Source of the DNA: an uncultured Kordia sp.
Lineage (GTDB): Bacteria; Bacteroidota; Bacteroidia; Flavobacteriales; Flavobacteriaceae
Length of the DNA stretch: 64,000 bases
NCBI RefSeq assembly: GCF_947496985.1
Contig: NZ_CANMEZ010000003.1
Span: forward strand, 310,001-374,000
Reading direction: 5' to 3'
In this document: positions 1 through 64,000 of the stretch, piece by piece
Numbering within the stretch: position 1 is the first letter of the stretch
How the letters are laid out: each line of letters opens with the position of its first letter
Position numbers and translations under genes: made by a program
The notes under the pieces: model-generated
Databases searched by the model: none
Told to the model about the DNA's origin: nothing
What the model saw: only the letters and a program-made list of their open reading frames with translations

Positions 1-704
1 GTATTGTACTGCAAACGATCCGAATAGGTTTCTAAAATGTTGAAAATCTTTTTTGAAGTATAGTTTTCATGCAACCCAAACATAAAATAGTTGTGCAGAA
101 AACATCTTTTAAACGCATAACTAAAACCATTTCCGCTATGTCTACCTTCTAACGATCGAAAGTCGGTATGTGCATCAAAATTTACAACATTAATGGCTTC
201 GCTTTTACCAAGTGAAGTTCCTTTAATATTTCCGTATGCATTATTATGTCCACCACCAATAATGATCGGTTTTTTACCTGCTTTTACAATTTGAAAAATT
301 AAATAACTAACTTCTTCATCAACTTTATTGACTAAATAGGAAAGTTGTTCGTGGTAATCAACCGTTGTTGGATCTAAACTTTTAGCAGCTTCCATTAAAG
401 CAGGAAACTCTAAATGCCCTAAAACTAACATCCTTTTTCCTTTATTAATAGCGTTGTCTTGCGTATTTAGTAATGAACTTAAAACGGCTTTCCAAGCACT
501 AGTAGCACCAGCTTTTCCACGATTTGCTCTAATTCCAATATCTTCAGAAATTCCTACTAATACATATTTAGCTTCACGCTGTTTCAATTGATCCACTAAG
601 TTTTCTTGTGAAGAAAGTGTATCTACTTTTTCACCAAATTTAGTTTCGCCTTTGCGTGCGCTTATGAAAGTTTCAAGTGTAGCTCTAGTGTAAAGTTGTA
701 GCAT
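1..704 (-). CDS. hutG: formimidoylglutamase, arginase family (3' end outside window)
   Basis: The reading frame runs from an ATG at 704 off the left edge, so about 234 N-terminal residues are seen and the C-terminus is missing. It shows IIIGGGHNNAYGN near residue 146 and VNFDAHTD near residue 176, the Mn-binding signature of the arginase/agmatinase/formimidoylglutamase superfamily. Formimidoylglutamase hydrolyses N-formimidoyl-glutamate to glutamate and formamide, the last step of histidine breakdown. The substrate is inferred from hutI lying 3 kb away on the same strand; an arginase or agmatinase cannot be excluded from the motifs alone. A 126-bp gap separates it from the divergent AraC gene. 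Confidence 0.8.
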   Translation of the reverse strand, partial: MLQLYTRATLETFISARKGETKFGEKVDTLSSQENLVDQLKQREAKYVLVGISEDIGIRANRGKAGATSAWKAVLSSLLNTQDNAINKGKRMLVLGHLEFPALMEAAKSLDPTTVDYHEQLSYLVNKVDEEVSYLIFQIVKAGKKPIIIGGGHNNAYGNIKGTSLGKSEAINVVNFDAHTDFRSLEGRHSGNGFSYAFKRCFLHNYFMFGLHENYTSKKIFNILETYSDRLQYN

Positions 705-830
705 AGGTTTTGATCGATTGCGTATTGCTAATTTACACTTTTATATGAATGAAATCCATTTCTTGAAAAGATTATTTTATGTTTAGTTAGACTAAAATTA
801 AGATAAAAACGTTGTGACTAAAACTACTTT

Positions 831-1865
831 ATGCTGCAAACAATACAAATATTAGCATTAATCCAAGGGCTCTTTTTATTAATTGTAATATTTAAGAATA
901 AAAAGCAATACAAATCAACAGTGTTTTGGTTGTTTGTGGGCAGTATTGCAGCTTTACAATTGTACATTTTAGGAGATGATGATAACAATCTATTTTTCGA
1001 GGATACAGATTTATTTCTCTTTGATATTACGTTGTTTGCCACGTTTTTATTTCTTTTCATAACCTATAAAACAAAACCAGAAAAGACTTTTTCAAAAAGA
1101 GATCTTTTGTATTTTATTCCAAATATAGCATACTTGATTATAGAAATTTTAGAATCGAAAACTATGTCAAATGGAGTTTTAATTGAATTTTTAGAATTGG
1201 TTATAGAGCTTACATTTTTAAGTTATTTTATTGCTATTGCAAAAATGTTATTTGACTCTAAATCTGAGAAATGGATGCTGTATTTTTTAATCCCAATGAT
1301 AACTGTGATCAGTTTTTCTATTGGTGGTGAGGTGACTACACTACTCAGTTTTCCTGAATTTTGGTTATTTGGCGATCAATATTTTAATAGTTCTATGATC
1401 ATATTAGTTGCATTTTTATATTATTCATTCAGCTTTAAACTCATTATTTCGCCAAGAGAAGTTTTACCTAGTGTAAAACCATCAAAATATAAAACATCAA
1501 GTTTAGCTGTTCGTGAATTTTCAAGTTATCAAAAAGAATTAATTCGCTTAATGGAAAAAGAAGAATTATACAAACAGGCAAAGCTATCTATTCATGATGT
1601 TGCGCGCACACTTTCAGTTCCAAGGCAACATATTTCAGAGGTTTTAAACGTGCATATGAATGTAAGTTTTCAAGATTTTATCAATCAGTATAGAGTGAAT
1701 GCATTTATCAATTGTTTACAAAAGGAACAATATGCGCATTATACACTGTTTGGAATCGCAAATGAGGTTGGTTTCAATTCAAAATCATCATTCAACACTA
1801 CATTCAAGAAAATCAAAGGATTAACTCCTTCAGAGTATAAAAAAACGCTACTTGTCGTTTCTTAA
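831..1865 (+). CDS. AraC-family regulator with membrane N-terminus
   Basis: The 344-residue protein has two parts. The first 210 residues hold about six hydrophobic stretches separated by short charged loops, consistent with a multi-pass membrane sensor domain. The last 100 residues form an AraC/XylS double helix-turn-helix: LSIHDVARTLSVPRQHISEV is the first helix pair, and FGIANEVGFNSKSSFNTTFK followed by GLTPSEYKK is the classic second-helix signature. Membrane-anchored AraC proteins of this layout are common in Flavobacteriia. Ligand and targets are unknown. It is divergent from hutG, so control of histidine use is possible but only by position. Confidence 0.85.
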   Translation: MLQTIQILALIQGLFLLIVIFKNKKQYKSTVFWLFVGSIAALQLYILGDDDNNLFFEDTDLFLFDITLFATFLFLFITYKTKPEKTFSKRDLLYFIPNIAYLIIEILESKTMSNGVLIEFLELVIELTFLSYFIAIAKMLFDSKSEKWMLYFLIPMITVISFSIGGEVTTLLSFPEFWLFGDQYFNSSMIILVAFLYYSFSFKLIISPREVLPSVKPSKYKTSSLAVREFSSYQKELIRLMEKEELYKQAKLSIHDVARTLSVPRQHISEVLNVHMNVSFQDFINQYRVNAFINCLQKEQYAHYTLFGIANEVGFNSKSSFNTTFKKIKGLTPSEYKKTLLVVS

Positions 1866-1954
1866 AAAATGTTCAGAATGCGCATACTGAGCGCTAAGCA
1901 TATATTTTAAAAGATAATACATACGTTATTTGATGGTAACAAAACCACAAGTAT

Positions 1955-2068
1955 ATGAATGTATTATTTTCTATGAAAACTTATCTTTTAATTGGATTAC
2001 TTTTTTGCATTACAACTTCAAATGCTCAAGTAGACGAATTTCTAATTGGATTCTCATTAAAATTTTAA
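1955..2068 (+). pseudogene. short ORF with signal peptide, possibly a truncated secreted-protein gene
   Basis: A 37-codon frame starts at the ATG at 1955, with a second in-frame ATG at 1973. From the second start it reads as a lysine, a hydrophobic run LLIGLLFCITT and a SNAQ signal-peptidase I-like site, then only about 12 residues before the stop at 2066-2068. It lies 3 bp before the methyltransferase start. It may be the 5' remnant of a secreted protein gene, a small secreted peptide, or a leader ORF coupled to the next gene. The sequence does not decide between these. Confidence 0.4.
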
Positions 2069-2071
2069 GTT

Positions 2072-2827
2072 ATGGCATTACAAGAAGAATTTAAAACACA
2101 AGGTGATTACTTATTCAAAAACAGAAGTAAATTACCATTACTTATTCTCATAGTAGCTTTAGGTGTATATGGTTATATGGAATATTCAGAAACAGAAACT
2201 GAAAGAGAGGATTTCTTTATAGAAGCTGAATACGTATATTTATTAGTAAGTCTTTTTGGGCTTTTTTTACGAATAATTACAGTCGGATTTACACCAAAAA
2301 ACACTTCAGGAAGAAACACAGCAGATGGACAGTTAGCTGCAAAATTGAATACTACAGGAATGTATTCACTTGTACGGCATCCATTGTATTTAGGAAACTT
2401 TTTTATGTGGTTAGGTTTAGGATTGATGACAGAAAGTTTCTGGTTTATCATTAGTTTTATATTGATCTACTTTATGTATTATGAACGAATTATGTTTGCA
2501 GAAGAAAGCTTTTTAAGAAAGAAATTTGGAGACAAATATTTGCAATGGGCAGTAAATACTCCAGCAATTATTCCATCATTTAAAACCTGTGTAAAACCAG
2601 CTTATTTCTTTAGTTGGCGTAAAGTATTGAAGAAAGAAAAAAATGGTTTTACAGCAGTATTTCTTTTATTTTGGTTGTTTGAAGTTATTGGTGAAAGTAT
2701 TGAAAATCATGAATTTAGCTTTGAGTTTAATTTTTGGAGTATTGCTGCATTTGCTTCATTAATCATTTATTTAATTTTAAAATATATTAAAAAGAAAACA
2801 AACTGGTTTGAAGAGGCGTATAGATAG
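2072..2827 (+). CDS. isoprenylcysteine carboxyl methyltransferase (ICMT/PEMT)-like membrane protein
   Basis: The 251-residue protein has about five hydrophobic segments and carries SLVRHPLYLGNFFMWLG near residues 95-111, followed by YYERIMFAEESFLRKKFGDKY. RHPxYxG plus a downstream E...L....G..Y is the SAM-binding signature of the ICMT/PEMT superfamily of integral membrane methyltransferases. Bacterial members methylate unknown small or lipid substrates, so no substrate is assigned. The C-terminal 80 residues add two more membrane segments beyond the core fold. It is a single gene, closed by the perfect hairpin at 2882-2920. Confidence 0.75.
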   Translation: MALQEEFKTQGDYLFKNRSKLPLLILIVALGVYGYMEYSETETEREDFFIEAEYVYLLVSLFGLFLRIITVGFTPKNTSGRNTADGQLAAKLNTTGMYSLVRHPLYLGNFFMWLGLGLMTESFWFIISFILIYFMYYERIMFAEESFLRKKFGDKYLQWAVNTPAIIPSFKTCVKPAYFFSWRKVLKKEKNGFTAVFLLFWLFEVIGESIENHEFSFEFNFWSIAAFASLIIYLILKYIKKKTNWFEEAYR

Positions 2828-2881
2828 GTTTTTAATAATAAAAATAACCTAGAATAATATTTGAAACGTTGTAAATTTATA

Positions 2882-2920
2882 TTTTAGCCTTAACTCAATG
2901 TTATTGAGTTAAGGCTAAAA
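2882..2920. terminator. perfect 17-bp inverted repeat, bidirectional terminator
   Basis: The left arm (2882-2898) and right arm (2904-2920) are perfectly complementary around a 5-nt loop, with A/T tracts on the outside. It lies between convergent genes, and its right half includes the last codons of the minus-strand gene, whose stop is at 2901-2903. Confidence 0.8.
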
Positions 2921-3461
2921 TACATGCTTCTCTAATTTTCCATATTTTTTGGAAGGAATAGGGAAGCTTTTCTTCAAGAATCCATTGTTTTAAGAAATTT
3001 TGATGCCAAGTTACTTTGTAATTAGCAATTTGATGTGGAAGAATTTCTTGTTCAATGAGTAAACTATCTTCAAAAGCAGCTTCGCTTTTGGTGTTTCTAG
3101 TAATATCAAGGATGTTTCCATTGATTTTAAGATACGTATGTGCCTCTGGAATATAATCTAATTGATACTTCGTTAAAACGCTTCCAACACCTTTGGTATT
3201 GATTTCATCCATTTTATAAATGCCAATATACAATGCTACTGTTTCTTGATTGTTTTCAATAGCGAGTTGCTTTAAGAAAGCGTGTTTTGTAGAGCAGGTT
3301 CCTTTGTGTTCAGGAATGATCAAACGATAATTGCTTCTATCAGATGTTCTTCCGTATGGCAATTGATTCACATATGCAATCGCACTTTTGAAATCTACGA
3401 TTCCTTTATCAAGCAACAACTTTGACAGAGATGAATTCAGCGAAAGCAAGAAATTATACAT
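2901..3461 (-). CDS. transglutaminase-like hypothetical protein
   Basis: This is a 186-residue soluble protein. KGTCSTKHAFLKQLA near residues 53-67 followed by EAHTYLKINGNILDITRN near residues 107-124 gives a Cys...His...Asp order as in the transglutaminase-like cysteine fold: Cys at a helix start, His in a strand, Asp in the next strand. No signal peptide is seen, so it is probably cytoplasmic. The substrate is unknown and the catalytic assignment is an inference from motif order. It stands alone, with its 3' end inside the shared terminator. The upstream spacer to hutI holds a degenerate REP-like sequence. Confidence 0.55.
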   Translation of the reverse strand: MYNFLLSLNSSLSKLLLDKGIVDFKSAIAYVNQLPYGRTSDRSNYRLIIPEHKGTCSTKHAFLKQLAIENNQETVALYIGIYKMDEINTKGVGSVLTKYQLDYIPEAHTYLKINGNILDITRNTKSEAAFEDSLLIEQEILPHQIANYKVTWHQNFLKQWILEEKLPYSFQKIWKIREACILALTQ

Positions 3462-3481
3462 GAAAATTATTTTAAGTATTC

Positions 3482-3509
3482 GTCATACTGAACTTGATTC
3501 AGGATCACA
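3482..3509. repeat. degenerate REP-like intergenic sequence
   Basis: The stretch reads as GTCATACTGAACTT followed by GATTCAGGATC, close to the GTCATTCTGAACTTGTTTCAG-type intergenic repeats I recall from many Bacteroidota genomes. Only one half is clear here, so it looks like a decayed single copy. Confidence 0.4.
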
Positions 3510-3611
3510 TTATTTAAGTATTGTTTCTTAGTACAGACAATTTACAGTAGTATGAAATTTATTTCAATCGAAGAATCTAAAAGTATAGCGTGTCTAGAAA
3601 TCTAAGAAATT

Positions 3612-4853
3612 CTAAATTACTTTTCCATTAATTAAAACCTGTTCAATATTGTTATCTCCAAACGCATATGGTAATACGTGATAGGAAGGAATTTCTTTGG
3701 TAATGATTAAGTTTGCAGCTTTTCCTTTGGTAATACTTCCATGTGTCTCCGAAAGTCCCATAGCATACGCACCATTTATAGTTGCTGCATTGATGGCTTC
3801 TTCGGGCGTCATTTTCATCTTTATACAAGCTGTACTTACCACAAAATTCATATTTCCAGATGGTGTTGAACCAGGATTGTAATCTGTAGCCAAAGCAACA
3901 GGCAAGCCAGCATCGATCAATCTTCTAGCGGGCGTATATGGAATGCTTAGAAAATAGGAGCATGAAGGCAATGCAACTGGCATTGTATTACTTCCTTGTA
4001 ACGCTTCAATATCAGCATCATTCAATTCTTCCAAATGATCTACAGAAAGTGCATTGTATTTTACGCCCAAAGCTACACCTCCAAACGCATTGAATTGATT
4101 TACATGAATTTTTGGTGTTAAGTTGTATTGTTGAGCCGCTTTTAGTAAGCGTTCTGTATCTTCTAGGGTGAAATATCCTTTTTCACAAAATATATCAACA
4201 TATTCGGCAAGTTTTTCTTCTGCAACTTTTGGCAACATTTCATCAATAACCAAATCCATATAACCATCTTGATTTCCTTTGTAATTTGCAGGAATAGCGT
4301 GTGCGCCTAAAAATGTTGTTTTAATAGGAAAGTTATACGTCTCTTTTAAACGTTTGGCAACACGCAACATTTTGAGTTCGGCTTCCGTTGTGAGTCCATA
4401 ACCCGATTTTATTTCGATGCCGCCAGTTCCCATGTGCATTACTTCTTCTAATCGTTTGGAAGATTGTATAAATAAATCATCTTCGGAAATTTCTTGAAGT
4501 TTTTTAGCAGAATTTAAAATTCCACCTCCACGATTTGCAATTTCTTCATAACTTAATCCATTAATTCTGTCTACAAACTCTTGCGATCTGTTTCCTGCAT
4601 ATACCAAATGCGTATGACTGTCGCACCAAGTTGGCAATACTACTTTCCCAGTACAATCGATAATTGTATCTGCGGAAGCGATTTCTATAGTTGCCATTAA
4701 ACCAACATCAGAAATCACATCATCTACAATATATACATAGGCGTTTTCTAAGATAGGAAGTTGTTTCATATCGTTTCCTGAAACTTTAGAAACGTTGGTT
4801 TCTCGAACTTGAAGTAATTCTTTAATGTTGATGAGTAAGGTTGTCATGTGCAA
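3612..4853 (-). CDS. hutI: imidazolonepropionase
   Basis: The 413-residue protein is of the amidohydrolase superfamily. WCDSHTHLVYAGNRSQEF (near residue 75) holds the HxH metal ligands and the Arg of imidazolonepropionase. GTGGIEIKSGYGLT, FLGAHAIP, HVNQFNAFGG and ALATDYNPGS carry the remaining conserved positions, the last with the metal-binding Asp. The enzyme hydrolyses 4-imidazolone-5-propionate to N-formimidoyl-glutamate, the step before HutG. Length is typical. hutG lies 2.9 kb downstream on the same strand but three unrelated genes intervene, so the two are not one operon here; hutU and hutH are not in view. Confidence 0.95.
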   Translation of the reverse strand: MHMTTLLINIKELLQVRETNVSKVSGNDMKQLPILENAYVYIVDDVISDVGLMATIEIASADTIIDCTGKVVLPTWCDSHTHLVYAGNRSQEFVDRINGLSYEEIANRGGGILNSAKKLQEISEDDLFIQSSKRLEEVMHMGTGGIEIKSGYGLTTEAELKMLRVAKRLKETYNFPIKTTFLGAHAIPANYKGNQDGYMDLVIDEMLPKVAEEKLAEYVDIFCEKGYFTLEDTERLLKAAQQYNLTPKIHVNQFNAFGGVALGVKYNALSVDHLEELNDADIEALQGSNTMPVALPSCSYFLSIPYTPARRLIDAGLPVALATDYNPGSTPSGNMNFVVSTACIKMKMTPEEAINAATINGAYAMGLSETHGSITKGKAANLIITKEIPSYHVLPYAFGDNNIEQVLINGKVI

Positions 4854-4921
4854 ATATTATACATACAAATGTAGAAGCAAAGCGAATAAATCCCTAATTT
4901 TAACGGTATAAATTATCAATC

Positions 4922-5611
4922 ATGAAAACTATTGGACTTATTGGTGGAATTACATGGCAATCTACCATTTTATATTATCAAGTGTTAAACACCTTAGCTG
5001 CAGAACGACTTGGTGGAAAACACACAGCAAAAAGTATTATTCATACTGTACAGTTTGAAGAAATACACAAACTGCAAACGGAAGGTCGTTGGGATTTGTT
5101 AGATGAACTGATGGCAAAAGCGGGAAAGAGTTTAGAAAATGCAGGCGCAGATTGTATTTTAATTTGTGCAAATACAATGCATTTGACAATTGAAGCTGTT
5201 CGAAAGAATGTTTCGATTCCTGTAATTCATATTGCAGAAGCTACTGCTGAAAAAATTATAGCAAAAGAGTTGAAAACGGTCGCTTTGTTAGGAACAAAAT
5301 ATACAATGGAAAAAGATTTTTATAAAGATATATTGACTTCTTTCGGAATAAAAACGTTAATTCCAAATGATGAAGATCGTGATGAAATTCATCGTGTTAT
5401 TTATGATGAATTGTCTAAAGGAGAATTAAATTCAAGTTCAAAACAACATTATTTAGCGGTTATTGATCGTATGCAAAAAGCTGGAGCAGAAGGAATTATT
5501 TTGGGATGTACTGAAATTCCTTTATTAATAAAACAAGAAGATGTTGCTGTTCCTGTATTTGATACGACTACAATTCATGCAACAAAAGCCATGGATTTAG
5601 CTTTACGTTAG
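4922..5611 (+). CDS. aspartate/glutamate racemase family protein
   Basis: This is a 229-residue cytoplasmic protein. IGLIGGITWQST begins the N-terminal lobe, CANTMHL (near residue 83) supplies the first catalytic cysteine and GCTEIPLL (near residue 196) the second, the two-cysteine arrangement of the PLP-independent aspartate/glutamate racemase superfamily. HTVQFEEIH is typical of the aspartate racemase subgroup. It would interconvert L- and D-aspartate or a related amino acid. It is divergent from hutI with 68 bp between start codons, and ends ahead of the hairpin at 5707-5736. Confidence 0.88.
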   Translation: MKTIGLIGGITWQSTILYYQVLNTLAAERLGGKHTAKSIIHTVQFEEIHKLQTEGRWDLLDELMAKAGKSLENAGADCILICANTMHLTIEAVRKNVSIPVIHIAEATAEKIIAKELKTVALLGTKYTMEKDFYKDILTSFGIKTLIPNDEDRDEIHRVIYDELSKGELNSSSKQHYLAVIDRMQKAGAEGIILGCTEIPLLIKQEDVAVPVFDTTTIHATKAMDLALR

Positions 5612-5706
5612 TTTCATAAACATTTGTTATATCATTTTTAGAAATAGAAAATAGTTTATACATTTATGAAGAATTACATTTTTACTGGCATAATTATGTA
5701 ATATAA

Positions 5707-5736
5707 AAAAGCTCCGAACGTAGTGTCGGAGCTTTT
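5707..5736. terminator. bidirectional intrinsic terminator
   Basis: A stem of AAAAGCTCCGA and TCGGAGCTTTT with an 8-nt loop lies between the convergent racemase and T9SS genes. The A/T ends suit termination in both directions. Confidence 0.8.
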
Positions 5737-5756
5737 CATTTATAGGTCTTTTTTAT

Positions 5757-6869
5757 TTATTGACGAATCAATTTATGTGTGCTGATTTTATTTCCAGATT
5801 GAATCTTTACAAAATAGACACCTTGTTTAATGGTTTGTATATCTAATATGTTATTGATAAGGTTAGCTGTTTTTAACACATTTCGTCCATTGATATCTAA
5901 AATGGAAACCGAATCAATAGTTTGATTATTTTTTGTAGAAAATTGTAATGTATTTGCTATAGCAGGATTTGGGTAGATTTGAAAAGAATTTAACTCTTCA
6001 TCTTCAACATCTAATAAAACTAAAAACGCATCTCCAAATAGTTGAGGACAGTTTCCGTTATTAGAATAAATATTCCAACCATTTAAATCAAAAGATGTGG
6101 AAGGAATAGGAGATGATAGACTTTCCCTTTTAATAAATTGATCTGTGTTTATGAGTGTTCCGTTATTGCCTAATTCGCCAACTACATCATATAAAACATC
6201 ATATTTAAATAAGCCAATTACATCATTTCCATCAAAACTGGTAATTATATCGTTGTAGTCATTGACTTCATTTGTACAAATTGAAATATTAGTATGCGCA
6301 ATTACAAAACTATCAAGGGACAAAATAGTTGTATTTGTTGGAAATGTATATATCGCATCCCATGTTCCACTACCATCATGACTTATTTTTAATGAATAAT
6401 CTGATAAATCAATATCTTGATTCGCTTGATTTGATATTTCAATAGCTTTATCATCACCTGTATAATTTAAAAAACCAGATATATATGGTTTAGTAGGTCC
6501 GTTTTGATGAATGATGTTGACTGTTTTGCAAATTTGATTAGATAGTGGTGATGCATTTCCAGCTGCATCTCTGGCAAGAATAGTTAAACAATAAGTACCG
6601 TTATTATAATTTAAAAAAGGAGCATATTGGATAGTATTGGTGCCATTATAGGTTATTATTTCTTCTAAAGTACCATTTATATAAATCTCATAAGTAGCTA
6701 CGCCAATATTATCTGTTGCATGCTCCCATTGAACAGAAATGTCATCTGGTTGTATTATAGGATTGTTTATAAATTGAAAATTTGGAGGAGTTGTTGGTGG
6801 TTCTGTATCATTTGCAAAACAGTAAATACTTACGAAAAGTAGTGCAAATAATAAGGTGACTTTTTTCAT
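5757..6869 (-). CDS. secreted T9SS type A protein with fibronectin III and lamin-tail domains
   Basis: This 370-residue protein has an N-terminal signal peptide (KKVTLLFALLFVSIYCFA). It then shows a fibronectin type III domain (about residues 25-115), a lamin-tail-like domain (about 128-275; KAIEISNQANQDIDLSDYSL is the giveaway) and a C-terminal type A sorting domain beginning FQIYPNPA and ending THKLIRQ. The sorting domain sends it through the type IX secretion system. No catalytic domain is visible. It is closely related in architecture to the next gene upstream, which has an additional nuclease domain; the two share the FN3, lamin-tail and sorting order. Confidence 0.8.
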   Translation of the reverse strand: MKKVTLLFALLFVSIYCFANDTEPPTTPPNFQFINNPIIQPDDISVQWEHATDNIGVATYEIYINGTLEEIITYNGTNTIQYAPFLNYNNGTYCLTILARDAAGNASPLSNQICKTVNIIHQNGPTKPYISGFLNYTGDDKAIEISNQANQDIDLSDYSLKISHDGSGTWDAIYTFPTNTTILSLDSFVIAHTNISICTNEVNDYNDIITSFDGNDVIGLFKYDVLYDVVGELGNNGTLINTDQFIKRESLSSPIPSTSFDLNGWNIYSNNGNCPQLFGDAFLVLLDVEDEELNSFQIYPNPAIANTLQFSTKNNQTIDSVSILDINGRNVLKTANLINNILDIQTIKQGVYFVKIQSGNKISTHKLIRQ

Positions 6870-6902
6870 GGTTGGTTTTAATTTTTGTTTAAAAGTATAA
6901 AA

Positions 6903-6938
6903 AAAAGCGGTACTATTTATTAAAATAGTACCGCTTTT
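6903..6938 (-). terminator. intrinsic terminator of the nuclease gene
   Basis: A near-perfect stem of about 16 bp (AAAAGCGGTACTATTT and its complement) with a 4-nt loop lies 19 bp beyond the stop codon of the minus-strand nuclease gene. Confidence 0.8.
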
Positions 6939-6956
6939 TATAAATTACGATTATAA

Positions 6957-8816
6957 TTATTGCTTTATTAGTTTCTTTGTAACTAATTGATTTTTAATCT
7001 CTAATTGTAAAATATATAATCCTTTTTGTAATCCTTGAACGTTAATTACGTTATTTGGATTTACTTCTAGTAAAACTTGCTTTCCTGTAATATCATATAG
7101 ACGAGCTTCAGAAATTTGAGCATTGTTTTTTGTATTGATATATACAATATCTCCATTTGTTGGATTTGGATATATAGAAAAAGTTTCAGTTTCAACAGTT
7201 GCAACACTTAATGTCTGTGAATGTGTTCCTAAATCTGTACATGTATTAGAAGCAAAAGTGTCCCATTCACTTTCAGTATATGTTGTATTTGGAGAATCTA
7301 TACTTGCTTTTCTAACTAAAGTTGTATTACTAGCATAAGTAGTTCCATCACCAAGTGTTCCTAAAATATCGATTAAAACATCGTTTTTAAATAATCCGAT
7401 AGCATCGTTTCCGTTAAAACCAGTAATTGTGTCGTTAGAATCATCTACAACTCCTGTACAAACAGCTAAACCAGTATTTCCAATTACATATACATTACCA
7501 TCAGTAATCATTGCTCCTACGGGAAACGTATACGTTGAATTCCATGTAGCACTTCCGTTAGTGCTAATTTTTAATGTATATGTATTTGCAGGATCGTTAA
7601 GGTCAACAGTAGCACCTGTATAGTTTGCAATTTCTAATGCTTTATTGAAAGAACTTCCTTCCATATATTCAGAAAAGTATAAGTTGTCACCAGTTCCGCC
7701 ACCACCACCAGCAAGTGTGGTTCCATCAACTGACATTGATTGTGCAGAGCTATTTCCTTGTGCGTCTTTTGCTAATACAGTAAATCCATATGTTGTCGAA
7801 GCTGATAAGCTATTTACGGTAGTAGAAGTTGTAGAAACAGTTTGATTTAACATTCCATCGACATATACATCATAAGCAGTAACTCCAATATTATCAGTAG
7901 AAGCTGTCCAAGAAACATCAATACTATTTCCTGTTTCGTTACTTACCATTACATTCATTGGCACAGTAGGATCTTCCGTATCTGTTCCAAAAATTCCCCA
8001 ACGATCTTCTGCAGGAGTTCCTCCCCAAATTTGTGTTGCTAAACGTGGATTATCAATAAAAGGATTACGATTTCCTTGTGCAGTTGCATTAAAAATATCT
8101 TCATGATATGTATTACGTGCATCTTCATACGTAGAAACAGGATCTGCCGCATTCCATTCTAACAATAAATCTATCATATTTGAATCTACAGCATTTGTTG
8201 TTCCGTTTGCTACTAAATTTGGCGCACATTGATTCCCGTAACGAATGTACATATACATTACAATTCGAGCAACATCACCACGCCAATCAGTTCCTCCTAG
8301 AGTAGCATCACCAGGATACCAATATGAACCAACAGGTCCAGAGTTTCCGGAACCAGCAGAAAATAAACGACTTCCACGTTGCCCATTTCGTTGCACGTCA
8401 GATGAACGTAAGTTGTGAGCATCACTATATGGAGGACCATTTGTTGTATTATTATCTAAATCAGGAGAAGCTAACGAATTTGCAAATGTGTGCTCTCTGT
8501 TCCAATCACCAACATTTCCACCATTATCATTCTTACTTCTTGATAAATCATTAGTAACATCTCCATCACTTCCATTTTCCCATCCGTAAATTAGTAAAAC
8601 ATTATTTGAATTAGTAGGATCTAGATCAGTTACCATTGTCGCAGTCCAAATTTCAGAATACGATAATGAATTTGAGTGTGTATTAATTACTTTAGTTGCT
8701 AAGGCATCTCGTAGTTGTGTTCCCGTTAAGGTAAGATCTACATCATTATAATACGTTTGTTGCGCAACAGTTGTAAATGATATCAATCCGATTAAAAAAA
8801 GTAAAGTTTTCTTCAT
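6957..8816 (-). CDS. secreted endonuclease I family nuclease, T9SS type A
   Basis: This 619-residue protein starts with a signal peptide ending TTVAQQ. Residues about 25-275 form an endonuclease I domain: WNREHTFANS, SDAHNLRSSDVQRNGQRGSR and WRGDVARIVMYMYIRYG are the conserved blocks with the active-site His and Asn/Asp. A fibronectin type III domain (about 285-370), a glycine linker, a lamin-tail domain (about 378-530) and a type A sorting domain (FSIYPNPTNG to KLIKQ) follow. It should be an extracellular or surface nuclease exported by T9SS, for DNA/RNA degradation and nutrient supply. It probably forms a tandem pair with the 5757 gene, but a terminator lies between, so co-transcription is not required. 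Confidence 0.88.
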   Translation of the reverse strand: MKKTLLFLIGLISFTTVAQQTYYNDVDLTLTGTQLRDALATKVINTHSNSLSYSEIWTATMVTDLDPTNSNNVLLIYGWENGSDGDVTNDLSRSKNDNGGNVGDWNREHTFANSLASPDLDNNTTNGPPYSDAHNLRSSDVQRNGQRGSRLFSAGSGNSGPVGSYWYPGDATLGGTDWRGDVARIVMYMYIRYGNQCAPNLVANGTTNAVDSNMIDLLLEWNAADPVSTYEDARNTYHEDIFNATAQGNRNPFIDNPRLATQIWGGTPAEDRWGIFGTDTEDPTVPMNVMVSNETGNSIDVSWTASTDNIGVTAYDVYVDGMLNQTVSTTSTTVNSLSASTTYGFTVLAKDAQGNSSAQSMSVDGTTLAGGGGGTGDNLYFSEYMEGSSFNKALEIANYTGATVDLNDPANTYTLKISTNGSATWNSTYTFPVGAMITDGNVYVIGNTGLAVCTGVVDDSNDTITGFNGNDAIGLFKNDVLIDILGTLGDGTTYASNTTLVRKASIDSPNTTYTESEWDTFASNTCTDLGTHSQTLSVATVETETFSIYPNPTNGDIVYINTKNNAQISEARLYDITGKQVLLEVNPNNVINVQGLQKGLYILQLEIKNQLVTKKLIKQ

Positions 8817-8851
8817 TGTAATAATATAATATATTGAAATAATTTAGGGTT

Positions 8852-10057
8852 CTATTTTCGTTCAAGTAATGCCATGTAGAATCCATCAAAGCCAGATTCT
8901 GAAGCTAAGATCTTTTTATCTTCAACAAATGTGAAATCTTCGTTGGAAGCTAAAAACTTCTCTACTTGTTCTTGATTTTCTGATGGTAAGATAGAACAAG
9001 TCGCGTAGACTAATTTTCCTCCTGATTTTACCATACGAGAATAGCGTTGTAAAATATCTTGTTGTGTATTTTTGACTTTCTCTAAAAAATCAGGTTGAAT
9101 TTTCCACTTTGCATCAGGATTTCTTCGTAAAACGCCTAATCCAGAACATGGTGCATCAATCAATACACGATCTGCTTTATCATATAATTTTTTAATCACT
9201 TTCGAAGAAGTAATCACACGTGTCTCAATATTGTGAGCTCCATTACGACGTGCTCTACGTTTGAGTTCACGTAGTTTTCCTTCGTAAATATCTAAAGAAA
9301 TTAAGTTTCCTTTGTTTTCCATTAATGCAGCTAAGTGCAATGATTTTCCGCCAGCACCTGCACAAGTATCTACAACTTTCATTCCAGGTTTTACGTCTAA
9401 AAACTCAGAAACTAATTGTGAATTAGCATCTTGCACTTCGAATAATCCGTTTTTGAAGGCTTCATTTCTGAAAACATTAGCACGTTCTTTCAAACGTAAT
9501 GCTACAGGATGTCCTTTTATCTCTTCCGTTTCATTACCAAAAGTAGCCAACAGCTCTTTTAGTTTAGCTTTGGTAGTTCGTAAGGTATTTGTTCGAAGAA
9601 TTACATCTGCTTGCTTGTTTAAAGCATTAATTTCTTTTGTCCAAACAGCTTCACCTAATTCAGAAACACCTAATTCATCCAACCAATCAGGGATAGATTC
9701 TTTTATTTTTCTGATTTTAGATACTTCGTCAAAACGTCCTTTTATTCTTCGTGTTGGCGTTCCTTCAAGCTGATTCCAGTCAGGTAACTCAATACCGCGT
9801 AGTGTTGCCCAAACAGCAAATATGCGCCATAAATTTTCACGAGAATAATTTTCTTTAATATCTGCTATTTCAGCATATAAACGCTTCCAGCGTACTATTT
9901 CATAGGTAGTTTCAGCAACAAACTTACGATCACGACTTCCCCAGCGGGCGTCTCGTTTTAGTAATTTTTCAACTACTTTGTCTGCATATGCTCCTTCATT
10001 AAATATTAAGTTAAGACCGTCAATAACGGAAAAAACTAAATTTCTGTGTAATCGCAT
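8852..10057 (-). CDS. RsmB-type rRNA (cytosine-C5) methyltransferase
   Basis: This is a 401-residue NOL1/NOP2/Sun family protein. DTCAGAGGKSLHLAAL (near residue 230) is the SAM-binding motif I, DAPCSGLGVLRRNPD carries the motif IV cysteine and YATCSILPSENQEQV the motif VI catalytic cysteine. The N-terminal 150 residues resemble an RsmB/NusB-like helical region. It would methylate a cytosine in 16S rRNA; the exact position is unproven. It is a single gene on the minus strand next to the nuclease gene, with 35 bp between. Confidence 0.88.
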   Translation of the reverse strand: MRLHRNLVFSVIDGLNLIFNEGAYADKVVEKLLKRDARWGSRDRKFVAETTYEIVRWKRLYAEIADIKENYSRENLWRIFAVWATLRGIELPDWNQLEGTPTRRIKGRFDEVSKIRKIKESIPDWLDELGVSELGEAVWTKEINALNKQADVILRTNTLRTTKAKLKELLATFGNETEEIKGHPVALRLKERANVFRNEAFKNGLFEVQDANSQLVSEFLDVKPGMKVVDTCAGAGGKSLHLAALMENKGNLISLDIYEGKLRELKRRARRNGAHNIETRVITSSKVIKKLYDKADRVLIDAPCSGLGVLRRNPDAKWKIQPDFLEKVKNTQQDILQRYSRMVKSGGKLVYATCSILPSENQEQVEKFLASNEDFTFVEDKKILASESGFDGFYMALLERK

Positions 10058-10307
10058 GTGATTTCAAAATTAAACCGCAAAGGTATTGTTTTATGTTTAG
10101 ATTTTTTAGTTAATTTAACCCGAATTCTATGTTAGAACTTCATGATGAAGATTTGAATGACAATATGATACAAGTATTTTCTTAATTTCAACATCAACTG
10201 AAGATGATTAAGCTAAAAAATGAAACGTATTTGTTTGTATTTGAAGACATTCAAAGTTATACTAGTCTTTCTAATATGTAATTCATATATCCAATTAAGT
10301 AAAACCA

Positions 10308-10886
10308 TTGAGCGAAACTACTTTTATAGCAGATTTACAAGCAGGAAAACGTGAAGCATTTAGTCGTTTGTTAGACGAATATGAGCAACGAGTTTTTCAT
10401 ACATGTTTGTCTTTTGTGCCCAATAAAGAAGATGCTGAAGACATTGCGCAAGAAGTTTTTGTAGAAGTTTTTAAATCGATTCATAATTTTAAAGGAAATG
10501 CAAAACTTTCTACATGGATGTATCGAATTGCAACGAATAAATCCTTAGAATTTATCCGAAAGAAAAACACCAAAAAACGATTTGCATTTATGCAATCAAT
10601 CTTTGGAAATGAAATTCCACTTGATAAAACGGTCTATTTTACAGAAATGAACCACCCTGGGGTTTTATTAGAAAATAAAGAAAAAAGCGAAACCATTTTT
10701 AAAGCCATTCATCAATTGCCTGAAGCGCAGAAAGTAGTTTTTACATTGAATAAAGTAGAAGGTTTGCCTTATAAAGAAGTTGCCGAAATAACAGAGAAAA
10801 GTATCTCATCAGTTGAATCGTTATTATTTCGAGCAAAGAAAAATTTACAGAAAATATTAGATGATTTTTATAAAAATGAAATGTAA
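10308..10886 (+). CDS. ECF RNA polymerase sigma factor
   Basis: This is a 192-residue sigma-70 family protein with region 2 (AEDIAQEVFVEVFKSIHNFK, then LSTWMYRIATNKSLEFIRKK) and region 4 (EAQKVVFTLNKVEGLPYKEVAE and SSVESLLFRAKKNL) and no regions 1 or 3, which is the ECF layout. I use the TTG at 10308 because it gives the MSETTFIADLQAGKREAF start expected of the family and no in-frame ATG precedes it. It is followed by a candidate anti-sigma gene and a Spy-like gene. A promoter-like box directly after its stop is repeated at two later genes, so it may drive this cluster. Confidence 0.88.
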   Translation: MSETTFIADLQAGKREAFSRLLDEYEQRVFHTCLSFVPNKEDAEDIAQEVFVEVFKSIHNFKGNAKLSTWMYRIATNKSLEFIRKKNTKKRFAFMQSIFGNEIPLDKTVYFTEMNHPGVLLENKEKSETIFKAIHQLPEAQKVVFTLNKVEGLPYKEVAEITEKSISSVESLLFRAKKNLQKILDDFYKNEM

Positions 10887-10915
10887 CGCAAGTTTTTAAA
10901 AAATATTGCATCTAA
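10887..10915 (+). promoter_or_regulatory. 29-nt ECF-type promoter-like box, copy 1
   Basis: CGCAAGTTTTT, 11 further bases, then the shared 3' block CATCTAA, with a total span of 29 nt. Copies with the same span lie at 11793-11821 and 13118-13146. The GCAAG-type upstream block plus a TCTAA-type downstream block resembles a group IV sigma promoter. It is 84 bp before the candidate anti-sigma gene. Confidence 0.6.
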
Positions 10916-10999
10916 TTAATAGTTATAAAATGCGCAATGACAATTTTTTACATTTACTAAAATGTTGAATAGCGAATTGTAGCTGACCAACATAGAAAA

Positions 11000-11329
11000 A
11001 TGAAACATGAACAGATGAAAACATCAAAAGACATAACAAAACAAGTAGAATCCACATTTGATAGTTTGGAAAATATCAAAGAAGTGAATGTTTCTCCATT
11101 TTTTAAAGATAAAACCATGCAACGTTTGTTTGCTGAAAAGGAAGAACCAATTGCAACTGGTTTTGGATGGTTTACACCAAGACTACAATTAGCAACACTA
11201 ATTTGCGTTTTAATCATGAATGTTATCGGATTTTTACAATTGAACAAATCAGAATATAGTACAGATGTTTCTGAATTTGCAACTATTTATGGATTGTCAC
11301 AAGACGGACAGCAATCATTATTTAATTAA
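11000..11329 (+). CDS. small single-pass membrane protein, candidate anti-sigma factor
   Basis: This 109-residue protein has a charged N-terminal 70 residues (EQMKTSKDITKQVESTFDSL start), one hydrophobic segment near residues 72-88 (LQLATLICVLIMNVIGFL) and a short tail. It lacks the zinc-finger HxxxCxxC motif of classic ZAS anti-sigma factors. The role is inferred from position: it lies between an ECF sigma gene and a Spy-like gene, as in the second cassette at 21.5-22.0 kb. An alternative start is the ATG at 11015. It is 8 bp from the next gene, so they are almost surely co-transcribed. Confidence 0.6.
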   Translation: MKHEQMKTSKDITKQVESTFDSLENIKEVNVSPFFKDKTMQRLFAEKEEPIATGFGWFTPRLQLATLICVLIMNVIGFLQLNKSEYSTDVSEFATIYGLSQDGQQSLFN

Positions 11330-11337
11330 AAAAGCGT

Positions 11338-11781
11338 ATGAAAAAAAATACTCTCTTATATATATTAGTAGCTTTTCTCGTTGTAATGAATGGCTTCTTT
11401 ATGTTTCGAATTTTTGGAGACAAACCTCCCAAAGGTCCAAATCCAGGTAATTTTATTGTAAAAGAATTACATTTTGACGAAGCACAACTAAAGGATTTCA
11501 GAAAGATAAACGATGCGCATCATGAAGAAATGCGTAAAATTTCTCGTGAAGTAAAAGAATTAAAAGATCAGTTATTTGCTCAAATTTCAGAAGCTTCAGT
11601 TAATGAAGCTAAGGTAAATGATCTGGCAAGGCGAATTGGTGAAAAAGAACGCCAAAAAGATTTAAAACTTTTCTACCATTTTAAAGAAGTACAAAAAATA
11701 TGTACGGACGAGCAACGTGAACGTTTAAGCACAATTTTAAGAGATGCATTACACAAACACGGAAGAAGAAAACCAAGATAA
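11338..11781 (+). CDS. Spy/CpxP-like periplasmic sensor protein
   Basis: The 147-residue protein has an N-terminal membrane anchor (LLYILVAFLVVMNGFFMF) and then a long, charged, all-helical domain. Its pattern LHFDEAQLKDFRKINDAHHEEMRKI and CTDEQRERLSTIL matches the LTxxQ-containing helical hairpin of Spy/CpxP and of heavy-metal-resistance (CnrX-like) proteins. Such proteins sense or chaperone in the periplasm and can report to a cognate ECF sigma/anti-sigma pair. No clear metal-binding site is visible beyond HH and the His-rich tail HKHGRRK. It overlaps nothing and is followed by the second promoter-like box. Confidence 0.65.
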   Translation: MKKNTLLYILVAFLVVMNGFFMFRIFGDKPPKGPNPGNFIVKELHFDEAQLKDFRKINDAHHEEMRKISREVKELKDQLFAQISEASVNEAKVNDLARRIGEKERQKDLKLFYHFKEVQKICTDEQRERLSTILRDALHKHGRRKPR

Positions 11782-11792
11782 TCAAAAGTAAA

Positions 11793-11821
11793 CACAAGTT
11801 TTTCAGAAAGATTGCATCTAA
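11793..11821 (+). promoter_or_regulatory. 29-nt ECF-type promoter-like box, copy 2
   Basis: CACAAGTTTTT, 11 further bases, then CATCTAA. It matches copy 1 at 25 of 29 positions by eye. It ends 28 bp before the YHYH/EF-hand gene start, a normal distance for a promoter plus short leader. Confidence 0.65.
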
Positions 11822-11849
11822 CAACAAAACACGATGAAACTCTTTCAAT

Positions 11850-13019
11850 ATGAAAAACATACTTATCTCTTCACTTTTGTTAGTTGCGCATATATCTTTT
11901 GCGCAAGAAAAAGCAACTGTAAATACATTTTCAGTAACTAACGGAAACGAATGTACTGAAATGGTCACCTACGAAAGTATTGTAACTACTACTGAGAAAG
12001 GAAAGTACAGAATCCTCAAGTCGAATGCAATTCCAGCACATTTAACAGGGAAATTTCCAAATTCAGGAAACCCAAATACCATTTCTCCTCAAAACAAAAC
12101 GTATAAAATAACCTTAAAACCTAAAAAGAATAAGAAGCTAACTTCTGTATATAGTGACGGCATGTTAGGGCAAGGTAGACCTGAATATATTTTTGGTGTC
12201 GCAATTAATGGTGTAAAAATGGAACCAACGGCAATGGAATTTTTCGTAAACCCAAATACACGCGAAATAAACATGGCTTGGTCAAAAGAAGCATTGAGCA
12301 CAAATGTAAACTTAGGCGACGATTGCAATAATGCACATGTACAACCAACGGGCGAGTATCATTATCATGGAACACCTTGGGGGATTGTAAAGCAAGCCAA
12401 AGAAAATAGTATGTTTCTACTCGGTTGGGCAGCGGATGGTTTTCCTATTTATTATAAATATGGCTACGCTTCCGCAGAAAGTACGCAGTTGGTAGAAATG
12501 ACTTCTAGTTACAAACTAAAAACTGGAAATCGCCCTGGAGATGGCATCACAGCTCCAAATGGACAATACGACGGAACCTACGCACGCGATTTTGAATACA
12601 TAGAAGGTCACGGAGATTTAGACGAAGCAAATGGGCGTTTTGGAAAAACACCTGAATTTCCTAACGGAACTTATTACTATATAATTACGGATAGTTTTCC
12701 TTCGTTACCACGATTTTTTGTAGGAACACCTCATAAAAGTTTCAAAGTTGGAGGTGGTATGCGTGGCGGAAATCGAGAAGATTTTCCTAGAAGAAACAAT
12801 CGAAGCAACAATAAAGAACGTCAAAGTGTAGATCAGCTTTTTCAACAAATGGATACAAATGAAGATGGAAAACTAAGCAAAGAAGAAGTAAAAGGACCTT
12901 TGCAACGCAATTTTTCAAGAGTTGATGCAAATGATGACGGATTTATTACACGAAAAGAACTAGAAAATGCTCCAAAACCACAAGGAAGACAGCGTGGACA
13001 AAGAGGAAGAAGGCAGTAG
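11850..13019 (+). CDS. YHYH-domain secreted protein with C-terminal EF-hands
   Basis: This 389-residue protein has a signal peptide ending HISFAQE. The central domain (about residues 60-300) includes HVQPTGEYHYHGTP, giving the YHYH signature, and GWAADGFPIYYKYGY; both are typical of the YHYH family, whose biochemical function is unknown. A basic linker (about 300-325) is followed by two EF-hand loops, DTNEDGKLSKEE and DANDDGFITRKE, which should bind calcium, and an Arg/Gly-rich tail. It is extracytoplasmic. The neighbouring second YHYH gene and the shared upstream box suggest joint control by the nearby sigma factor. Confidence 0.85.
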   Translation: MKNILISSLLLVAHISFAQEKATVNTFSVTNGNECTEMVTYESIVTTTEKGKYRILKSNAIPAHLTGKFPNSGNPNTISPQNKTYKITLKPKKNKKLTSVYSDGMLGQGRPEYIFGVAINGVKMEPTAMEFFVNPNTREINMAWSKEALSTNVNLGDDCNNAHVQPTGEYHYHGTPWGIVKQAKENSMFLLGWAADGFPIYYKYGYASAESTQLVEMTSSYKLKTGNRPGDGITAPNGQYDGTYARDFEYIEGHGDLDEANGRFGKTPEFPNGTYYYIITDSFPSLPRFFVGTPHKSFKVGGGMRGGNREDFPRRNNRSNNKERQSVDQLFQQMDTNEDGKLSKEEVKGPLQRNFSRVDANDDGFITRKELENAPKPQGRQRGQRGRRQ

Positions 13020-13117
13020 TTTATACGATTGATAACTTACTATTCATCTAAATATTAAAAGTGAAGCGCGTTCAAAAACGATAACGATACGAAAAATTTA
13101 ATAATCTAAAAGGACAC

Positions 13118-13146
13118 CGCAAGTTTTTTAAAAGAAACACATCTAA
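13118..13146 (+). promoter_or_regulatory. 29-nt ECF-type promoter-like box, copy 3
   Basis: CGCAAGTTTTT, 11 further bases, then CATCTAA, with the same 29-nt span as copies 1 and 2 but a more divergent middle. It ends 33 bp before the second YHYH gene. Confidence 0.6.
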
Positions 13147-13179
13147 ATAAAATATACACCTAATTAAAACGTACATAAC

Positions 13180-13983
13180 ATGAACAGAAAATCATTTACC
13201 ATACTACTTTTAGTTGCAGTTACGGTAACATTTATAGCCGCTTGCGGAAGTGATGACAATGCGACAACAACTACAACAGGCGAAGACGATACTGCAACAT
13301 TGCATGCCGCTTTTAATGAATTTGATACGGACAATGTAACAGTTATGCTAAATGGGTCTAATGTAGAAATAGAAACCAATGGTAGACCCAATCATACATC
13401 ACCCTATTGGTCAAGTACAACAGCTAGAATAGGAACGCCAGCTGTATCAACAGATCATCCTTTATTTGTAGCGCCAACTGTTACTTCATTTGATGACATG
13501 GCGCCAGGGAATATTGATGATTTTAACGGATCTTATTCGTTAACAGTTTCAGCAAATCCAACATTGGCTGCAAGCTCTAGCGCAACAGGTTTAGGTGCTA
13601 TTGGAATTGCAGTTTCAGGAGCTGTTATTTATAATGACCAAGAAGGTCCAAATGTTCCTATTGATAATGCGCTTCCTTCATTAGATTACACAGCAGCGCA
13701 TACAGGACCGCAAAGTTATCATTACCATTTAGAGCCAAAAGCTTGGTCTGATGATGATGAAAAATTGATTGGAATTATTGCAGATGGTTTTTTTCTTTAT
13801 GGACGTAAAGATTATGATGAAACTTATCCAACGGATTTAGATGCTTCAGGTGGACATTTTGGTCCAACTCCTCACAATCCAGATGGAGAATATCATTACC
13901 ACATACAAAACGAACTTTATTTGAATGCTTATTATATCTTATTTCCAGGAAATTATCAAGGAACTGCGAGTAACATACAATAG
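13180..13983 (+). CDS. YHYH-domain lipoprotein
   Basis: This 267-residue protein has a lipoprotein signal peptide (FIAACGSDDN, Cys near residue 21) followed by an acidic and Thr-rich linker. The YHYH domain shows GPQSYHYHLEPK (near residue 182), IGIIADGFFLYGRKDY and DGEYHYHI, giving two YHYH-type motifs. It is a diverged relative of the preceding gene, without EF-hands. It begins a run of four closely spaced plus-strand genes ending with the SCO protein, probably one transcript from the third promoter-like box. The function of YHYH proteins is unknown. Confidence 0.82.
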   Translation: MNRKSFTILLLVAVTVTFIAACGSDDNATTTTTGEDDTATLHAAFNEFDTDNVTVMLNGSNVEIETNGRPNHTSPYWSSTTARIGTPAVSTDHPLFVAPTVTSFDDMAPGNIDDFNGSYSLTVSANPTLAASSSATGLGAIGIAVSGAVIYNDQEGPNVPIDNALPSLDYTAAHTGPQSYHYHLEPKAWSDDDEKLIGIIADGFFLYGRKDYDETYPTDLDASGGHFGPTPHNPDGEYHYHIQNELYLNAYYILFPGNYQGTASNIQ

Positions 13984-13987
13984 TTTT

Positions 13988-14578
13988 ATGATGGTTCTTA
14001 TCATGATGTCTCTATTGGTTTCATGTAAAGAAGTTACTCAGCAGCAGGAAGCAACTACCGAAGTTATATCCCCAAAAACTTTGGTAGTAGTTTCTAAAGA
14101 AGCACTTATATTAAAACCAAATGAAGGATTGGTATATTTTCAAAATAAACCATTCTCTGGAATTTCTGAAGCTAAATATGCTAACGGAGTCATTTCTGAA
14201 ACCATTACATATGTTGCAGGAAAGAAAAATGGTGAACGAAAAAAGTGGTTTCAAAATGGTTTGCTAAGTTTTAAAGCAAATTATGTTAATAGAAAACTAC
14301 ATGGAACTTCTAAAACTTGGTGGAACAATGGAAATCTTCGTTCTATTACAAATCATACACACGGAATTGTAAACGGAATTCAAGAGAAATGGTATAAAAC
14401 TGGAGAGAAATTTAAAAAGCTGATAATTGTGAACGGAAAAGAAGAAGGTTTGCAAAAAGCATGGCGAAAAAATGGAAAATTATTTAATAATTATGAAGCA
14501 AAAAATGGACGAATTTTTGGCTTAAAACGATCAGGGTTGTGTTATGAATTACAAAATGAAATCGTACAGACAAATTAA
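13988..14578 (+). CDS. YwqK/MORN-like repeat lipoprotein
   Basis: From the ATG at 13988 the protein begins MMVLIMMSLLVSCKE, a clean lipobox with Cys at residue 13. The frame is open upstream to 13925, but that would bury the signal peptide and overlap the previous gene. The body repeats a G.....Y.NG.......Y..G...G pattern (YANGVISETITYVAGKKNGE, WFQNGLLSFKANYVNRKLHG and similar) four to five times, as in the YwqK family of MORN-variant repeats. Family members are often labelled toxin-antitoxin components without firm support, so I do not assign that role. It overlaps the SCO gene by 35 bp. Confidence 0.75.
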   Translation: MMVLIMMSLLVSCKEVTQQQEATTEVISPKTLVVVSKEALILKPNEGLVYFQNKPFSGISEAKYANGVISETITYVAGKKNGERKKWFQNGLLSFKANYVNRKLHGTSKTWWNNGNLRSITNHTHGIVNGIQEKWYKTGEKFKKLIIVNGKEEGLQKAWRKNGKLFNNYEAKNGRIFGLKRSGLCYELQNEIVQTN

Positions 14579-15230
14579 ATTAATTGCAATTACAGTTTGT
14601 AGTTTGTTATTGTTGAATTGTGAAAATAAAGTAAAGAACAAACTTGACAGTCGTGTAGCAAGTTTGCCATACTATAATGAAGCATCTTTTACACCATATT
14701 GGTTAGAAAGTGGGAGTGAAGTACAACAAACATTTCATCAAATTCCTGCATTTACGCTAACGAATCAAGAAGGAGAAACCATTACAGAAGCTACATTTCA
14801 AGATAAAATTTACATTACAGATTTCTTTTTTACGACTTGCCCAGGGATTTGTCCAAAAATGACAGCTAACATGGATATTTTACAGCAAGAATTCAAAAAA
14901 AATGATGAAATCCTACTCTTATCGCATTCGGTTACACCAGAAATTGATTCGGTTTCTGTATTAAAAGAATATGCTACAACTAAAGGAATCAATAGTGAAA
15001 AATGGCACTTAGTTACAGGGAAACGTTCTGATATTTACGACTTGGGTCGAAATCACTATTTCGTAGAAGAAGACTTAGGAGAAAACAAAACCGATGCTGA
15101 TTTTTTACACACGGAAAATTTTGTATTGATTGATAAAAATAGACAAATTAGAGGAATATATAATGGCTTGAATAAGACAGCAGTGCAGCAATTAATTGCA
15201 GATGTGAAGACATTACAGTTAGAAAAATAA
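14544..15230 (+). CDS. SCO1/SenC family lipoprotein (copper chaperone/thioredoxin-like)
   Basis: This 228-residue protein has a lipobox (LLLLNCENK, Cys near 27). A thioredoxin-like domain follows, with FFFTTCPGICPKMT (near residue 95) holding the CxxxCP copper-binding motif and HTENFVLIDK (near residue 190) the conserved His. SCO proteins deliver copper to cytochrome oxidase CuA or act in thiol redox control outside the membrane. It is last in the YHYH transcript and is followed by a terminator-like hairpin. Start choice is uncertain between 14544 and the ATG at 14556. Confidence 0.9.
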   Translation: MNYKMKSYRQIKLIAITVCSLLLLNCENKVKNKLDSRVASLPYYNEASFTPYWLESGSEVQQTFHQIPAFTLTNQEGETITEATFQDKIYITDFFFTTCPGICPKMTANMDILQQEFKKNDEILLLSHSVTPEIDSVSVLKEYATTKGINSEKWHLVTGKRSDIYDLGRNHYFVEEDLGENKTDADFLHTENFVLIDKNRQIRGIYNGLNKTAVQQLIADVKTLQLEK

Positions 15231-15249
15231 GATTAGTTTATTACGAAAG

Positions 15250-15284
15250 AAAAGGCTTCACAGATATTTATGTGAGGCTTTTTT
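15250..15284 (+). terminator. intrinsic terminator after the SCO gene
   Basis: AAAAGGCTTCACA pairs with TGTGAGGCTTTT through G:U wobbles around an 8-nt loop and ends in a T-run, 20 bp after the stop codon. Confidence 0.7.
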
Positions 15285-15359
15285 ATTTCGATAATACTCT
15301 ATTTGACATAATTCTAATTCAAAAAAACTTCGTAGTTTACAGCATCTTTTTTAAATATC

Positions 15360-16376
15360 ATGAAAACCTATAATGTAGACCTTTTAAATACTGGATTAAT
15401 AATAATCTCACTCATATTTGCCTATTGGTTACCATTTGAGCTTTTTATTTTTGTCTATGCGGTATTAGGTCCATTACACTATTTTACTGAAATCAACTGG
15501 ATTCGTGATAAAGAATATTTTGTTGAAAATAATAAAATTTGGATTTCTCTCACTATTATTTTTTGCGTACTTCTATCAATTCCGCTACTACTTCGGTTGC
15601 CTGTTTTTGAAGCATTTAAAGATGCAACAATAACAAAGCAAATTGCATATTACGTACCAAAATACTTAAATTCCTGTTCTTTTTTGATTATAGCTTTTGC
15701 TATAGCTTTTGTAGGGTTTAAAAAGAAAATACATCAATATATAGTGATCATATTAGGAGTCATTTTGGCAGTATTATTACACTTTTATGAACTATACCAA
15801 GTCATTTTTGGAATATTAGTGCCAACGGTAATTCACGTGTATCTATTTACACTATTATTTATGTGGTATGGAAACTTAAAATCAAAATCTAGAATAGGCT
15901 ACTTTAACGTACTCTTACTATTTGCAGTTCCTTTCATTATTGCGTTTGTCGATTTTTCATTGTATAATTTTTCAATAGGAGAAACAACCGTTGGTATATA
16001 CAATCAAAATAAATTTCATATGTTGAATATGACGATTTCTAAATTTTTTGGCTTTTCCAATGGAACTACTTTTTCATTAACAAATTTGATAGACGTGAAA
16101 ATTCAAATATTTATAGCATTCGCATATACCTATCATTACTTAAATTGGTTTTCAAAAACAACTGTTATTGGTTGGCATAAAAAATTAACGCAAAAACGAT
16201 CGCTACTAATTTTAACATTATGGATTGTTTCTGTAGGTTTATATTTTTACGATTATAAAATTGGGTTAACCTTACTTTTCTTCTTAAGTTTATTACATGT
16301 GTTCATGGAATTTCCATTGAATGTAATTTCAATAAAATCAATTGGAGCGTCTATATTTAATCCCAAAAAAACATAA
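15360..16376 (+). CDS. multi-pass membrane protein of unknown function
   Basis: This 338-residue protein has about eight to nine hydrophobic segments covering nearly its whole length. Polar residues sit beside or inside predicted helices in several places: GPLHYFTEINWIRD (near 38-51), LLHFYELYQVIFG, AYTYHYLNWF (near 257) and SLLHVFMEFPLN (near 315). Repeated His plus Glu/Asn positions of this kind suggest a metal- or heme-dependent membrane enzyme. Brp/Blh-type oxygenases have a comparable look, but I cannot confirm that family. It is 5 bp upstream of the BNR-repeat gene, so the two are probably co-transcribed. Confidence 0.6.
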   Translation: MKTYNVDLLNTGLIIISLIFAYWLPFELFIFVYAVLGPLHYFTEINWIRDKEYFVENNKIWISLTIIFCVLLSIPLLLRLPVFEAFKDATITKQIAYYVPKYLNSCSFLIIAFAIAFVGFKKKIHQYIVIILGVILAVLLHFYELYQVIFGILVPTVIHVYLFTLLFMWYGNLKSKSRIGYFNVLLLFAVPFIIAFVDFSLYNFSIGETTVGIYNQNKFHMLNMTISKFFGFSNGTTFSLTNLIDVKIQIFIAFAYTYHYLNWFSKTTVIGWHKKLTQKRSLLILTLWIVSVGLYFYDYKIGLTLLFFLSLLHVFMEFPLNVISIKSIGASIFNPKKT

Positions 16377-16381
16377 CAAAC

Positions 16382-17443
16382 ATGCGTTATACTACTTTAC
16401 TATTCTTATCAATTCTTTGTTTTTCTTGTGGAAAGAAACAATCGGAAGAAATTAAAACACCAAGAAAGACAATCAGCTCAGTTACTATTGATCCTATTTT
16501 TGACGATTCTATTAGTATCAGAGCCATAGTTGTTACACCTAAAAATGATTTGATCTATGGTGGAAATAAAACAACAATAAATCATTATGATGCAGCAAAT
16601 AATACACATATATCTTTATTAAAAGGAAAAGTTCCAGATTCTTTAAATGTGAGTTTTAGAGCAACGGCGTATGTAAATGGTAATACTTTTGGAATTTCGA
16701 TAGTTAATCCTGCTTTATTGTATAAAATATCTAAAAATGGAGACGTATCGTTGGTATATAAAGAAGAACACGAAAAAGTATTTTATGATGCAATGACGTT
16801 TTGGAATGATACAGAAGGAATTGCCATTGGTGATCCAACCGGTGATTGCATGAGTATAATTGTAACTCGCGATGGAGGAAATACGTGGCAAAAAATTGCT
16901 TGTGAAAATTTACCAAAAGCGAAAGAAGGAGAAGCTGCGTTTGCCGCAAGTAATACGAATATTGTAACCAAAGGAGATGAAACTTGGGTAGCTACAGGAG
17001 GAAAAACGAGTAGAATATTATATTCAGCAGACAAAGGAAATACTTGGACATCGTATATGACTCCAATTATTCAAGGATTAGGAACTACAGGAATCTATTC
17101 TTTAGATTTTTATGATGCTAAAAATGGTTTTGCCATTGGTGGCGATTATACACAAGCTGATGTAAATGATATTAACAAAATAAGAACAGCTGATGGAGGA
17201 AAAACTTGGGAAGTTGTATCCAAAAGTAGCGGCCCGGGATACAGAAGCTGTGTGCAATATGTCCCTAATAGTAACGCCAAAGAGTTGATTGCTATAGGTT
17301 TTAAAGGAATTGATTATTCTAAAGATGCAGGAAACACTTGGACACATTTATCTGACGAAGGATTTTACACAATTCGTTTTGTAAATGATTCTATTGCGTA
17401 TGCTGCAGGAAAAAATAAAATTGCACGTCTAACGTTTAAGTAA
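16382..17443 (+). CDS. BNR/YCF48-like repeat lipoprotein
   Basis: This 353-residue protein has a lipobox (SILCFSCGKK, Cys near residue 16). The rest reads as a beta-propeller with repeated Asp-box motifs: RDGGNTWQKI, SADKGNTWTSY, TADGGKTWEVV and SKDAGNTWTHL. This matches sialidase/YCF48-type WD40/BNR-like domains, often annotated as oxidoreductases without catalytic evidence. It is probably an outer-membrane or periplasmic scaffold. Only 3 bp separate its stop from the stop of the convergent patatin gene. Confidence 0.78.
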   Translation: MRYTTLLFLSILCFSCGKKQSEEIKTPRKTISSVTIDPIFDDSISIRAIVVTPKNDLIYGGNKTTINHYDAANNTHISLLKGKVPDSLNVSFRATAYVNGNTFGISIVNPALLYKISKNGDVSLVYKEEHEKVFYDAMTFWNDTEGIAIGDPTGDCMSIIVTRDGGNTWQKIACENLPKAKEGEAAFAASNTNIVTKGDETWVATGGKTSRILYSADKGNTWTSYMTPIIQGLGTTGIYSLDFYDAKNGFAIGGDYTQADVNDINKIRTADGGKTWEVVSKSSGPGYRSCVQYVPNSNAKELIAIGFKGIDYSKDAGNTWTHLSDEGFYTIRFVNDSIAYAAGKNKIARLTFK

Positions 17444-17446
17444 AAT

Positions 17447-20400
17447 TTATTGTAACTCTTGTATCGTTTTTTCAATACTACTATGTTTTAGCATTGATTG
17501 CATAAATTCAAAAGCAGGAATTGCCATTACACGACTCATTTCGGGTTCTATAATGGCATTGGTGATACTTTTTTGTTCTTTAACAAGGTTTCGGATTTCG
17601 TCATTATTTGCTTTAATAATTGCATAGATGTTATCAACGCAATCAAGCGTTTTTATTTCATCTCCATAAATAGCCTTTACATCCTCAAAATCAAAACGGT
17701 GTGGTAAGTAAATACTTTTAAAACTAACATGTTCTTTTTCCAAAGTATCTAACAGTGTTAGTTTATCTTTTATATAATTTGGAAACATTTCGGTCGCCGC
17801 AACAGAGTTGAAAATAGCAGAAACTTCATTAGAAATATTAATCTTTGTTCCTTTACAATCAATCATAATTGTATTTATTTGCGACTTTATATATGCAGAT
17901 TTATCATTGACAATATTAATAAAAACTGAAGTTTTCTCTTTTGCAGTCGAATCAACTTTATCGATAGCTTCATATAACTTGTACGCAGATAATAAACCTG
18001 AATTCTCATAAATTCCACCGTCATTGTATTGTCCTTTTCCTTTAATAGTTGCTGCCGGACTTATTAATGGAAATCTGTTGGTTGTAGAAGCTGCGTTGTA
18101 AAAACTTAAGGTAGTTGTGTCGCTTAGCTTTAAAATATCACTTGCTCCTGCATACAGAATATCACTAACGGTATCGTTTTTTGTTTTAATAGAAACTGCC
18201 ATTCCTTGGCGACCTTTAATGTCAGTTGTATTACTAATGAGGATTGGAAAACGTTTTCCTCTTTTCATGTACATATCAAACCAATATTGTCGGTATGAAG
18301 CGGAATTGAATTTTTCTTTTGTAAAGTTTGGATTTGCATAATTTGCATAGATGCGCATTGCGCCTGTAGAACGATCTTTTCCTTTCAAATCTTTAAAAGG
18401 AATCAAAATATGATTTAACCAATCTCTTCCAAATACATGGGTTAAATCCATGGACAAAATGTTCTCTGTTCCAATCTTTTGAATCGCTTCTTTTTGTCTT
18501 TCTTTAGAAGCTATTTCATGTTTAATTACAGAGTAGTTTATCAATCCAATAGTTCCACCAGATGCACCCGATAAACAAGCTGTTTTATCGTATAAAGTAT
18601 TGTTTGAATCCAAAGCATTCAATACAGTCATTGTCCAAGCATTTGCTTTCATTCCGCCGCCATAACAACCAATATAATAACGAGTTTTAGGCAGTTTTGA
18701 AGCGTATTTTTTTAAATCAATTGCAGTGTCAGGTACAGTTTCTATGATTTGAGCTAACTCAAATAAATTACTACGACTCTCTTCATTAAATCGAGCTAAA
18801 AAGTTTAAAATCACTAAGGATAAAGCACTGACATATAGTGTGAATAAGAAGTTACGTTGTTGGGAAATTGGCTTCTCTTTTGATGTATTAATAGTTGCTA
18901 ATTCTGCTTGTATTTCTTTTAATTTTTCTGTGAGTATTTGTAAGCGTAACGTTTTTTCAGCTTCATTTTCTATGTTCGGAATTTCGGTTACTTTCTTTAG
19001 TGTTAGCTTTTTAATTTTTCGCGTTAGCTTTTCTTCTTTGTCTTTTACAGCATCAACTTTTGATTTATAGTAAATAAAGTGTTTTAAGATAATGACAATT
19101 ATTCCATAAAAAAGAAAGAAATACGAAAGTAAAATTAAAATTGTATTAATTTTTAAAGCAATTGTTGGCCAAATATTAATAACAACTAAAAAAGCAGCAT
19201 TGAAGAAACCGAAATACGCAATCGTTTGTAGAAATATGATGTTATTACTCAACGAACCAAAACTCAAACTTCCAATTCTAAGCTTGGCAATTCGTTGAAA
19301 CATAGAATTTTGATTTTGCAGTTCATTTTTTTCAAACTTATCCAGAATTTTTTGTTTTTTCTCTGTGTCCGTTCCGTCGTAACTTTTATCACGCATAATG
19401 ATAAAACTATCAATAATTGCAGGTATATTTTTATTGAAAAAAGCATATTTAAATACAGAACGAAACGTTCTATAATACATATAGGTAATCGTTTGAAGAA
19501 TAATACAAATCAAACTAAATACTACGGTTACATAAGTATATGGACATTGCTCTTGACAGGAAAAAATAAATAATAAAATGAACAATACTAAATGTACTAC
19601 TATCGTAATCACTAAGAAATAGATATATGTTCTAATTTCTTTATGTAAACTTGGTTTTTTAGATTTTACATAGTATGCATTTGGATTGTCAAAATCGATG
19701 GCTTGTATCTCCGCTTTATTATATGCGTACCAAGCATCTTTTTTCTTTTTCAACTCATACAGCCACCAAAGTGCAGCGATCAATAAAAATAGAGAAGAAC
19801 TACTAATACTAATTGGCATATCAAAATTTGTATCCGTAGTATATGCTATCATATAAAATAGTGCTATGTAAAAGAAGACACCTAAGGTTCTTCTCAAAAA
19901 ACCAAGTGAACTTTCATGAATGAAGTTTTTCGATTTATCAATTTTTTCACGTTTACTATCGCTACTGTACCAAATGATTCCAAAAAAGCCCAATGATTTT
20001 GTCATGCGCCAATTTTTTTTTCCAATTCTGTTATTGGAAGAAGAGAATAAAAAATAAGCAGGATAATGTGATAGCGTAATACAGTAAATAGGTGCATACA
20101 CACCTAAAAGTATGATAACGAACCAAAAAGGATGATAATATAAGTCTACGATGATAGAGTTTACTTGTGGCGCTTTTGGTAAAGTAAGTCCAATAATAAC
20201 AAGGAATAGTAGACTAATCCAAGCAGAAGAAATAAAATCTCTCAAGACTGCAAGTCTATCTTTTAGCGAAAAATACATAATCACAACAATAACATATACA
20301 ATAGTTATAGCGTAGGTAATTATTTTATAGAAAGCAATATTTTCAGGATATGTATACGAAATTAAATAGCTTGTGTTTTCAATACAATCTAGTATATAAG

Positions 20401-20764
20401 CTATACTACTAATGATGAGAAATCCCCAATAGAACCATTGTGGTTTTTCATTTTTTAGTGTTGCTTTTTTATAGACATAAAATCCTAATAAGAATACTAA
20501 TAAAAATGCCCAAATATAATCAAGTATAAAAAATGCCCAGAAATAGGAGAGTTGCCCAAATGATTCATTTGCAGTTATGGTAAACCATGTAGTTGTAACG
20601 ATTTCTTCATCAAATTGCGGAACGTTAATCCAACCTTTTAAGCTGAATAATCTTGTTGCAATTTTCATCAATACAGATAAAATTACAAAAATAATGATGA
20701 TACTTTTTGTATATCCTTTTTGGTTTATATATGTATATGGATTGAAATTTTTGAGTTGCGGCAT
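17447..20764 (-). CDS. giant multi-pass membrane protein with patatin-like phospholipase domain
   Basis: The 1105-residue protein has about ten or more hydrophobic segments in the first 670 residues, with a Lys/Glu-rich coiled-coil-like stretch near 590-650. A patatin-like domain fills roughly 690-1090. It shows GCYGGGMKANAWTM (near 701, the oxyanion-hole Gly-rich turn with basic residue), SGASGGTIG (near 735, the GxSxG nucleophile elbow) and NDGGIYENSG (near 914, the Asp-Gly-Gly motif). The Ser-Asp dyad is therefore intact and lipid acyl-hydrolase activity is likely. Family proteins are usually far shorter and soluble, so the large membrane portion is unusual. It is a single gene. Confidence 0.75.
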   Translation of the reverse strand: MPQLKNFNPYTYINQKGYTKSIIIIFVILSVLMKIATRLFSLKGWINVPQFDEEIVTTTWFTITANESFGQLSYFWAFFILDYIWAFLLVFLLGFYVYKKATLKNEKPQWFYWGFLIISSIAYILDCIENTSYLISYTYPENIAFYKIITYAITIVYVIVVIMYFSLKDRLAVLRDFISSAWISLLFLVIIGLTLPKAPQVNSIIVDLYYHPFWFVIILLGVYAPIYCITLSHYPAYFLFSSSNNRIGKKNWRMTKSLGFFGIIWYSSDSKREKIDKSKNFIHESSLGFLRRTLGVFFYIALFYMIAYTTDTNFDMPISISSSSLFLLIAALWWLYELKKKKDAWYAYNKAEIQAIDFDNPNAYYVKSKKPSLHKEIRTYIYFLVITIVVHLVLFILLFIFSCQEQCPYTYVTVVFSLICIILQTITYMYYRTFRSVFKYAFFNKNIPAIIDSFIIMRDKSYDGTDTEKKQKILDKFEKNELQNQNSMFQRIAKLRIGSLSFGSLSNNIIFLQTIAYFGFFNAAFLVVINIWPTIALKINTILILLSYFFLFYGIIVIILKHFIYYKSKVDAVKDKEEKLTRKIKKLTLKKVTEIPNIENEAEKTLRLQILTEKLKEIQAELATINTSKEKPISQQRNFLFTLYVSALSLVILNFLARFNEESRSNLFELAQIIETVPDTAIDLKKYASKLPKTRYYIGCYGGGMKANAWTMTVLNALDSNNTLYDKTACLSGASGGTIGLINYSVIKHEIASKERQKEAIQKIGTENILSMDLTHVFGRDWLNHILIPFKDLKGKDRSTGAMRIYANYANPNFTKEKFNSASYRQYWFDMYMKRGKRFPILISNTTDIKGRQGMAVSIKTKNDTVSDILYAGASDILKLSDTTTLSFYNAASTTNRFPLISPAATIKGKGQYNDGGIYENSGLLSAYKLYEAIDKVDSTAKEKTSVFINIVNDKSAYIKSQINTIMIDCKGTKINISNEVSAIFNSVAATEMFPNYIKDKLTLLDTLEKEHVSFKSIYLPHRFDFEDVKAIYGDEIKTLDCVDNIYAIIKANNDEIRNLVKEQKSITNAIIEPEMSRVMAIPAFEFMQSMLKHSSIEKTIQELQ

Positions 20765-20836
20765 ACTACTGAATTAGTTCAGAAAAGTACGATTATTCTC
20801 CAATAATAAAAATACTTATATGTAAGTATTGAACAA

Positions 20837-20868
20837 AAAAAAGAAGCGTTTTATAGAACGCTTCTTTT
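20837..20868 (-). terminator. hairpin downstream of the sigma/Spy operon (distal)
   Basis: AAGAAGCGTT pairs with AACGCTTCTT around a 6-nt loop, with A- and T-tracts outside. It is the second of two hairpins in the 289-bp space between the minus-strand operon end (21054) and the patatin start (20764). Confidence 0.65.
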
Positions 20869-20962
20869 ACCAATCACCAAAAATTATAATTAAATGAATA
20901 ACTATTACTAGTTGTTACATTATGTCTTTTAGACTATTTTGATTCTCAAAGGTTTAAAAACA

Positions 20963-20994
20963 AAAAGAGCATTTTTATATAAAAATGCTCTTTT
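20963..20994 (-). terminator. perfect palindromic terminator of the sigma/Spy operon (proximal)
   Basis: GAGCATTTTTATA and its exact complement form a loop-poor palindrome flanked by AAAA/TTTT, 60 bp beyond the stop codon of the Spy-like gene. Confidence 0.65.
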
Positions 20995-21053
20995 CTTCAT
21001 CAATGCATGAGAATAGAATTCTACTCGAGGCTTTTTAGGGCATTGATTATTTT

Positions 21054-21521
21054 TTATTCACGACGTTTTTTTCGAAACTCTTTCATCAATTTTCGATTAA
21101 AATCGCGTTCTGCTTTTTTGAGTTGTATTATTTTTTTTGCAGGAAGTATTTTTTTAAGCTTTCGCATTAAATCCTGATTATTTTCATACACTTGTGTTTC
21201 TAAGGCTTCCAAGCGTGCTAAGACTTCTTGTGCTTCTGTTTCAGACATTTGCTCTATGTCTTTCACTTCTTTTTTAATTTTATAAAATCCTTTTACACGC
21301 AAATCATGATTCTTATCATCATACGCATTGTAAATTGGCCAAAATTGTTGCGCTTCTTCTGCTGTAAGGTTTAAGTTTTCTGTGAAGTAAGCAATCTTTA
21401 ATTTCTTAATTTTTTCTTGATGTTTCTGACCGCGTTCATGTTTTTGGGCAAACCCGAAAGAGAGTCCAAGGAACAAAAGTAGTAGTGTTGTATATAATTT
21501 TTTACTCATAATATTATTCAA
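21054..21521 (-). CDS. Spy/CpxP-like secreted helical protein
   Basis: This 155-residue protein has a cleavable signal peptide (LLLLFLGLSFGFAQK). The mature part is all helix and highly charged: LNLTAEEAQQFWPIYNAYDD carries the LTxEEA-type motif seen in Spy/CpxP-like and Flavobacterial sensor-of-ECF proteins, and the tail is strongly basic. It overlaps the preceding candidate anti-sigma gene by 8 bp. It is the counterpart of the 11338 gene, although the signal peptide is cleavable here rather than an anchor. Confidence 0.65.
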   Translation of the reverse strand: MNNIMSKKLYTTLLLLFLGLSFGFAQKHERGQKHQEKIKKLKIAYFTENLNLTAEEAQQFWPIYNAYDDKNHDLRVKGFYKIKKEVKDIEQMSETEAQEVLARLEALETQVYENNQDLMRKLKKILPAKKIIQLKKAERDFNRKLMKEFRKKRRE

Positions 21522-22044
21522 TTAATAAATCATACGGATCAGCAGTGTTTTCCAAATAATCTATTGTTTCTGTTTCGTTTAAACTTACTTCAAAAATAGA
21601 AGAAGTATCTATGTTTTCTTCTTCAAAAGCAGCGATCAATTCATAATTGTTCAGTGCAATTAAATCATTTTCTATAAAAGTATTAATGTCACTATCTGCA
21701 ATATCTTCCATACTAATTCCACTAGTTTCAGGATTGATCAAAGTTGAAATTCCAAATAGTAACAGACAGGCTGCGGCTGCATATCCAACATATTTTAAAT
21801 ATGTTTTTCTATTGGATAATGGAATTACTTTGGTTTCTTCTTTAGAAGGAGCAAATAACTTGTCAGCCAAACAGTCTTCCAAACCATCAAAATAAGCGTC
21901 AGGAACTTTGAAACCTTTTTCTTTAGGAATCGCAGTTTCTGCTTCTAACTTCCCAAAAAGACGATCTTCAAATGTATTGAAGTAATTTTTTGGAGTAGAA
22001 AACCCTTCGGTTATTTTTTTGTTATGTAATTCGTTCTTTTTCAC
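21514..22044 (-). CDS. membrane protein, candidate anti-sigma factor
   Basis: The 176-residue protein has a soluble N-terminus with two F..P..YF...ED/E....KL repeats (STPKNYFNTFEDRLFGKLE and KVPDAYFDGLEDCLADKL). One membrane segment follows near residues 88-104 (YVGYAAAACLLLFGIST), then an acidic extracytoplasmic tail. No zinc-binding motif is seen. Its place between an ECF sigma gene (30-bp gap) and a Spy-like gene (8-bp overlap), and its topology, suggest an anti-sigma factor with the tandem N-terminal motifs gripping the sigma factor; that is an inference. Confidence 0.65.
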   Translation of the reverse strand: MKKNELHNKKITEGFSTPKNYFNTFEDRLFGKLEAETAIPKEKGFKVPDAYFDGLEDCLADKLFAPSKEETKVIPLSNRKTYLKYVGYAAAACLLLFGISTLINPETSGISMEDIADSDINTFIENDLIALNNYELIAAFEEENIDTSSIFEVSLNETETIDYLENTADPYDLLIE

Positions 22045-22074
22045 AATAGTATGACTCTAGTTTTTGTAAAAGGT

Positions 22075-22623
22075 TTAATGCTCTGTCGTTAAAAATTGTT
22101 CTATCTTTTTTACTGCATGATGATACGAAGCTTTCAATGCGCCAACCGAAGTATCCAACACTTCACTCATATCATTATATGTAATATCTTCAAAATACTT
22201 CATGTTGAATACTATTTGTTGCTTTTGTGGCAATGTGGCAATCGCTTTTTGTAGTTTCAACTGAATTTCTTCACCTTCAAAATAGACATCAGCTTGTAAA
22301 TTATTGACTAAATGATTTTGTATTTCTTCTGAAGAAATCCCAGCTTTTTTAGCACGTTGATTGATAAATGTAATTGCTTCATTGGTAGCAATTCTGTACA
22401 TCCATGAATATAATTTACTATCACCTTTAAATTTATCAATACTTCTGAATACTTTAATAAATGTGTTTTGTAGCACATCATCAGCATCTTCATGATTGGT
22501 CACCATTCTACGGATGTGCCAATACAAACGTTCTTTGTATGTAGATACAAGCTCGCGAAACGCTTTTTGTTGCGTTTTCGGGTTTTTTAAATCATCTATT
22601 AGCGTTGTTTCTACGACGTTCAA
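22075..22623 (-). CDS. ECF RNA polymerase sigma factor
   Basis: This is a 182-residue ECF sigma factor. Region 2 shows HEDADDVLQNTFIKVFRSID and LYSWMYRIATNEAITFINQR; region 4 shows LPQKQQIVFNMKYFEDITYN and SVGALKASYHHAVKKIEQFL. It is the first gene of a three-gene minus-strand operon with a membrane anti-sigma candidate and a Spy-like protein. It is clearly diverged from the sigma factor at 10308, so the two cassettes are old paralogues or independent recruits of the same plan. Confidence 0.9.
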   Translation of the reverse strand: MNVVETTLIDDLKNPKTQQKAFRELVSTYKERLYWHIRRMVTNHEDADDVLQNTFIKVFRSIDKFKGDSKLYSWMYRIATNEAITFINQRAKKAGISSEEIQNHLVNNLQADVYFEGEEIQLKLQKAIATLPQKQQIVFNMKYFEDITYNDMSEVLDTSVGALKASYHHAVKKIEQFLTTEH

Positions 22624-22707
22624 TGTGTTTGTATTTTATTCTTTGACTTTTTAAAGAATAAAAGGTTTAATCTAAAGATAAAAAAAATGTCATTACCATG
22701 AAGATAT

Positions 22708-22739
22708 AAATCCATTGGTAATTAAAACAATGGATTTTT
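22708..22739 (-). terminator. probable terminator of the PGM-ABC operon
   Basis: AAATCCATTG and CAATGGATTT enclose a 10-nt loop, 46 bp beyond the ABC transporter stop. The downstream T-tract on the minus strand is weak, so confidence is moderate. Confidence 0.5.
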
Positions 22740-22784
22740 GTCTACACAGAAATGACAATTATAAGTGTGTGTTTGTGTTTTATT

Positions 22785-24605
22785 TTAAATTGTCTGCATT
22801 TGTACCAATTTAGAGTACATACTATTATTACTAATGAGTTCTTCGTGCGTTCCTTGTTCTACAATTTCTCCTTTTTGCATCACTACAATCACATCTGCAT
22901 TTTGAATGGTAGATAATCTGTGTGCAATCACAATAGAGGTTCTATTTTTCATCATGTTTTCCAACGCAACTTGTACCAAACGTTCACTTTCGGTATCTAG
23001 GGCAGAAGTAGCTTCGTCCAAAATCATAATTGGCGGATTCTTCAAAACAGCTCTAGCAATGCTTAAACGTTGTTTTTGTCCACCAGATAATTTTCCACCA
23101 GAATCTCCAACATTATGATCGAGAACTTCGGGTAAATCTTTTACAAATTCCCAAGCATTGGCAATTTTTAAGGCTTCAATTACTTCTTCGTCAGTAGCAT
23201 CTTGTTTTCCAAGTTTTACATTATTTCGAATACTTTCATTGAAGAGAATAGAATCTTGTGTTACGAGTCCCATTAGATCACGTAAAGAAGCTTTAGTAAG
23301 CGATTTGATATTTTCTCCATCAATTTCAATACTTCCTTCATTTACATCATAAAAACGTGTGACAAGGTTTGCAATGGTACTTTTTCCACTTCCAGATTGA
23401 CCAACTAAGGCAACTGTTTTTCCTTTCGGTACTTTGAGTGAGAAGTTTTTAAGGACATAAGTGTCATCGTATTTAAAGGAAATATCTTTTAATACTATCT
23501 CAGAAGAGAAATTTTCTTTTGTTTTCGCATCTAGCGCATCTGCAATTGGACTTTCTGTTTCTAGTATTTCTAACACGCGATCTGCGGCAGCATTCCCTCT
23601 TTTAACACTATAAGAAGCTTTAGAAATTGCTTTTGCAGGCGTTAAAATTTGCCATGATAAACCTATGTAAGCAATAAATGCGCTTGCTTTTAATGTTTTC
23701 TCAGTCAATACCATGTTTCCTCCATACCAAAGCAATACAGCAATAATTACAATTCCTAAAAATTCACTTGTAGGCGAAGCTAAATTTTGGCGATTTAATA
23801 ATTTATTAGAAAAATTAAAAAAGCGATTAGTAGACTCTTTAAAACGATTGCCAAAATAGGATTCTCCATTAAACCCTTTAATTACACGTAACCCTCCTAA
23901 TGTTTCTTCTAAATGTGATAAAAATATTCCTTGTTCTTTTTGCGTATTTTCAGAGTGTTTTTTTAATTTTTTTCCAACTGCTGAAATTATAAACCCTGAA
24001 ATTGGGATAAAGATAAATACAAAAAGTGTCAATTTTGCACTGATAAAAAACATGGCTCCAATTGTAAATAAAATAGTCAAAGGTTCTTTTACGATTAATT
24101 CCAAAACGGATAAAAAAGAATTCTGAATTTCTCCTACATCTGCTGAAGTTCTAGCGATAACATCACCTTTACGTTTTTCTGAATAAAAGGAAATAGGCAA
24201 TGCCATAATTTTATCATACAATTCATTTCGAACATCTTTCAAAATTCCATTCCGTAAAAATGTAATGAAATACATAGCCATATATGAAAAAATATTCCTT
24301 AAAAAGAACAAAACAATAATCAAAATAATCATATACATTAATGTATTGATTTGCCCTTCGTTTTCAGATGTAGTTGTAATGAAGTAATTTAAGTAGTTTT
24401 CTAAATATTCTTTGATATTACTAGCATCAAATACAGGTTTTTCATTTAGTTGTTCTCCTTCTTGAAAAAGTACTGTAAGCATTGGAATTAAAGCAACCAT
24501 TCCTAGTGTGCTAAATAATGCATACAATACATTAAAAAAGATATTTAAGTATGCGTATTTTTTATAAGGTATTGCAAAACGCAATATTTTTTTAATATAA
24601 TTCAT
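22785..24605 (-). CDS. ABC exporter, MsbA-like (membrane plus ATPase fused)
   Basis: This 606-residue half-transporter has six hydrophobic segments in residues 1-330 and then an ATPase domain: VALVGQSGSGKST (Walker A, near 400), a Q-loop in LVTQDSILFN, LSGGQKQRLSIARA (signature), PIMILDEATSALD (Walker B) and an H-loop in VIAHRLSTI. It dimerises to export lipids or other amphiphiles across the inner membrane; MsbA-type lipid A flipping is possible but unproven. Its ATG overlaps the phosphoglucomutase stop by one base (TAATG), so the two genes are translationally coupled. Confidence 0.9.
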   Translation of the reverse strand: MNYIKKILRFAIPYKKYAYLNIFFNVLYALFSTLGMVALIPMLTVLFQEGEQLNEKPVFDASNIKEYLENYLNYFITTTSENEGQINTLMYMIILIIVLFFLRNIFSYMAMYFITFLRNGILKDVRNELYDKIMALPISFYSEKRKGDVIARTSADVGEIQNSFLSVLELIVKEPLTILFTIGAMFFISAKLTLFVFIFIPISGFIISAVGKKLKKHSENTQKEQGIFLSHLEETLGGLRVIKGFNGESYFGNRFKESTNRFFNFSNKLLNRQNLASPTSEFLGIVIIAVLLWYGGNMVLTEKTLKASAFIAYIGLSWQILTPAKAISKASYSVKRGNAAADRVLEILETESPIADALDAKTKENFSSEIVLKDISFKYDDTYVLKNFSLKVPKGKTVALVGQSGSGKSTIANLVTRFYDVNEGSIEIDGENIKSLTKASLRDLMGLVTQDSILFNESIRNNVKLGKQDATDEEVIEALKIANAWEFVKDLPEVLDHNVGDSGGKLSGGQKQRLSIARAVLKNPPIMILDEATSALDTESERLVQVALENMMKNRTSIVIAHRLSTIQNADVIVVMQKGEIVEQGTHEELISNNSMYSKLVQMQTI

Positions 24606-26329
24606 TAGTTGAGTTTCATTTCTTGAACGATGCGTTCTATTTTTGCATCGAGTTGTTTTTCTACGTTTGCAAAGTCTGCTTTGTTTGCTAATGGCAGATT
24701 TACGCTAAAGTAGAATTTTATTTTCGGTTCCGTACCGCTAGGACGTGCTGCAATTTTAGTACCATCTTCTGTGTAATAGATTAATACGTTCGATTTTGGC
24801 ACTAAAATAGGCGTTGTGTCAGTAGTTGTCATGTCAATTGCTACAGAAGTTTGATAATCTTCAATGCGAATTACTTGTGAACCATCAAGACTTGTTAAAG
24901 GGTTTTGACGTAAATCGATCATCATTTGCTTAATTTCTGCTGCGCCATCCATTCCTTTTTTAACCATAGAAATTAATTTCTCTTTGTAAAAACCATGCGA
25001 AACGTACATATTAATCAAAGTTTCATAGAAAGAATTTCCATTTGCTTTTGCTTGTGTTGCAATTTCACATGCTAATAAAGCTGCTGTAACGGCATCTTTA
25101 TCACGTACAAAATCACCCGTCATGAAACCAAAACTTTCTTCTCCACCACCAATGAATTCCAATTCGGGGAAATCTTTGATCATTTTGGCAATCCATTTAA
25201 AACCTGTTAAGCCAATTTTACATTCAACATCATATGCTTTTGCCAAATCAACCATCATTGGTGTAGAAACAATTGTAGAACCAATAAACTGTTTCCCATT
25301 GATTTTATTATTGTTTTTCCATTGTTGTAATAAGAAGTCTGTCATAACTACCATGGTTTGATTTCCGTTTAGTAAAATCATGTTTCCATCCAAATCGCGC
25401 ACGGCAATTCCTAAACGATCACTATCAGGATCAGTTCCAATAACGATATCAGCGTTTGTAGTATCTGCTAATTTTAATGCCATTGCTAAAGCTTCTGGTT
25501 CTTCAGGGTTTGGTGACTTTACAGTAGGAAAATCACCATCTGGCTTCGCTTGTTCTTCAACAATGTGAATATTAGTATATCCTGCTTCGCGCAATACAGC
25601 CGGAATCATTGTGATAGAAGTTCCATGTAACGATGTAAAAACAATTTGTAAATCATCTTTTTTAGGCGCTTTGAAATCTGCATTGGCAACACTTGCTTGT
25701 ATAAATGCTTCATCAATTTCAATATCTACTAATTTGATTAATTCATTTTTGGCATCAAACTTAATTTGAGAAAAATCTAATGCATTAATTTCATGAATAA
25801 TTTCTTCATCTTGTGGTGGTACAATTTGTCCTCCGTCAGTCCAATATACTTTGTAACCGTTGTATTCTGGCGGATTATGCGACGCTGTTAAAACAATTCC
25901 ACAATGACAATCTAAATATTTTACTGCGAATGATAATTCTGGAGTCGGACGTAAATCTGAAAATAAAAAGACTTCAATGTTATTTGCAGAAAATACATTG
26001 GCACAAATGGTTGCTAATGATTTACTATTGTGTCTACAATCGTATGCAATTGCAACTTTTAGAGGTTCGTTTGGATACACTTTTTTAAGGTAATTACTCA
26101 ATCCTTGCGTGTTTTTTCCAAGCGTATATTTATTAATTCGATTTGTTCCAGGTCCCATTACACCACGCATTCCACCTGTTCCGAAAGCTAAATCTTTATA
26201 AAAACTTTCAGTAAGCTCTTCTGGGTTTGTATCTATAAGTTGTTGCACTTTCGCAGTTGTATCTGAATCAAAATTTGGAGTTAACCAAGCCGTTGCTTTT
26301 TCCAAAATTTTAGCGTCAATCTTTGTCAT
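24605..26329 (-). CDS. phosphoglucomutase/phosphomannomutase
   Basis: This is a 574-residue alpha-D-phosphohexomutase. TGGMRGVMGPGTNRIN lies near residue 50, TASHNPPEYNGYKVYW (near 147) carries the phosphoserine, GTDPDSDRLGIAV (near 307) the Mg-binding Asp loop, GGGEESFGFM (near 402) the sugar-binding loop and RPSGTEPKIKFYF (near 531) the phosphate-binding loop. It interconverts hexose 1- and 6-phosphates and feeds nucleotide sugar and envelope polysaccharide synthesis. Coupling with the ABC exporter suggests a shared envelope role. Confidence 0.93.
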   Translation of the reverse strand: MTKIDAKILEKATAWLTPNFDSDTTAKVQQLIDTNPEELTESFYKDLAFGTGGMRGVMGPGTNRINKYTLGKNTQGLSNYLKKVYPNEPLKVAIAYDCRHNSKSLATICANVFSANNIEVFLFSDLRPTPELSFAVKYLDCHCGIVLTASHNPPEYNGYKVYWTDGGQIVPPQDEEIIHEINALDFSQIKFDAKNELIKLVDIEIDEAFIQASVANADFKAPKKDDLQIVFTSLHGTSITMIPAVLREAGYTNIHIVEEQAKPDGDFPTVKSPNPEEPEALAMALKLADTTNADIVIGTDPDSDRLGIAVRDLDGNMILLNGNQTMVVMTDFLLQQWKNNNKINGKQFIGSTIVSTPMMVDLAKAYDVECKIGLTGFKWIAKMIKDFPELEFIGGGEESFGFMTGDFVRDKDAVTAALLACEIATQAKANGNSFYETLINMYVSHGFYKEKLISMVKKGMDGAAEIKQMMIDLRQNPLTSLDGSQVIRIEDYQTSVAIDMTTTDTTPILVPKSNVLIYYTEDGTKIAARPSGTEPKIKFYFSVNLPLANKADFANVEKQLDAKIERIVQEMKLN

Positions 26330-26418
26330 TAAATGGTGTTTTAAAAAGCAAAAATAATGAATTCATTTGGTTTCTATTTTGCTAGGAAAGATATTTTGGA
26401 TAACTTTATTGAATTGCT

Positions 26419-29076
26419 ATGAATTATATGAAAGAAAATACTCTAAAACTCTTTTGCGTATTATTCTTTTTCTGTACTACAATCAATGCGCAACGAGAAA
26501 CCGCTAACTGGTTTTTTGGTGTAAATGCTGGATTAGATTTTAACACTGGAACCCCGTCTTTGTTAGGAAATAGTCAAGTGAATACATTAGAAGGTTGCTC
26601 TACGATTTCAGATGAAGATGGTTATTTGTTATTTTACACAGATGGAATAACTGTATGGAATCGTATGCAGGGAATTATGCCCAACGGAACTGGTTTGATA
26701 GGAAGCTTTTCCAGTACGCAATCATCTATCATTGTACCAAATCCTGACAATCCTGACATTTATTATATTTTTACAGCAGACGTTGTAGATGCATACGATC
26801 CAGATACAAATGAAAGTAATGGATTTAATTATTCTATTGTAGATATGACGCTCAATAATGGATTGGGAGATGTTACAGATAAAAACGTCAATTTAATGCC
26901 TAATACTTCTGAAAAAGTAAGCTCAGTGTTAAGTTCTGATGGAAATTTTTGGGTAGTTACGCATTATGAAGATTCATTTTATGCATTTAAAGTAACTGGT
27001 ACTGGTGTAAATACTGTTCCTGTTATTTCATCGACTTCTTTTTCTGTTTCAGATCATAGAAATACTAGAGGAAATATGAAAATATCTCCTAATGGTGAGA
27101 AAATTGCAATTGCGCACACGTTCTTTTTCCCTGAACAGACAGGATATTTGTATTTGTACGATTTTGATAGTGAAAATGGTACAGTGAGTAATTCAAATTT
27201 TCTGGGAGGAAACATTTCATATTATGGTGTTGAATTTTCATCAAATTCTTCAAAATTATATTCTACAGGAAAAATATATACAGCAGATAATACACTTTCA
27301 TACATACAATTACAACAGTATGATATTGATGCAGCTAATGTTAGTAGTACAAGATATATTTTATATAGTTATGAGCAAAGTCAAGTTGCGCCATCTTTAG
27401 GTGGGAGTTTGCAAATTGCTTTTGATAGGAAGATTTATCATTCATTACCAGGTGCAAGATTGTCAACAATAAATTCGCCCAATTTAGCAGGACAAGCATG
27501 CAATTTTCAAATTGAGAATATAGATTTAGGAACTGATTTTGCACGTTTTGGATTGCCAGCTTTTGCGCAATCATATTTTGAAAGTATTGCCCTTATCCAA
27601 AATCAGTGCTTAGGAGAAGAAACAACGTTTACAGTAGAAGATACTACTAATATTGTTTCTATAAATTGGAATTTTGGGGATGCAGCTTCTGGAGTAAATA
27701 ATACTTCTACACAAATATCACCTTCTCATGTTTTTACAAGTACAGGTCAGTATATTGTTACGGCAGATGTTACATATGTGAATTTACCAAGTAGAACTTT
27801 TAATGAAGTAATTGTTATTAGTGAAGCGCCTGATGTTGTAGATATGCCATATTCGATAGAGCAATGTGATATTGATAGTGATCCGAATGATGGTATTACA
27901 ATATTCGACTTGCAAGTTGCAGAAGATCTTATTCTTGCGAATACAACAACGAATAATGTACAAGTATCATTTTTTGAAGCGTTAACTGATGCAGAATTAA
28001 ATGAGAATGCAATTAATACTACTAATTATATAAATACGGTTAATGATCAAATCATTTATGCGAAGGTTTTTGAGACTCCAGAGTGTTTTACTATTAGAAC
28101 AGTGCAATTAATGGTTAGTGTCGGAGGATATCTTGATCAATATACTAATATTGATATTTGTGAATTAGATACCAATGAAATTGCAATTTCTCAAATAATA
28201 ACAGAGCTTTCTCAGGATTTTCCTGGAGCTACTATAAGTGTATACTTATCCAATAATGATGCAGTATTAGATGAAAATCAATTATCTGATTCAGATCAAA
28301 TAGATTCATCAGTAAGTGCACTTTTCTTTAGAGTTGCTTACGGAACGGAAACTTGTTTTGCCATAGGAAACTTAACAATAAATGTAATAGCACAACCGCA
28401 AGCAGAAGATCAATTAGTATTTTTATGTGGAGCAGGAGTTGAATCTGTTACATTAGCATTAGAAGGTAACTTTGCAAGTTATACGTGGTCTACCAATGAT
28501 ACTACGCCAACAATTACTGTAACAGAAACAGGAATTTATACTGTAGTAATTACCAATGGAGCAGGTTGTGAAAAAGAAGTCACTTTTGAAGTTGTAGAAG
28601 TACCACCAATAGAAGTTACTAGTGTAGAAGTTTCGGATTTTCAGGATAGAAATTCTATGAAAATCATTCTTGGAAATACAAATACGGATGCTATTTTATA
28701 TTCTATAAATGGAGGAACAACTTTTTTTGAATCTAATGAATTTACGAATCTGGCTCCTGGAGTATATACTATTGTTGTAAAACGAGAAAGCTGCGATGTA
28801 ACTTCTGAAGTAGTTTTAATTGGAGGATTTCCAAAATTCTTTACACCAAATGGAGATAATGTAAACGATACTTGGTCTTTGGTTGCTAAAGAATTTTACC
28901 CTAATGCAATCATTCAATTATATGATAGATATGGTAAAAACCTAGATTATATCAAAGCAGATAGAGAGTGGGATGGAACTTATAGAGGAAGCCCATTACC
29001 TGCAGGTGATTATTGGTATAAGCTTACACTAGAAGATGGAAGAACTATTAAGGGAAATGTAACTCTTAAGCGTTAG
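26419..29076 (+). CDS. large secreted protein with PKD-like domain and T9SS type B sorting domain
   Basis: This 885-residue protein has a signal peptide (FCVLFFFCTTINAQR). Residues 25-385 resemble a beta-propeller region (NWFFGVNAGLDF, DGYLLFYTDG, LSSDGNFWVV). A PKD domain follows (about 395-475; INWNFGDAASGVNN), then Ig-like repeats with acidic Cys-containing motifs such as IEQCDIDSDPNDGITIFDL and DICELDTNEIA. It ends in the type B (gliding-motility-associated) sorting domain: FFTPNGDNVNDTWSL to KGNVTLKR. It is probably a surface adhesin or matrix protein secreted by T9SS. It overlaps the convergent glycosyltransferase by 11 bp. Confidence 0.85.
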   Translation: MNYMKENTLKLFCVLFFFCTTINAQRETANWFFGVNAGLDFNTGTPSLLGNSQVNTLEGCSTISDEDGYLLFYTDGITVWNRMQGIMPNGTGLIGSFSSTQSSIIVPNPDNPDIYYIFTADVVDAYDPDTNESNGFNYSIVDMTLNNGLGDVTDKNVNLMPNTSEKVSSVLSSDGNFWVVTHYEDSFYAFKVTGTGVNTVPVISSTSFSVSDHRNTRGNMKISPNGEKIAIAHTFFFPEQTGYLYLYDFDSENGTVSNSNFLGGNISYYGVEFSSNSSKLYSTGKIYTADNTLSYIQLQQYDIDAANVSSTRYILYSYEQSQVAPSLGGSLQIAFDRKIYHSLPGARLSTINSPNLAGQACNFQIENIDLGTDFARFGLPAFAQSYFESIALIQNQCLGEETTFTVEDTTNIVSINWNFGDAASGVNNTSTQISPSHVFTSTGQYIVTADVTYVNLPSRTFNEVIVISEAPDVVDMPYSIEQCDIDSDPNDGITIFDLQVAEDLILANTTTNNVQVSFFEALTDAELNENAINTTNYINTVNDQIIYAKVFETPECFTIRTVQLMVSVGGYLDQYTNIDICELDTNEIAISQIITELSQDFPGATISVYLSNNDAVLDENQLSDSDQIDSSVSALFFRVAYGTETCFAIGNLTINVIAQPQAEDQLVFLCGAGVESVTLALEGNFASYTWSTNDTTPTITVTETGIYTVVITNGAGCEKEVTFEVVEVPPIEVTSVEVSDFQDRNSMKIILGNTNTDAILYSINGGTTFFESNEFTNLAPGVYTIVVKRESCDVTSEVVLIGGFPKFFTPNGDNVNDTWSLVAKEFYPNAIIQLYDRYGKNLDYIKADREWDGTYRGSPLPAGDYWYKLTLEDGRTIKGNVTLKR

Positions 29077-30028
29077 TATTAGTTGTTTCACTGATTTTAT
29101 AGTGATCTTTATCGCGTCTGCTACGTAAAATAATTTCACCTAGAAATCCAGCTAAAAATAATTGCGTTCCTATCATCATGGTTGTTAATGAAATATAGAA
29201 CCAAGGATTGTCGGTTACTAAAATTGTAGGCATATCATAAGCAAGTTTATACAACTTCATGCCTCCAATATAAGCTGCTGCTGCAAAACCAATCATAAAC
29301 ATCAATACACCAAGTGCGCCAAATAAATGCATTGGACGTTTGCCAAACTTAGATAAAAACCAAATAGTTATCAAATCTAGAAAACCATTAATAAAACGAT
29401 CATATCCAAATTTCGTTTTTCCATACTTACGTGCTTGATGTTGCACAACTTTTTCACCAATATTAGAAAAACCAGCATTTTTAGCCAGTACAGGAATGTA
29501 TCTGTGCATTTCTCCATATACATCAACATTCTTAATCACAACATTCTTATATGCCTTTAAACCACAATTAAAATCGTTTAATTTTAATCCTGAAGTTTTT
29601 CTTGCTGCCCAGTTGAATAACTTAGAAGGAATATTTTTAGAAATGACAGAATCATAACGTTTCTTTTTCCAACCAGAAACCAAGTCAAACCCTTTCTCTG
29701 TAATTAAACTAAATAATTCAGGAATTTCATCAGGACTGTCTTGTAAATCTGCGTCCATTGTAATGACAACATCTCCATTGGCAATATCAAAACCAGCATG
29801 TAACGCTTGTGATTTACCGTAATTTTGTAAAAAACGAATTCCTTTTACTTGTGTGTGTTGTGTAGATAATTTATCAATAATTTCCCAAGAACGATCTGTA
29901 CTTCCATCATCAATAAAAAGGACTTCATATGTATATTGGTTGGCTTCCATTACACGTGCAATCCATGCATAAAGTTCTTGTAAAGATTCTTCTTCGTTAA
30001 GTAGTGGTATAACTACAGATATATTCAT
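29066..30028 (-). CDS. family 2 glycosyltransferase, dolichol-phosphate-mannose-synthase type
   Basis: This 320-residue protein has a GT2 N-terminal domain: VVIPLLNEEESLQEL, EVLFIDDGSTDRSW (DDGS), and ITMDADLQDSPDEIPEL (the DxD metal motif). Two C-terminal hydrophobic segments (about 232-258 and 275-300) anchor it in the membrane, as in the GtrB/DPM1/ArnC-like group. These transfer sugar to polyprenyl phosphate or to lipid acceptors. The acceptor is not known here. It is 8 bp downstream of the DUF4199-type gene, so the two are co-transcribed. Confidence 0.9.
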   Translation of the reverse strand: MNISVVIPLLNEEESLQELYAWIARVMEANQYTYEVLFIDDGSTDRSWEIIDKLSTQHTQVKGIRFLQNYGKSQALHAGFDIANGDVVITMDADLQDSPDEIPELFSLITEKGFDLVSGWKKKRYDSVISKNIPSKLFNWAARKTSGLKLNDFNCGLKAYKNVVIKNVDVYGEMHRYIPVLAKNAGFSNIGEKVVQHQARKYGKTKFGYDRFINGFLDLITIWFLSKFGKRPMHLFGALGVLMFMIGFAAAAYIGGMKLYKLAYDMPTILVTDNPWFYISLTTMMIGTQLFLAGFLGEIILRSRRDKDHYKISETTNTNA

Positions 30029-30036
30029 ACAGTATA

Positions 30037-30543
30037 TTAATTCTTAGGTTTTGAAAGTATTCCTGATTTAATGACCAATGAGGTAACCAAAGAAACAAAA
30101 AATCCTGTTAGTAAACCTTTAAACACATTTTCAACAAACATAGTGAATTTAAAATTTTCCTTTAAAGAAACCAATTTACTTTGTATTTCTGCATCAGTAA
30201 AATCACTATTTGCTTGTAAATCTGTTTCTGCGGCTACAGCTAACTTATCTACAAAATCAGGTTCAATAAAAGAAGCGTGAATAATAATGTAGATCCATAT
30301 TAAGAACGTTCCTAGAAGAATTACACCAATACCTGCCTTTAAACCTCCTCTAATAGAAAACTCTTCATCTGTGCGACTTACTTTTACAATGGCTAATATG
30401 ATAAATAACACCATAACCAAAAACATGGATAATGAATACACATTTGTAGGATCGGTATGAACATTTAGCGTATATTGCAAAACAAAGGAAGCAATGAGGA
30501 TAATTCCTAGAGCAATTCCGTAATGTGATGTTTTTGAAAACAT
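30037..30543 (-). CDS. DUF4199-like four-helix membrane protein
   Basis: This is a 168-residue protein with four hydrophobic segments (about 9-28, 35-54, 68-90 and 136-160) and a soluble loop between the third and fourth. The layout and the SIRGGLKAGIGVILLGTF region resemble the Bacteroidota-specific DUF4199 family, often found next to GT2 glycosyltransferases. Function is unknown. It is first in a two-gene operon with the glycosyltransferase. Confidence 0.7.
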   Translation of the reverse strand: MFSKTSHYGIALGIILIASFVLQYTLNVHTDPTNVYSLSMFLVMVLFIILAIVKVSRTDEEFSIRGGLKAGIGVILLGTFLIWIYIIIHASFIEPDFVDKLAVAAETDLQANSDFTDAEIQSKLVSLKENFKFTMFVENVFKGLLTGFFVSLVTSLVIKSGILSKPKN

Positions 30544-30620
30544 GAATAGGGTTTTTTTAAAGCAGACAACAAATATAGAAATTCAAGTTTAGAAAATGTC
30601 AAAATATTTTTATTTAAATG

Positions 30621-30650
30621 TTGCACATTCAGAAATAATAATTAAATTTG
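30621..30650 (+). promoter_or_regulatory. Bacteroidota-type promoter of rpmE2
   Basis: TTG at 30621-30623 and TAAATTTG at 30643-30650 are 19 bp apart, which fits the Bacteroidota -33/-7 consensus (TTG and TAnnTTTG). Transcription would start just after the -7 box, about 35-40 bp before the L31 start. Confidence 0.7.
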
Positions 30651-30690
30651 CACCTCGAAATTTGAGAAAGTCACAATAAAGATTACAAAG

Positions 30691-30942
30691 ATGAAACAAG
30701 GTATACATCCAGAAAATTATAGAGTAGTAGCTTTTAAAGATATGTCTAACAACGATGTATTTCTTACAAAGTCTACTGTAGAAACTAAAGAAACTATTGA
30801 ACATGAAGGAACTGAGTATCCTTTGTACAAATTAGAAATTTCAAGAACTTCACACCCATACTACACAGGTAAGTCTAAGTTAGTAGATACAGCTGGTCGT
30901 ATTGATAAGTTCAAAAACAAATACTCGAAATTCAAGAAATAA
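30691..30942 (+). CDS. rpmE2: 50S ribosomal protein L31 type B
   Basis: This is an 83-residue protein, with [17 protein letters not shown], a glutamate-rich insert and [26 protein letters not shown]. It lacks the CxxC zinc motifs of type A L31, as expected for the cysteine-free type B paralogue. It is a component of the large ribosomal subunit near the central protuberance. It has its own promoter and a strong terminator, so it is monocistronic. Confidence 0.97.
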
Positions 30943-30960
30943 GAATTTCGATCACAAATT

Positions 30961-31006
30961 AAAAAATGTCTTTCAGTTCGCTGTAAGACATTTTTTTTTT
31001 TTTTTT
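30961..31006 (+). terminator. strong intrinsic terminator of rpmE2
   Basis: AAAAAATGTCTTTCAG and CTGTAAGACATTTTTT form a long stem with a TTCG tetraloop, followed by an uninterrupted run of about 16 T residues. This is the strongest classical terminator in the window. Confidence 0.9.
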
Positions 31007-31074
31007 GAAAAATTAATAACAAAATCATAGCAATAGCCTAGCTTTTTTTACATTTACAAAAATTCAAGACACTC

Positions 31075-32250
31075 ATGAACTATATTCTGTTTGATGGAAC
31101 TGTTAGAAATGCACTATTGCCATTTACATATACGAAGCCTGTTGCCGATATTAGAGTAGGTATATTAACCATTAGAGAAAAGTGGGAATTATACCTTGGA
31201 AGTACTACTACAACTATTACAGAAGAATATCTTTCTGAAAAATATCCAATGGTAGAATTGGAAGAAAATGTAATGATTAACGCTTCTTTTTTACCAAATG
31301 CAGAATTGACAGCATTGATTAAAGGATTATCCGCTAAACAAGCTATTTTTTCTGGAGATGAAATTGTTGCTTTTCACGCTACTGACGAACAAGATGAGGT
31401 TGATTTTGATGCCTATGATGTTATTTCATACGAAGAAGATTGTTTACGAATAGAACATACTTGGGATATCTTTTCAAAAAATGCTAAAGCAATTCAAGCA
31501 GACTTTGATTTGGTTACAAAAGATAGAACGTCACAACCAATTCCTGCAACTGTAAATGTAATTGCTCCAGAAAATATTTTCATTGAAGAAGGCGCTACAT
31601 TGAACTTTTGCACACTAAATGCAAGTTCAGGACCTATTTATGTAGGGAAGAATGCAGAAATAATGGAAGGAACTGTAGTTCGAGGAGCTTTGGCAATGTG
31701 TGAGAATTCTGTGTTGAAACTCTCCACAAAAATTTATGGAGCAACCACATTAGGGCCATTTTGTAAAGTAGGTGGAGAAGTTAATAACTCAGTGTTAATG
31801 GGGTATTCAAACAAAGGACACGATGGGTTTTTAGGAAATTCAGTCTTAGGCGAATGGTGTAATATTGGGGCTGATAGTAATAACTCAAACTTAAAAAATA
31901 ATTATGCACCTGTGCGTTTGTGGAGTTATGAAACAGAAAATTTTGCAAAAACAGGATTGCAATTTTGTGGATTAATGATGGGAGATCACAGTAAATGTGG
32001 AATTAATACGATGTTTAATACAGGAACAGTTGTAGGTGTAAATGCAAACATATTCGGATCTGGGTTTCCAAGAAATTTTGTACCAAGCTATAGTTGGGGA
32101 GGCGCTAGCGGATTTACGACGTACTTAACTAAAAAAGCTTTTGAAGTTGCCAAAGTTGTAATGGCACGTAGAAAAGTTGAGTTTACAGCACAAGACGAAG
32201 CAATATTAACACACGTTTTTGAAGAAACTAAAAAATGGCGTAAAGAGTAA
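31075..32250 (+). CDS. GlmU-like sugar nucleotidyltransferase with left-handed beta-helix
   Basis: The 391-residue protein resembles the GlmU-family proteins of Bacteroidota. The first 160 residues are a diverged nucleotidyltransferase-like region (MNYILFDGTVRNALLPFTYT, without the usual GxGTR signature). The rest is hexapeptide repeats ending in a left-handed beta-helix: IYVGKNAEIMEGTVVRGALA, VLGEWCNIGADSNNSNLK and GDHSKCGINTMFNTGTVVGV. The canonical GlmU makes UDP-GlcNAc, but without the N-terminal signature the activity of this one is uncertain. The next gene starts 14 bp later. Confidence 0.8.
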   Translation: MNYILFDGTVRNALLPFTYTKPVADIRVGILTIREKWELYLGSTTTTITEEYLSEKYPMVELEENVMINASFLPNAELTALIKGLSAKQAIFSGDEIVAFHATDEQDEVDFDAYDVISYEEDCLRIEHTWDIFSKNAKAIQADFDLVTKDRTSQPIPATVNVIAPENIFIEEGATLNFCTLNASSGPIYVGKNAEIMEGTVVRGALAMCENSVLKLSTKIYGATTLGPFCKVGGEVNNSVLMGYSNKGHDGFLGNSVLGEWCNIGADSNNSNLKNNYAPVRLWSYETENFAKTGLQFCGLMMGDHSKCGINTMFNTGTVVGVNANIFGSGFPRNFVPSYSWGGASGFTTYLTKKAFEVAKVVMARRKVEFTAQDEAILTHVFEETKKWRKE

Positions 32251-32263
32251 TATTTAGAATACT

Positions 32264-32692
32264 ATGTTAGAAATTATCATCATGATTGCCGTTGGAAGGC
32301 AATTTTACGAATTGGCGAAAAAATATGAGCAACAATTAGCATGGTTATATGCAATATTGGGCGTAGTTTCATACTATGGAGGCGCTTTTGTTGCAGGAAT
32401 TATCATAGGAGTATATTCTGAATTTTCAGGATCATACATTCTCGATAATCTATCAGATATACAGCTTACGTTTATATTTTTACCAATCGGAATATTAGCA
32501 TGTTGGGGATTCTATCAATTATTAAAAAAGAATTGGAAGAAGAAATTTGAAGAAATACAACGTTTAAAGCCAAAAATTTCTGATATTGGAAAACCTGAAA
32601 AAGAGGAAAAACCAACAGAAGATTTCTTAATAGGAAACAAAGACTTAGGCGATTTATCAAAGAAAAAAGATACTGATGATTGGCGTTTTTAA
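32264..32692 (+). CDS. small membrane protein of unknown function
   Basis: This 142-residue protein has two hydrophobic segments in residues 25-85 (LYAILGVVSYYGGAFVAGIIIG and LTFIFLPIGILACWGFYQLL). The C-terminal 55 residues are charged and cytoplasmic-looking (KNWKKKFEEIQRLKPKI and DLGDLSKKKDTDDWRF). I do not recognise a family. It is 14 bp downstream of the GlmU-like gene and probably co-transcribed with it. Confidence 0.65.
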   Translation: MLEIIIMIAVGRQFYELAKKYEQQLAWLYAILGVVSYYGGAFVAGIIIGVYSEFSGSYILDNLSDIQLTFIFLPIGILACWGFYQLLKKNWKKKFEEIQRLKPKISDIGKPEKEEKPTEDFLIGNKDLGDLSKKKDTDDWRF

Positions 32693-32717
32693 TACATAAC
32701 AATTATCTATAAAAGTG

Positions 32718-32750
32718 AAAGTCCGTTACGATAACAGTAACGGACTTTTT
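32718..32750. terminator. bidirectional terminator
   Basis: AAAGTCCGTTAC and GTAACGGACTTT form a 12-bp perfect stem with a 7-nt loop and T-run between the convergent genes ending at 32692 and 32768. Confidence 0.85.
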
Positions 32751-32767
32751 ATATATGAAACTGATAA

Positions 32768-33085
32768 TTACCAACCAAATTGAAATATGCTCGGTACTTC
32801 AGTAGAAAATTTATGAATAAATAAAACGTAATACATAAGTGATAATAAAACAGATCCTACTATGCTTAATACAGCAATTGTTTTACGTTTTGATTGTTGA
32901 TGTTCGTCTTGAATGCGTTTTCTAATTTGTGTCAAAACTTGTGGACTTACTTTCGGAAACACATTTTTGATTCCATCATTTTTATAATAACGTTTAGCAT
33001 GATCAAAAGGTGTTCTTTTGCTACGTCTATACTTTGTTCTAGCAATATCTCCAAATACTTCAAATGCCGATCCTGATCCCATCAT
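32768..33085 (-). CDS. small single-pass membrane protein, mosaic paralogue A
   Basis: A 105-residue protein of unknown function and the first of four related neighbours. Its N-terminus (MGSGSAFEVFGDIARTK, KRTPFDHAKRYYKNDGIKN, FPKVS) matches paralogue D (33875). Its C-terminal tail (FIHKFSTEVPSIFQF) matches paralogue B (33203). The middle is a basic amphipathic helix (LTQIRKRIQDEHQQSKRK) followed by one membrane segment near 70-90. The tail should face the periplasm if the basic side stays inside. The head-tail split suggests recombination between D-type and B-type genes. An ATG at 33082 is an equally good start. Confidence 0.7.
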   Translation of the reverse strand: MMGSGSAFEVFGDIARTKYRRSKRTPFDHAKRYYKNDGIKNVFPKVSPQVLTQIRKRIQDEHQQSKRKTIAVLSIVGSVLLSLMYYVLFIHKFSTEVPSIFQFGW

Positions 33086-33202
33086 AACTATATCCTTTTA
33101 AATTAAACATTTATTTATACTAAATAGGTGTCTGCAATACAGGAAATGTTACAATATTTTGAATAATAATTACTTAGAAGCGAATAAGTAAAAAACGATT
33201 AG

Positions 33203-33502
33203 TTAAAACTGAAATATAAGTGGGACTTCATTAGAAAACTTGTAGATAAACAAAAAGTAACACATTACAGAAATCAAAAGAATGCCAACTATAGTAAACA
33301 CTAGGATTGTTTTACGATGTGCTAACCGTTGTTCAGCTTGGATACGTTTTCTAATTTTACGGAGCATGTATTCTGAAGCTTCATTATATTCGGCTGTAGA
33401 AGATTCTGTACCAATATAACGTTCTACACGCTCAAGTTTATCAATACGTTTGCGTCTATTATTTCGAATGACGTTATTTGCGTGTGATGAAAATCCAGAC
33501 AT
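33203..33502 (-). CDS. small single-pass membrane protein, paralogue B
   Basis: This 99-residue protein has a basic N-terminus (MSGFSSHANNVIRNNRRKRID), then an EYNEASEYMLRKIRKRIQAEQ helix, one membrane segment near residues 68-88 and the tail FIYKFSNEVPLIFQF. The helix with EY..AS is shared with paralogue C and the tail with paralogue A. No enzymatic motif is visible. Function unknown. A 117-bp spacer separates it from paralogue A, with no clear promoter signal. Confidence 0.7.
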   Translation of the reverse strand: MSGFSSHANNVIRNNRRKRIDKLERVERYIGTESSTAEYNEASEYMLRKIRKRIQAEQRLAHRKTILVFTIVGILLISVMCYFLFIYKFSNEVPLIFQF

Positions 33503-33550
33503 ATATGTTTGTTTTAATGGTTAATATTCGAATGTTATTTGATAATGATT

Positions 33551-33856
33551 TTATTCAAAAATTGAAATTGACATAAGGTCAGAATCAAATGATTTAAAAA
33601 ACATGAAATAGCAAAAAACTAATGTTAGTAATACACCAAAAATAATTCCTGCTTTTATGTTTCGCTGTCTTCGTTTTTTTTCTTGCTCTTGAATCTTCAA
33701 TCTAATATCTTTCAATATACCTTCTGAAGCTGTTTCATACTCAGCTTTTTCTGTAGTAGTTTTAAGATATAATTTTCGTTGATCTTGTCGATGTTCTAAT
33801 CTGCGTTTACTATTACTAAACGCAACTGTAGAAGCTGATTTTACAATAACGGGCAT
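33551..33856 (-). CDS. small single-pass membrane protein, paralogue C
   Basis: This 101-residue protein has a variable basic N-terminus (SNSKRRLEHRQDQRK), then EYETASEGILKDIRLKIQEQ aligned with paralogue B, a lysine/arginine cluster, one membrane segment near 68-88 (IIFGVLLTLVFCYFMFF) and a unique acidic tail (KSFDSDLMSISIFE). It is 48 bp from paralogue B and 18 bp from paralogue D. Unknown function. Confidence 0.7.
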   Translation of the reverse strand: MPVIVKSASTVAFSNSKRRLEHRQDQRKLYLKTTTEKAEYETASEGILKDIRLKIQEQEKKRRQRNIKAGIIFGVLLTLVFCYFMFFKSFDSDLMSISIFE

Positions 33857-33874
33857 AACTTTATAGATTAAGTG

Positions 33875-34153
33875 TTAGCGTATCCAAAAATTTACAATTC
33901 CATATAAAAGCCCAATGGATGCAGGAATTGCCAATATAAATGAGATAATAAGTTTGTCACGTTCTTTGCGTTCCTGTTTTTTTATTTTTTCGCGAATAGC
34001 ATTTAGTTGTATTTCCGAAACTTTTGGAAACGTTTTTTTTATACCTTCATCTTTGTAATAATGTTGATTTTTATCAAAAGGCGTTCTTTTATTGCGTCTT
34101 TTTTTAGTTCTTTCTAAATCGCCATGTACATAAAACCCTGCTCCTGATCCCAT
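33875..34153 (-). CDS. small single-pass membrane protein, paralogue D
   Basis: The frame is open to 34183, but the ATG at 34153 gives MGSGAGFYVHGDLERTKKRR, which aligns with the start of paralogue A, so I use it (92 residues). KRTPFDKNQHYYKDEGIKKT and FPKVSEIQLNAIREKIKKQE repeat the A pattern. One membrane segment (about 68-86) and a very short tail follow, so it lacks the EVPxIFQF tail of A and B. Unknown function. It is first of the four genes on this strand. Confidence 0.7.
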   Translation of the reverse strand: MGSGAGFYVHGDLERTKKRRNKRTPFDKNQHYYKDEGIKKTFPKVSEIQLNAIREKIKKQERKERDKLIISFILAIPASIGLLYGIVNFWIR

Positions 34154-34392
34154 AATTCTTATTTTTAAATGAAACGTATACAATATCTGTATCGGAAAAA
34201 ATAAAAATGTTACAAGCAGGAAAAGTAATTGACTATTTTTAAATATATTAAAGTTCGTTGATTATCAGTAAATAATGATGTTGTGATAAAGTTTGATTTA
34301 TGTGAAATTGTAAATAAAAACAATAGTTTTAATAGTATTTAGTTTAAATTAGTTTCATCAAAAATTTAAACCATATAACGCTTCATTCTAAA

Positions 34393-34911
34393 TTGATTCA
34401 GATTCCTAAAATCATTAAAAGTAGATTGATATTCTTCTGGATTTCAAGTTTTGTACTTGCGTCTGCATTGTATTACACACTATGGTTGCTGACTCCGTAT
34501 CACCATGTATTTGGTGCATTGTATCGTATGTTTCTATATCATTTTGCATTTCCGTTACAATACATTATGATTCCTTGTTTTTTCTATGGAATTTTTGCAA
34601 CAGTATTCACAAATAGCTTCAGAAATAAAAACTGGATAGGACGTGTATTTATAACAATCATAATTATAATACTGACAATTCTATTAAGTTCTCCTTTTGG
34701 TGGAATGCTATGGCATTTTCATGATATGCAGGCTGGGTATTTTCCTAAAGATTGGGTATATAAAATGATTTACAAAGGATTCTCTTGGGGAATTCAAATT
34801 GGTTGGTATATAATTCTATTGTCCATTCCGTATAACATAATTTGCGCTATAGGTTGTTATTTCCTTACGGAAAAAGGAGTTGAATTATATGATAAAAAAC
34901 AGAGCTGGTAA
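34393..34911 (+). CDS. four-helix membrane protein of unknown function
   Basis: This 172-residue protein has hydrophobic segments at about 10-30, 42-62, 76-98 and 135-158. A TTG at 34393 is the only good start, giving MIQIPKIIKSRLIFFW. Two H-containing loops (TPYHHVFGALY and LWHFHDMQAGYFPKDW) sit between segments. I do not recognise the family. It is divergent from the mosaic paralogue cluster, with a 239-bp AT-rich space, and convergent with the OppA-like gene. Confidence 0.5.
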   Translation: MIQIPKIIKSRLIFFWISSFVLASALYYTLWLLTPYHHVFGALYRMFLYHFAFPLQYIMIPCFFYGIFATVFTNSFRNKNWIGRVFITIIIIILTILLSSPFGGMLWHFHDMQAGYFPKDWVYKMIYKGFSWGIQIGWYIILLSIPYNIICAIGCYFLTEKGVELYDKKQSW

Positions 34912-34935
34912 TATTGTAAAAAACAAAAGGTAAAC

Positions 34936-36567
34936 TTACTTATTTTTTCGAACACGTTTCAACTCTAATAAATTCAATGCATTAATACCTAAACCTTCCA
35001 CGTTTTTTTGTGTAAATCGTACAACCTGATCATAATACAAAGGCACTAATGGCGCTTCCGAAATTAACAAAGAATCCATTTTTGTGTACAAGTTGGCGCG
35101 TTTAATAGCGTCAGTTTCTTTCAAAGCAGTTTCATACCATTCATCAAACTGTGGATTGATGAAATGTGTATAATTTGGTCCGTTTGGTGTGAAATTCTTA
35201 CTATAAAAAAGCGATAAATAATTCTCAGCATCTGGATAATCGGCAATCCAACTGGCTCTAAAAATAGGTAACTCTCCTTTTGAACGTAATTCACGCAAAG
35301 TAGAAGCCGGAATCACGTTTACGCTAGCTTTCATACCAATTTTTTCAAGTTCTCGCTGAATATATTCGCAGAAATTCAAATACTGTCCGTTTGTCGTAAT
35401 AGAAACTTCTGGCGACGCATTTCCGGTTTCTTCAATGTATTGATTAACTAAACGTTGCGCAAGCTCAGGTTCGTAATCAAACCCTTTAATACTTGCAAAA
35501 CCAGGTAATCCTTTCGGGATAAAACCATGAATAGCTGGCGTTCCAATTCCACTTCGTAAATAGGTGATCATTTTCTGTCGATCAAAACTATAATTCATTG
35601 CTTTTCGAAGCAAATGATGACTGGAAACATTAGTACTATCGCCAATAAAAATCCCTAAATATTCAGTGTTTAAATACGGTCCGGAAATCATATTAATTGT
35701 TGGTGAATACGTATTTCGTAACTGACCAGAAGCATCTAAAATCTCATCCTGATAGGATGGATCAAGCGAATTTAAAAAATCTATATTTCCTTGTGCAAAC
35801 TGCAAAAATTCACTTTGCTTATCTGGTAAAAAAGTAATCGCAACCGCTTCTAAGTAAGGCAAGTTATTTCCTGAAGTGTCTTTCTCAAAATAATTAGGAT
35901 TCTTACGCAACACTAATTTTGTGTTTTCTTCCCAAATCTTAAACTGAAAAGGACCAGTTCCTATCGGGTTTGCTCTAAAATCATTGCCATAATGTGCTAC
36001 AATTTCTTTTGGAACAACAGAACAATATTTCATCGTTAGCAAGCTTAAAAAAGCCGGAAAAGGTTGTTTTAAGGTAATCGTAAATAATTCATTATTTAAT
36101 GCTTTAAAACTTTCAACACTTTTAAAAATCCAACGCCCACTAGAAGCTACTTTGTCATCTAAAATTCGATTAAAACTGTACTCAAAATCGAATGCATTAA
36201 CGGTTCGTGTGCTATTTTTTCCGAATAACTCATGTGTATGAAATTGTATATCGTTACGAATTACAAACGTATAGGTTAACGCATCATCAGAAATTGCCCA
36301 AGACTTTGCAATAGAAGGAACTACATTCAAATCGTTGTCCATTTCTACCAAACCATTAAACAATTGATGCACTGCCCAAATATTACGTTGATCTTTCGCA
36401 AAAGCAGGGTCTAACGAAGTAATATTTGCATGCTCATTATAACGAAAAACCAAATGATCTCTAGCGTCAGAATTGTTTTTCTGACATGAAAAAGAAATCA
36501 ACAACAAACAAAGAATTGATATATAGCTGATTACCAATTTAAAATGTTGTATTGTTAATTTTATCAT
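34936..36567 (-). CDS. peptide ABC transporter substrate-binding lipoprotein (OppA-like)
   Basis: This 543-residue protein has a lipobox (LLISFSCQKN, Cys near residue 28). ITSLDPAFAKDQRNIWAVHQ and FNGLVEMDNDLNVVPSIAKS with TYTFVIRNDIQFH form the start of a family 5 solute-binding domain. GTGPFQFKIWEENTKLVLRK and MNYSFDRQKMITYL are further conserved blocks. It should bind oligopeptides or another solute at the outer face of the inner membrane. No permease or ATPase genes lie beside it, so its transporter partner must be elsewhere. Confidence 0.9.
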   Translation of the reverse strand: MIKLTIQHFKLVISYISILCLLLISFSCQKNNSDARDHLVFRYNEHANITSLDPAFAKDQRNIWAVHQLFNGLVEMDNDLNVVPSIAKSWAISDDALTYTFVIRNDIQFHTHELFGKNSTRTVNAFDFEYSFNRILDDKVASSGRWIFKSVESFKALNNELFTITLKQPFPAFLSLLTMKYCSVVPKEIVAHYGNDFRANPIGTGPFQFKIWEENTKLVLRKNPNYFEKDTSGNNLPYLEAVAITFLPDKQSEFLQFAQGNIDFLNSLDPSYQDEILDASGQLRNTYSPTINMISGPYLNTEYLGIFIGDSTNVSSHHLLRKAMNYSFDRQKMITYLRSGIGTPAIHGFIPKGLPGFASIKGFDYEPELAQRLVNQYIEETGNASPEVSITTNGQYLNFCEYIQRELEKIGMKASVNVIPASTLRELRSKGELPIFRASWIADYPDAENYLSLFYSKNFTPNGPNYTHFINPQFDEWYETALKETDAIKRANLYTKMDSLLISEAPLVPLYYDQVVRFTQKNVEGLGINALNLLELKRVRKNK

Positions 36568-36696
36568 ATGCTGAATTAATTGTAAATTTGCAGGCTTTTA
36601 CCTTTTATAACTACTCAAATATAGTAGTGTTTAGAAGGTTTAAAAATACACAATATAAAATAGAAATCGCTACCGTTTTGGTAGAAAAGTACAGGA

Positions 36697-38034
36697 ATGA
36701 ACGATAGAAAAAAAGTCGCTTTTTATACGCTAGGTTGCAAACTGAATTTTTCAGAAACGTCTACAATTGCTCGAAATTTTCAAGATGAAGGCTTTGATAA
36801 GGTAGAATTTTCGGAACAAGCAGATATATATGTTATAAACACGTGTAGTGTAACAGAAAATGCTGATAAACGCTTTAAAACTATTGTAAAACAAGCACAA
36901 AAAGTAAATCCTGATGCGTTTGTTGCTGCGGTTGGTTGTTATGCGCAACTAAAACCAGAAGAGTTGGCAGCTGTTGATGGTGTTGATTTGGTGCTTGGCG
37001 CGACAGAAAAATTTAAGATTACTGATTATATAAATGATCTTTCTAAAAATGACTTCGGCGAAGTGCATTCTTGTGAAATAGAAGAAGCAGATTTCTATGT
37101 AGGAAGTTATTCTATTGGTGATCGTACACGTGCATTCTTAAAAGTACAAGATGGTTGTGATTATAAATGTACATACTGTACAATTCCATTAGCTAGAGGA
37201 ATTTCACGTAGTGATACACTTGAAAATGTATTAAAAAACGCCAAAGAAATCTCTGAGAAAAACATCAAGGAAATTGTATTAACTGGTGTAAATATCGGCG
37301 ATTACGGAAAAGGTGAATTTGGAAACAAAAAACACGAACACACATTCTTAGAGTTAGTTCAAGAACTTGATAAAGTCGAAGGTATTGAGCGTTTACGAAT
37401 TTCTTCAATAGAGCCAAATCTGCTAAAAAATGAAACGATTGATTTCGTATCAAAAAGTAACACATTTGTTCCGCACTTTCATATTCCATTGCAAAGCGGT
37501 AGCAATACATTATTGCGTTTAATGCGTCGTCGTTACATGAGTGAGCTATACGTAGATCGTGTAGCAAACATCAAAGAAGTAATGCCGGATGCATGCATTG
37601 GCGTAGATGTAATTGTCGGATTCCCTGGAGAAACGGACGAATTATTTTTAGAAACTTATAATTTCTTAACGCAACTAAACATTTCATATTTACACGTATT
37701 TACGTATTCGGAACGTGAAAATACGGTCGCAGCCGAAATGGAAGGAGTTGTGTCACAAAATGTACGTAAAAAACGTAGTAAAATGTTACGTGGATTATCT
37801 GTGAAAAAACGAAGAGCATTTTATGAAAGTCAAATAGGAAATACAAAAACAGTCTTATTTGAAGGAGAAAATAAAGCTGGTTACATTCATGGTTTTACAG
37901 AAAACTATGTGAAAGTAAAAGCGCCTTGGAATCCAGAATTGGTCAATACTTTGCATGAAGTCATACTTACCAAAATTGATGACGACGGAATAGTACGTTT
38001 TGACTTTGTATATGAAACAGTAGCTTCAAGTTAA
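36697..38034 (+). CDS. mtaB: tRNA t6A37 methylthiotransferase MtaB
   Basis: This 445-residue radical-SAM protein has three domains. An N-terminal UPF0004 domain begins YTLGCKLNFSETSTIARNF and includes INTCSVTENADKR and AVGCYAQLKPEE, the three cysteines that ligate the auxiliary cluster. The radical SAM domain carries DGCDYKCTYCTIPLARG (CxxxCxxC). A C-terminal TRAM-like region follows. It adds the methylthio group to t6A37 to give ms2t6A in tRNAs reading ANN codons. The MtaB assignment over MiaB/RimO rests on the NFSETS and TYCTIPLARG wording typical of that group. It is monocistronic; a TAAATTTG -7 box lies at 36583-36590. Confidence 0.88.
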   Translation: MNDRKKVAFYTLGCKLNFSETSTIARNFQDEGFDKVEFSEQADIYVINTCSVTENADKRFKTIVKQAQKVNPDAFVAAVGCYAQLKPEELAAVDGVDLVLGATEKFKITDYINDLSKNDFGEVHSCEIEEADFYVGSYSIGDRTRAFLKVQDGCDYKCTYCTIPLARGISRSDTLENVLKNAKEISEKNIKEIVLTGVNIGDYGKGEFGNKKHEHTFLELVQELDKVEGIERLRISSIEPNLLKNETIDFVSKSNTFVPHFHIPLQSGSNTLLRLMRRRYMSELYVDRVANIKEVMPDACIGVDVIVGFPGETDELFLETYNFLTQLNISYLHVFTYSERENTVAAEMEGVVSQNVRKKRSKMLRGLSVKKRRAFYESQIGNTKTVLFEGENKAGYIHGFTENYVKVKAPWNPELVNTLHEVILTKIDDDGIVRFDFVYETVASS

Positions 38035-38112
38035 ATTGCTATTCAAGCTTAAAAATTGATTACTCAGCATCATTAGTACTTTACTGATTTTAAAACTAAA
38101 TTTTCATTATTT

Positions 38113-38142
38113 TGTCGAAGTTATCTTAAGTGTAATCGAAAG
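38113..38142. repeat. degenerate intergenic repeat fragment
   Basis: The 181-bp space between mtaB and the META gene includes TGTCGAAG and GTGTAATCGAAAG, resembling the cytosine/guanine-poor TCGAG...GTCGA intergenic palindromes common in Bacteroidota. It is too worn to call a family. Confidence 0.3.
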
Positions 38143-38215
38143 ATTGGTACGATTCATGTAATTATTATCCTATAATTACGAATAGATACCTATATTTAAC
38201 TATAAATAAGAAAAC

Positions 38216-39115
38216 ATGCGAACAACACTACTCTCTATATTAATCTTAACTTTAATAAGTTGTGATGCAACAACCAAGGAATTTATAGGAAGTTCATGGG
38301 TTGTTAGTGAATTGACCGAAAATAACACAGACATTCCTGTAACAAATGATGTTATTTTAACTATCAAAAGTAACACAGAATTTACATTAAAGCTCGATGC
38401 AAACAACTGTTTTGGAAGTTATACAATTTCAAATGATGGAAAAATAAAATTAAGCGATTTAGCTTGTACAGAAATATGTTGCGATTCTAAGTTTTCAATG
38501 GCTGTAGCCAGAGCTTTAAGTAAAGTATCTAAAATAAAATTAGATAAAGATCGTGCTACATTGTCAGGTGATAATGTACAAATCAAGTTTAAAAAGTATG
38601 AACTAACAGCTAGTAAAATAAAAATGATGAATGATGATGGTAAGAAGTTTGTAAAAGGAGAAAAATCAACATCAATTGATGGAATGGATATCGGAGTGAT
38701 AACAAGGCAGGACAAAAACCAACAAAGTAATGTTGATTTGCCAAAGGGAGAATCAATCACGTTATACAAATCTCCATGTAAAGGAACCTGTGAAGAATTT
38801 ACAATGATTATGTATGCAGATGGAACGGTTTATTACACTGGAAAATACAATGCTAAAATACAAGGTAAACGCATAGTAAAGTTAATGCCAAGTAAATCGG
38901 AATCATTATTCAGGCAATTTGAAGAAGCTAACTTTAAGAATTTTCAAGATAAATATGATGATGAACGTATCATGGACATTCAAAATACATACCTAACATA
39001 CAAAGGGAAAAAAATAGAGATTCGTTACCAACCAAATGCACCAGAAAAATTAAAAATATTATTAGCAAAAGTTGAAGAAAGAGCGAAGGAAGTATTAGCG
39101 GAATTGAAAAAATAA
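38216..39115 (+). CDS. META-domain lipoprotein with C-terminal DUF6438-like domain
   Basis: This 299-residue protein has a lipobox (LILTLISCDA, Cys near 15). Residues 20-125 look like a META domain: FIGSSWVVSELTENN starts it and NNCFGSYTISNDGKIKLSDL is the core pattern. Residues about 180-295 match DUF6438: ITLYKSPCKGTCEEFTMIMY, ADGTVYYTGKYN and a conserved IQNTYLTYKGK. It is an outer-membrane or periplasmic lipoprotein of unknown role. It is followed by a clear terminator. Confidence 0.8.
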   Translation: MRTTLLSILILTLISCDATTKEFIGSSWVVSELTENNTDIPVTNDVILTIKSNTEFTLKLDANNCFGSYTISNDGKIKLSDLACTEICCDSKFSMAVARALSKVSKIKLDKDRATLSGDNVQIKFKKYELTASKIKMMNDDGKKFVKGEKSTSIDGMDIGVITRQDKNQQSNVDLPKGESITLYKSPCKGTCEEFTMIMYADGTVYYTGKYNAKIQGKRIVKLMPSKSESLFRQFEEANFKNFQDKYDDERIMDIQNTYLTYKGKKIEIRYQPNAPEKLKILLAKVEERAKEVLAELKK

Positions 39116-39135
39116 TATATTCAAAATAGTCTATT

Positions 39136-39168
39136 AAAAAAGGGAACTGATAAAGTTCCCTTTTTTAA
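39136..39168. terminator. bidirectional intrinsic terminator
   Basis: AAAAAAGGGAACT and AGTTCCCTTTTTT form a 13-bp stem with a short loop between the convergent genes ending at 39115 and 39174. Confidence 0.85.
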
Positions 39169-39173
39169 TTCAA

Positions 39174-39470
39174 TTAGATTCGAACGCCAACTGGCAATAA
39201 ATCTTTATATTCTTTGTGCTTTCGTAAAAAACTAGCAATCTTGGGACTAGTTGGTACAACTCTTAAGTTGCGATCTTGAATAGTGTCTAAAACGGTTCTA
39301 ATAAAAGCATTCTTAAAATCTACTGTATCTAACGCTTCAGGTACAATTAATTTTGTTAAAAAAATCTTACGTTCTTGTAGTGAATACTCAATCTTAGCAA
39401 TTCCGTTATCAGTTTTGTATTCGAATTGTCTTAAAAATTCGTTATCGTTGATAACAATTTCATTATCCAT
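39174..39470 (-). CDS. YjdJ-type small GNAT acetyltransferase
   Basis: This is a 98-residue protein. AKIEYSLQERKIFLTKLIVP, then an ALDTVDFKNAFIRTVLDTIQ helix and LRVVPTSPKIASFLRKHKEY, match the short GCN5-related N-acetyltransferase family (YjdJ/N-acetyltransf_CG), in which the acetyl-CoA pyrophosphate loop is minimal. The substrate is unknown. It is a single gene, divergent from the hydrolase at 39585. Confidence 0.7.
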   Translation of the reverse strand: MDNEIVINDNEFLRQFEYKTDNGIAKIEYSLQERKIFLTKLIVPEALDTVDFKNAFIRTVLDTIQDRNLRVVPTSPKIASFLRKHKEYKDLLPVGVRI

Positions 39471-39584
39471 AGCAGTTTAATTTAAATTAATCTTTAAATG
39501 GTCTTTAGAAGAAAAAATCTTGGGTTAAGTTGCAAAGATACAAAATTTAGAGTAGATTTCCGAGTTTTTAGTAATACTATCTGT

Positions 39585-40247
39585 ATGAAACCGAATAAAA
39601 TACCTGTCTATTTCATGCCAGGAATGGCCGCGAATCCTTCAATATTTAAGTATATTCAGTTGCCAGAAGAAGAATATGAAATGTATTTTTTAGAGTGGTT
39701 TATTCCTGAAAAAGAAGAAACTTTAGCAGCATATGCATTGCGTATGACGCAAAAAATAGTACATGACAATATCATTTTAATAGGTGTTTCTTTCGGAGGA
39801 ATCTTAGTGCAGGAAATGGCACGTCATATCAATATTCGAAAATTATTTGTGGTTTCTAGTGTAAAAACAATGTTTGAATTGCCTAGAAGAATAAAATTTG
39901 CTAAAAAAACTAAAATCTACAAACTCTTACCTACAAGTTTAGTTAATAGTCTTGATGTTGTACGTAAATATGCTTTTGGCGATTTGGCAACTAAACGACT
40001 AGATTTGTATGAAGAATACTTATCTGTTCGTGATAAATACTACTTAGATTGGTCTATTGATCAAATTGTGAATTGGGAACAAGCAGAAGCGTTGCCAAAT
40101 ACTGTGCATATTCATGGAGAAAAAGATGGTGTATTTCCTAAGCAATATCTTTCCAACTATATTGAAATCAAAGGCGGAACGCACATTATGATTATCAATA
40201 AATACAAATGGTTCAATGAAAATCTTCCTAGATTAATAAAAGAATAA
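39585..40247 (+). CDS. alpha/beta hydrolase
   Basis: The frame opens at 39498, but the ATG at 39585 gives MKPNKIPVYFMPGMAANPSI, a natural beta1 start for the fold, so I use it (220 residues). IILIGVSFGGILVQEMARH (near residue 70) is the GxSxG nucleophile elbow, HIHGEKDGVFP (near 183) carries the acid, and GGTHIMII (near 199) the histidine. The Ser-Asp-His triad looks intact. The substrate is unknown; the family includes esterases and thioesterases. Confidence 0.8.
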   Translation: MKPNKIPVYFMPGMAANPSIFKYIQLPEEEYEMYFLEWFIPEKEETLAAYALRMTQKIVHDNIILIGVSFGGILVQEMARHINIRKLFVVSSVKTMFELPRRIKFAKKTKIYKLLPTSLVNSLDVVRKYAFGDLATKRLDLYEEYLSVRDKYYLDWSIDQIVNWEQAEALPNTVHIHGEKDGVFPKQYLSNYIEIKGGTHIMIINKYKWFNENLPRLIKE

Positions 40248-40672
40248 AAATCTTCTATATTGAAAAATGTAGAAGTGGTAATTTTCATAAATAACGAGTG
40301 TATTAGATAAGTTTAAGTGTGAAGTCTAATTCAAATGTTTTCTTTTCCAAAGTGTATTAAAGCGTTCTTATTAAAAATTTTTGAAGCCTTGGAGATAATT
40401 TACGGTTTTAGATTTTTAGCTAAAAATGCCTCTGGAAATGTTTACATTCATAAACTAAAAGTACCTTTTCTTTTGTTGTGTTTTCTCTGGATAAATAAAG
40501 AAAATCAGAATTATAAGAAATCTGTTTAAAATAAAGAAACTATCTTCATAAAATAACTTAAATTATAAAACTGTTTACTATTTTTGTAGTAATCTACCCA
40601 ACCTTTTTTTACAATCTCACCAAAAATAGTTAACTTAATAGTCGAGTAAGAAAATATTAAAAAAAGTATACA
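40248..40672. other. 425-bp AT-rich intergenic region
   Basis: I see no convincing gene. A 64-codon frame at 40335-40529 has no family resemblance and is treated as chance. TATTTTTG at 40579-40586 fits the -7 box of a Bacteroidota promoter for the transglycosylase, but no TTG lies at the expected distance. Confidence 0.5.
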
Positions 40673-41638
40673 ATGCGTAAAATTAAGAATGGATTTGCCT
40701 TTTTAGGATTAATATTCCTTGGAATATTATTAATGAATGCTGTACAACAAGACAAGGCATTAACTGCAGAAACAGAAAAAGAGACAATGGAAATGAAGTC
40801 TGTGACCAACCCTGAAGTGAAGGATGGAAACGATTATAATGTATATGCATTAGAAGTTCCTGCTATTTTAGATTTTGCAGGTGAAGAAGTTCCTTTGCAT
40901 TTGCCAGATATTAAAGAGCGCATGGATCGTGAATTGTTAGTAAATACATACTGGCAATCAAATGGTTTATTACTCTTCAAACGTGCGAATAAATATTTTC
41001 CAATCATAGAGCCAATCCTAGAAGAATATGGTGTGCCAAACGATTTTAAATACTTAGCTGTTATTGAAAGTGGTTTACAAAACGTAACATCTCCTGCAGG
41101 GGCAAGAGGTTTTTGGCAAATAATGAAAACTACGGGAAGAGAAAACGGATTAGAAATCAATTCTAATGTTGACGAACGTTACCATTTAGAAAAAGCAACA
41201 CATGTAGCATGTAAATACTTATTAGAAGCGAAAAAGAAGTTTGGAAACTGGACATCAGCAGCAGCAGCTTACAACGCAGGAAATGCAGGAATAGGGCGTC
41301 GTATGGAAAAACAACAGGTGGATTCATACTACGATTTATTATTAGGTCAAGAAACTGGTCGTTATTTATTTAGAGTAATTGCATTAAAAGAAATCTTTAC
41401 CAATGCGAAAAAATACGGTTTCAATTTTGACGAAAAACATTTATACACACACATTCCAACATATAAAGTGGAAGTAGACACTGCAGTTACCAACTTTGCT
41501 AGTTTTGCAAAAGGATTCGGGATCAATTACAAAATTTTAAAAATTCACAATCCTTGGTTGCGCGAAAACAAATTGAACAATAAATCGAGAAAAAAATACA
41601 AAATTGCAATTCCTGAAAAAGGATATTACACAAAATAA
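40673..41638 (+). CDS. MltD-type lytic transglycosylase with LysM-like tail
   Basis: This 321-residue protein has an N-terminal signal-anchor (GFAFLGLIFLGILLMNAVQQ). The central SLT domain has AVIESGLQN (near 130; the catalytic Glu), SPAGARGFWQIMK, then WTSAAAAYNAGNAGI (near 204). A C-terminal LysM-like segment (TAVTNFASFAKGFGINYKIL, IHNPWLRENKLN) should bind peptidoglycan. It cleaves murein glycan strands to 1,6-anhydro products. It is monocistronic, ended by the hairpin at 41662-41697. Confidence 0.9.
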   Translation: MRKIKNGFAFLGLIFLGILLMNAVQQDKALTAETEKETMEMKSVTNPEVKDGNDYNVYALEVPAILDFAGEEVPLHLPDIKERMDRELLVNTYWQSNGLLLFKRANKYFPIIEPILEEYGVPNDFKYLAVIESGLQNVTSPAGARGFWQIMKTTGRENGLEINSNVDERYHLEKATHVACKYLLEAKKKFGNWTSAAAAYNAGNAGIGRRMEKQQVDSYYDLLLGQETGRYLFRVIALKEIFTNAKKYGFNFDEKHLYTHIPTYKVEVDTAVTNFASFAKGFGINYKILKIHNPWLRENKLNNKSRKKYKIAIPEKGYYTK

Positions 41639-41661
41639 AAACAATTTATACTATTTAATAT

Positions 41662-41697
41662 AAAAGCTGTTTAGAAATCTCTAAACAGCTTTTTTTA
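41662..41697 (+). terminator. intrinsic terminator of the transglycosylase gene
   Basis: AAAAGCTGTTTAGA and TCTAAACAGCTTTT form a 14-bp stem with a 3-nt loop and a following T-run, isolating this gene from the ternary-system operon that begins at 41807. Confidence 0.9.
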
Positions 41698-41806
41698 GTT
41701 TTAATCTTTGGTTACTAGCAACTTCTATCGCTTACTATTGCTTCTTCCATATAATTTTCGTTCTTTTGAGTAATGTCTTCATAACGTTAGCATTTATCTT
41801 AAATTC

Positions 41807-42448
41807 TTGAATACAAAGAACAACATACTTCAAACCATCCATCATTTGCGCACTTCTGGGCAATTTGTGTTATACACAAACAAACCGAAAGTAAGTAACA
41901 GTGAATTGAATGATTTAGGTGATTTTTTAGAACAAGAATATGAAAATGAGGTGTTAAATTATCCGTGTGAAGCTCCAAAGTTTGATAGGGAAGCTGCCAT
42001 TTGGGGCGCAAAAATGATCTATTTTGGAGCACAATTTTTAGCACATCGACACGAGGAACCAAAAGATTTAAATCAATACTTTGAAATGATAAAAGGTGAG
42101 CTTACGCCAAACAGTTGCCTTTCGGCAGATTTGTCACTGAGATTTTTGCCGTTTATCACCAAAGAATTAGAAGCTATTGACTTTGATGATTGGTTAGTGA
42201 AAATTTTAAAATCACACTTACAAAAATTTTCATATTCAGCTATCGGACAAGGATTTGATTTGGAAATCAATCAAGAAGAACTCACAAAACTCTTTCAAAA
42301 CGAATGTTACAAAACACTCTTTATTGATCGAGTCATCGAAAAAAAAGACATCAGCCTTACAGAACACGCAATCATTCACGAAAACATCGCAATTCATTTA
42401 GGAGAACATAAAAATCACTTTTGGAGAGCGTTTGTTTCTGAAGTATAA
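41807..42448 (+). CDS. accessory protein of the MoxR-vWA ternary operon (first gene)
   Basis: This 213-residue soluble protein has a TTG start at 41807 that fits the frame start; no ATG precedes it. It is helical and rich in Leu/Glu (DLGDFLEQEYENEVLNYPCE, AAIWGAKMIYFGAQFLAHRH, LSLRFLPFITKELEAIDFDD). There is no recognisable domain, signal peptide or catalytic motif. Position as the first gene of the MoxR/vWA operon, with 4 bp to the ATPase start, makes it a candidate system-specific (bpX-type) subunit. The numbering of that family cannot be assigned from the sequence alone. Confidence 0.6.
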   Translation: MNTKNNILQTIHHLRTSGQFVLYTNKPKVSNSELNDLGDFLEQEYENEVLNYPCEAPKFDREAAIWGAKMIYFGAQFLAHRHEEPKDLNQYFEMIKGELTPNSCLSADLSLRFLPFITKELEAIDFDDWLVKILKSHLQKFSYSAIGQGFDLEINQEELTKLFQNECYKTLFIDRVIEKKDISLTEHAIIHENIAIHLGEHKNHFWRAFVSEV

Positions 42449-42452
42449 TATT

Positions 42453-43586
42453 ATGAACGAAACGAAAAAATTACGAACCATTCTTGAAGAAATCAAAAAC
42501 ATATTCGTTGGAAAAGATGAAGTGATTGATTTACTTGGGATTGGATTGTTGGCAAGAGAAAACGTATTCCTATTAGGACCTCCTGGAACGGCAAAAAGTG
42601 CCATAGTAAAGCAACTATCAAGTCATGTAATTGGAGGAATTAACTTTGATTATCTATTAACTCGATTCACGGAACCAAACGAAATATTCGGTCCATTAGA
42701 CATCCGTTTGCTAAAAGAAGGAGAACTAAAAACGAATACTGACGGAATGCTTCCAGAAGCTTCGTTGGTGTTTTTAGATGAAATATTTAATGCAAACTCT
42801 GCCATTCTGAATAGTTTATTAATGGCATTAAATGAAAAAATATTCAGAAGAGGAAAAGAGACGAAAAAATTACCAGCGTTAATGTTTATTAGCGCGAGTA
42901 ACTTATTGCCAGAAGATGAAGCGCTAGCGGCATTATTAGATCGTTTTTTAATACGATTAAAAGTAGATAATGTAAAACCTGATCGTTTGGAAGAAGTATT
43001 GCAAGCTGGTTGGAAGTTAGAACGAAATGAAGAAACGGAGCGTACACTTATATCTCCCGAAGAAATTAAAGGGTTACAACACAAAGTAAAAGAAGTAGAT
43101 TTATCATCCATCAGAAACTCTTATATTGAATTGATTCACAGTTTAAGAAACACAGGTATAGAAGTTTCTGATAGACGAGCCGTAAAAATGCAAAACTTAG
43201 TGGCGGCAAGCGCAATGTTATGCGATCGTACAGAAGCAATTCTTTCTGATTTATGGGTGTTAAAATATATTTGGAATACAGAAGAGCAAATAGAAACCTT
43301 ACAAGGAACGGTAAATGCATTGATAGAAAAAGAAGAAACGGCGGAGCGTTCGCATCCACAAGCGTTTTTTAACAAAGCACCAAATCCAGAAGAGTTGATG
43401 AATGAAGTGTCCAACCTAAAACAAAAACTATCAAATGAAGGTTTGTCATTGCAAGAATTAAACGTTATCAAAGATAAACTTCGTTACTTGCAAAACCGTA
43501 CAGATTGGATCAAAGAGCAACAGAAAAAACAATACATAAACAATGAAATAGATCAGTTGTGGAAAGACATCTTGCACAAGGCGTAA
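42453..43586 (+). CDS. RavA-like MoxR AAA+ ATPase
   Basis: I start at the ATG at 42453 (377 residues), 4 bp after the previous stop, because the upstream frame would overlap that gene. FLLGPPGTAKSAIV (Walker A, residues 42-49), ASLVFLDEIFNANSAIL (Walker B), LMFISASNLLPEDEALAALL (sensor 1) and DRFLIRLKV form a AAA+ core. The S-N-x-LPE-x-A form of sensor 1 is the RavA style of the MoxR clade. The C-terminal 100 residues are a helical extension. It is the motor of the system, with a vWA partner encoded two genes later. The next gene overlaps its end by 28 bp. Confidence 0.9.
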   Translation: MNETKKLRTILEEIKNIFVGKDEVIDLLGIGLLARENVFLLGPPGTAKSAIVKQLSSHVIGGINFDYLLTRFTEPNEIFGPLDIRLLKEGELKTNTDGMLPEASLVFLDEIFNANSAILNSLLMALNEKIFRRGKETKKLPALMFISASNLLPEDEALAALLDRFLIRLKVDNVKPDRLEEVLQAGWKLERNEETERTLISPEEIKGLQHKVKEVDLSSIRNSYIELIHSLRNTGIEVSDRRAVKMQNLVAASAMLCDRTEAILSDLWVLKYIWNTEEQIETLQGTVNALIEKEETAERSHPQAFFNKAPNPEELMNEVSNLKQKLSNEGLSLQELNVIKDKLRYLQNRTDWIKEQQKKQYINNEIDQLWKDILHKA

Positions 43587-44284
43587 CAGAATATTGGTTA
43601 CGATTACCTTCAAAATACAAAGAAAAACTTTCACAAATTCGCGTGTGGAAAACACTGCGTATGGCAACTGATGAAAATGATGTTTGGGTTCGTGGAATTG
43701 AACCAAGTAAATTGCATAGTCCAGAAATACGTAGCATTCCATTCAAAAAAATATATTTTCAAAAAAACAATGCATTATTTCTCCTTGGCGGGAATTTACC
43801 AGAAGAACGACTCAAAACGTCATTACTTTGGTCACCAATAAACAAAGCATTGCCTGTAGAAATACCATCCTATAATTTCAATTATTTTGGTGTTAATGAA
43901 ACCATTGATTTCAAATTGATTCTTTCTAGCGTAGAGCATGAATCAAAAGCATTATTAGTCGATTTTAAAATCTTAGATACATATATTCCAAAAGCGCCTG
44001 CAATTCGATTGCAATCCATAAAATGGACTATTGTCAATAAAAAAGCATTTCTTATAGGAACTCCTTTATTACCAATTCCTGGGAAAAGTTATTGGCTACA
44101 TCAACATTTCTTGATTCCTACAGGATACGATTTTGAACATCCAGAGTTGAGTAATTTCTATCATAAAAATTTACAAACAACACAAGAAGAATATATTGTA
44201 TTACAACCAAATAATACATATTATAAAATAACAACCGAGCAACTAAAACCTCTTACAATTAGCGGATACCGACTATCACAATAG
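43559..44284 (+). CDS. accessory protein of the MoxR-vWA ternary operon (third gene)
   Basis: This 241-residue soluble protein starts 28 bp inside the ATPase gene. It reads as beta-rich: VTEYWLRLPSKYKEKLSQIR, DVWVRGIEPSKLHSPEIRSI, NALFLLGGNLPEERLKTSLL and SIKWTIVNKKAFLIGTPLLP. I see no catalytic motif or signal peptide. Tight coupling to the MoxR and vWA genes indicates a bpX-like structural subunit; the family was not identified by search. Confidence 0.6.
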   Translation: MERHLAQGVTEYWLRLPSKYKEKLSQIRVWKTLRMATDENDVWVRGIEPSKLHSPEIRSIPFKKIYFQKNNALFLLGGNLPEERLKTSLLWSPINKALPVEIPSYNFNYFGVNETIDFKLILSSVEHESKALLVDFKILDTYIPKAPAIRLQSIKWTIVNKKAFLIGTPLLPIPGKSYWLHQHFLIPTGYDFEHPELSNFYHKNLQTTQEEYIVLQPNNTYYKITTEQLKPLTISGYRLSQ

Positions 44285-44285
44285 C

Positions 44286-46664
44286 ATGAATATTACACAA
44301 CGAAAAGCTATATACTATTTTCAATCCTATACAGATTATTTCTGGCAATGGGAAACTGATTATATGTTTACTAGTGATGTTATTGAAAACGCGTATGACT
44401 ATCATGGAGGTATTAATTGCATAAGTATTCCAGATGGAATCACAGTTGCGTACAAAGAACAAATTGAAGAAATACTGAAAGCAATTTCTTCTAATGATTT
44501 GCCTCCTTTTGGAGCATTAATATTAACTTTTTTAGCAACAAATTCTGGAGAAGTTTCAAAAGCAATTGACGAACAGTTTAAAAAGATTCAAAAAACATTT
44601 GAAGACGATTTATTATTCAAACATGTCTATTTTGAAGAAGCTCAACGTTTTTTAGAAACTCTAATAACACTTCCGAAAAAATATAAAAAAGGAAAAAACA
44701 GGATAGATTTATTTATCTTTTTATTTCAAAAAGTAAAGCATGGTTTATCTAACAAATATGCAGATGCAATTGTAAGCTGTATACAAAATAAAGCGTTTGA
44801 ATTAAACCAATGTAGTAGGCAAACGGAAATTACAATGTCTGCACTAAGCAAAGATTTTAATTCCTTGGCTTTATTACACGAACGTTTTCCAACAGTAAAC
44901 GCGTTATTAACTGCTTGGGAAAAAATACTTCCAGTTCCAGTAGATCCAGAAGATACTGAAATAGAAACCATAAGTGAACAACCAGATTTAATTCAACAGC
45001 TCATTGAAGATCCAAAGACGTTCTTTATGGGAAGTCTTATCAAACGAATATGGTCAGGAATTCAATTACCAATGCACTACGTGCATCCGGGAGAAATGCC
45101 GCTTGGAGGAATTTCAGATGTTACAAACAAAGGAAAGTTTGATAACTTGTTGACCTCAGAATTTGCCAATGATGATCTTATTTTTCTGCATAGAATTGCT
45201 AACAAGGAAGCTTTATTTATACGTCGTGAAACAACACCAGAAGAAGATTTACGCACACGTATCTTTTTAATAGATACAACCATAAAAAATTGGGGAACAC
45301 CTAAAATACTATCATTTGCAACGGCTTTTGCTTTTATGCATCATCCCAAAAATGAAATGACCTTTCAGTCATATGCAATTGGTGAAAAATGTGCCAAACT
45401 AGCATTTGATGAAAAAATAGACATCATAGAAGGTTTACAAGTTACATCTCCCATATTAGATGCGTCAAGCGCGATTATACAATTCATTGACACCTGTGAA
45501 GAAGAAAACATAGAAGTTACCTTATTCACGTCTCCAAAAACCTTGGAGCATGCAGCAATGCAACGTATTTTTAACCTACATCATGATAAATTTGGTGGTG
45601 TAATAACAGCAGATACAGAAGGAAATATTGATGTGTATAAACTTAAAAATGGTGCCAAACGATTGGTAAAACACATTCAATTACCATTACAGGAATTATG
45701 GGCGCATCCACCAAATACACGAAGGAGAAAGCTTCTAAAGACACAAAAAGAAGCTCCAATTATTGAATATCCGTTGTTGTATGGTTATCCAAATGGTTAT
45801 TTAACACATTTCTTTTCAGTCGATACAGGATATGTACTGCGAAAACGTGGCGCGGTGTATAGAATGAATGGATATGACAAAGGATTTGATCTTGTGAGAA
45901 CAGATGTTCGTTTTGTGTCAGGTATGAAAAAACCACTGAATGCTACAATTTTTGATGATGAATTAATCACTATTTCTTGTAGTGCATCTGACAAAATAAT
46001 TGTGAAAAGCGAATCTCAAACAAAGACGTTTACAGGAGATTATGATGTACAATACCGATCATCTATCAAAAACGCATTAGTACATCAAAACGAGTTGTAT
46101 TTCATCACAAGAAAATATTACAGTGATGATCCAGTATATCTAAAAATAGATTTTAAACACAAATTTATTGACGAAATTACAACACCTTCTAGTGAATTAA
46201 AAAAAGATTATGATACATGTATAAGTAACTATTTCCCATATTTCCCAGGCTCTATATTCACTAAAATAAAATCAATTGCAGTTACTAATAGTTTAGAACT
46301 TATCTTTAATAACATACATAGATTGCATATTTCAGACGATTATTTATTATTTCAATTAAACAGAGAAGAAGAAGGGTATCTATCTAATGCAGAATACATT
46401 GATAGGACAGAATTCCGATTTTCTAATGGAAATAAAATTGCTATAGATAAAAAAGGAATGCTAACATTTTTAAGTTCAGATCCTGCGGTAAAAACATTTT
46501 ACTTAGTTTCTTACATTGAAATAAGCTTGGCAATGGCAACTGATACAGAATTTGCTGGAAACGAATATTTCTTACCTGAAAATTCACAATTAAAGGTAAT
46601 CAGTGTAAAAGAGTTCAAACGAAAACACATCGATCCATTCATTGACAATTGTATAATTATATGA
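44286..46664 (+). CDS. vWA-like and beta-propeller fusion protein of the ternary operon
   Basis: This 792-residue protein has no signal peptide. Residues about 1-230 are helical. A region from about 320 to 460 resembles a von Willebrand A domain: RIFLIDTTIKNWGTPKILSF replaces the MIDAS DxSxS with DTTIK, and IEVTLFTSPKTLEHAAMQRI fits a later strand. The C-terminal 300 residues are strand-rich with repeats such as YPNGYLTHFFSVDTGYVLRK, consistent with a beta-propeller. With the MoxR ATPase two genes earlier it recalls the MoxR-vWA-beta-propeller ternary systems. The vWA metal site looks degenerate. It abuts the previous gene by 1 bp and its stop overlaps the next start (ATGA). Confidence 0.7.
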   Translation: MNITQRKAIYYFQSYTDYFWQWETDYMFTSDVIENAYDYHGGINCISIPDGITVAYKEQIEEILKAISSNDLPPFGALILTFLATNSGEVSKAIDEQFKKIQKTFEDDLLFKHVYFEEAQRFLETLITLPKKYKKGKNRIDLFIFLFQKVKHGLSNKYADAIVSCIQNKAFELNQCSRQTEITMSALSKDFNSLALLHERFPTVNALLTAWEKILPVPVDPEDTEIETISEQPDLIQQLIEDPKTFFMGSLIKRIWSGIQLPMHYVHPGEMPLGGISDVTNKGKFDNLLTSEFANDDLIFLHRIANKEALFIRRETTPEEDLRTRIFLIDTTIKNWGTPKILSFATAFAFMHHPKNEMTFQSYAIGEKCAKLAFDEKIDIIEGLQVTSPILDASSAIIQFIDTCEEENIEVTLFTSPKTLEHAAMQRIFNLHHDKFGGVITADTEGNIDVYKLKNGAKRLVKHIQLPLQELWAHPPNTRRRKLLKTQKEAPIIEYPLLYGYPNGYLTHFFSVDTGYVLRKRGAVYRMNGYDKGFDLVRTDVRFVSGMKKPLNATIFDDELITISCSASDKIIVKSESQTKTFTGDYDVQYRSSIKNALVHQNELYFITRKYYSDDPVYLKIDFKHKFIDEITTPSSELKKDYDTCISNYFPYFPGSIFTKIKSIAVTNSLELIFNNIHRLHISDDYLLFQLNREEEGYLSNAEYIDRTEFRFSNGNKIAIDKKGMLTFLSSDPAVKTFYLVSYIEISLAMATDTEFAGNEYFLPENSQLKVISVKEFKRKHIDPFIDNCIII

Positions 46665-48064
46665 AATTAGCGCTGAAATTTATCGATACTAATCCGTATC
46701 CACGTTGTGGGATTTTCATCAAGCATGCATCTCCCAAAGTATGGTTGCAGGAAGTGAAGCGCATGCATCTCAAGTTATCAGATTGTACAGCTTATGCATG
46801 TCCAAGTTTAGAAGCTAATGGTATTTCGGGTGTGTTATTAATTCTAAAAACGGCTCAAAAAAATATAGATATCGGTACTAACATAACGATACAAAAAGCA
46901 TATAAAAATTTCTTTATTCCAGAAAATACAACATTAAATATGGCGTTAACGGATGAAGAATTTTCAAACCTACTAAATGGAACACCACATTTTTTTCATT
47001 ATGAATTTGGCATGATAGAACTCAACGAAGAGTTAAATTGGTCAACAATCATACAAAATCCAGAAGAACAATTTCCAACGATAGCAATGCCCGCAAAAGG
47101 GGTTAAAATTCCTAAAAGAGTAACTTCATTTAGTATCGAAATTGAAGAAGAGGAAGCAGAAGAAGCATTCGAAAATCCTTTTGGAGAAAAAGAAGAAGAT
47201 TCAGAAGATGTGCCTTTTGATATGAAAAAAGTATTGGAAGGAAACAATGCTGAGGTTGCTAAGTATTTAAGCTATTTAGAAAAAAATCCTGATGCTGCAC
47301 TCAAAATGGCGATTCCATTAGATATGATGGGAACTTCAAGAGGAAAAGCATTTGCAAAATACAAATTTAAAAGTGGTTTTTTTGAATCATTAGGTTTTGG
47401 TGATTCGGACGATAGTGGAAAGAATTATTTACGAGTTGTACTCGCAGCTTTGGCAATAGTAGCTCTTTTTTGGATTGGATATGAAGTGTTATACGCTGTT
47501 AAAAAAGATACACCAGGAGTTGAGTATGTACATCCAAAATTTGAGGAAATTGAACCTACAAATGATACTGAGGTCACTTTTGAAGACGATGAAAACCTTA
47601 CTGTAGATCTTTCGGAAACGAGTCATCAGCAAGAAGAACAAATAAAACCAAAACCAGAAAATAATATCATTCAAAATATATTATTAATCATAGCTATATT
47701 GGTATTATTACTTTTAATTCTGTATTTATTCATGTATCGAAAACAAAAGATACAAGCAAAGCCATTAGAAAAAAAACATTCTTGGTTAGATTTACCAGAC
47801 GAAAGTGAATTTTTTAATATTGAAGATGAGGAAAATACAAAAAAGCAAAAAGGAAATTTCTATTTTGGAGGAAATGAAATAAGTGTTCAAAATAAAATAA
47901 TCCTTACCATTATTATTGTAGGATTATTAATGTATCTTTTCTATCCAATTTTAAATCAAGATGGATTTCCTGCAGTTTTTGGTGTTATAGCTGCATTTAT
48001 AGTATTACGTATGTTATATACATTACTAAATAGAAACAGAAAATTTGACGAAGAAGATGCGTAA
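46661..48064 (+). CDS. membrane-anchored accessory protein of the ternary operon (fifth gene)
   Basis: I use the ATG at 46661, which overlaps the previous stop as ATGA. It gives 467 residues. The first 140 residues are a soluble domain (MKLALKFIDTNPYPRCGIFI and VLLILKTAQKNIDIGTNITI). An acidic linker with many Glu (IEIEEEEAEEAF, EKEEDSEDVPFD) follows. About four hydrophobic segments lie in the second half: near 262-280, 342-362, 412-430 and 437-455. It may tether the complex to the inner membrane. Function unknown, and no known family is claimed. Confidence 0.65.
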   Translation: MKLALKFIDTNPYPRCGIFIKHASPKVWLQEVKRMHLKLSDCTAYACPSLEANGISGVLLILKTAQKNIDIGTNITIQKAYKNFFIPENTTLNMALTDEEFSNLLNGTPHFFHYEFGMIELNEELNWSTIIQNPEEQFPTIAMPAKGVKIPKRVTSFSIEIEEEEAEEAFENPFGEKEEDSEDVPFDMKKVLEGNNAEVAKYLSYLEKNPDAALKMAIPLDMMGTSRGKAFAKYKFKSGFFESLGFGDSDDSGKNYLRVVLAALAIVALFWIGYEVLYAVKKDTPGVEYVHPKFEEIEPTNDTEVTFEDDENLTVDLSETSHQQEEQIKPKPENNIIQNILLIIAILVLLLLILYLFMYRKQKIQAKPLEKKHSWLDLPDESEFFNIEDEENTKKQKGNFYFGGNEISVQNKIILTIIIVGLLMYLFYPILNQDGFPAVFGVIAAFIVLRMLYTLLNRNRKFDEEDA

Positions 48065-49046
48065 AGAAAGTAGATTTGAAAGTAAACTTCTGTATTTCAT
48101 CATCGTGTTGTTGATGTTGAAATTGTTATACGTCATATTTGATACAATTTTGAATGGAGATATTGGAAGTTTTTTTCTAGCGCTTTTTATTATTGTGATT
48201 TTATTTTTAGGCGTAGGATTGTTTATAGGTTCTATGTTTAAATCTTCTCAGGAATATAGTGGAGGAGGAGGCTCAACAACTGTTGGAGACACACAGTTTC
48301 AACAGTTAATGAATCGTTATGAAAAATTATGTGATGATTTCATTGAGAAAAAGCAATTCAAAAAAGCAGCGTATATTCAACTAAAACTACTTCGCAATCC
48401 ATACAGAGCTGCCTATATTTTAGATGAAGGAAATTTGCACAACGATGCAGCATTAATCTATCTGAAAAAATGTAATGACAAGCAAAATGCGGCAGAATGT
48501 TATGAAAAAGCACGTTCGTACAAAAAAGCAATTAAACTGTTTAAAGAATTAGAAGAACACGAATCAGTTGGTGATATTTATACCAAAATAAAAGATACCA
48601 AAAATGCACATCACCATTACAGAATTGTAGCAGATGATTATACTAAAAATGATCAATATGTAAAAGCAGCGTTACTATATCGTAAAAAAATGGACGATAA
48701 AGATTCAGCGAGTAAACTGCTAGTCAAGGGTTGGCGAGAAAACAAAGATGCGATTAATTGTTTAAACAATCACTTAGTACATTTTGACAGTAGAAAAGCA
48801 CTCGAAAAAGAAATTGATACTTTCTACAAAAACGAAGTGCATCTAGGAAACAATCTTAATTTTCTAAAAGTTTTAAAAACGGAATTCAAAAAAGATATCG
48901 CACCAAAACAAAACATTCAAAATATTGCTTATGAGTTGGTATCTAGGCATAATCAAAACTCAGAAATTTTGGCAAACCTACATTATTTCGTACAAGAGGA
49001 TTCGCAAATTGTCTCAGATGTCATTCGTCATCGTATCAAAAAATAA
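48057..49046 (+). CDS. TPR-like membrane protein of the ternary operon (sixth gene)
   Basis: I start at the ATG at 48057 (329 residues), overlapping the previous gene by 8 bp; a TTG at 48045 would add four residues. Two membrane segments (about 14-32 and 38-58) and a glycine linker (EYSGGGGSTTVGDTQFQ) lead to a helical-repeat domain with alternating patterns: QFKKAAYIQLKLLRNPYRAA, KKCNDKQNAAECYEKARSYK and YVKAALLYRKKMDDKDSASK. These resemble TPR-type protein-binding repeats. It is the last gene of the operon and probably a membrane scaffold. Confidence 0.65.
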   Translation: MRKESRFESKLLYFIIVLLMLKLLYVIFDTILNGDIGSFFLALFIIVILFLGVGLFIGSMFKSSQEYSGGGGSTTVGDTQFQQLMNRYEKLCDDFIEKKQFKKAAYIQLKLLRNPYRAAYILDEGNLHNDAALIYLKKCNDKQNAAECYEKARSYKKAIKLFKELEEHESVGDIYTKIKDTKNAHHHYRIVADDYTKNDQYVKAALLYRKKMDDKDSASKLLVKGWRENKDAINCLNNHLVHFDSRKALEKEIDTFYKNEVHLGNNLNFLKVLKTEFKKDIAPKQNIQNIAYELVSRHNQNSEILANLHYFVQEDSQIVSDVIRHRIKK

Positions 49047-49107
49047 AAAAATGTCACAAATGTAATTTTGAAATGTTATATAAGTATAAACGTTTAATAT
49101 AGAGCGC

Positions 49108-50073
49108 ATGAAAAATATCCTATACTTCTGTTTTCTTATTCTAATCTTTAGTTGTTCACAAGATGATTCATCCGAAACTGTAAGTCCGATGTTATGGAGT
49201 GAATTAAACAGTCCTACATCAAAAGGACTTTCAGATATAAAATTCATCAATGAAAATTTTGGTGTTATCTGTGGTTCATTAAACGCATTATTTAAAACAG
49301 AAGATGGCGGAGAAACTTGGGAAGAATTAGATGTTGGGATTCCTACATCTTTAAATACTGTGTTTATTCTGAATGAAAACGAATTTCTTACTTCAAGAGT
49401 TGGCTTACATAAAACAACCGATGGAGGAATAACATTTAACGAAATAGGTGGTTTAGAGAATTATTCTAATACTATTTTCCATATTCATTTCTTTACAGAA
49501 CAGAATGGAATCATTGTAAAAGGTGGAACTGTGCTCAAAACTAATGATGGTGGTGCAAATTGGGTTGTAGCATATTCAAATACTCAATATGCTTCTGAAT
49601 TAGTAGTAACAACAAATGAAACTATATATCTTGCAGGTGGCACTACCTATGACAATGTGAGTTTAGGATCACTTTATAAATCTACGGATAATGGTATAAA
49701 TTGGCAACAATTAGAATTACCAGAGTCTATACGAAACGTAGAAATATCTGCTACTGAATTTGTCAATGAAAATTATGGGTTCATAGGAATGTTTGATCGT
49801 AATATTTATAAAACAACTGACGGCGGAGCAAGCTGGGCACATATAGCCAGTGGTTTTACAGATGGTTTTGCAGACATACATTTTATAAATGAACAAGAAG
49901 GCTATTTATTAAGTCGAAATAAAATATATAAAACTATAAATGGTGGTGTGTCATGGAATCTTGAGTACGAGCATGAAGATATAAACATATACCTACGCTC
50001 AATAACTTCTACTTCTAACGGGAAACTATATGCTGTTGGGAAGAATGGTTTAATACTTAAAAGAGACGAATAA
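49108..50073 (+). CDS. YCF48/BNR-like propeller lipoprotein
   Basis: This 321-residue protein has a lipobox (LILIFSCSQD, Cys near residue 13). Repeats with T-x-D-GG-x-xW (FKTEDGGETWEEL, HKTTDGGITFNEI, KTNDGGANWVVAY, YKTTDGGASWAHI, YKTINGGVSWNLE) and INEQEGYLLSRN mark a BNR/YCF48 seven-bladed propeller. It is 61 bp from the ternary operon; co-transcription is possible but not shown. It is a relative of the lipoprotein at 16382, with stronger Asp-box repeats. Confidence 0.82.
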   Translation: MKNILYFCFLILIFSCSQDDSSETVSPMLWSELNSPTSKGLSDIKFINENFGVICGSLNALFKTEDGGETWEELDVGIPTSLNTVFILNENEFLTSRVGLHKTTDGGITFNEIGGLENYSNTIFHIHFFTEQNGIIVKGGTVLKTNDGGANWVVAYSNTQYASELVVTTNETIYLAGGTTYDNVSLGSLYKSTDNGINWQQLELPESIRNVEISATEFVNENYGFIGMFDRNIYKTTDGGASWAHIASGFTDGFADIHFINEQEGYLLSRNKIYKTINGGVSWNLEYEHEDINIYLRSITSTSNGKLYAVGKNGLILKRDE

Positions 50074-50116
50074 TAGCATCAAGAAATAATTAAAATATTT
50101 TTCTAAAAACAGATTG

Positions 50117-50138
50117 GTCGTTATTTATAAATAGCGAC
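50117..50138 (+). terminator. candidate terminator after the YCF48 gene
   Basis: GTCGTTATTT pairs with AAATAGCGAC, with one G:U wobble. A T-run follows about 10 nt further on, so it is an imperfect terminator. Confidence 0.4.
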
Positions 50139-50206
50139 AAGCTTCCTTTTTTAAACTTTAAAATCATAATTAGATTTGAAAATACACAAATCAATATCAA
50201 ATAATT

Positions 50207-50410
50207 ATGAAAAAAAAGAACCTTAAAGGATTATCCTTAAATAAGAAATCAGTTTCAAACTTAAATGCAGAAAATATAGCAGGAGGTGGATTCACTGCTG
50301 GTTGTACAGATGGCTGTACACCTTTCCAAACACAATGGAATTGCACGCGTATAGGAGGAAACTGTACAGCAGATTGTGACAATGGAAATTCAAATCTTTG
50401 CCCAATATAA
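50207..50410 (+). CDS. GG-leader RiPP precursor, class I lanthipeptide-like
   Basis: A 67-residue peptide. Residues 1-27 form a leader: KKKNLKGLSLNKKSVSNLN and then NIAGGG, matching the L.LNK..vS.LN.e...I.GG leader of the Bacteroidota class I lanthipeptide-like precursors. The remaining core (about 40 residues) contains six cysteines and many Thr/Ser: FTAGCTDGCTPFQTQWNC and GGNCTADCDNGNSNLCP. These can be dehydrated and cyclised to thioether rings, or form disulfides. No LanB, LanC or transporter gene lies in the window, so the modifying enzymes must be elsewhere if they exist. Confidence 0.75.
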   Translation: MKKKNLKGLSLNKKSVSNLNAENIAGGGFTAGCTDGCTPFQTQWNCTRIGGNCTADCDNGNSNLCPI

Positions 50411-50486
50411 TAACCAATCAATATGTTTTAAATTGTTTTCAGTAAATGATGTCATAACAATAACTGAAGCAAATTTTTGGTAAAAA

Positions 50487-50514
50487 AAAGCGACTTATTA
50501 ATAAGTCGCTTTTC
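50487..50514. terminator. bidirectional palindromic terminator
   Basis: AAAAGCGACTTATT and its complement form a loop-poor palindrome between the convergent RiPP-precursor gene and the 50535 gene, with a T-run on one side. Confidence 0.75.
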
Positions 50515-50534
50515 TAATTCTATTCTTTTTCATA

Positions 50535-51101
50535 TTATCGTCTTCGCATATTTTGGCGATTGCCATAATGTTGTTTAGGAGCGTTTGAAGCGCGTTTCAT
50601 CTGCTGTTCCATCATCTTTATTTGCTCAGTTAGCATTCCTCGCTTATCAAGTGTCTTAGCTTCTTTCATTAAACTTTTAGCTTCAACCTTTCTATTTTTT
50701 TGAGATGCAATACCAGCTAAGGTCATTTTTACCATTGCCATATCATGATCCATACTCAAACCAAGTTTCTCTGCTTTACGCAAATACTTTTCTGCTTGTG
50801 TTAAATTATTTTGAGAGGCCATAATTCCATGTAAATAATTATAATATCCTAGTTGCTTCTTTGTCAAAGCAGTTTCAGGATTTTTAATTTTAGATAACAA
50901 GCGTTTTGTACCATCAAAATCTTGTTTACGAAGTTTTAAAAATGATAATAAAATAAACTCATTCTTAAAATATAGTAACACAAAGATCGCAGCTAATAGA
51001 ATCAGGAAAATTCCATTACCTATATAGCTTTCATAAAACTGATAAATTGCGAAGGCAAAAATTGCTGCCGCTATAATTAATTTGATATTTTTGTTGAACA
51101 T
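50535..51101 (-). CDS. membrane protein with helical-repeat region (TPR-like)
   Basis: This 188-residue protein has two hydrophobic segments near the N-terminus (LIIAAAIFAFAIYQFYES and GIFLILLAAIFVLLYF). The rest is helical with repeated A/L positions: TKKQLGYYNYLHGIMASQNN, LTQAEKYLRKAEKLGLSMDH and EAKSLMKEAKTLDKRGMLTE. This reads as two or three degenerate TPRs, with a basic C-terminus (YGNRQNMRRR). The N-terminal pair resembles a DUF2892-type segment. It is divergent from the L34 gene and has no assigned function. Confidence 0.7.
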   Translation of the reverse strand: MFNKNIKLIIAAAIFAFAIYQFYESYIGNGIFLILLAAIFVLLYFKNEFILLSFLKLRKQDFDGTKRLLSKIKNPETALTKKQLGYYNYLHGIMASQNNLTQAEKYLRKAEKLGLSMDHDMAMVKMTLAGIASQKNRKVEAKSLMKEAKTLDKRGMLTEQIKMMEQQMKRASNAPKQHYGNRQNMRRR

Positions 51102-51168
51102 AAAACAGTATATATTAATCGAGTTTGCAAATGTATAAAAAACAATCGAAAATATTTTTTAAAATCTG

Positions 51169-51199
51169 TTTGTGAAAGTAAAAACTCTTTGTATATTTG
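51169..51199 (+). promoter_or_regulatory. Bacteroidota-type promoter of rpmH
   Basis: TTTG at 51169-51172 and TATATTTG at 51192-51199 are 19 bp apart, an excellent match to the -33/-7 consensus. The transcript would start just downstream, leaving a leader of about 65 nt before L34. Confidence 0.8.
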
Positions 51200-51270
51200 C
51201 GCCGCACTTTTAGAAAGGAATCTCGCGTGCAATTACAATTATTTTCAAGAGAATTAAAGATATTTAAATA

Positions 51271-51429
51271 ATGAAAAGAACATTTCAACCATCGAAAAGA
51301 AAAAGAAGAAACAAGCACGGTTTCAGAGAAAGAATGGCTTCTGTAAACGGTAGAAAAGTGCTAGCTCGTAGAAGAGCAAAAGGAAGAAAGAAAATTTCTG
51401 TGTCATCTGAATTAAGACATAAGAAATAA
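51271..51429 (+). CDS. rpmH: 50S ribosomal protein L34
   Basis: A 52-residue protein. [20 protein letters not shown] and [20 protein letters not shown] are diagnostic of L34. It is a small, extremely basic large-subunit protein. It has its own promoter (51169-51199) and terminator (51451-51484). The rpmH-carB neighbourhood here differs from the dnaA-rpmH-rnpA arrangement of many bacteria and fits Flavobacteriia. Confidence 0.98.
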
Positions 51430-51450
51430 TGATATAGATAGTATATAGAT

Positions 51451-51484
51451 AAGGTGTTGTTTTTTTTAAGCAACACCTTTTTTG
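51451..51484 (+). terminator. intrinsic terminator of rpmH
   Basis: AAGGTGTTG and CAACACCTT enclose a loop of 11 nt, followed by seven T residues. Confidence 0.85.
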
Positions 51485-51533
51485 TACCCAAACGTTTTTT
51501 TATTTTTACGCAACACAACACACACACAAACTA

Positions 51534-54389
51534 ATGCCAAAAAGAGAAGACTTAAAATCAATTTTAATTATCGGATCAGGACCAATTGTTATTGGTCAAG
51601 CTTGTGAATTTGACTACTCAGGATCGCAAGCATTACGTTCACTAAGAGAAGATGGAATCGAAACAATTCTTATCAACTCAAACCCAGCAACCATCATGAC
51701 CGATCCTACAATGGCGGATCATGTATACCTAAAACCATTAACAACAAAATCTATTATTGAAGTTCTAAAAGAACATCCTCAAATTGATGCCGTTTTACCA
51801 ACTATGGGAGGACAAACTGCATTAAACTTATGTATTGAAGCAGATGAAAAAGGAATTTGGGAAGATTTTGATATAAAACTTATTGGAGTTGATATTGATG
51901 CGATCAATATTACAGAAGACCGTGAAAAGTTTAGAGAGTTAATGGGGGAAATTGGTGTTGGAATGGCGCCACAAGCCACAGCAACATCATTCTTAAAAGG
52001 AAAAGAAATTGCACAAGAATTTGGTTTTCCATTAGTAATTAGAGCATCGTATACACTAGGAGGAGCAGGAGCTTCAATTGTATATGATCCAGAAGATTTT
52101 GACGAATTATTACGTCGCGGATTAGAAGCTTCACCTATTCATGAAGTAATGATCGATAAAGCGATGATGGGTTGGAAAGAATACGAATTAGAATTATTAC
52201 GTGATAAAAATGACAACGTAGTAATTATCTGTTCTATTGAAAATATGGACCCAATGGGAATCCATACAGGAGATTCTATCACAGTAGCTCCAGCAATGAC
52301 TTTATCAGATCGTACATATCAGAAAATGCGTGATATGTCTATCAAAATGATGCGTAGTATTGGTGACTTTGAAGGTGGATGTAATGTTCAGTTTGCTGTA
52401 AGTCCTGACGATAAAGAAGATATTATCGCTATTGAGATCAATCCACGTGTATCACGTTCTTCAGCATTGGCAAGTAAAGCAACAGGATATCCGATTGCAA
52501 AAATTGCTGCTAAATTGGCTATCGGATACTCGTTAGACGAATTAGACAATCAAATTACAAAATCAACATCAGCATTATTTGAACCAACACTAGATTACGT
52601 AATCGTAAAAATTCCACGTTGGAACTTTGATAAATTTGAAGGTTCAGATCGAGAATTAGGATTACAAATGAAAGCGGTAGGAGAAGTAATGGGAATTGGA
52701 CGTTCATTCCAAGAAGCCCTACATAAAGCTACGCAATCACTTGAAATTAAGCGTAATGGTTTAGGAGCTGATGGGAAAGGATATAAAAATTACGATACAA
52801 TTATCAGTAAGCTTAGACATGCTTCTTGGGATAGAGTATTTGTAATATATGATGCCATTCAGATGGGAATTCCACTGAGTAGAATTCACGAAATTACAAA
52901 AATTGACATGTGGTTCTTACGTCAATATGAAGAATTACACCAGTTAGAAAAAGAAATCGCTTCGCATAATAAAATTGATAGTATTTCAAGAGATTTATTA
53001 TTAGAAGCTAAACAAAAAGGATTCGCAGATCGACAAATAGCACATATGTTAGGATGTTGGGAAAGTGAAGTATACAAAAAACGTGAAGACTTAGGAATTA
53101 AGCGTGTATACAAGTTAGTAGATACCTGTGCAGCAGAATTTACAGCAAAAACACCTTATTACTACTCTACGTTTGAAGCAGAAATTGAAACTGCTGATGG
53201 AAAACGTTTTGTACACAATGAAAGTGTAGTATCAGACAAAAAGAAAATAGTTGTATTAGGTTCTGGTCCAAATAGAATTGGACAAGGAATTGAATTTGAT
53301 TACTGTTGTGTGCATGGTGTATTAGCTGCGGCTGAATGTGGATACGAAACTATCATGATCAACTGTAACCCAGAAACGGTTTCTACCGATTTCGATACGG
53401 CTGATAAATTATACTTCGAACCAGTTTTCTGGGAACACATTTACGACATCATTCAACATGAGAAACCAGAAGGTGTTATTGTTCAATTAGGAGGACAAAC
53501 CGCGTTGAAATTGGCTGAAAAGCTAGATCGTCACGGAATCAAAATATTAGGAACAACTTATCAATCGTTAGATTTAGCGGAAGATAGAGGAAGTTTCTCT
53601 ACATTATTAAAAGAAAACAATATTCCTTATCCAGAATTTGGAGTGGCTGAGAATGCTGATGAGGCCTTGGCTTTAGCAGATGAGTTAGACTTCCCAATCT
53701 TGGTTCGTCCGTCATATGTACTTGGAGGACAAGGAATGAAAATTGTGATTAACAAGCAAGAATTGGAAGAAACTGTAGTAGACTTACTGCGTAAAATTCC
53801 AAATAATAAATTGTTGCTAGATCATTATTTAGATGGAGCAATAGAAGCAGAAGCGGATGCAATTTGTGACGGTGAAAATGTATACATCATTGGAATTATG
53901 GAACATATTGAGCCTTGCGGAATTCACTCTGGAGATTCAAACGCAACCTTGCCACCATTCAACTTAGGTGAGTTTGTGATGCAACAAATCAAAGATCATA
54001 CAAAAAAGATTGCTTTAGCATTAAACACTGTCGGATTAATTAACATTCAGTTTGCTATCAAAGACGATATGGTATACATCATTGAAGCCAATCCAAGAGC
54101 TTCTCGTACGGTTCCTTTCATCGCGAAAGCGTACAAAGAGCCATATGTAAACTATGCGACAAAAGTAATGTTAGGAGAGAAGAAGGTGACGGACTTCAAT
54201 TTTAATCCGCAATTAGAAGGATATGCCATCAAACAACCAGTATTCTCATTCAACAAATTCCCGAATGTAAATAAACGCTTAGGACCAGAAATGAAGAGTA
54301 CAGGAGAAAGCATCTTATTCATAGATAGCTTAAAAGATGACGAATTCTATAACTTATATTCAAGAAGAAAAATGTATTTAAGTAAATAA
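51534..54389 (+). CDS. carB: carbamoyl-phosphate synthase large subunit
   Basis: This 951-residue protein has two homologous ATP-grasp halves. The first holds GSGPIVIGQACEFDYSGSQA (near 13), RASYTLGGAGASIVYD and IEINPRVSRSSALASKATGY; the second GSGPNRIGQGIEFDYCCVHG (near 580), RPSYVLGGQGMKIVIN and IIEANPRASRTVPFIAKAYK. It makes carbamoyl phosphate from bicarbonate, glutamine-derived ammonia and ATP, for pyrimidines and arginine. It ends soon after GEKKVTDFNF at about 950, so the C-terminal MGS-like allosteric domain of the 1070-residue enterobacterial form is missing, as in other Bacteroidota I recall. carA is not adjacent. Confidence 0.97.
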   Translation: MPKREDLKSILIIGSGPIVIGQACEFDYSGSQALRSLREDGIETILINSNPATIMTDPTMADHVYLKPLTTKSIIEVLKEHPQIDAVLPTMGGQTALNLCIEADEKGIWEDFDIKLIGVDIDAINITEDREKFRELMGEIGVGMAPQATATSFLKGKEIAQEFGFPLVIRASYTLGGAGASIVYDPEDFDELLRRGLEASPIHEVMIDKAMMGWKEYELELLRDKNDNVVIICSIENMDPMGIHTGDSITVAPAMTLSDRTYQKMRDMSIKMMRSIGDFEGGCNVQFAVSPDDKEDIIAIEINPRVSRSSALASKATGYPIAKIAAKLAIGYSLDELDNQITKSTSALFEPTLDYVIVKIPRWNFDKFEGSDRELGLQMKAVGEVMGIGRSFQEALHKATQSLEIKRNGLGADGKGYKNYDTIISKLRHASWDRVFVIYDAIQMGIPLSRIHEITKIDMWFLRQYEELHQLEKEIASHNKIDSISRDLLLEAKQKGFADRQIAHMLGCWESEVYKKREDLGIKRVYKLVDTCAAEFTAKTPYYYSTFEAEIETADGKRFVHNESVVSDKKKIVVLGSGPNRIGQGIEFDYCCVHGVLAAAECGYETIMINCNPETVSTDFDTADKLYFEPVFWEHIYDIIQHEKPEGVIVQLGGQTALKLAEKLDRHGIKILGTTYQSLDLAEDRGSFSTLLKENNIPYPEFGVAENADEALALADELDFPILVRPSYVLGGQGMKIVINKQELEETVVDLLRKIPNNKLLLDHYLDGAIEAEADAICDGENVYIIGIMEHIEPCGIHSGDSNATLPPFNLGEFVMQQIKDHTKKIALALNTVGLINIQFAIKDDMVYIIEANPRASRTVPFIAKAYKEPYVNYATKVMLGEKKVTDFNFNPQLEGYAIKQPVFSFNKFPNVNKRLGPEMKSTGESILFIDSLKDDEFYNLYSRRKMYLSK

Positions 54390-54756
54390 GCTTACATTAT
54401 TTTTTAAATAGAAAATGCTTCCAGAAGACTTATGTTTTTTGGAAGCATTTTTAATATATAGAATTATGAAGTAAAGAATGTATTTCTTAATTTTGCTATA
54501 TTAATATTGTATAAAACATTTTATGTCTATAATATCATACTTGGATATTGTTAAATAAATAGTCAATTCTCTTATTGACTATCACTCCAACTCCAGATAC
54601 GCATCTGGAGCTTCACTATTTTTTTAAATTTTAAAAACATCACATTGATTGTGATTAGTTTCTATATATGTAATTTTCTATATAGGACACTATCTCGCAT
54701 ATGTATCTCATACATTCAATGCAAATGGTCACAATCTTTTTAAAGACATATTAAAC
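54390..54756. other. 367-bp intergenic region with two small hairpins
   Basis: It holds the carB terminator and two perfect short inverted repeats: AGTCAAT...ATTGACT at 54561-54580 and CTCCAGAT...ATCTGGAG at 54591-54610. They lie about 150-200 bp before rsgA and could form a leader structure. No gene or riboswitch was recognised. Confidence 0.45.
54412..54453 (+). terminator. intrinsic terminator of carB
   Basis: AAAATGCTTCC and GGAAGCATTTT form an 11-bp stem with an 18-nt loop and trailing T residues, 22 bp after the stop. Confidence 0.75.
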
Positions 54757-55821
54757 ATGAAACTAAAAGATTTCGGATACAATGAAAACATTAAAAAATT
54801 AAGATCAGAAATGAATCTTGAAAACTTTGACATTGGCAGAGTGAGTGCTCAACATAAAAATAAGTACATTGTAAAAACAGAAAAGGGAGATATAGAAGCA
54901 GAAATTACGGGAAACTTAAGATATTCAGCAGATGATAGTGAAGACTACCCAGCTGTTGGCGATTGGGTTTTTCTAATGGTTTATGACACTTCTTTAGCAT
55001 TGATATATAAGATAATACCAAGAAAATCTATTATTTCAAGAAAATCTGTTGGACAGTATGGAAAAAAGCAAGTGATAGCAACAAATATAGATTATGCTAT
55101 AGTTTTACAAGCTGTTGATAATGATTTTAATATCAACCGAATAGAACGATATTTAACGCTTTGTTATTCATCTAATGTCCAACCAATTATTGTACTGAAT
55201 AAAATTGATTTAATTGACAATACAAAGCTTGAAAAGTTAGTAAATTCAATTCGGGCAAGAATTAAAAAAGTGCCAATTGTTACTATCAGTACTAAAATAA
55301 CAGGAGGAATTGAACCTCTGAAAAAATATTTAGAAAAAGGTACAACGTATTGTTTACTAGGCTCATCAGGAGTAGGGAAATCTACCTTGACGAATAATTT
55401 ATTTGGAAAAGAAATGATGTTGACTAAAGAAATTCGACAACACGTAGAAAAAGGAAAACATACGACTACCCATAGAGAATTAATTGTAACAAATTATGGA
55501 ATTCTGATAGATACGCCAGGTATGAAAGAAGTTGGAATTGTTGATTCTTCGGAAGGAATACATACTGCATTTGAAGATATTATTGTATTAGCAAAACAAT
55601 GTAAATTTTCAAACTGTACACACACAAATGAAGTACATTGTGCAGTTTTAGAAGCAATTGATAATAATAGCTTGGATCAATCAATATATGATAACTATGT
55701 AAAGATTGAGAAGGAAAAAGTACACTTTGAATCCTCAATTGCTGAAAAAAGGAAAAAAGATAAAGATTTTGGCAAAATGGTAAAACAAATGAAGTATACT
55801 AAAAAAAGGACTAAATACTAA
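54757..55821 (+). CDS. rsgA: ribosome small subunit-dependent GTPase RsgA
   Basis: A 354-residue protein with an N-terminal OB fold (residues 20-100), then a circularly permuted GTPase: G4 VLNKIDLID (near 148) precedes G1 GSSGVGKSTL (near 204), with G3 DTPGMKEVG after. The C-terminal zinc knuckle reads CKFSNCTHTNEVHC (near 287), the C-x4-C-x-H-x5-C form. It assists 30S maturation. The length and lysine-rich ends are normal for the longer RsgA type. It is monocistronic with a hairpin after it. Confidence 0.93.
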   Translation: MKLKDFGYNENIKKLRSEMNLENFDIGRVSAQHKNKYIVKTEKGDIEAEITGNLRYSADDSEDYPAVGDWVFLMVYDTSLALIYKIIPRKSIISRKSVGQYGKKQVIATNIDYAIVLQAVDNDFNINRIERYLTLCYSSNVQPIIVLNKIDLIDNTKLEKLVNSIRARIKKVPIVTISTKITGGIEPLKKYLEKGTTYCLLGSSGVGKSTLTNNLFGKEMMLTKEIRQHVEKGKHTTTHRELIVTNYGILIDTPGMKEVGIVDSSEGIHTAFEDIIVLAKQCKFSNCTHTNEVHCAVLEAIDNNSLDQSIYDNYVKIEKEKVHFESSIAEKRKKDKDFGKMVKQMKYTKKRTKY

Positions 55822-55863
55822 ACCTAGTAAATTGATCCTTAATTATAAGTAGTAGTTAAAAAT

Positions 55864-55912
55864 AAATTCCAGTTTGAAAACAAGATATATTCCTGTTTTT
55901 AACTGGAATTTT
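55864..55912 (+). terminator. intrinsic terminator of rsgA
   Basis: AAATTCCAGTT and AACTGGAATTT form an outer stem, with extra pairing inside (GAAAACA against TGTTTTT), 42 bp after the stop. The T-run is short. Confidence 0.65.
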
Positions 55913-56055
55913 ATATGTTGTACTTATACTTTAGTGAAGATTAAATTCTTAACTGTAAGTAGCATAAAATAAAGATAATTTAGTCTAACGTAGATTTAAT
56001 AAATGCAACATTGAAGAAAATGTCACGTCTTTATGAAAACTAACATTCAAACCTT

Positions 56056-57507
56056 ATGAAAAGACTAAATTCTTTTTTTATCCTTATACTTTTTCTAATC
56101 AATATGTCTTGTACTGATCAAAAGAAAAAAGAAACTATTACTGAAATTACAAGCGAAATTGACACCTATCTCTCAGAGACAATGGAATTACACAATATCC
56201 CAGGATTGGCTTTAGCAGTAATTATAGATGATGTAATAGTATATGAAAAGTATTTGGGGAAATCGTCTTTAGAAAATAATCAGCTTGTTGATGAGCAGAC
56301 ATTATTCAGAGTTTTTTCAGCAACAAAACTAATTACTACCACAGGAATTTTCCAACTTATACAAGATGGAAAATTAGATTTAGAAGATACAATTTCAACA
56401 TATTTAGAAGATTTGCCTAAGCAATGGCAGGAAATTCAAATTAAAAATCTATTAAGTCATTCTTCTGGTTTGCCAGATATTATAAGGTATGAAAGTACAT
56501 TATCTGATAAAGCATTAATGGAGAAATTGTTCAAAGATGATATGGATTTTGTTACAGGAAATCAATTTAGATACAATCAAACCAATTATTGGTTACTTGC
56601 GCAAATTATCGAAAAAATTACAGGAATGACATTTGACGAATATATCCTTAAATATCAATTTGATAATACAACAACAGGTGTTTTATTCTCTTCAAATTCA
56701 CAAGAAATCATCCCAAATCGAGCTACTCGATACTTCTATAATAATGAAGTTAAAGAATTTGAAAAAGATACCAATAACAGTGGAATTAGAGGTCATTCTG
56801 GAAATGGACTAAATATTACACTTCAAAAATTTATAGAATGGAATAAGCGATTAGACGCTAATAAATTACTAAATAACAAAGTGAAATATGAAATGTGGAA
56901 ACCATTTAATTTTGCAAATCAAAAAGATACATTTTTACATGGTTGGGGAAATTATCCTGTAAATGAATTAGAATCCTATGGCTTTTCAGGAGGAAATTTA
57001 GCAGCATTTAGGAAATTTGTCAATCATAAAGCAACGATTATTCTATTATCTAACGGATATAAAATTCCAGCTCATGATATCATCATAAATGACATAGCAA
57101 GAATTGCGATTCCTGAATTAAAAGAAAAAGCTCCAACATTGGAAGAAGATGTCATGCGTTTTGTTTTAAATAGTAAATACACTGAAGCATCTCAAGCTTA
57201 CAAAAAGTTTGCACAAGAAAATCCAAAGGACGATGTTCTAAAATGGAGTATAAATAGTATTGGAAATTTATATTTATACAGCGAAAAAAATAAAGAGAAC
57301 GCATTTGAAATATTTAAAATTAATGCGGAGGTAAATCCAAATTGGTGGGTTTCTTTAGCTGGATTAGCAGAAGTTTATGAGCTGAAAAAAGACAGTCTCA
57401 ATGCAATTGAAAACTATAAAAAAGCAATTGAATTAAATAAAGAGAATCAATACAATTATAATGAACAAATGAAAAATAAAATTGAAGAACTAAACACAGG
57501 TAAATAG
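56056..57507 (+). CDS. class C beta-lactamase-family serine hydrolase with C-terminal TPR
   Basis: This 483-residue protein has a lipobox (FLINMSCTDQ, Cys near 17). Residues 35-360 form a beta-lactamase/penicillin-binding-protein fold: FSATKLITTTGIFQLIQDGK (near 92) holds the S-x-x-K catalytic pair, FRYNQTNYWLLAQIIEK (near 176) the Y-x-N, and HGWGNYPVNELESYGFSGG (near 295) the third motif. A TPR-like tail (about 395-475) follows. Members hydrolyse amides or esters, often D-amino-acid or peptidoglycan-related; the substrate is unknown. It is unlikely to be a true resistance enzyme. Confidence 0.85.
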   Translation: MKRLNSFFILILFLINMSCTDQKKKETITEITSEIDTYLSETMELHNIPGLALAVIIDDVIVYEKYLGKSSLENNQLVDEQTLFRVFSATKLITTTGIFQLIQDGKLDLEDTISTYLEDLPKQWQEIQIKNLLSHSSGLPDIIRYESTLSDKALMEKLFKDDMDFVTGNQFRYNQTNYWLLAQIIEKITGMTFDEYILKYQFDNTTTGVLFSSNSQEIIPNRATRYFYNNEVKEFEKDTNNSGIRGHSGNGLNITLQKFIEWNKRLDANKLLNNKVKYEMWKPFNFANQKDTFLHGWGNYPVNELESYGFSGGNLAAFRKFVNHKATIILLSNGYKIPAHDIIINDIARIAIPELKEKAPTLEEDVMRFVLNSKYTEASQAYKKFAQENPKDDVLKWSINSIGNLYLYSEKNKENAFEIFKINAEVNPNWWVSLAGLAEVYELKKDSLNAIENYKKAIELNKENQYNYNEQMKNKIEELNTGK

Positions 57508-57609
57508 TAAACTTAGAATTGAAAGCAGGCAGATATAAGGATAAAGTAATAGAATAAAAGGAACTTCATATTTTATTTATTACATTACGGTGTACTAAAA
57601 AAACTATAA

Positions 57610-58158
57610 TTGAACTTTCAAAAAACAAACCATACGCTAAAATCAGGTAAACAAATAACCATCAGATTGCCTGAAGAAAAAGACGCACAAGCTATTCTTG
57701 ATTTAAAAAGAGGCTACATAAAAAACACAAATACACTTCCGCTTACGCTGGATGATTATCCTAATGATCTGCAAAAAGAAAAACAACTTATAAACAGATA
57801 TGAAGAAAGTGAAAACAGTATCTTTTTAGTGGCTGAATACAATAGTAAACTCATCGGAAACATTGATCTAACAGGAAGTAAAAGATTCAAAATAAGTCAT
57901 ACAGCAATGCTTGGTATGGGAATTGATGAAAACTGGAGAAATCAAGGTTTAGGTAGAATTTTAATTAAGAGTGCTATAGAATGGGCTAAAAATCAATCTA
58001 AATTAGAAATCATTTGGTTAGATGTTTATGCTTCCAATGCGATTGGATATAACTTATATCTAAAAATGGGTTTTGAAATCAGCGGAACAATAAAAGGCTT
58101 TTTCAAACAAGAAGATACATATATTGACAAAGTTCAAATGTATCAGCAAATAAAGTAA
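57610..58158 (+). CDS. GNAT family N-acetyltransferase
   Basis: A 182-residue protein. ITIRLPEEKDAQAILDLKRG opens a GNAT fold; MGIDENWRNQGLGRILIKSA (near 115) is the acetyl-CoA pyrophosphate-binding loop (R/Q-x-x-G-x-G/A); DVYASNAIGYNLYLKMGFEI (near 140) is the C-terminal motif of RimI-like enzymes. A TTG at 57610 is the frame's likely start, since no ATG lies near. The substrate is unknown. Its stop codon coincides with the start of a 45-bp repeat shared with the region before the vWA gene at 59990. Confidence 0.8.
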   Translation: MNFQKTNHTLKSGKQITIRLPEEKDAQAILDLKRGYIKNTNTLPLTLDDYPNDLQKEKQLINRYEESENSIFLVAEYNSKLIGNIDLTGSKRFKISHTAMLGMGIDENWRNQGLGRILIKSAIEWAKNQSKLEIIWLDVYASNAIGYNLYLKMGFEISGTIKGFFKQEDTYIDKVQMYQQIK

Positions 58159-58202
58159 CAAACAACAAATTTCCATGATCCAATCTTTTCTTTAGTTTTA
58201 TA
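58158..58202 (+). repeat. 45-bp imperfect direct repeat, copy 1
   Basis: The segment beginning ACAAACAACAAAT and including TCCAATCTTTTC and TTTTATA reappears at 59879-59923 with about eight mismatches in 45 positions. It follows the GNAT gene and brackets the Crp/SDR segment. Confidence 0.6.
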
Positions 58203-58480
58203 AAAAAATACAACTTTTACACAAACTCAAACACACTAAAAGACGAATCTGAAACTAATAACTCTTCTAAAACGGTAGTACAAAAAAGTTTTATTCATGT
58301 AAGCTTAAAAATAGTAATTTAAAAGAAATCAAGCTCTTTATAGAAAACATAAAATATAGTGAGTTCTAGTTTGCTTGTTAAAACTTTAATGAACCTTCTA
58401 TTCAGTTTTTATTTACTAACTTTCGTGTTTAACCTAGGAATACATTTTATAAAATATGTTGATTGTAATTAACTAGAGGA
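58159..58480. other. 322-bp intergenic region before the first Crp/Fnr gene
   Basis: It contains repeat copy 1 at its start. TAACTTTC at 58417-58424 is a weak -7 box candidate for the regulator. No gene is visible. Confidence 0.45.
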
Positions 58481-59044
58481 ATGAAAAATTATTTAAAATC
58501 ATTTAATATACTCTCAAATGATGATATAGAATTATTTGAAAGTAAAGTAACTTATAAAAAGTTAGAGAAAGGAGATTTTTTCATTAAAGAAGGTAAAACG
58601 TGTAAAGAAATAGCGTTTGTAATTTCTGGGATATTCAGGTCATTTTATTATTCATCATCATCAGAAGAAGTAACATACTGTTTTACTTTTTCGAATTCCT
58701 TTGTTAGCGCATATTCTTCATTTTTATCTCAAGCTAAAACCGCTGAGAATATTCAAGCTTTAACAGCTGTTGAATTATTAGTGATTTCAAGAGATGAAAT
58801 TTTAAAATTAGAAAATTCAAGCTCCAACTGGCTTAGATTTTTCAAGCTCATTGCGGAGCAGGAATACATCGAAATGGAAAAAAGAATTTTTATTCTACAA
58901 AAAGAGACTGCTGAAAAAAGGTATCAAGACTTATTGACAAATGCTCCTGAATATTTACAATTAATCCCTTTAAACTATCTATCTTCTTATTTAGGAATTA
59001 CACAGCGGCATTTAAGTAGAATAAGAGCAAATATTTCTAATTAG
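58481..59044 (+). CDS. Crp/Fnr-family transcriptional regulator
   Basis: A 187-residue protein. The cyclic-nucleotide-binding-like beta-roll covers residues 20-105 (LEKGDFFIKEGKTCKEIAFV and SGIFRSFYYSSSSEEVTYCF). A C-terminal winged helix (YLGITQRHLSRIRANIS) resembles the short HTH of Bacteroidota Crp proteins, without the RETVSR-like helix. No Fe-S cysteines are visible, so it is not an Fnr-type oxygen sensor. It probably controls the SDR gene 70 bp downstream, or itself. Confidence 0.8.
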   Translation: MKNYLKSFNILSNDDIELFESKVTYKKLEKGDFFIKEGKTCKEIAFVISGIFRSFYYSSSSEEVTYCFTFSNSFVSAYSSFLSQAKTAENIQALTAVELLVISRDEILKLENSSSNWLRFFKLIAEQEYIEMEKRIFILQKETAEKRYQDLLTNAPEYLQLIPLNYLSSYLGITQRHLSRIRANISN

Positions 59045-59114
59045 ACAAATGTCCTAAAATAAGACCTTCATCACTTGATAAATTTGCATATGATTTAACT
59101 AAAATAGATATCAT

Positions 59115-59723
59115 ATGAAAACAATAATTTTAATTGGAGCAAACGGAAAAATAGGTCAAGCAGCTCTTACAGGCTTAGGAAAACATAAAATAATAACTGC
59201 AGGACGTGCTGCAGGTAGCTATGACTATCAAGTAGATATCACTAGTGTAAAATCCTTAAGAAAACTATATGAAGATGTAGGACATTTTGATGCCGTAGTA
59301 AATGCTGTTGGTGTTTGTGAATATGCCAATTTTACTGAAATGACTGAAGAACAATGGATGAACACCATTTTAAGTAAAATGATGGGGCAAATCAATATAG
59401 TGCGTATAGGTCAAGAATACATCGCAGATAACGGTTCTTTCTCATTAATTTCAGGAATTTTAAACGAGAAACCACTTCCTACAGCTATTGCTGATGCAAC
59501 AACTAGTGGAGCAATTGATACGTTTGTTAAATGTGTGGCATTTGAAATGCCAAGAGGAATTCGAATAAACTCTATAAATCCAACTGTTTTAGAAGAAGCT
59601 TGGGAATTATATGGGGAAATGATGCCTGGATTTCAACCAGTGCCTGGAGCTTTAGTAGGAAAAGCTTTTGAACGTTCTGTGGACGGATTTATTACTGGGC
59701 AAGTAATTTTTGTAGATGCATAA
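59115..59723 (+). CDS. short-chain dehydrogenase-like protein
   Basis: A 202-residue Rossmann protein starting ILIGANGKIGQAAL, an NADP-type GxxGxxG loop, with YQVDITSVKSLRKLY and VVNAVGVCEYANFTEM. At the place of the catalytic Ser-Tyr-Lys it shows SGILNEKPLPTAIADATTSG: Ser is present but Tyr and the following Lys are not where a canonical SDR has them. It may use a different catalytic arrangement or have lost activity. It follows the Crp gene and a TAAATTTG box (59079-59086), and ends in a hairpin. Confidence 0.75.
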   Translation: MKTIILIGANGKIGQAALTGLGKHKIITAGRAAGSYDYQVDITSVKSLRKLYEDVGHFDAVVNAVGVCEYANFTEMTEEQWMNTILSKMMGQINIVRIGQEYIADNGSFSLISGILNEKPLPTAIADATTSGAIDTFVKCVAFEMPRGIRINSINPTVLEEAWELYGEMMPGFQPVPGALVGKAFERSVDGFITGQVIFVDA

Positions 59724-59761
59724 AAAGAACTATCATCAGCGTAAATAAAAAATTAAACACT

Positions 59762-59783
59762 AAGTCCCTTTCGGGGCTTTTTT
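59762..59783 (+). terminator. intrinsic terminator of the SDR gene
   Basis: AAGTCCC and GGGGCTT pair across a TTTC loop with one wobble, followed by six T residues. Confidence 0.8.
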
Positions 59784-59878
59784 AGTTTTCATGATATACA
59801 TTAGATAGATACTAGTTTACTTCCCAAAGTATTTGCTTCTAACTGAAATTGTAGAACCTTAAAACAGAAAAATTAATT

Positions 59879-59923
59879 ACAAACAACAAATCTTCATTCT
59901 CCAATCTTTTCCGTATTTTTATA
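59879..59923 (+). repeat. 45-bp imperfect direct repeat, copy 2
   Basis: This matches copy 1 at 58158-58202 at about 37 of 45 positions and in the same orientation. It ends 66 bp before the vWA gene start. Confidence 0.6.
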
Positions 59924-59989
59924 GGAAAAAGAAAAATCTAGTAAAAACTTCAATCTTACACTAGAAAACCCGAAAAGAAAGGACGATTA

Positions 59990-61138
59990 ATGACCAGTAT
60001 GAATTTTAACTATGGAAAAGGATTTACTTTTAGTAAGCACATTCCAGAAGAAGTATCGCATTTTGATCGTGTGTTTGACATTTTTAAAGACATTCTTACA
60101 CATACTTCAGGCGATATAGAAGAAGCGTTTGAATGGTTAGATACGCTTGATAAAGAATACAACATTTTTACAGACGAATATACATTGCAAGACTTTGAAA
60201 ACGACCTGAAAAAGCGTGGTTATATCAAAGAAGAAATTGATCCCGAAAAAGGAAATACAGGCAACGGAAGCGGAAAAGGAAAGAATGTATTAACCGCCAA
60301 ACTTGAATCTGCGTTGCGTGCATATGCGTTAGATCAAATATTTGGGAAGCTAAAAAAAAGTGGTTTAGGAAATCATAATACTTCAAAACTTGGAAAAGGA
60401 GATGAGCACAATGGAGAACATCGGGCATATCAATTTGGAGACGATTTGGCAATGATAAATATGACAGAAAGCATCAAAAATGCACAAGTCAATAACGGAA
60501 TAAGTGATTTACGTCTTACCGAAAATGATCTCATCGTTGAAGAAACCAAACACAAAGCCCAAATGAGTACTGTGTTGATGATTGATATCAGTCATTCAAT
60601 GATTCTGTATGGAGAAGATCGCATCACGCCTGCAAAAAAAGTGGCAATGGCATTGGTAGAATTGATTCATCGTAAATATCCAAAAGATTCGATTGATGTA
60701 ATTGTATTTGGAAACGAAGCTTGGCCGATTAAGATTAAAGATTTACCATATTTAAAAGTTGGTCCGTATCATACAAATACGGTTGCAGGATTGGAATTGG
60801 CAATGGATATTCTTCGCCGAAAGCGAAACACCAATAAACAAATTTTCATGATTACGGACGGAAAACCAAGTTGTATTCAGTTGCCGACAGGAGAATTTTA
60901 CAAAAACAGTTTTGGATTAGACGAAATGATTGTCTCAAAATGTTTAAACAAAGCTGCTCAAGCGCGAAAATTGAAAATTCCAATTACAACTTTCATGATT
61001 GCAAAAGATCCACACTTACGACGATTTGTAGAACTATTTACAGAACAAAATAGGGGAAAAGCATTTCTAACAGGTCTGTCAGGTTTGGGACAAATGATTT
61101 TTGAAGATTACGAAAAAAACAGAAAACGAAGAATATAA
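59990..61138 (+). CDS. canonical vWA-domain protein, chelatase-partner type
   Basis: A 382-residue soluble protein. The N-terminal 170 residues are a helical, charged region with a glycine linker (GNTGNGSGKGKN). The vWA domain starts at about 195 with VLMIDISHSMILYGEDRITP, an intact DxSxS MIDAS, then DVIVFGNEAWPIK and IFMITDGKPSCIQLPTGEF (the TDG motif). It is the typical partner of magnesium-chelatase/MoxR ATPases in Bacteroidota. Such an ATPase lies at 63264 but is separated by three minus-strand genes. The ATG at 59990 is the frame start; an internal ATG at 59999 is possible. Confidence 0.85.
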   Translation: MTSMNFNYGKGFTFSKHIPEEVSHFDRVFDIFKDILTHTSGDIEEAFEWLDTLDKEYNIFTDEYTLQDFENDLKKRGYIKEEIDPEKGNTGNGSGKGKNVLTAKLESALRAYALDQIFGKLKKSGLGNHNTSKLGKGDEHNGEHRAYQFGDDLAMINMTESIKNAQVNNGISDLRLTENDLIVEETKHKAQMSTVLMIDISHSMILYGEDRITPAKKVAMALVELIHRKYPKDSIDVIVFGNEAWPIKIKDLPYLKVGPYHTNTVAGLELAMDILRRKRNTNKQIFMITDGKPSCIQLPTGEFYKNSFGLDEMIVSKCLNKAAQARKLKIPITTFMIAKDPHLRRFVELFTEQNRGKAFLTGLSGLGQMIFEDYEKNRKRRI

Positions 61139-61152
61139 ATATTTTATATCTA

Positions 61153-61192
61153 AAAAAAGGACATTTGATATTAAACCAAGTGTCCTTTTTTG
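61153..61192. terminator. bidirectional terminator
   Basis: AAAAAGGACA and TGTCCTTTTT form a stem with a loop of about 16-18 nt between the convergent vWA gene and the 61215 gene. Confidence 0.75.
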
Positions 61193-61214
61193 TATAATAT
61201 TTCTATGTTGTAAT

Positions 61215-61724
61215 TTAGCTCTCTTTCTTTAGATATTTAGAGGTAATTAAAGCAATTGGTAGTCCAACTAATACCATATGCCAAACAATACCCACAATTG
61301 CCAATCCAATATCAAAAGGACCTTTTGGAATATTTGAATATGGTAAAACAAGTAGATTCATAAATAACCAAATGACGAACCCATAAAGTAATCCCATTAA
61401 TACTTTGTTATTGCGTAATAAACTTATTTTAGGATAGGCAAAGAAGTAAATAATAGCAGCTACATACGCTATTAAAAAGTGGAAAAAAGTTCCAATAAGG
61501 ATCATTCCTACTCCTCCGTTTATGGCTTCAGGACCGTAAACACCTGCTGCAATGAATTGTAATACCTGTAAAGGATTTAAACCAAAATAAATATAATATA
61601 CTATTACTCCAGCGATTGAATCTAAAATACCTGATATTAAACCAGACCATAAAATAGTCTTAATAGGACTTGATGATCTCGTGAAATCAAATGATAAAAA
61701 AGAAGTTTTTTTATGTTGTTCCAT
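61215..61724 (-). CDS. four-helix membrane protein, YagU/DUF1440-like
   Basis: A 169-residue protein with four hydrophobic segments (about 22-45, 73-95, 107-127 and 139-160). The beginning of the first (LWSGLISGILDSIAGVIVYY) and the KGPFDIGLAIVGIVWHMVLV region resemble the YagU/DUF1440 group of inner-membrane proteins, a moderate match only. It is 5 bp downstream of the AhpD-like gene, so the two are co-transcribed. Confidence 0.6.
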   Translation of the reverse strand: MEQHKKTSFLSFDFTRSSSPIKTILWSGLISGILDSIAGVIVYYIYFGLNPLQVLQFIAAGVYGPEAINGGVGMILIGTFFHFLIAYVAAIIYFFAYPKISLLRNNKVLMGLLYGFVIWLFMNLLVLPYSNIPKGPFDIGLAIVGIVWHMVLVGLPIALITSKYLKKES

Positions 61725-61729
61725 GTTTT

Positions 61730-62278
61730 TTAAATTTTTGAGACTTCTGGAAAGTCAATTGGTACTTGAGTAATATTATGGAGATAATTTGTGATTGTTT
61801 TTTCTCCAATTTGTAGAATAACATCTACTAAATGACCTTGGTTGTAACCTTCATTAAAAAATAACTCTAAATATTGTGGCAGCACTTTTCCTCGCGTATT
61901 CACAATATTTTGACTTAGTTTAACAAGGGCATTTAACTTATCATCAAAAGCGGCTTGCCCACTTCTTAATTCAAGAGCTTGCTCATCGGTAAATCCATTC
62001 ATTTTTCCAATCGTAGTATGAGCAGCTCTGCAATAATTGCATTCATTTACTTCACTTACAATTAAATTAATGGCTTCTTTTTCTTTATTACTCAATGAAG
62101 ATTTCTCGTTTTGAAAAGAGATATAACGATTCAATCCATTATCAGATAATCCTAATGTTGCAAAAAGATTTGGCATAAAACCTACCGATTTTATGATTGC
62201 GTCATACACAGGTAAATTGTCTATAGACATTTGTTCCCTTTTAGGAACCTCGAAGTTAATTTTTAAATTTTTTTTCAT
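61730..62278 (-). CDS. carboxymuconolactone decarboxylase / AhpD-like protein
   Basis: I start at the ATG at 62278, giving MKKNLKINFEVPKREQM (182 residues); the frame extends to 62314 without a good start. NECNYCRAAHTTIG (near 92) is the CxxC-x-x-x-H motif of the alkylhydroperoxidase AhpD/CMD family, with EKEAINLIVSEV before it. The CxxCxxxH triad is intact, so peroxidase or redox activity is plausible. It sits between a divergent-type regulator upstream and a membrane protein downstream. Confidence 0.85.
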   Translation of the reverse strand: MKKNLKINFEVPKREQMSIDNLPVYDAIIKSVGFMPNLFATLGLSDNGLNRYISFQNEKSSLSNKEKEAINLIVSEVNECNYCRAAHTTIGKMNGFTDEQALELRSGQAAFDDKLNALVKLSQNIVNTRGKVLPQYLELFFNEGYNQGHLVDVILQIGEKTITNYLHNITQVPIDFPEVSKI

Positions 62279-62371
62279 TTTTTTGTATCTTATTTTGCAA
62301 AGATGGAGATACAAAAAACGTTGTGAATTCAGCTATCTGAAGAAATTTTGTTCAGGTAGTTGAACATTTTA

Positions 62372-62959
62372 TCAATTGGAAGTTAATAGATTGCGTATTT
62401 CACTTAGATACTGTTTAGATATACCTAAGTAAGATGCTATCATATATTGTGGTATTCGTTGCTCAAATGCTTTATATTCTTTTCTAAATAATAAATATCT
62501 TTCTTTGGCAGGAAGGCTTAAATTATTAATGATACGCTTTTCAAGAGTTATAGAAACTTTTTGAAAAAGAAGACGAAAAAAATGCTCGAATTGAGGAATT
62601 TCAAGATTTAAACACTCAAAGGCTTGCAATGAAATTTGAATAACTTCTGTATTTTCTAAACATTGAATATTTGTATTGGCAATATCTTGATTAATAAAAC
62701 TTGGTAAGTCGGTAGCCCACCAATTTTCAATTGCAAATCGAAAAATATGCTCGTTGCCTTCACTATCTATATGAAAAGTTTTTGTGACACCAGAAACAAC
62801 AAAATTTAATGTTTTACAAGGATCTCCTTGTTGTAATATATATTGACCTTTTAAATACGTTCTGTTATTTATTTTAGATACTAATAACGATTCCTCTTTA
62901 TTAGAAAGTGGAATGGAATTTTTTATATAACGTATAAAGTTAGAAGTATTCGTTTTCAT
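62372..62959 (-). CDS. Crp/Fnr-family transcriptional regulator
   Basis: A 195-residue protein with a beta-roll (TYLKGQYILQQGDPCKTLNF, then VSGVTKTFHIDSEGNEHIFR) and a C-terminal HTH (MIASYLGISKQYLSEIRNLL). It is the second Crp/Fnr-type regulator within 5 kb and is clearly diverged from the 58481 protein. It reads on the same strand as the AhpD-like and membrane genes, with 93 bp before the AhpD start, and likely controls them. Confidence 0.85.
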   Translation of the reverse strand: MKTNTSNFIRYIKNSIPLSNKEESLLVSKINNRTYLKGQYILQQGDPCKTLNFVVSGVTKTFHIDSEGNEHIFRFAIENWWATDLPSFINQDIANTNIQCLENTEVIQISLQAFECLNLEIPQFEHFFRLLFQKVSITLEKRIINNLSLPAKERYLLFRKEYKAFEQRIPQYMIASYLGISKQYLSEIRNLLTSN

Positions 62960-63263
62960 TATTGGATACAGCGCTTAGTGAGTGAAAAGTTAAGTTCGAT
63001 ATAGTTTTTTCTAAAATACAAATTAAAAATATGACAGATCATCATTTAATGTCTAATAACAATCTTACGATATTATTTGAATCACTTGTATAAAGTTATG
63101 TCGAATCTAAAAGACAAATTATACATTAATAATATAGATAATTAACGTTGAATATCTTTTTTCGAGAATTCTTAACGAAAAACACTCACTATATTTAGAA
63201 AAAAGAACGTTATACATTAATTTTATAGAGTTCTATACGACTACTGAAAAAGAATAAAAAAAT
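62960..63263. other. 304-bp AT-rich intergenic region
   Basis: This divergent spacer separates the Crp/Fnr gene from the chelatase-like ATPase. I see no gene, repeat or clear promoter box. Confidence 0.4.
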
Positions 63264-64000
63264 ATGCAAAAAGAAATCACACTCAAAGAATTAAAAAATT
63301 CTGGATACATCAATAAAACCATTAGTGAAGAATTACAAGCAAACTTAATAGCTCGAATCAAAGCAAATGAACCTATTTTTGAAGGATTGTTAGGTTATGA
63401 AGATACCGTAATTCCACAACTGAAAAAAGCAATTTTAGCCGGACATCATATCAATCTATTAGGACTGCGTGGACAAGCTAAAACACGAATTGCGCGTAGC
63501 ATGGTAGACTTACTCGATGAATATATGCCAATTGTGAAAGGTTCTGAAATCAATGATAGTCCGTTTCAACCAATTTCTAAATATGCAAGAGATTTACTAG
63601 CAGAACACGAAGATGAAACGCCAATAGCTTGGGTGCATCGTTCAGAACGTTTCTTTGAAAAATTAGCCACACCAGATGTAAATGTATCTGATTTAATTGG
63701 AGATATTGACCCAATTAAAGCGGCAACTTTAAAATTACCGTATTCAGACGAACGCGTATTGCATTATGGCATGATTCCACGTGCAAATCGATCGATATTT
63801 GTAATTAATGAATTGCCAGATTTACAAGCACGTATTCAAGTGTCATTATTCAATATTTTACAAGAAGGAGATGTTCAAATTCGTGGTTTTCAGTTACGAA
63901 TGCCGTTAGATATTCAATTTGTTTTTACGGCTAATCCAGAAGATTATACGAATAGAGGAAGTATAGTAACACCATTAAAAGATAGAATTGGTTCACAGAT
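63264..64000 (+). CDS. magnesium-chelatase-like AAA+ ATPase (3' end outside window)
   Basis: The 245 visible residues start MQKEITLKELKNSGYINKTI at the ATG at 63264. NLLGLRGQAKTRIARSMVDL (near 75) is the Walker A loop, with RGQAKT in place of GPPGTGKT. RSIFVINELPDLQARIQVSL (near 175) holds the Walker B with I-N-E replacing D-E, and VFTANPEDYTNRGSIVTPLK (near 218) is sensor 1 and the ChlI-type insert. It belongs to the Bacteroidota magnesium-chelatase family that pairs with the vWA protein (59990). The C-terminal lid lies outside the window. Confidence 0.85.
   Translation, partial: MQKEITLKELKNSGYINKTISEELQANLIARIKANEPIFEGLLGYEDTVIPQLKKAILAGHHINLLGLRGQAKTRIARSMVDLLDEYMPIVKGSEINDSPFQPISKYARDLLAEHEDETPIAWVHRSERFFEKLATPDVNVSDLIGDIDPIKAATLKLPYSDERVLHYGMIPRANRSIFVINELPDLQARIQVSLFNILQEGDVQIRGFQLRMPLDIQFVFTANPEDYTNRGSIVTPLKDRIGSQ

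Follow-up and report, generated by a model that had tools for sequence, protein, structure and literature searches.

A six-gene MoxR-vWA-beta-propeller (bpX) cassette in Kordia and its possible link to a tRNA/RNA-damage response

The closest described relatives of the genes considered here are the MoxR-vWA-beta-propeller ternary systems, listed as vWA-MoxR subsystem 4 by Kaur et al. 2020 (eLife 9:e52696). According to section 22 of that paper, the MoxR proteins of these systems frequently carry a GXXXTAKS P-loop, while the vWA component bears a C-terminal beta-propeller of approximately four blades and, in ~62% of cases, an N-terminal helical bpX0 and a C-terminal strand-rich bpX1 region. The third component is membrane-spanning—with a globular N-terminus and, typically, a C-terminal TPR region plus a propeller. 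The paper predicts a role in biological conflict and names neither a function nor an effector. Here, we analyzed a window of 64,000 nucleotides from the genome of an uncultured Kordia sp., which contains six genes that are, with near certainty, a member of this published system; what is new is the genomic RNA-repair and tRNA context of the cassette in relatives.

The six genes of the Kordia cassette

Six tightly packed open reading frames occupy positions 41807-49046 on the plus strand, a layout that the first-pass annotation had described correctly, down to the junctions (a 4-bp gap, a 28-bp overlap, a 1-bp gap, an ATGA overlap and an 8-bp overlap). These junctions were obtained with starts at TTG 41807 (bpX4), ATG 42453 (bpMoxR, in a frame open from 42432), GTG 43559 (bpX2), ATG 44286 (vWA-propeller), ATG 46661 (bpX3-TM) and ATG 48057 (TPR-TM). 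Pfam profile searches returned the bpX-family matches predicted for the accessory proteins, and hydropathy predicted four transmembrane (TM) segments for the fifth protein and two for the sixth, the first four having none. The first gene (41807..42448, plus strand, as are all features below) encodes a bpX4 protein of 213 aa (PF19920, E 4e-70; median identity 70.9% in nine other Kordia loci), followed by bpMoxR, an AAA+ ATPase of 377 aa with the P-loop GPPGTAKS (42453..43586; PF20030, E 1e-100), and by a bpX2 protein of 241 aa (43559..44284; PF19918, E 3.2e-79). With a PF20030 cut-off of 27 bits, bpMoxR reaches 335.4; the profile also matches ordinary MoxR proteins, though far more weakly.

The fourth gene (44286..46664) encodes a 792-aa protein with bpX0 (PF19915, residues 51-209, E 2e-30) and bpX1 (PF19917, residues 708-789, E 8.6e-22) above cut-off at its opposite ends, and with a predicted divergent vWA domain and a predicted beta-propeller between them. 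No vWA or propeller Pfam match was obtained for this protein, nor any other match between bpX0 and bpX1. The stretch DTTIKNWG sits where the metal site of the predicted vWA domain would be expected, and 46 of the 49 loci conserve a D-x-x-x-x-NWG motif, a single NWG variant being seen. Comparison with a Ro60-type protein, using shallow profiles, gave no profile match, and the profile of the 792-aa protein retrieved nothing useful from the solved structures.

The fifth gene (46661..48064) encodes a 467-aa bpX3 membrane protein (PF19919, E 1.7e-38) with the juxtamembrane motif PLDMMGTSRGK and with the Glu-rich linker claimed for it earlier, which is visible in the sequence. The sixth (48057..49046) specifies a TPR-like membrane protein of 329 aa, present in 48 of 48 complete cassettes, for which no Pfam family scored above cut-off—the best TPR-type match being weak (PF23774, 19.5 bits against 33). 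In a Hymenobacter protein of 959 aa, its match spans residues 395-629, and the last 330 residues of that protein have no counterpart in it. The first-pass annotation saw a version with two membrane subunits; two genes are indeed found here, but the contrast with the known systems is smaller than this suggests, since the bpX3 and TPR parts form a single open reading frame in 18 of 48 complete loci and Kaur et al. 2020 already place TPRs on the membrane-spanning third component. The two subunits thus amount to a single bpX3-TM-TPR component divided between two genes, a reading that simplifies models of the complex. The predicted TM segments speak for the proposed membrane tethering, and the conflict or quality-control role attached to it stays conjectural.

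In Kordia, the cassette is bordered by genes outside the system: upstream, a lytic transglycosylase gene (40673..41638; PF01464), and downstream, a gene at 51534..54389 that is putatively carB, with tblastn identities of 92-97% in the Kordia loci extending that far. A terminator-like inverted repeat with a T run, read directly at 41662..41696 between the transglycosylase gene and the cassette, suggests that the cassette begins its own transcript. A scan for a Bacteroidota-type promoter pattern found none at the cassette, and its overall matches did not exceed chance. No Rfam families were found in positions 36000-56000, and no tRNA genes within the window.

Spread and surroundings of the cassette

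The gene order recurs in other Bacteroidota as predicted, and it is fixed: each of the 48 complete cassettes read has the six coding segments in the same order and on one strand, so that the arrangement is not due to chance. Identity of bpMoxR ranges from 63.5 to 69.1% in the 39 non-Kordia cassettes. As a marker of the system, bpMoxR alone was rejected, for its profile matches ordinary MoxR proteins, with hits in 292 of 296 phylum genomes; bpX2 and bpX3 were therefore chosen for mapping. Three loci (G137, G178 and G185) with bpMoxR matches of E 1e-47 to 1e-53 were left out of the counts because their other five genes were unmatched (tblastn, 1e-3). In a phage collection, bpMoxR-like matches occurred in 20 records, all of them spanning less than 80% of the query.

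Most Flavobacterium cassettes sit in RNA-repair-type islands. We counted gene families in the fetched flanks of 18 Flavobacterium cassettes and of 13 cassettes of the genus labelled g13, with probes drawn from the loci themselves. An RNase T-type exonuclease was a neighbor in 15/18 Flavobacterium and 10/13 g13 cassettes; in the same order, the other counts were a metallophosphoesterase (8/18 and 9/13), DUF434+DUF5616 (6/18 and 7/13), Band-7 (11/18 and 3/13), an RLIG1-like ligase (11/18 and 1/13), an Rnl2-type ligase (1/18 and 5/13), TROVE (2/18 and 3/13), a cyclic-phosphate receiver (cREC; 0/18 and 8/13) and an RNaseH-like family (0/18 and 12/13). The exonuclease occurs in 15 of 16 cassette-bearing versus 33 of 233 cassette-less Flavobacterium genomes (Fisher p 3.5e-11, uncorrected for kinship, from two surveys run with the same settings and assumed to cover the same 249 genomes), and it lies within 12 kb of the cassette in 13 of the 15 genomes having both. 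TROVE was found within 35 kb of the cassette in 13 of 20 TROVE-bearing genomes. The exonuclease is not obligatory for the cassette, since it was not found in seven cassette-bearing genomes (G560, G517, G1031, G1052, G1064, G953 and G992) or in G855; those of G871 and G916 lie far from the cassette. RNA-repair islands also occur with no cassette: of ten such exonuclease islands, nine match none of the six genes and one matches the TPR gene alone. Linkage to islands is missing in Kordia, G560, G517, G871, G953, G992 and three of four g373 loci. Most linked cassettes belong to one clade with weak support (0.48), and the linkage may thus have arisen once.

All tRNA genes found within 10 kb of Flavobacterium and g13 cassettes lie on the cassette strand, including 122 of 122 in the g13 downstream flanks, where all 12 loci with such a flank carry 3-16 tRNA genes, the first of them 0.7-6.2 kb past the cassette. 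The arrays mix many specificities, and genes for RNA ligase, RNase T, cyclic-phosphate-processing or TROVE/Ro60 proteins are found near many g13 loci. Three or more tRNA genes also occur in 5 of the 10 cassette-less exonuclease islands. Additionally, a conserved hairpin RNA is present in the g13 tRNA arrays.

No RNA-repair families were found beside the ten Kordia cassettes, including that of the window (flanks of ~5-8 kb per side in the others, one of them almost flankless). Related RNA genes lie elsewhere in Kordia genomes, the window's own among them, so that any coupling to the cassette would be in trans; at G000:C1:80-100 kb, for instance, two exonucleases, DUF434+DUF5616, two further island families and two tRNAs are clustered. 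The marker exonuclease co-occurs with the cassette even where the genes are unlinked: it is present in 10 of 10 cassette-bearing Kordia genomes and 0 of 1 cassette-less one (p 0.09, with a single negative genome).

Literature searches for bpX systems or for a link to RNA repair led to Kaur et al. 2020 as the paper naming the system. Section 22 of that paper mentions no linkage to RNA repair or tRNA genes, and the words RNA repair stand in its main text only inside a reference title. The term MoxR-vWA was also matched in, e.g., PMC8195603 and PMC12839542.

Proposed role and rival explanations

The RNA-repair and tRNA context in relatives suggests a role in RNA damage or in the quality control of RNA. 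We propose that the six genes form a single AAA+ remodelling machine anchored in the membrane and, with a probability of about 0.5, that this machine acts in a response to tRNA/RNA damage. The MoxR ring and the vWA-propeller co-chaperone would bind the bpX3/TPR platform from its cytoplasmic side, and ATP would power the pulling apart of a client or assembly held there. Across much of the family, this work would belong to the response to damaged tRNA or RNA: close to the membrane, the machine would release or reset repair or ribonucleoprotein assemblies. The RNA itself might be mended or cleared by RNA ligase, end-processing, exonuclease and TROVE/Band-7 proteins, and the clustered tRNA genes could replace damaged RNA or act as decoys; in Kordia, cassette and RNA genes would be coupled in trans. 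Contact with the translation apparatus is suggested by an L7/L12 ribosomal domain, which lies within the vWA-propeller co-chaperone in 18 of 48 cassettes. More tentatively, at somewhat under even odds, bpX machines could be the ATP-driven, membrane-docked arm of the tRNA-damage response, paired with the tRNA arrays and the RNA ligase/end-processing/Ro60 kit of the islands in two flavobacterial lineages, a pairing that Kordia would keep without linkage. The RNA-damage reading is compatible with the published conflict reading and more specific, and the repeated linkage to tRNA arrays and RNA repair offers a testable hypothesis for an unexplained AAA+ conflict machine.

A general counter-invader conflict system in the sense of Kaur et al. 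2020—with MoxR-vWA setting a threshold, the variable bpX3/TPR part working at the membrane as sensor or effector to sacrifice or protect the cell, and RNA repair as a neighbor at most—is an appreciable though unlikely alternative. The patchy spread agrees with it (bpX3 in 5 of 397 family genomes, bpX2 in 16 of 249 Flavobacterium genomes), as do a Hymenobacter plasmid copy located ~8 kb from an integrase gene and the empty site of the cassette-less genome G298, where the lytic transglycosylase gene is still near carB; however, 10 of 11 Kordia genomes carry the cassette, several of them at one shared site. The outer subunits diverge fast, with a median identity across Kordia of 49.8% for bpX3-TM where bpMoxR keeps 91.0% and carB 96.1%, but this by itself is no proof of conflict, since a flanking META lipoprotein diverges almost as fast (60.8%). 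Moreover, no effector domain was found, and PADLOC-DB 2.0.0 models of defence systems gave weak matches only, the best (E 1.2e-4) to the AAA part.

It is rather doubtful that the cassette and the RNA-repair and tRNA genes merely share integration hot spots without any common function. Although tRNA genes are classic insertion sites, and although the shuffled content of the islands, their occurrence without a cassette, the gaps in linkage and its possible single origin described above would fit such hitch-hiking, a shared tRNA orientation and arrays of mixed specificities differ from the single tRNAs of integration sites. The RNA-repair families that recur are also the same in two taxonomic families, and exonuclease and cassette co-vary in Kordia, given one negative genome, though they are not neighbors. 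Finally, a RavA-ViaA-like envelope chaperone that, under stress, adjusts membrane lipids or builds a membrane protein complex is improbable: RavA is the best NCBIfam match of bpMoxR (PRK13531) and its closest solved relative (E 2.5e-44), the TM platform would suit this role, and RavA and ViaA are placed at the inner membrane with phospholipid binding and a link to changes in lipid composition in PMC9489729, yet the match reaches 192.1 bits against an equivalog cut-off of 681, and the RNA-repair and tRNA islands would be left unexplained.

Comparison with known systems

The RavA-ViaA pair of E. coli, described in PMC9489729 as a MoxR-vWA pair at the inner membrane, supplies the closest solved AAA+ relative. 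The Kordia cassette differs from it in a bpMoxR below the RavA cut-off, in its extra bpX proteins and in its integral-membrane platform. Neither this platform nor the bpX proteins have a known counterpart in RavA-ViaA, which also weighs against the envelope-chaperone role. Bacterial RNA-repair islands with RNA ligase, TROVE/Ro60 and SPFH/Band-7 were reportedly described by Burroughs and Aravind in 2016. Genes of the same types stand beside the Flavobacterium and g13 cassettes, whereas the window's own cassette lies outside any such island.

Against the bpX ternary systems, the window's cassette departs in having a third component made of two proteins, with no propeller found on it, and, unlike those of some relatives, the Kordia vWA-propeller proteins yielded no L7/L12 insertion. 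As for shared features, five of the six window proteins fall into the same families, the P-loop is of the TAKS type, bpX0 and bpX1 lie at opposite ends of the predicted vWA protein, the bpX3 domain followed by predicted TM segments corresponds to a globular N-terminus with a membrane span, and both share additional conserved helical and alpha+beta partners, as described in section 22 of the paper.

Composition of the cassette and its split membrane component

ORF reading of the window places the cassette at 41807-49046 as six plus-strand genes, and the gene spacings of the first-pass annotation (a 4-bp gap, a 28-bp overlap, a 1-bp gap, an ATGA overlap and an 8-bp overlap) were reproduced with checked start codons. 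Five of the six proteins are named by Pfam—bpX4, bpMoxR, bpX2, bpX0 plus bpX1 (both on the 792-aa predicted vWA-propeller protein) and bpX3. The sixth is predicted to contain two transmembrane (TM) segments; its TPR-type signal is weak and stays under every cut-off. Among named sequences, those most similar to the 792-aa protein come from Kordia. The top NCBIfam match of the ATPase is RavA, with a score far under its cut-off, and a PADLOC search of the window proteins returned weak matches only. The cassette is shown to comprise a membrane platform, a RavA-like, MoxR-type AAA+ ATPase and the conserved partners of that ATPase. Downstream of the TPR gene, and before a reverse-strand gene, the window also carries a BNR/YCF48-like repeat gene (49108-50073, PF14870), for which tblastn gave no match in eight other Kordia loci.

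The two membrane subunits had initially been taken as a distinctive feature of this version, which overstates the difference: bpX3 and the TPR part belong to a single component that is split here, and one ORF of 568-632 aa encodes both in 18/48 loci (16 Flavobacterium plus genomes G560 and G517). Separate genes occur in Kordia, in the genera designated g13, g373, g393 and g381, in G289 and in the broken cassette of G916 (both Flavobacterium). Hydropathy analysis of five fused forms, one of which (L044) lies outside the 48 loci, indicated two TM segments in four and none in G517. A juxtamembrane motif following bpX3, PLDxxGTSRG in most cases, was detected by pattern scan in 39/48 loci; eight of the nine negative loci have close variants, and the reading of G888 ended after two residues. 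We also observed, approximately 8 kb from a gene for a site-specific integrase, a cassette of five genes on a plasmid of Hymenobacter yonginensis (L227:15338-23171); its bpMoxR is 52% identical to that of the window. Its third component spans 959 aa, with residues 395-629 matching the window's TPR protein; neither bpX3 (by blastp) nor the PLDxxGTSRG motif was found in it.

Distribution, conservation and genomic site

The bpX2 gene was found in 10/11 genomes of Kordia, in 16/249 genomes of the genus of G289—treated as Flavobacterium on the basis of the tree, in which G289 clusters with Flavobacterium piscinae—and in 51/197 genomes of the family of G210, where the main genus is g13, presumably Chryseobacterium; bpX3 was found in 5/397 genomes of the window's family. 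We read 49 cassettes: all 10 from Kordia, 18 from Flavobacterium (all 16 bpX2-positive genomes of the 249-genome survey plus G285 and G202), 19 of the 51 from the family of G210 (13 g13, four g373, one g393 and one g381), G560 and G517. The cassette of G265 runs off the end of its contig, and the remaining 48 form the complete set, in which the order and strand of the six coding segments are identical (48/48). The 792-aa gene is interrupted in a Kordia metagenome copy (G303). Branching in a tree of bpMoxR and bpX2 largely follows taxonomy, with G916 and G871 placed outside the main Flavobacterium group. The G916 cassette (L195-L196) groups with cassettes of another taxonomic family, and three of its genes appear shortened, which suggests transfer followed by decay.

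Across nine other Kordia loci, median identity to the window was 91.0% for bpMoxR, 70.9% for bpX4, 66.4% for bpX2, 56.2% for the vWA-propeller protein, 49.8% for bpX3-TM and 55.2% for TPR-TM; the flanking genes gave 96.1% for carB (n = 7), 83.5% for the transglycosylase (n = 6) and 60.8% for a META lipoprotein (n = 5). The engine of the cassette is conserved and its outer parts are variable. In several Kordia the cassette lies between the transglycosylase gene and carB, with additional border genes in others, and the cassette-less G298 keeps the same flanking genes around a 1.1-kb gap. Four Kordia (L060, L062, L065 and L066) carry additional genes 5' of bpX4, encoding small secreted-looking proteins and proteins of ~770-970 aa resembling TPR histidine kinases, albeit without a family call; similar proteins recur in the clustering of ORFs around cassettes.

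RNA-repair genes and tRNA arrays around the cassettes of relatives

All ORFs around the cassettes were clustered, and recurrent families were then annotated. Flavobacterium and g13 belong to different taxonomic families, yet they have neighbours in common that are largely nucleic-acid enzymes: an RNase T-type exonuclease, a metallophosphoesterase, DUF434+DUF5616, Band-7, RLIG1-like and Rnl2-type RNA ligases, WGR proteins, TROVE/Ro60, a protein with a SWIM match slightly under the cut-off and a family that we take to be TatD. Some shared families have no such role, among them a short-chain dehydrogenase and proteins lacking a Pfam match. Among the loci read, the cyclic-phosphate receiver cREC was confined to g13, and an RNaseH-like protein occurred in g13 and one g373 locus. 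Since the neighbour probes were derived from the cassette loci themselves, whole genomes were checked as well. The exonuclease occurs in 48/249 Flavobacterium genomes—15/16 with a cassette vs 33/233 without—and lies within 12 kb of the cassette in 13 of the 15 genomes that have both. TROVE was found in 20 of 50 genomes searched (49 of them with a cassette), on the cassette's contig in 16 and within 35 kb in 13 of these.

tRNA genes, called with ARAGORN, are a further feature of these neighbourhoods. Downstream of the cassette, each of the 12 g13 loci with a flank has 3-16 tRNA genes, the first of them 0.7-6.2 kb away and all (122/122) on the cassette strand; in Flavobacterium, 14/18 loci carry one or more within 10 kb. 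Many different specificities are mixed in the arrays. No tRNA gene was found in the Kordia cassette flanks, which are short except for the window's. Inside the arrays of ten loci (nine g13, one g373) we found 20 copies of a hairpin element (e.g., L226:7547-7620 and L226:7665-7738) with a loop core conserved around GCAGAAG; across the scanned loci (L060 onward plus the window) it was seen nowhere outside tRNA arrays, and the remaining loci gave none. RNAalifold analysis of 18 copies gave 13 pairs, two with changes on both sides, and six scanned sources had no Rfam match at the gathering threshold; the element is possibly a new small RNA.

Several side observations concern the same islands. Most of the g13 arrays (e.g., L226:6825-9101, with matching places in 12 g13 loci) are followed by an RNaseH-like gene, and some other island tRNA calls have no readable anticodon. 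A reverse transcriptase (PF00078) adjoins WGR and SWIM-like genes in 6/18 Flavobacterium islands (L185:9067-10581 and five others). A Flavo-1 RNA (RF01705, L198:10204-10281) directly adjoins the TROVE/Ro60 gene of G976 and may act as RNA partner of the encoded protein.

The linkage may mean that the bpX machine serves a tRNA or RNA-damage response; we retain as a rival that cassette and RNA genes merely share insertion hot spots. The exonuclease gave no match in seven cassette-bearing genomes, nor in G855, and is far from the cassette in G871 and G916. Island and cassette are separable modules, given that nine of ten exonuclease islands without a cassette had no match to any of the six genes; in the tenth, G891 (L234-L235), the TPR gene alone matched, next to the exonuclease and RNA ligases, as if an RNA-repair island had lost its cassette. 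Moreover, judging from the tree, a single event could account for most of the linked cassettes. In Kordia, the cassette is linked to RNA genes at best in trans. All ten cassette-bearing Kordia have the exonuclease (in G301 solely the more distant copy), and the single cassette-less genome gave no match to it (p 0.09). For the window's genome, two copies of the exonuclease sit on a different contig from the cassette, and the same 20 kb hold DUF434+DUF5616, two further island families and two tRNA genes; the genome has no match to RNA-ligase family PF09414 or to TROVE. Six other Kordia carry an Rnl2-type ligase, and three of these also TROVE, within about 20 kb on the exonuclease's contig.

Possible mechanism and relation to the published system

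By analogy with its family and with MoxR-vWA precedents, the ring ATPase and a peptide-binding co-chaperone would remodel a client at the membrane. A small model of our own detected a ribosomal L7/L12 C-terminal domain in the co-chaperone of 18/48 cassettes (Pfam matched it in 3/9 scanned members). Taken with the neighbouring tRNA and RNA-repair genes, this domain suggests that the client is connected with translation or RNA repair. The same model did not find the domain in the ten Kordia proteins (one interrupted) or the twelve g13 proteins, so its distribution does not follow that of the tRNA arrays. The neighbourhoods of the relatives offer a good new lead on the function of a known, functionally unexplained system, of which the window cassette is an ordinary member with a split membrane component.

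A search of the available literature by the names of this system matched Kaur et al. 2020 (PMC7159879) alone, other texts mentioning MoxR-vWA merely in passing. That paper reports no known conventional effector, an L7/L12 insertion in the vWA co-chaperone of several Bacteroidetes, and other conserved partners. It further describes vWA proteins of which many have additional N- and C-terminal regions, and a membrane-spanning third component with a variable globular N-terminus and, typically, a C-terminal TPR and propeller. The window genes agree with this description of the MoxR-vWA-beta-propeller system.
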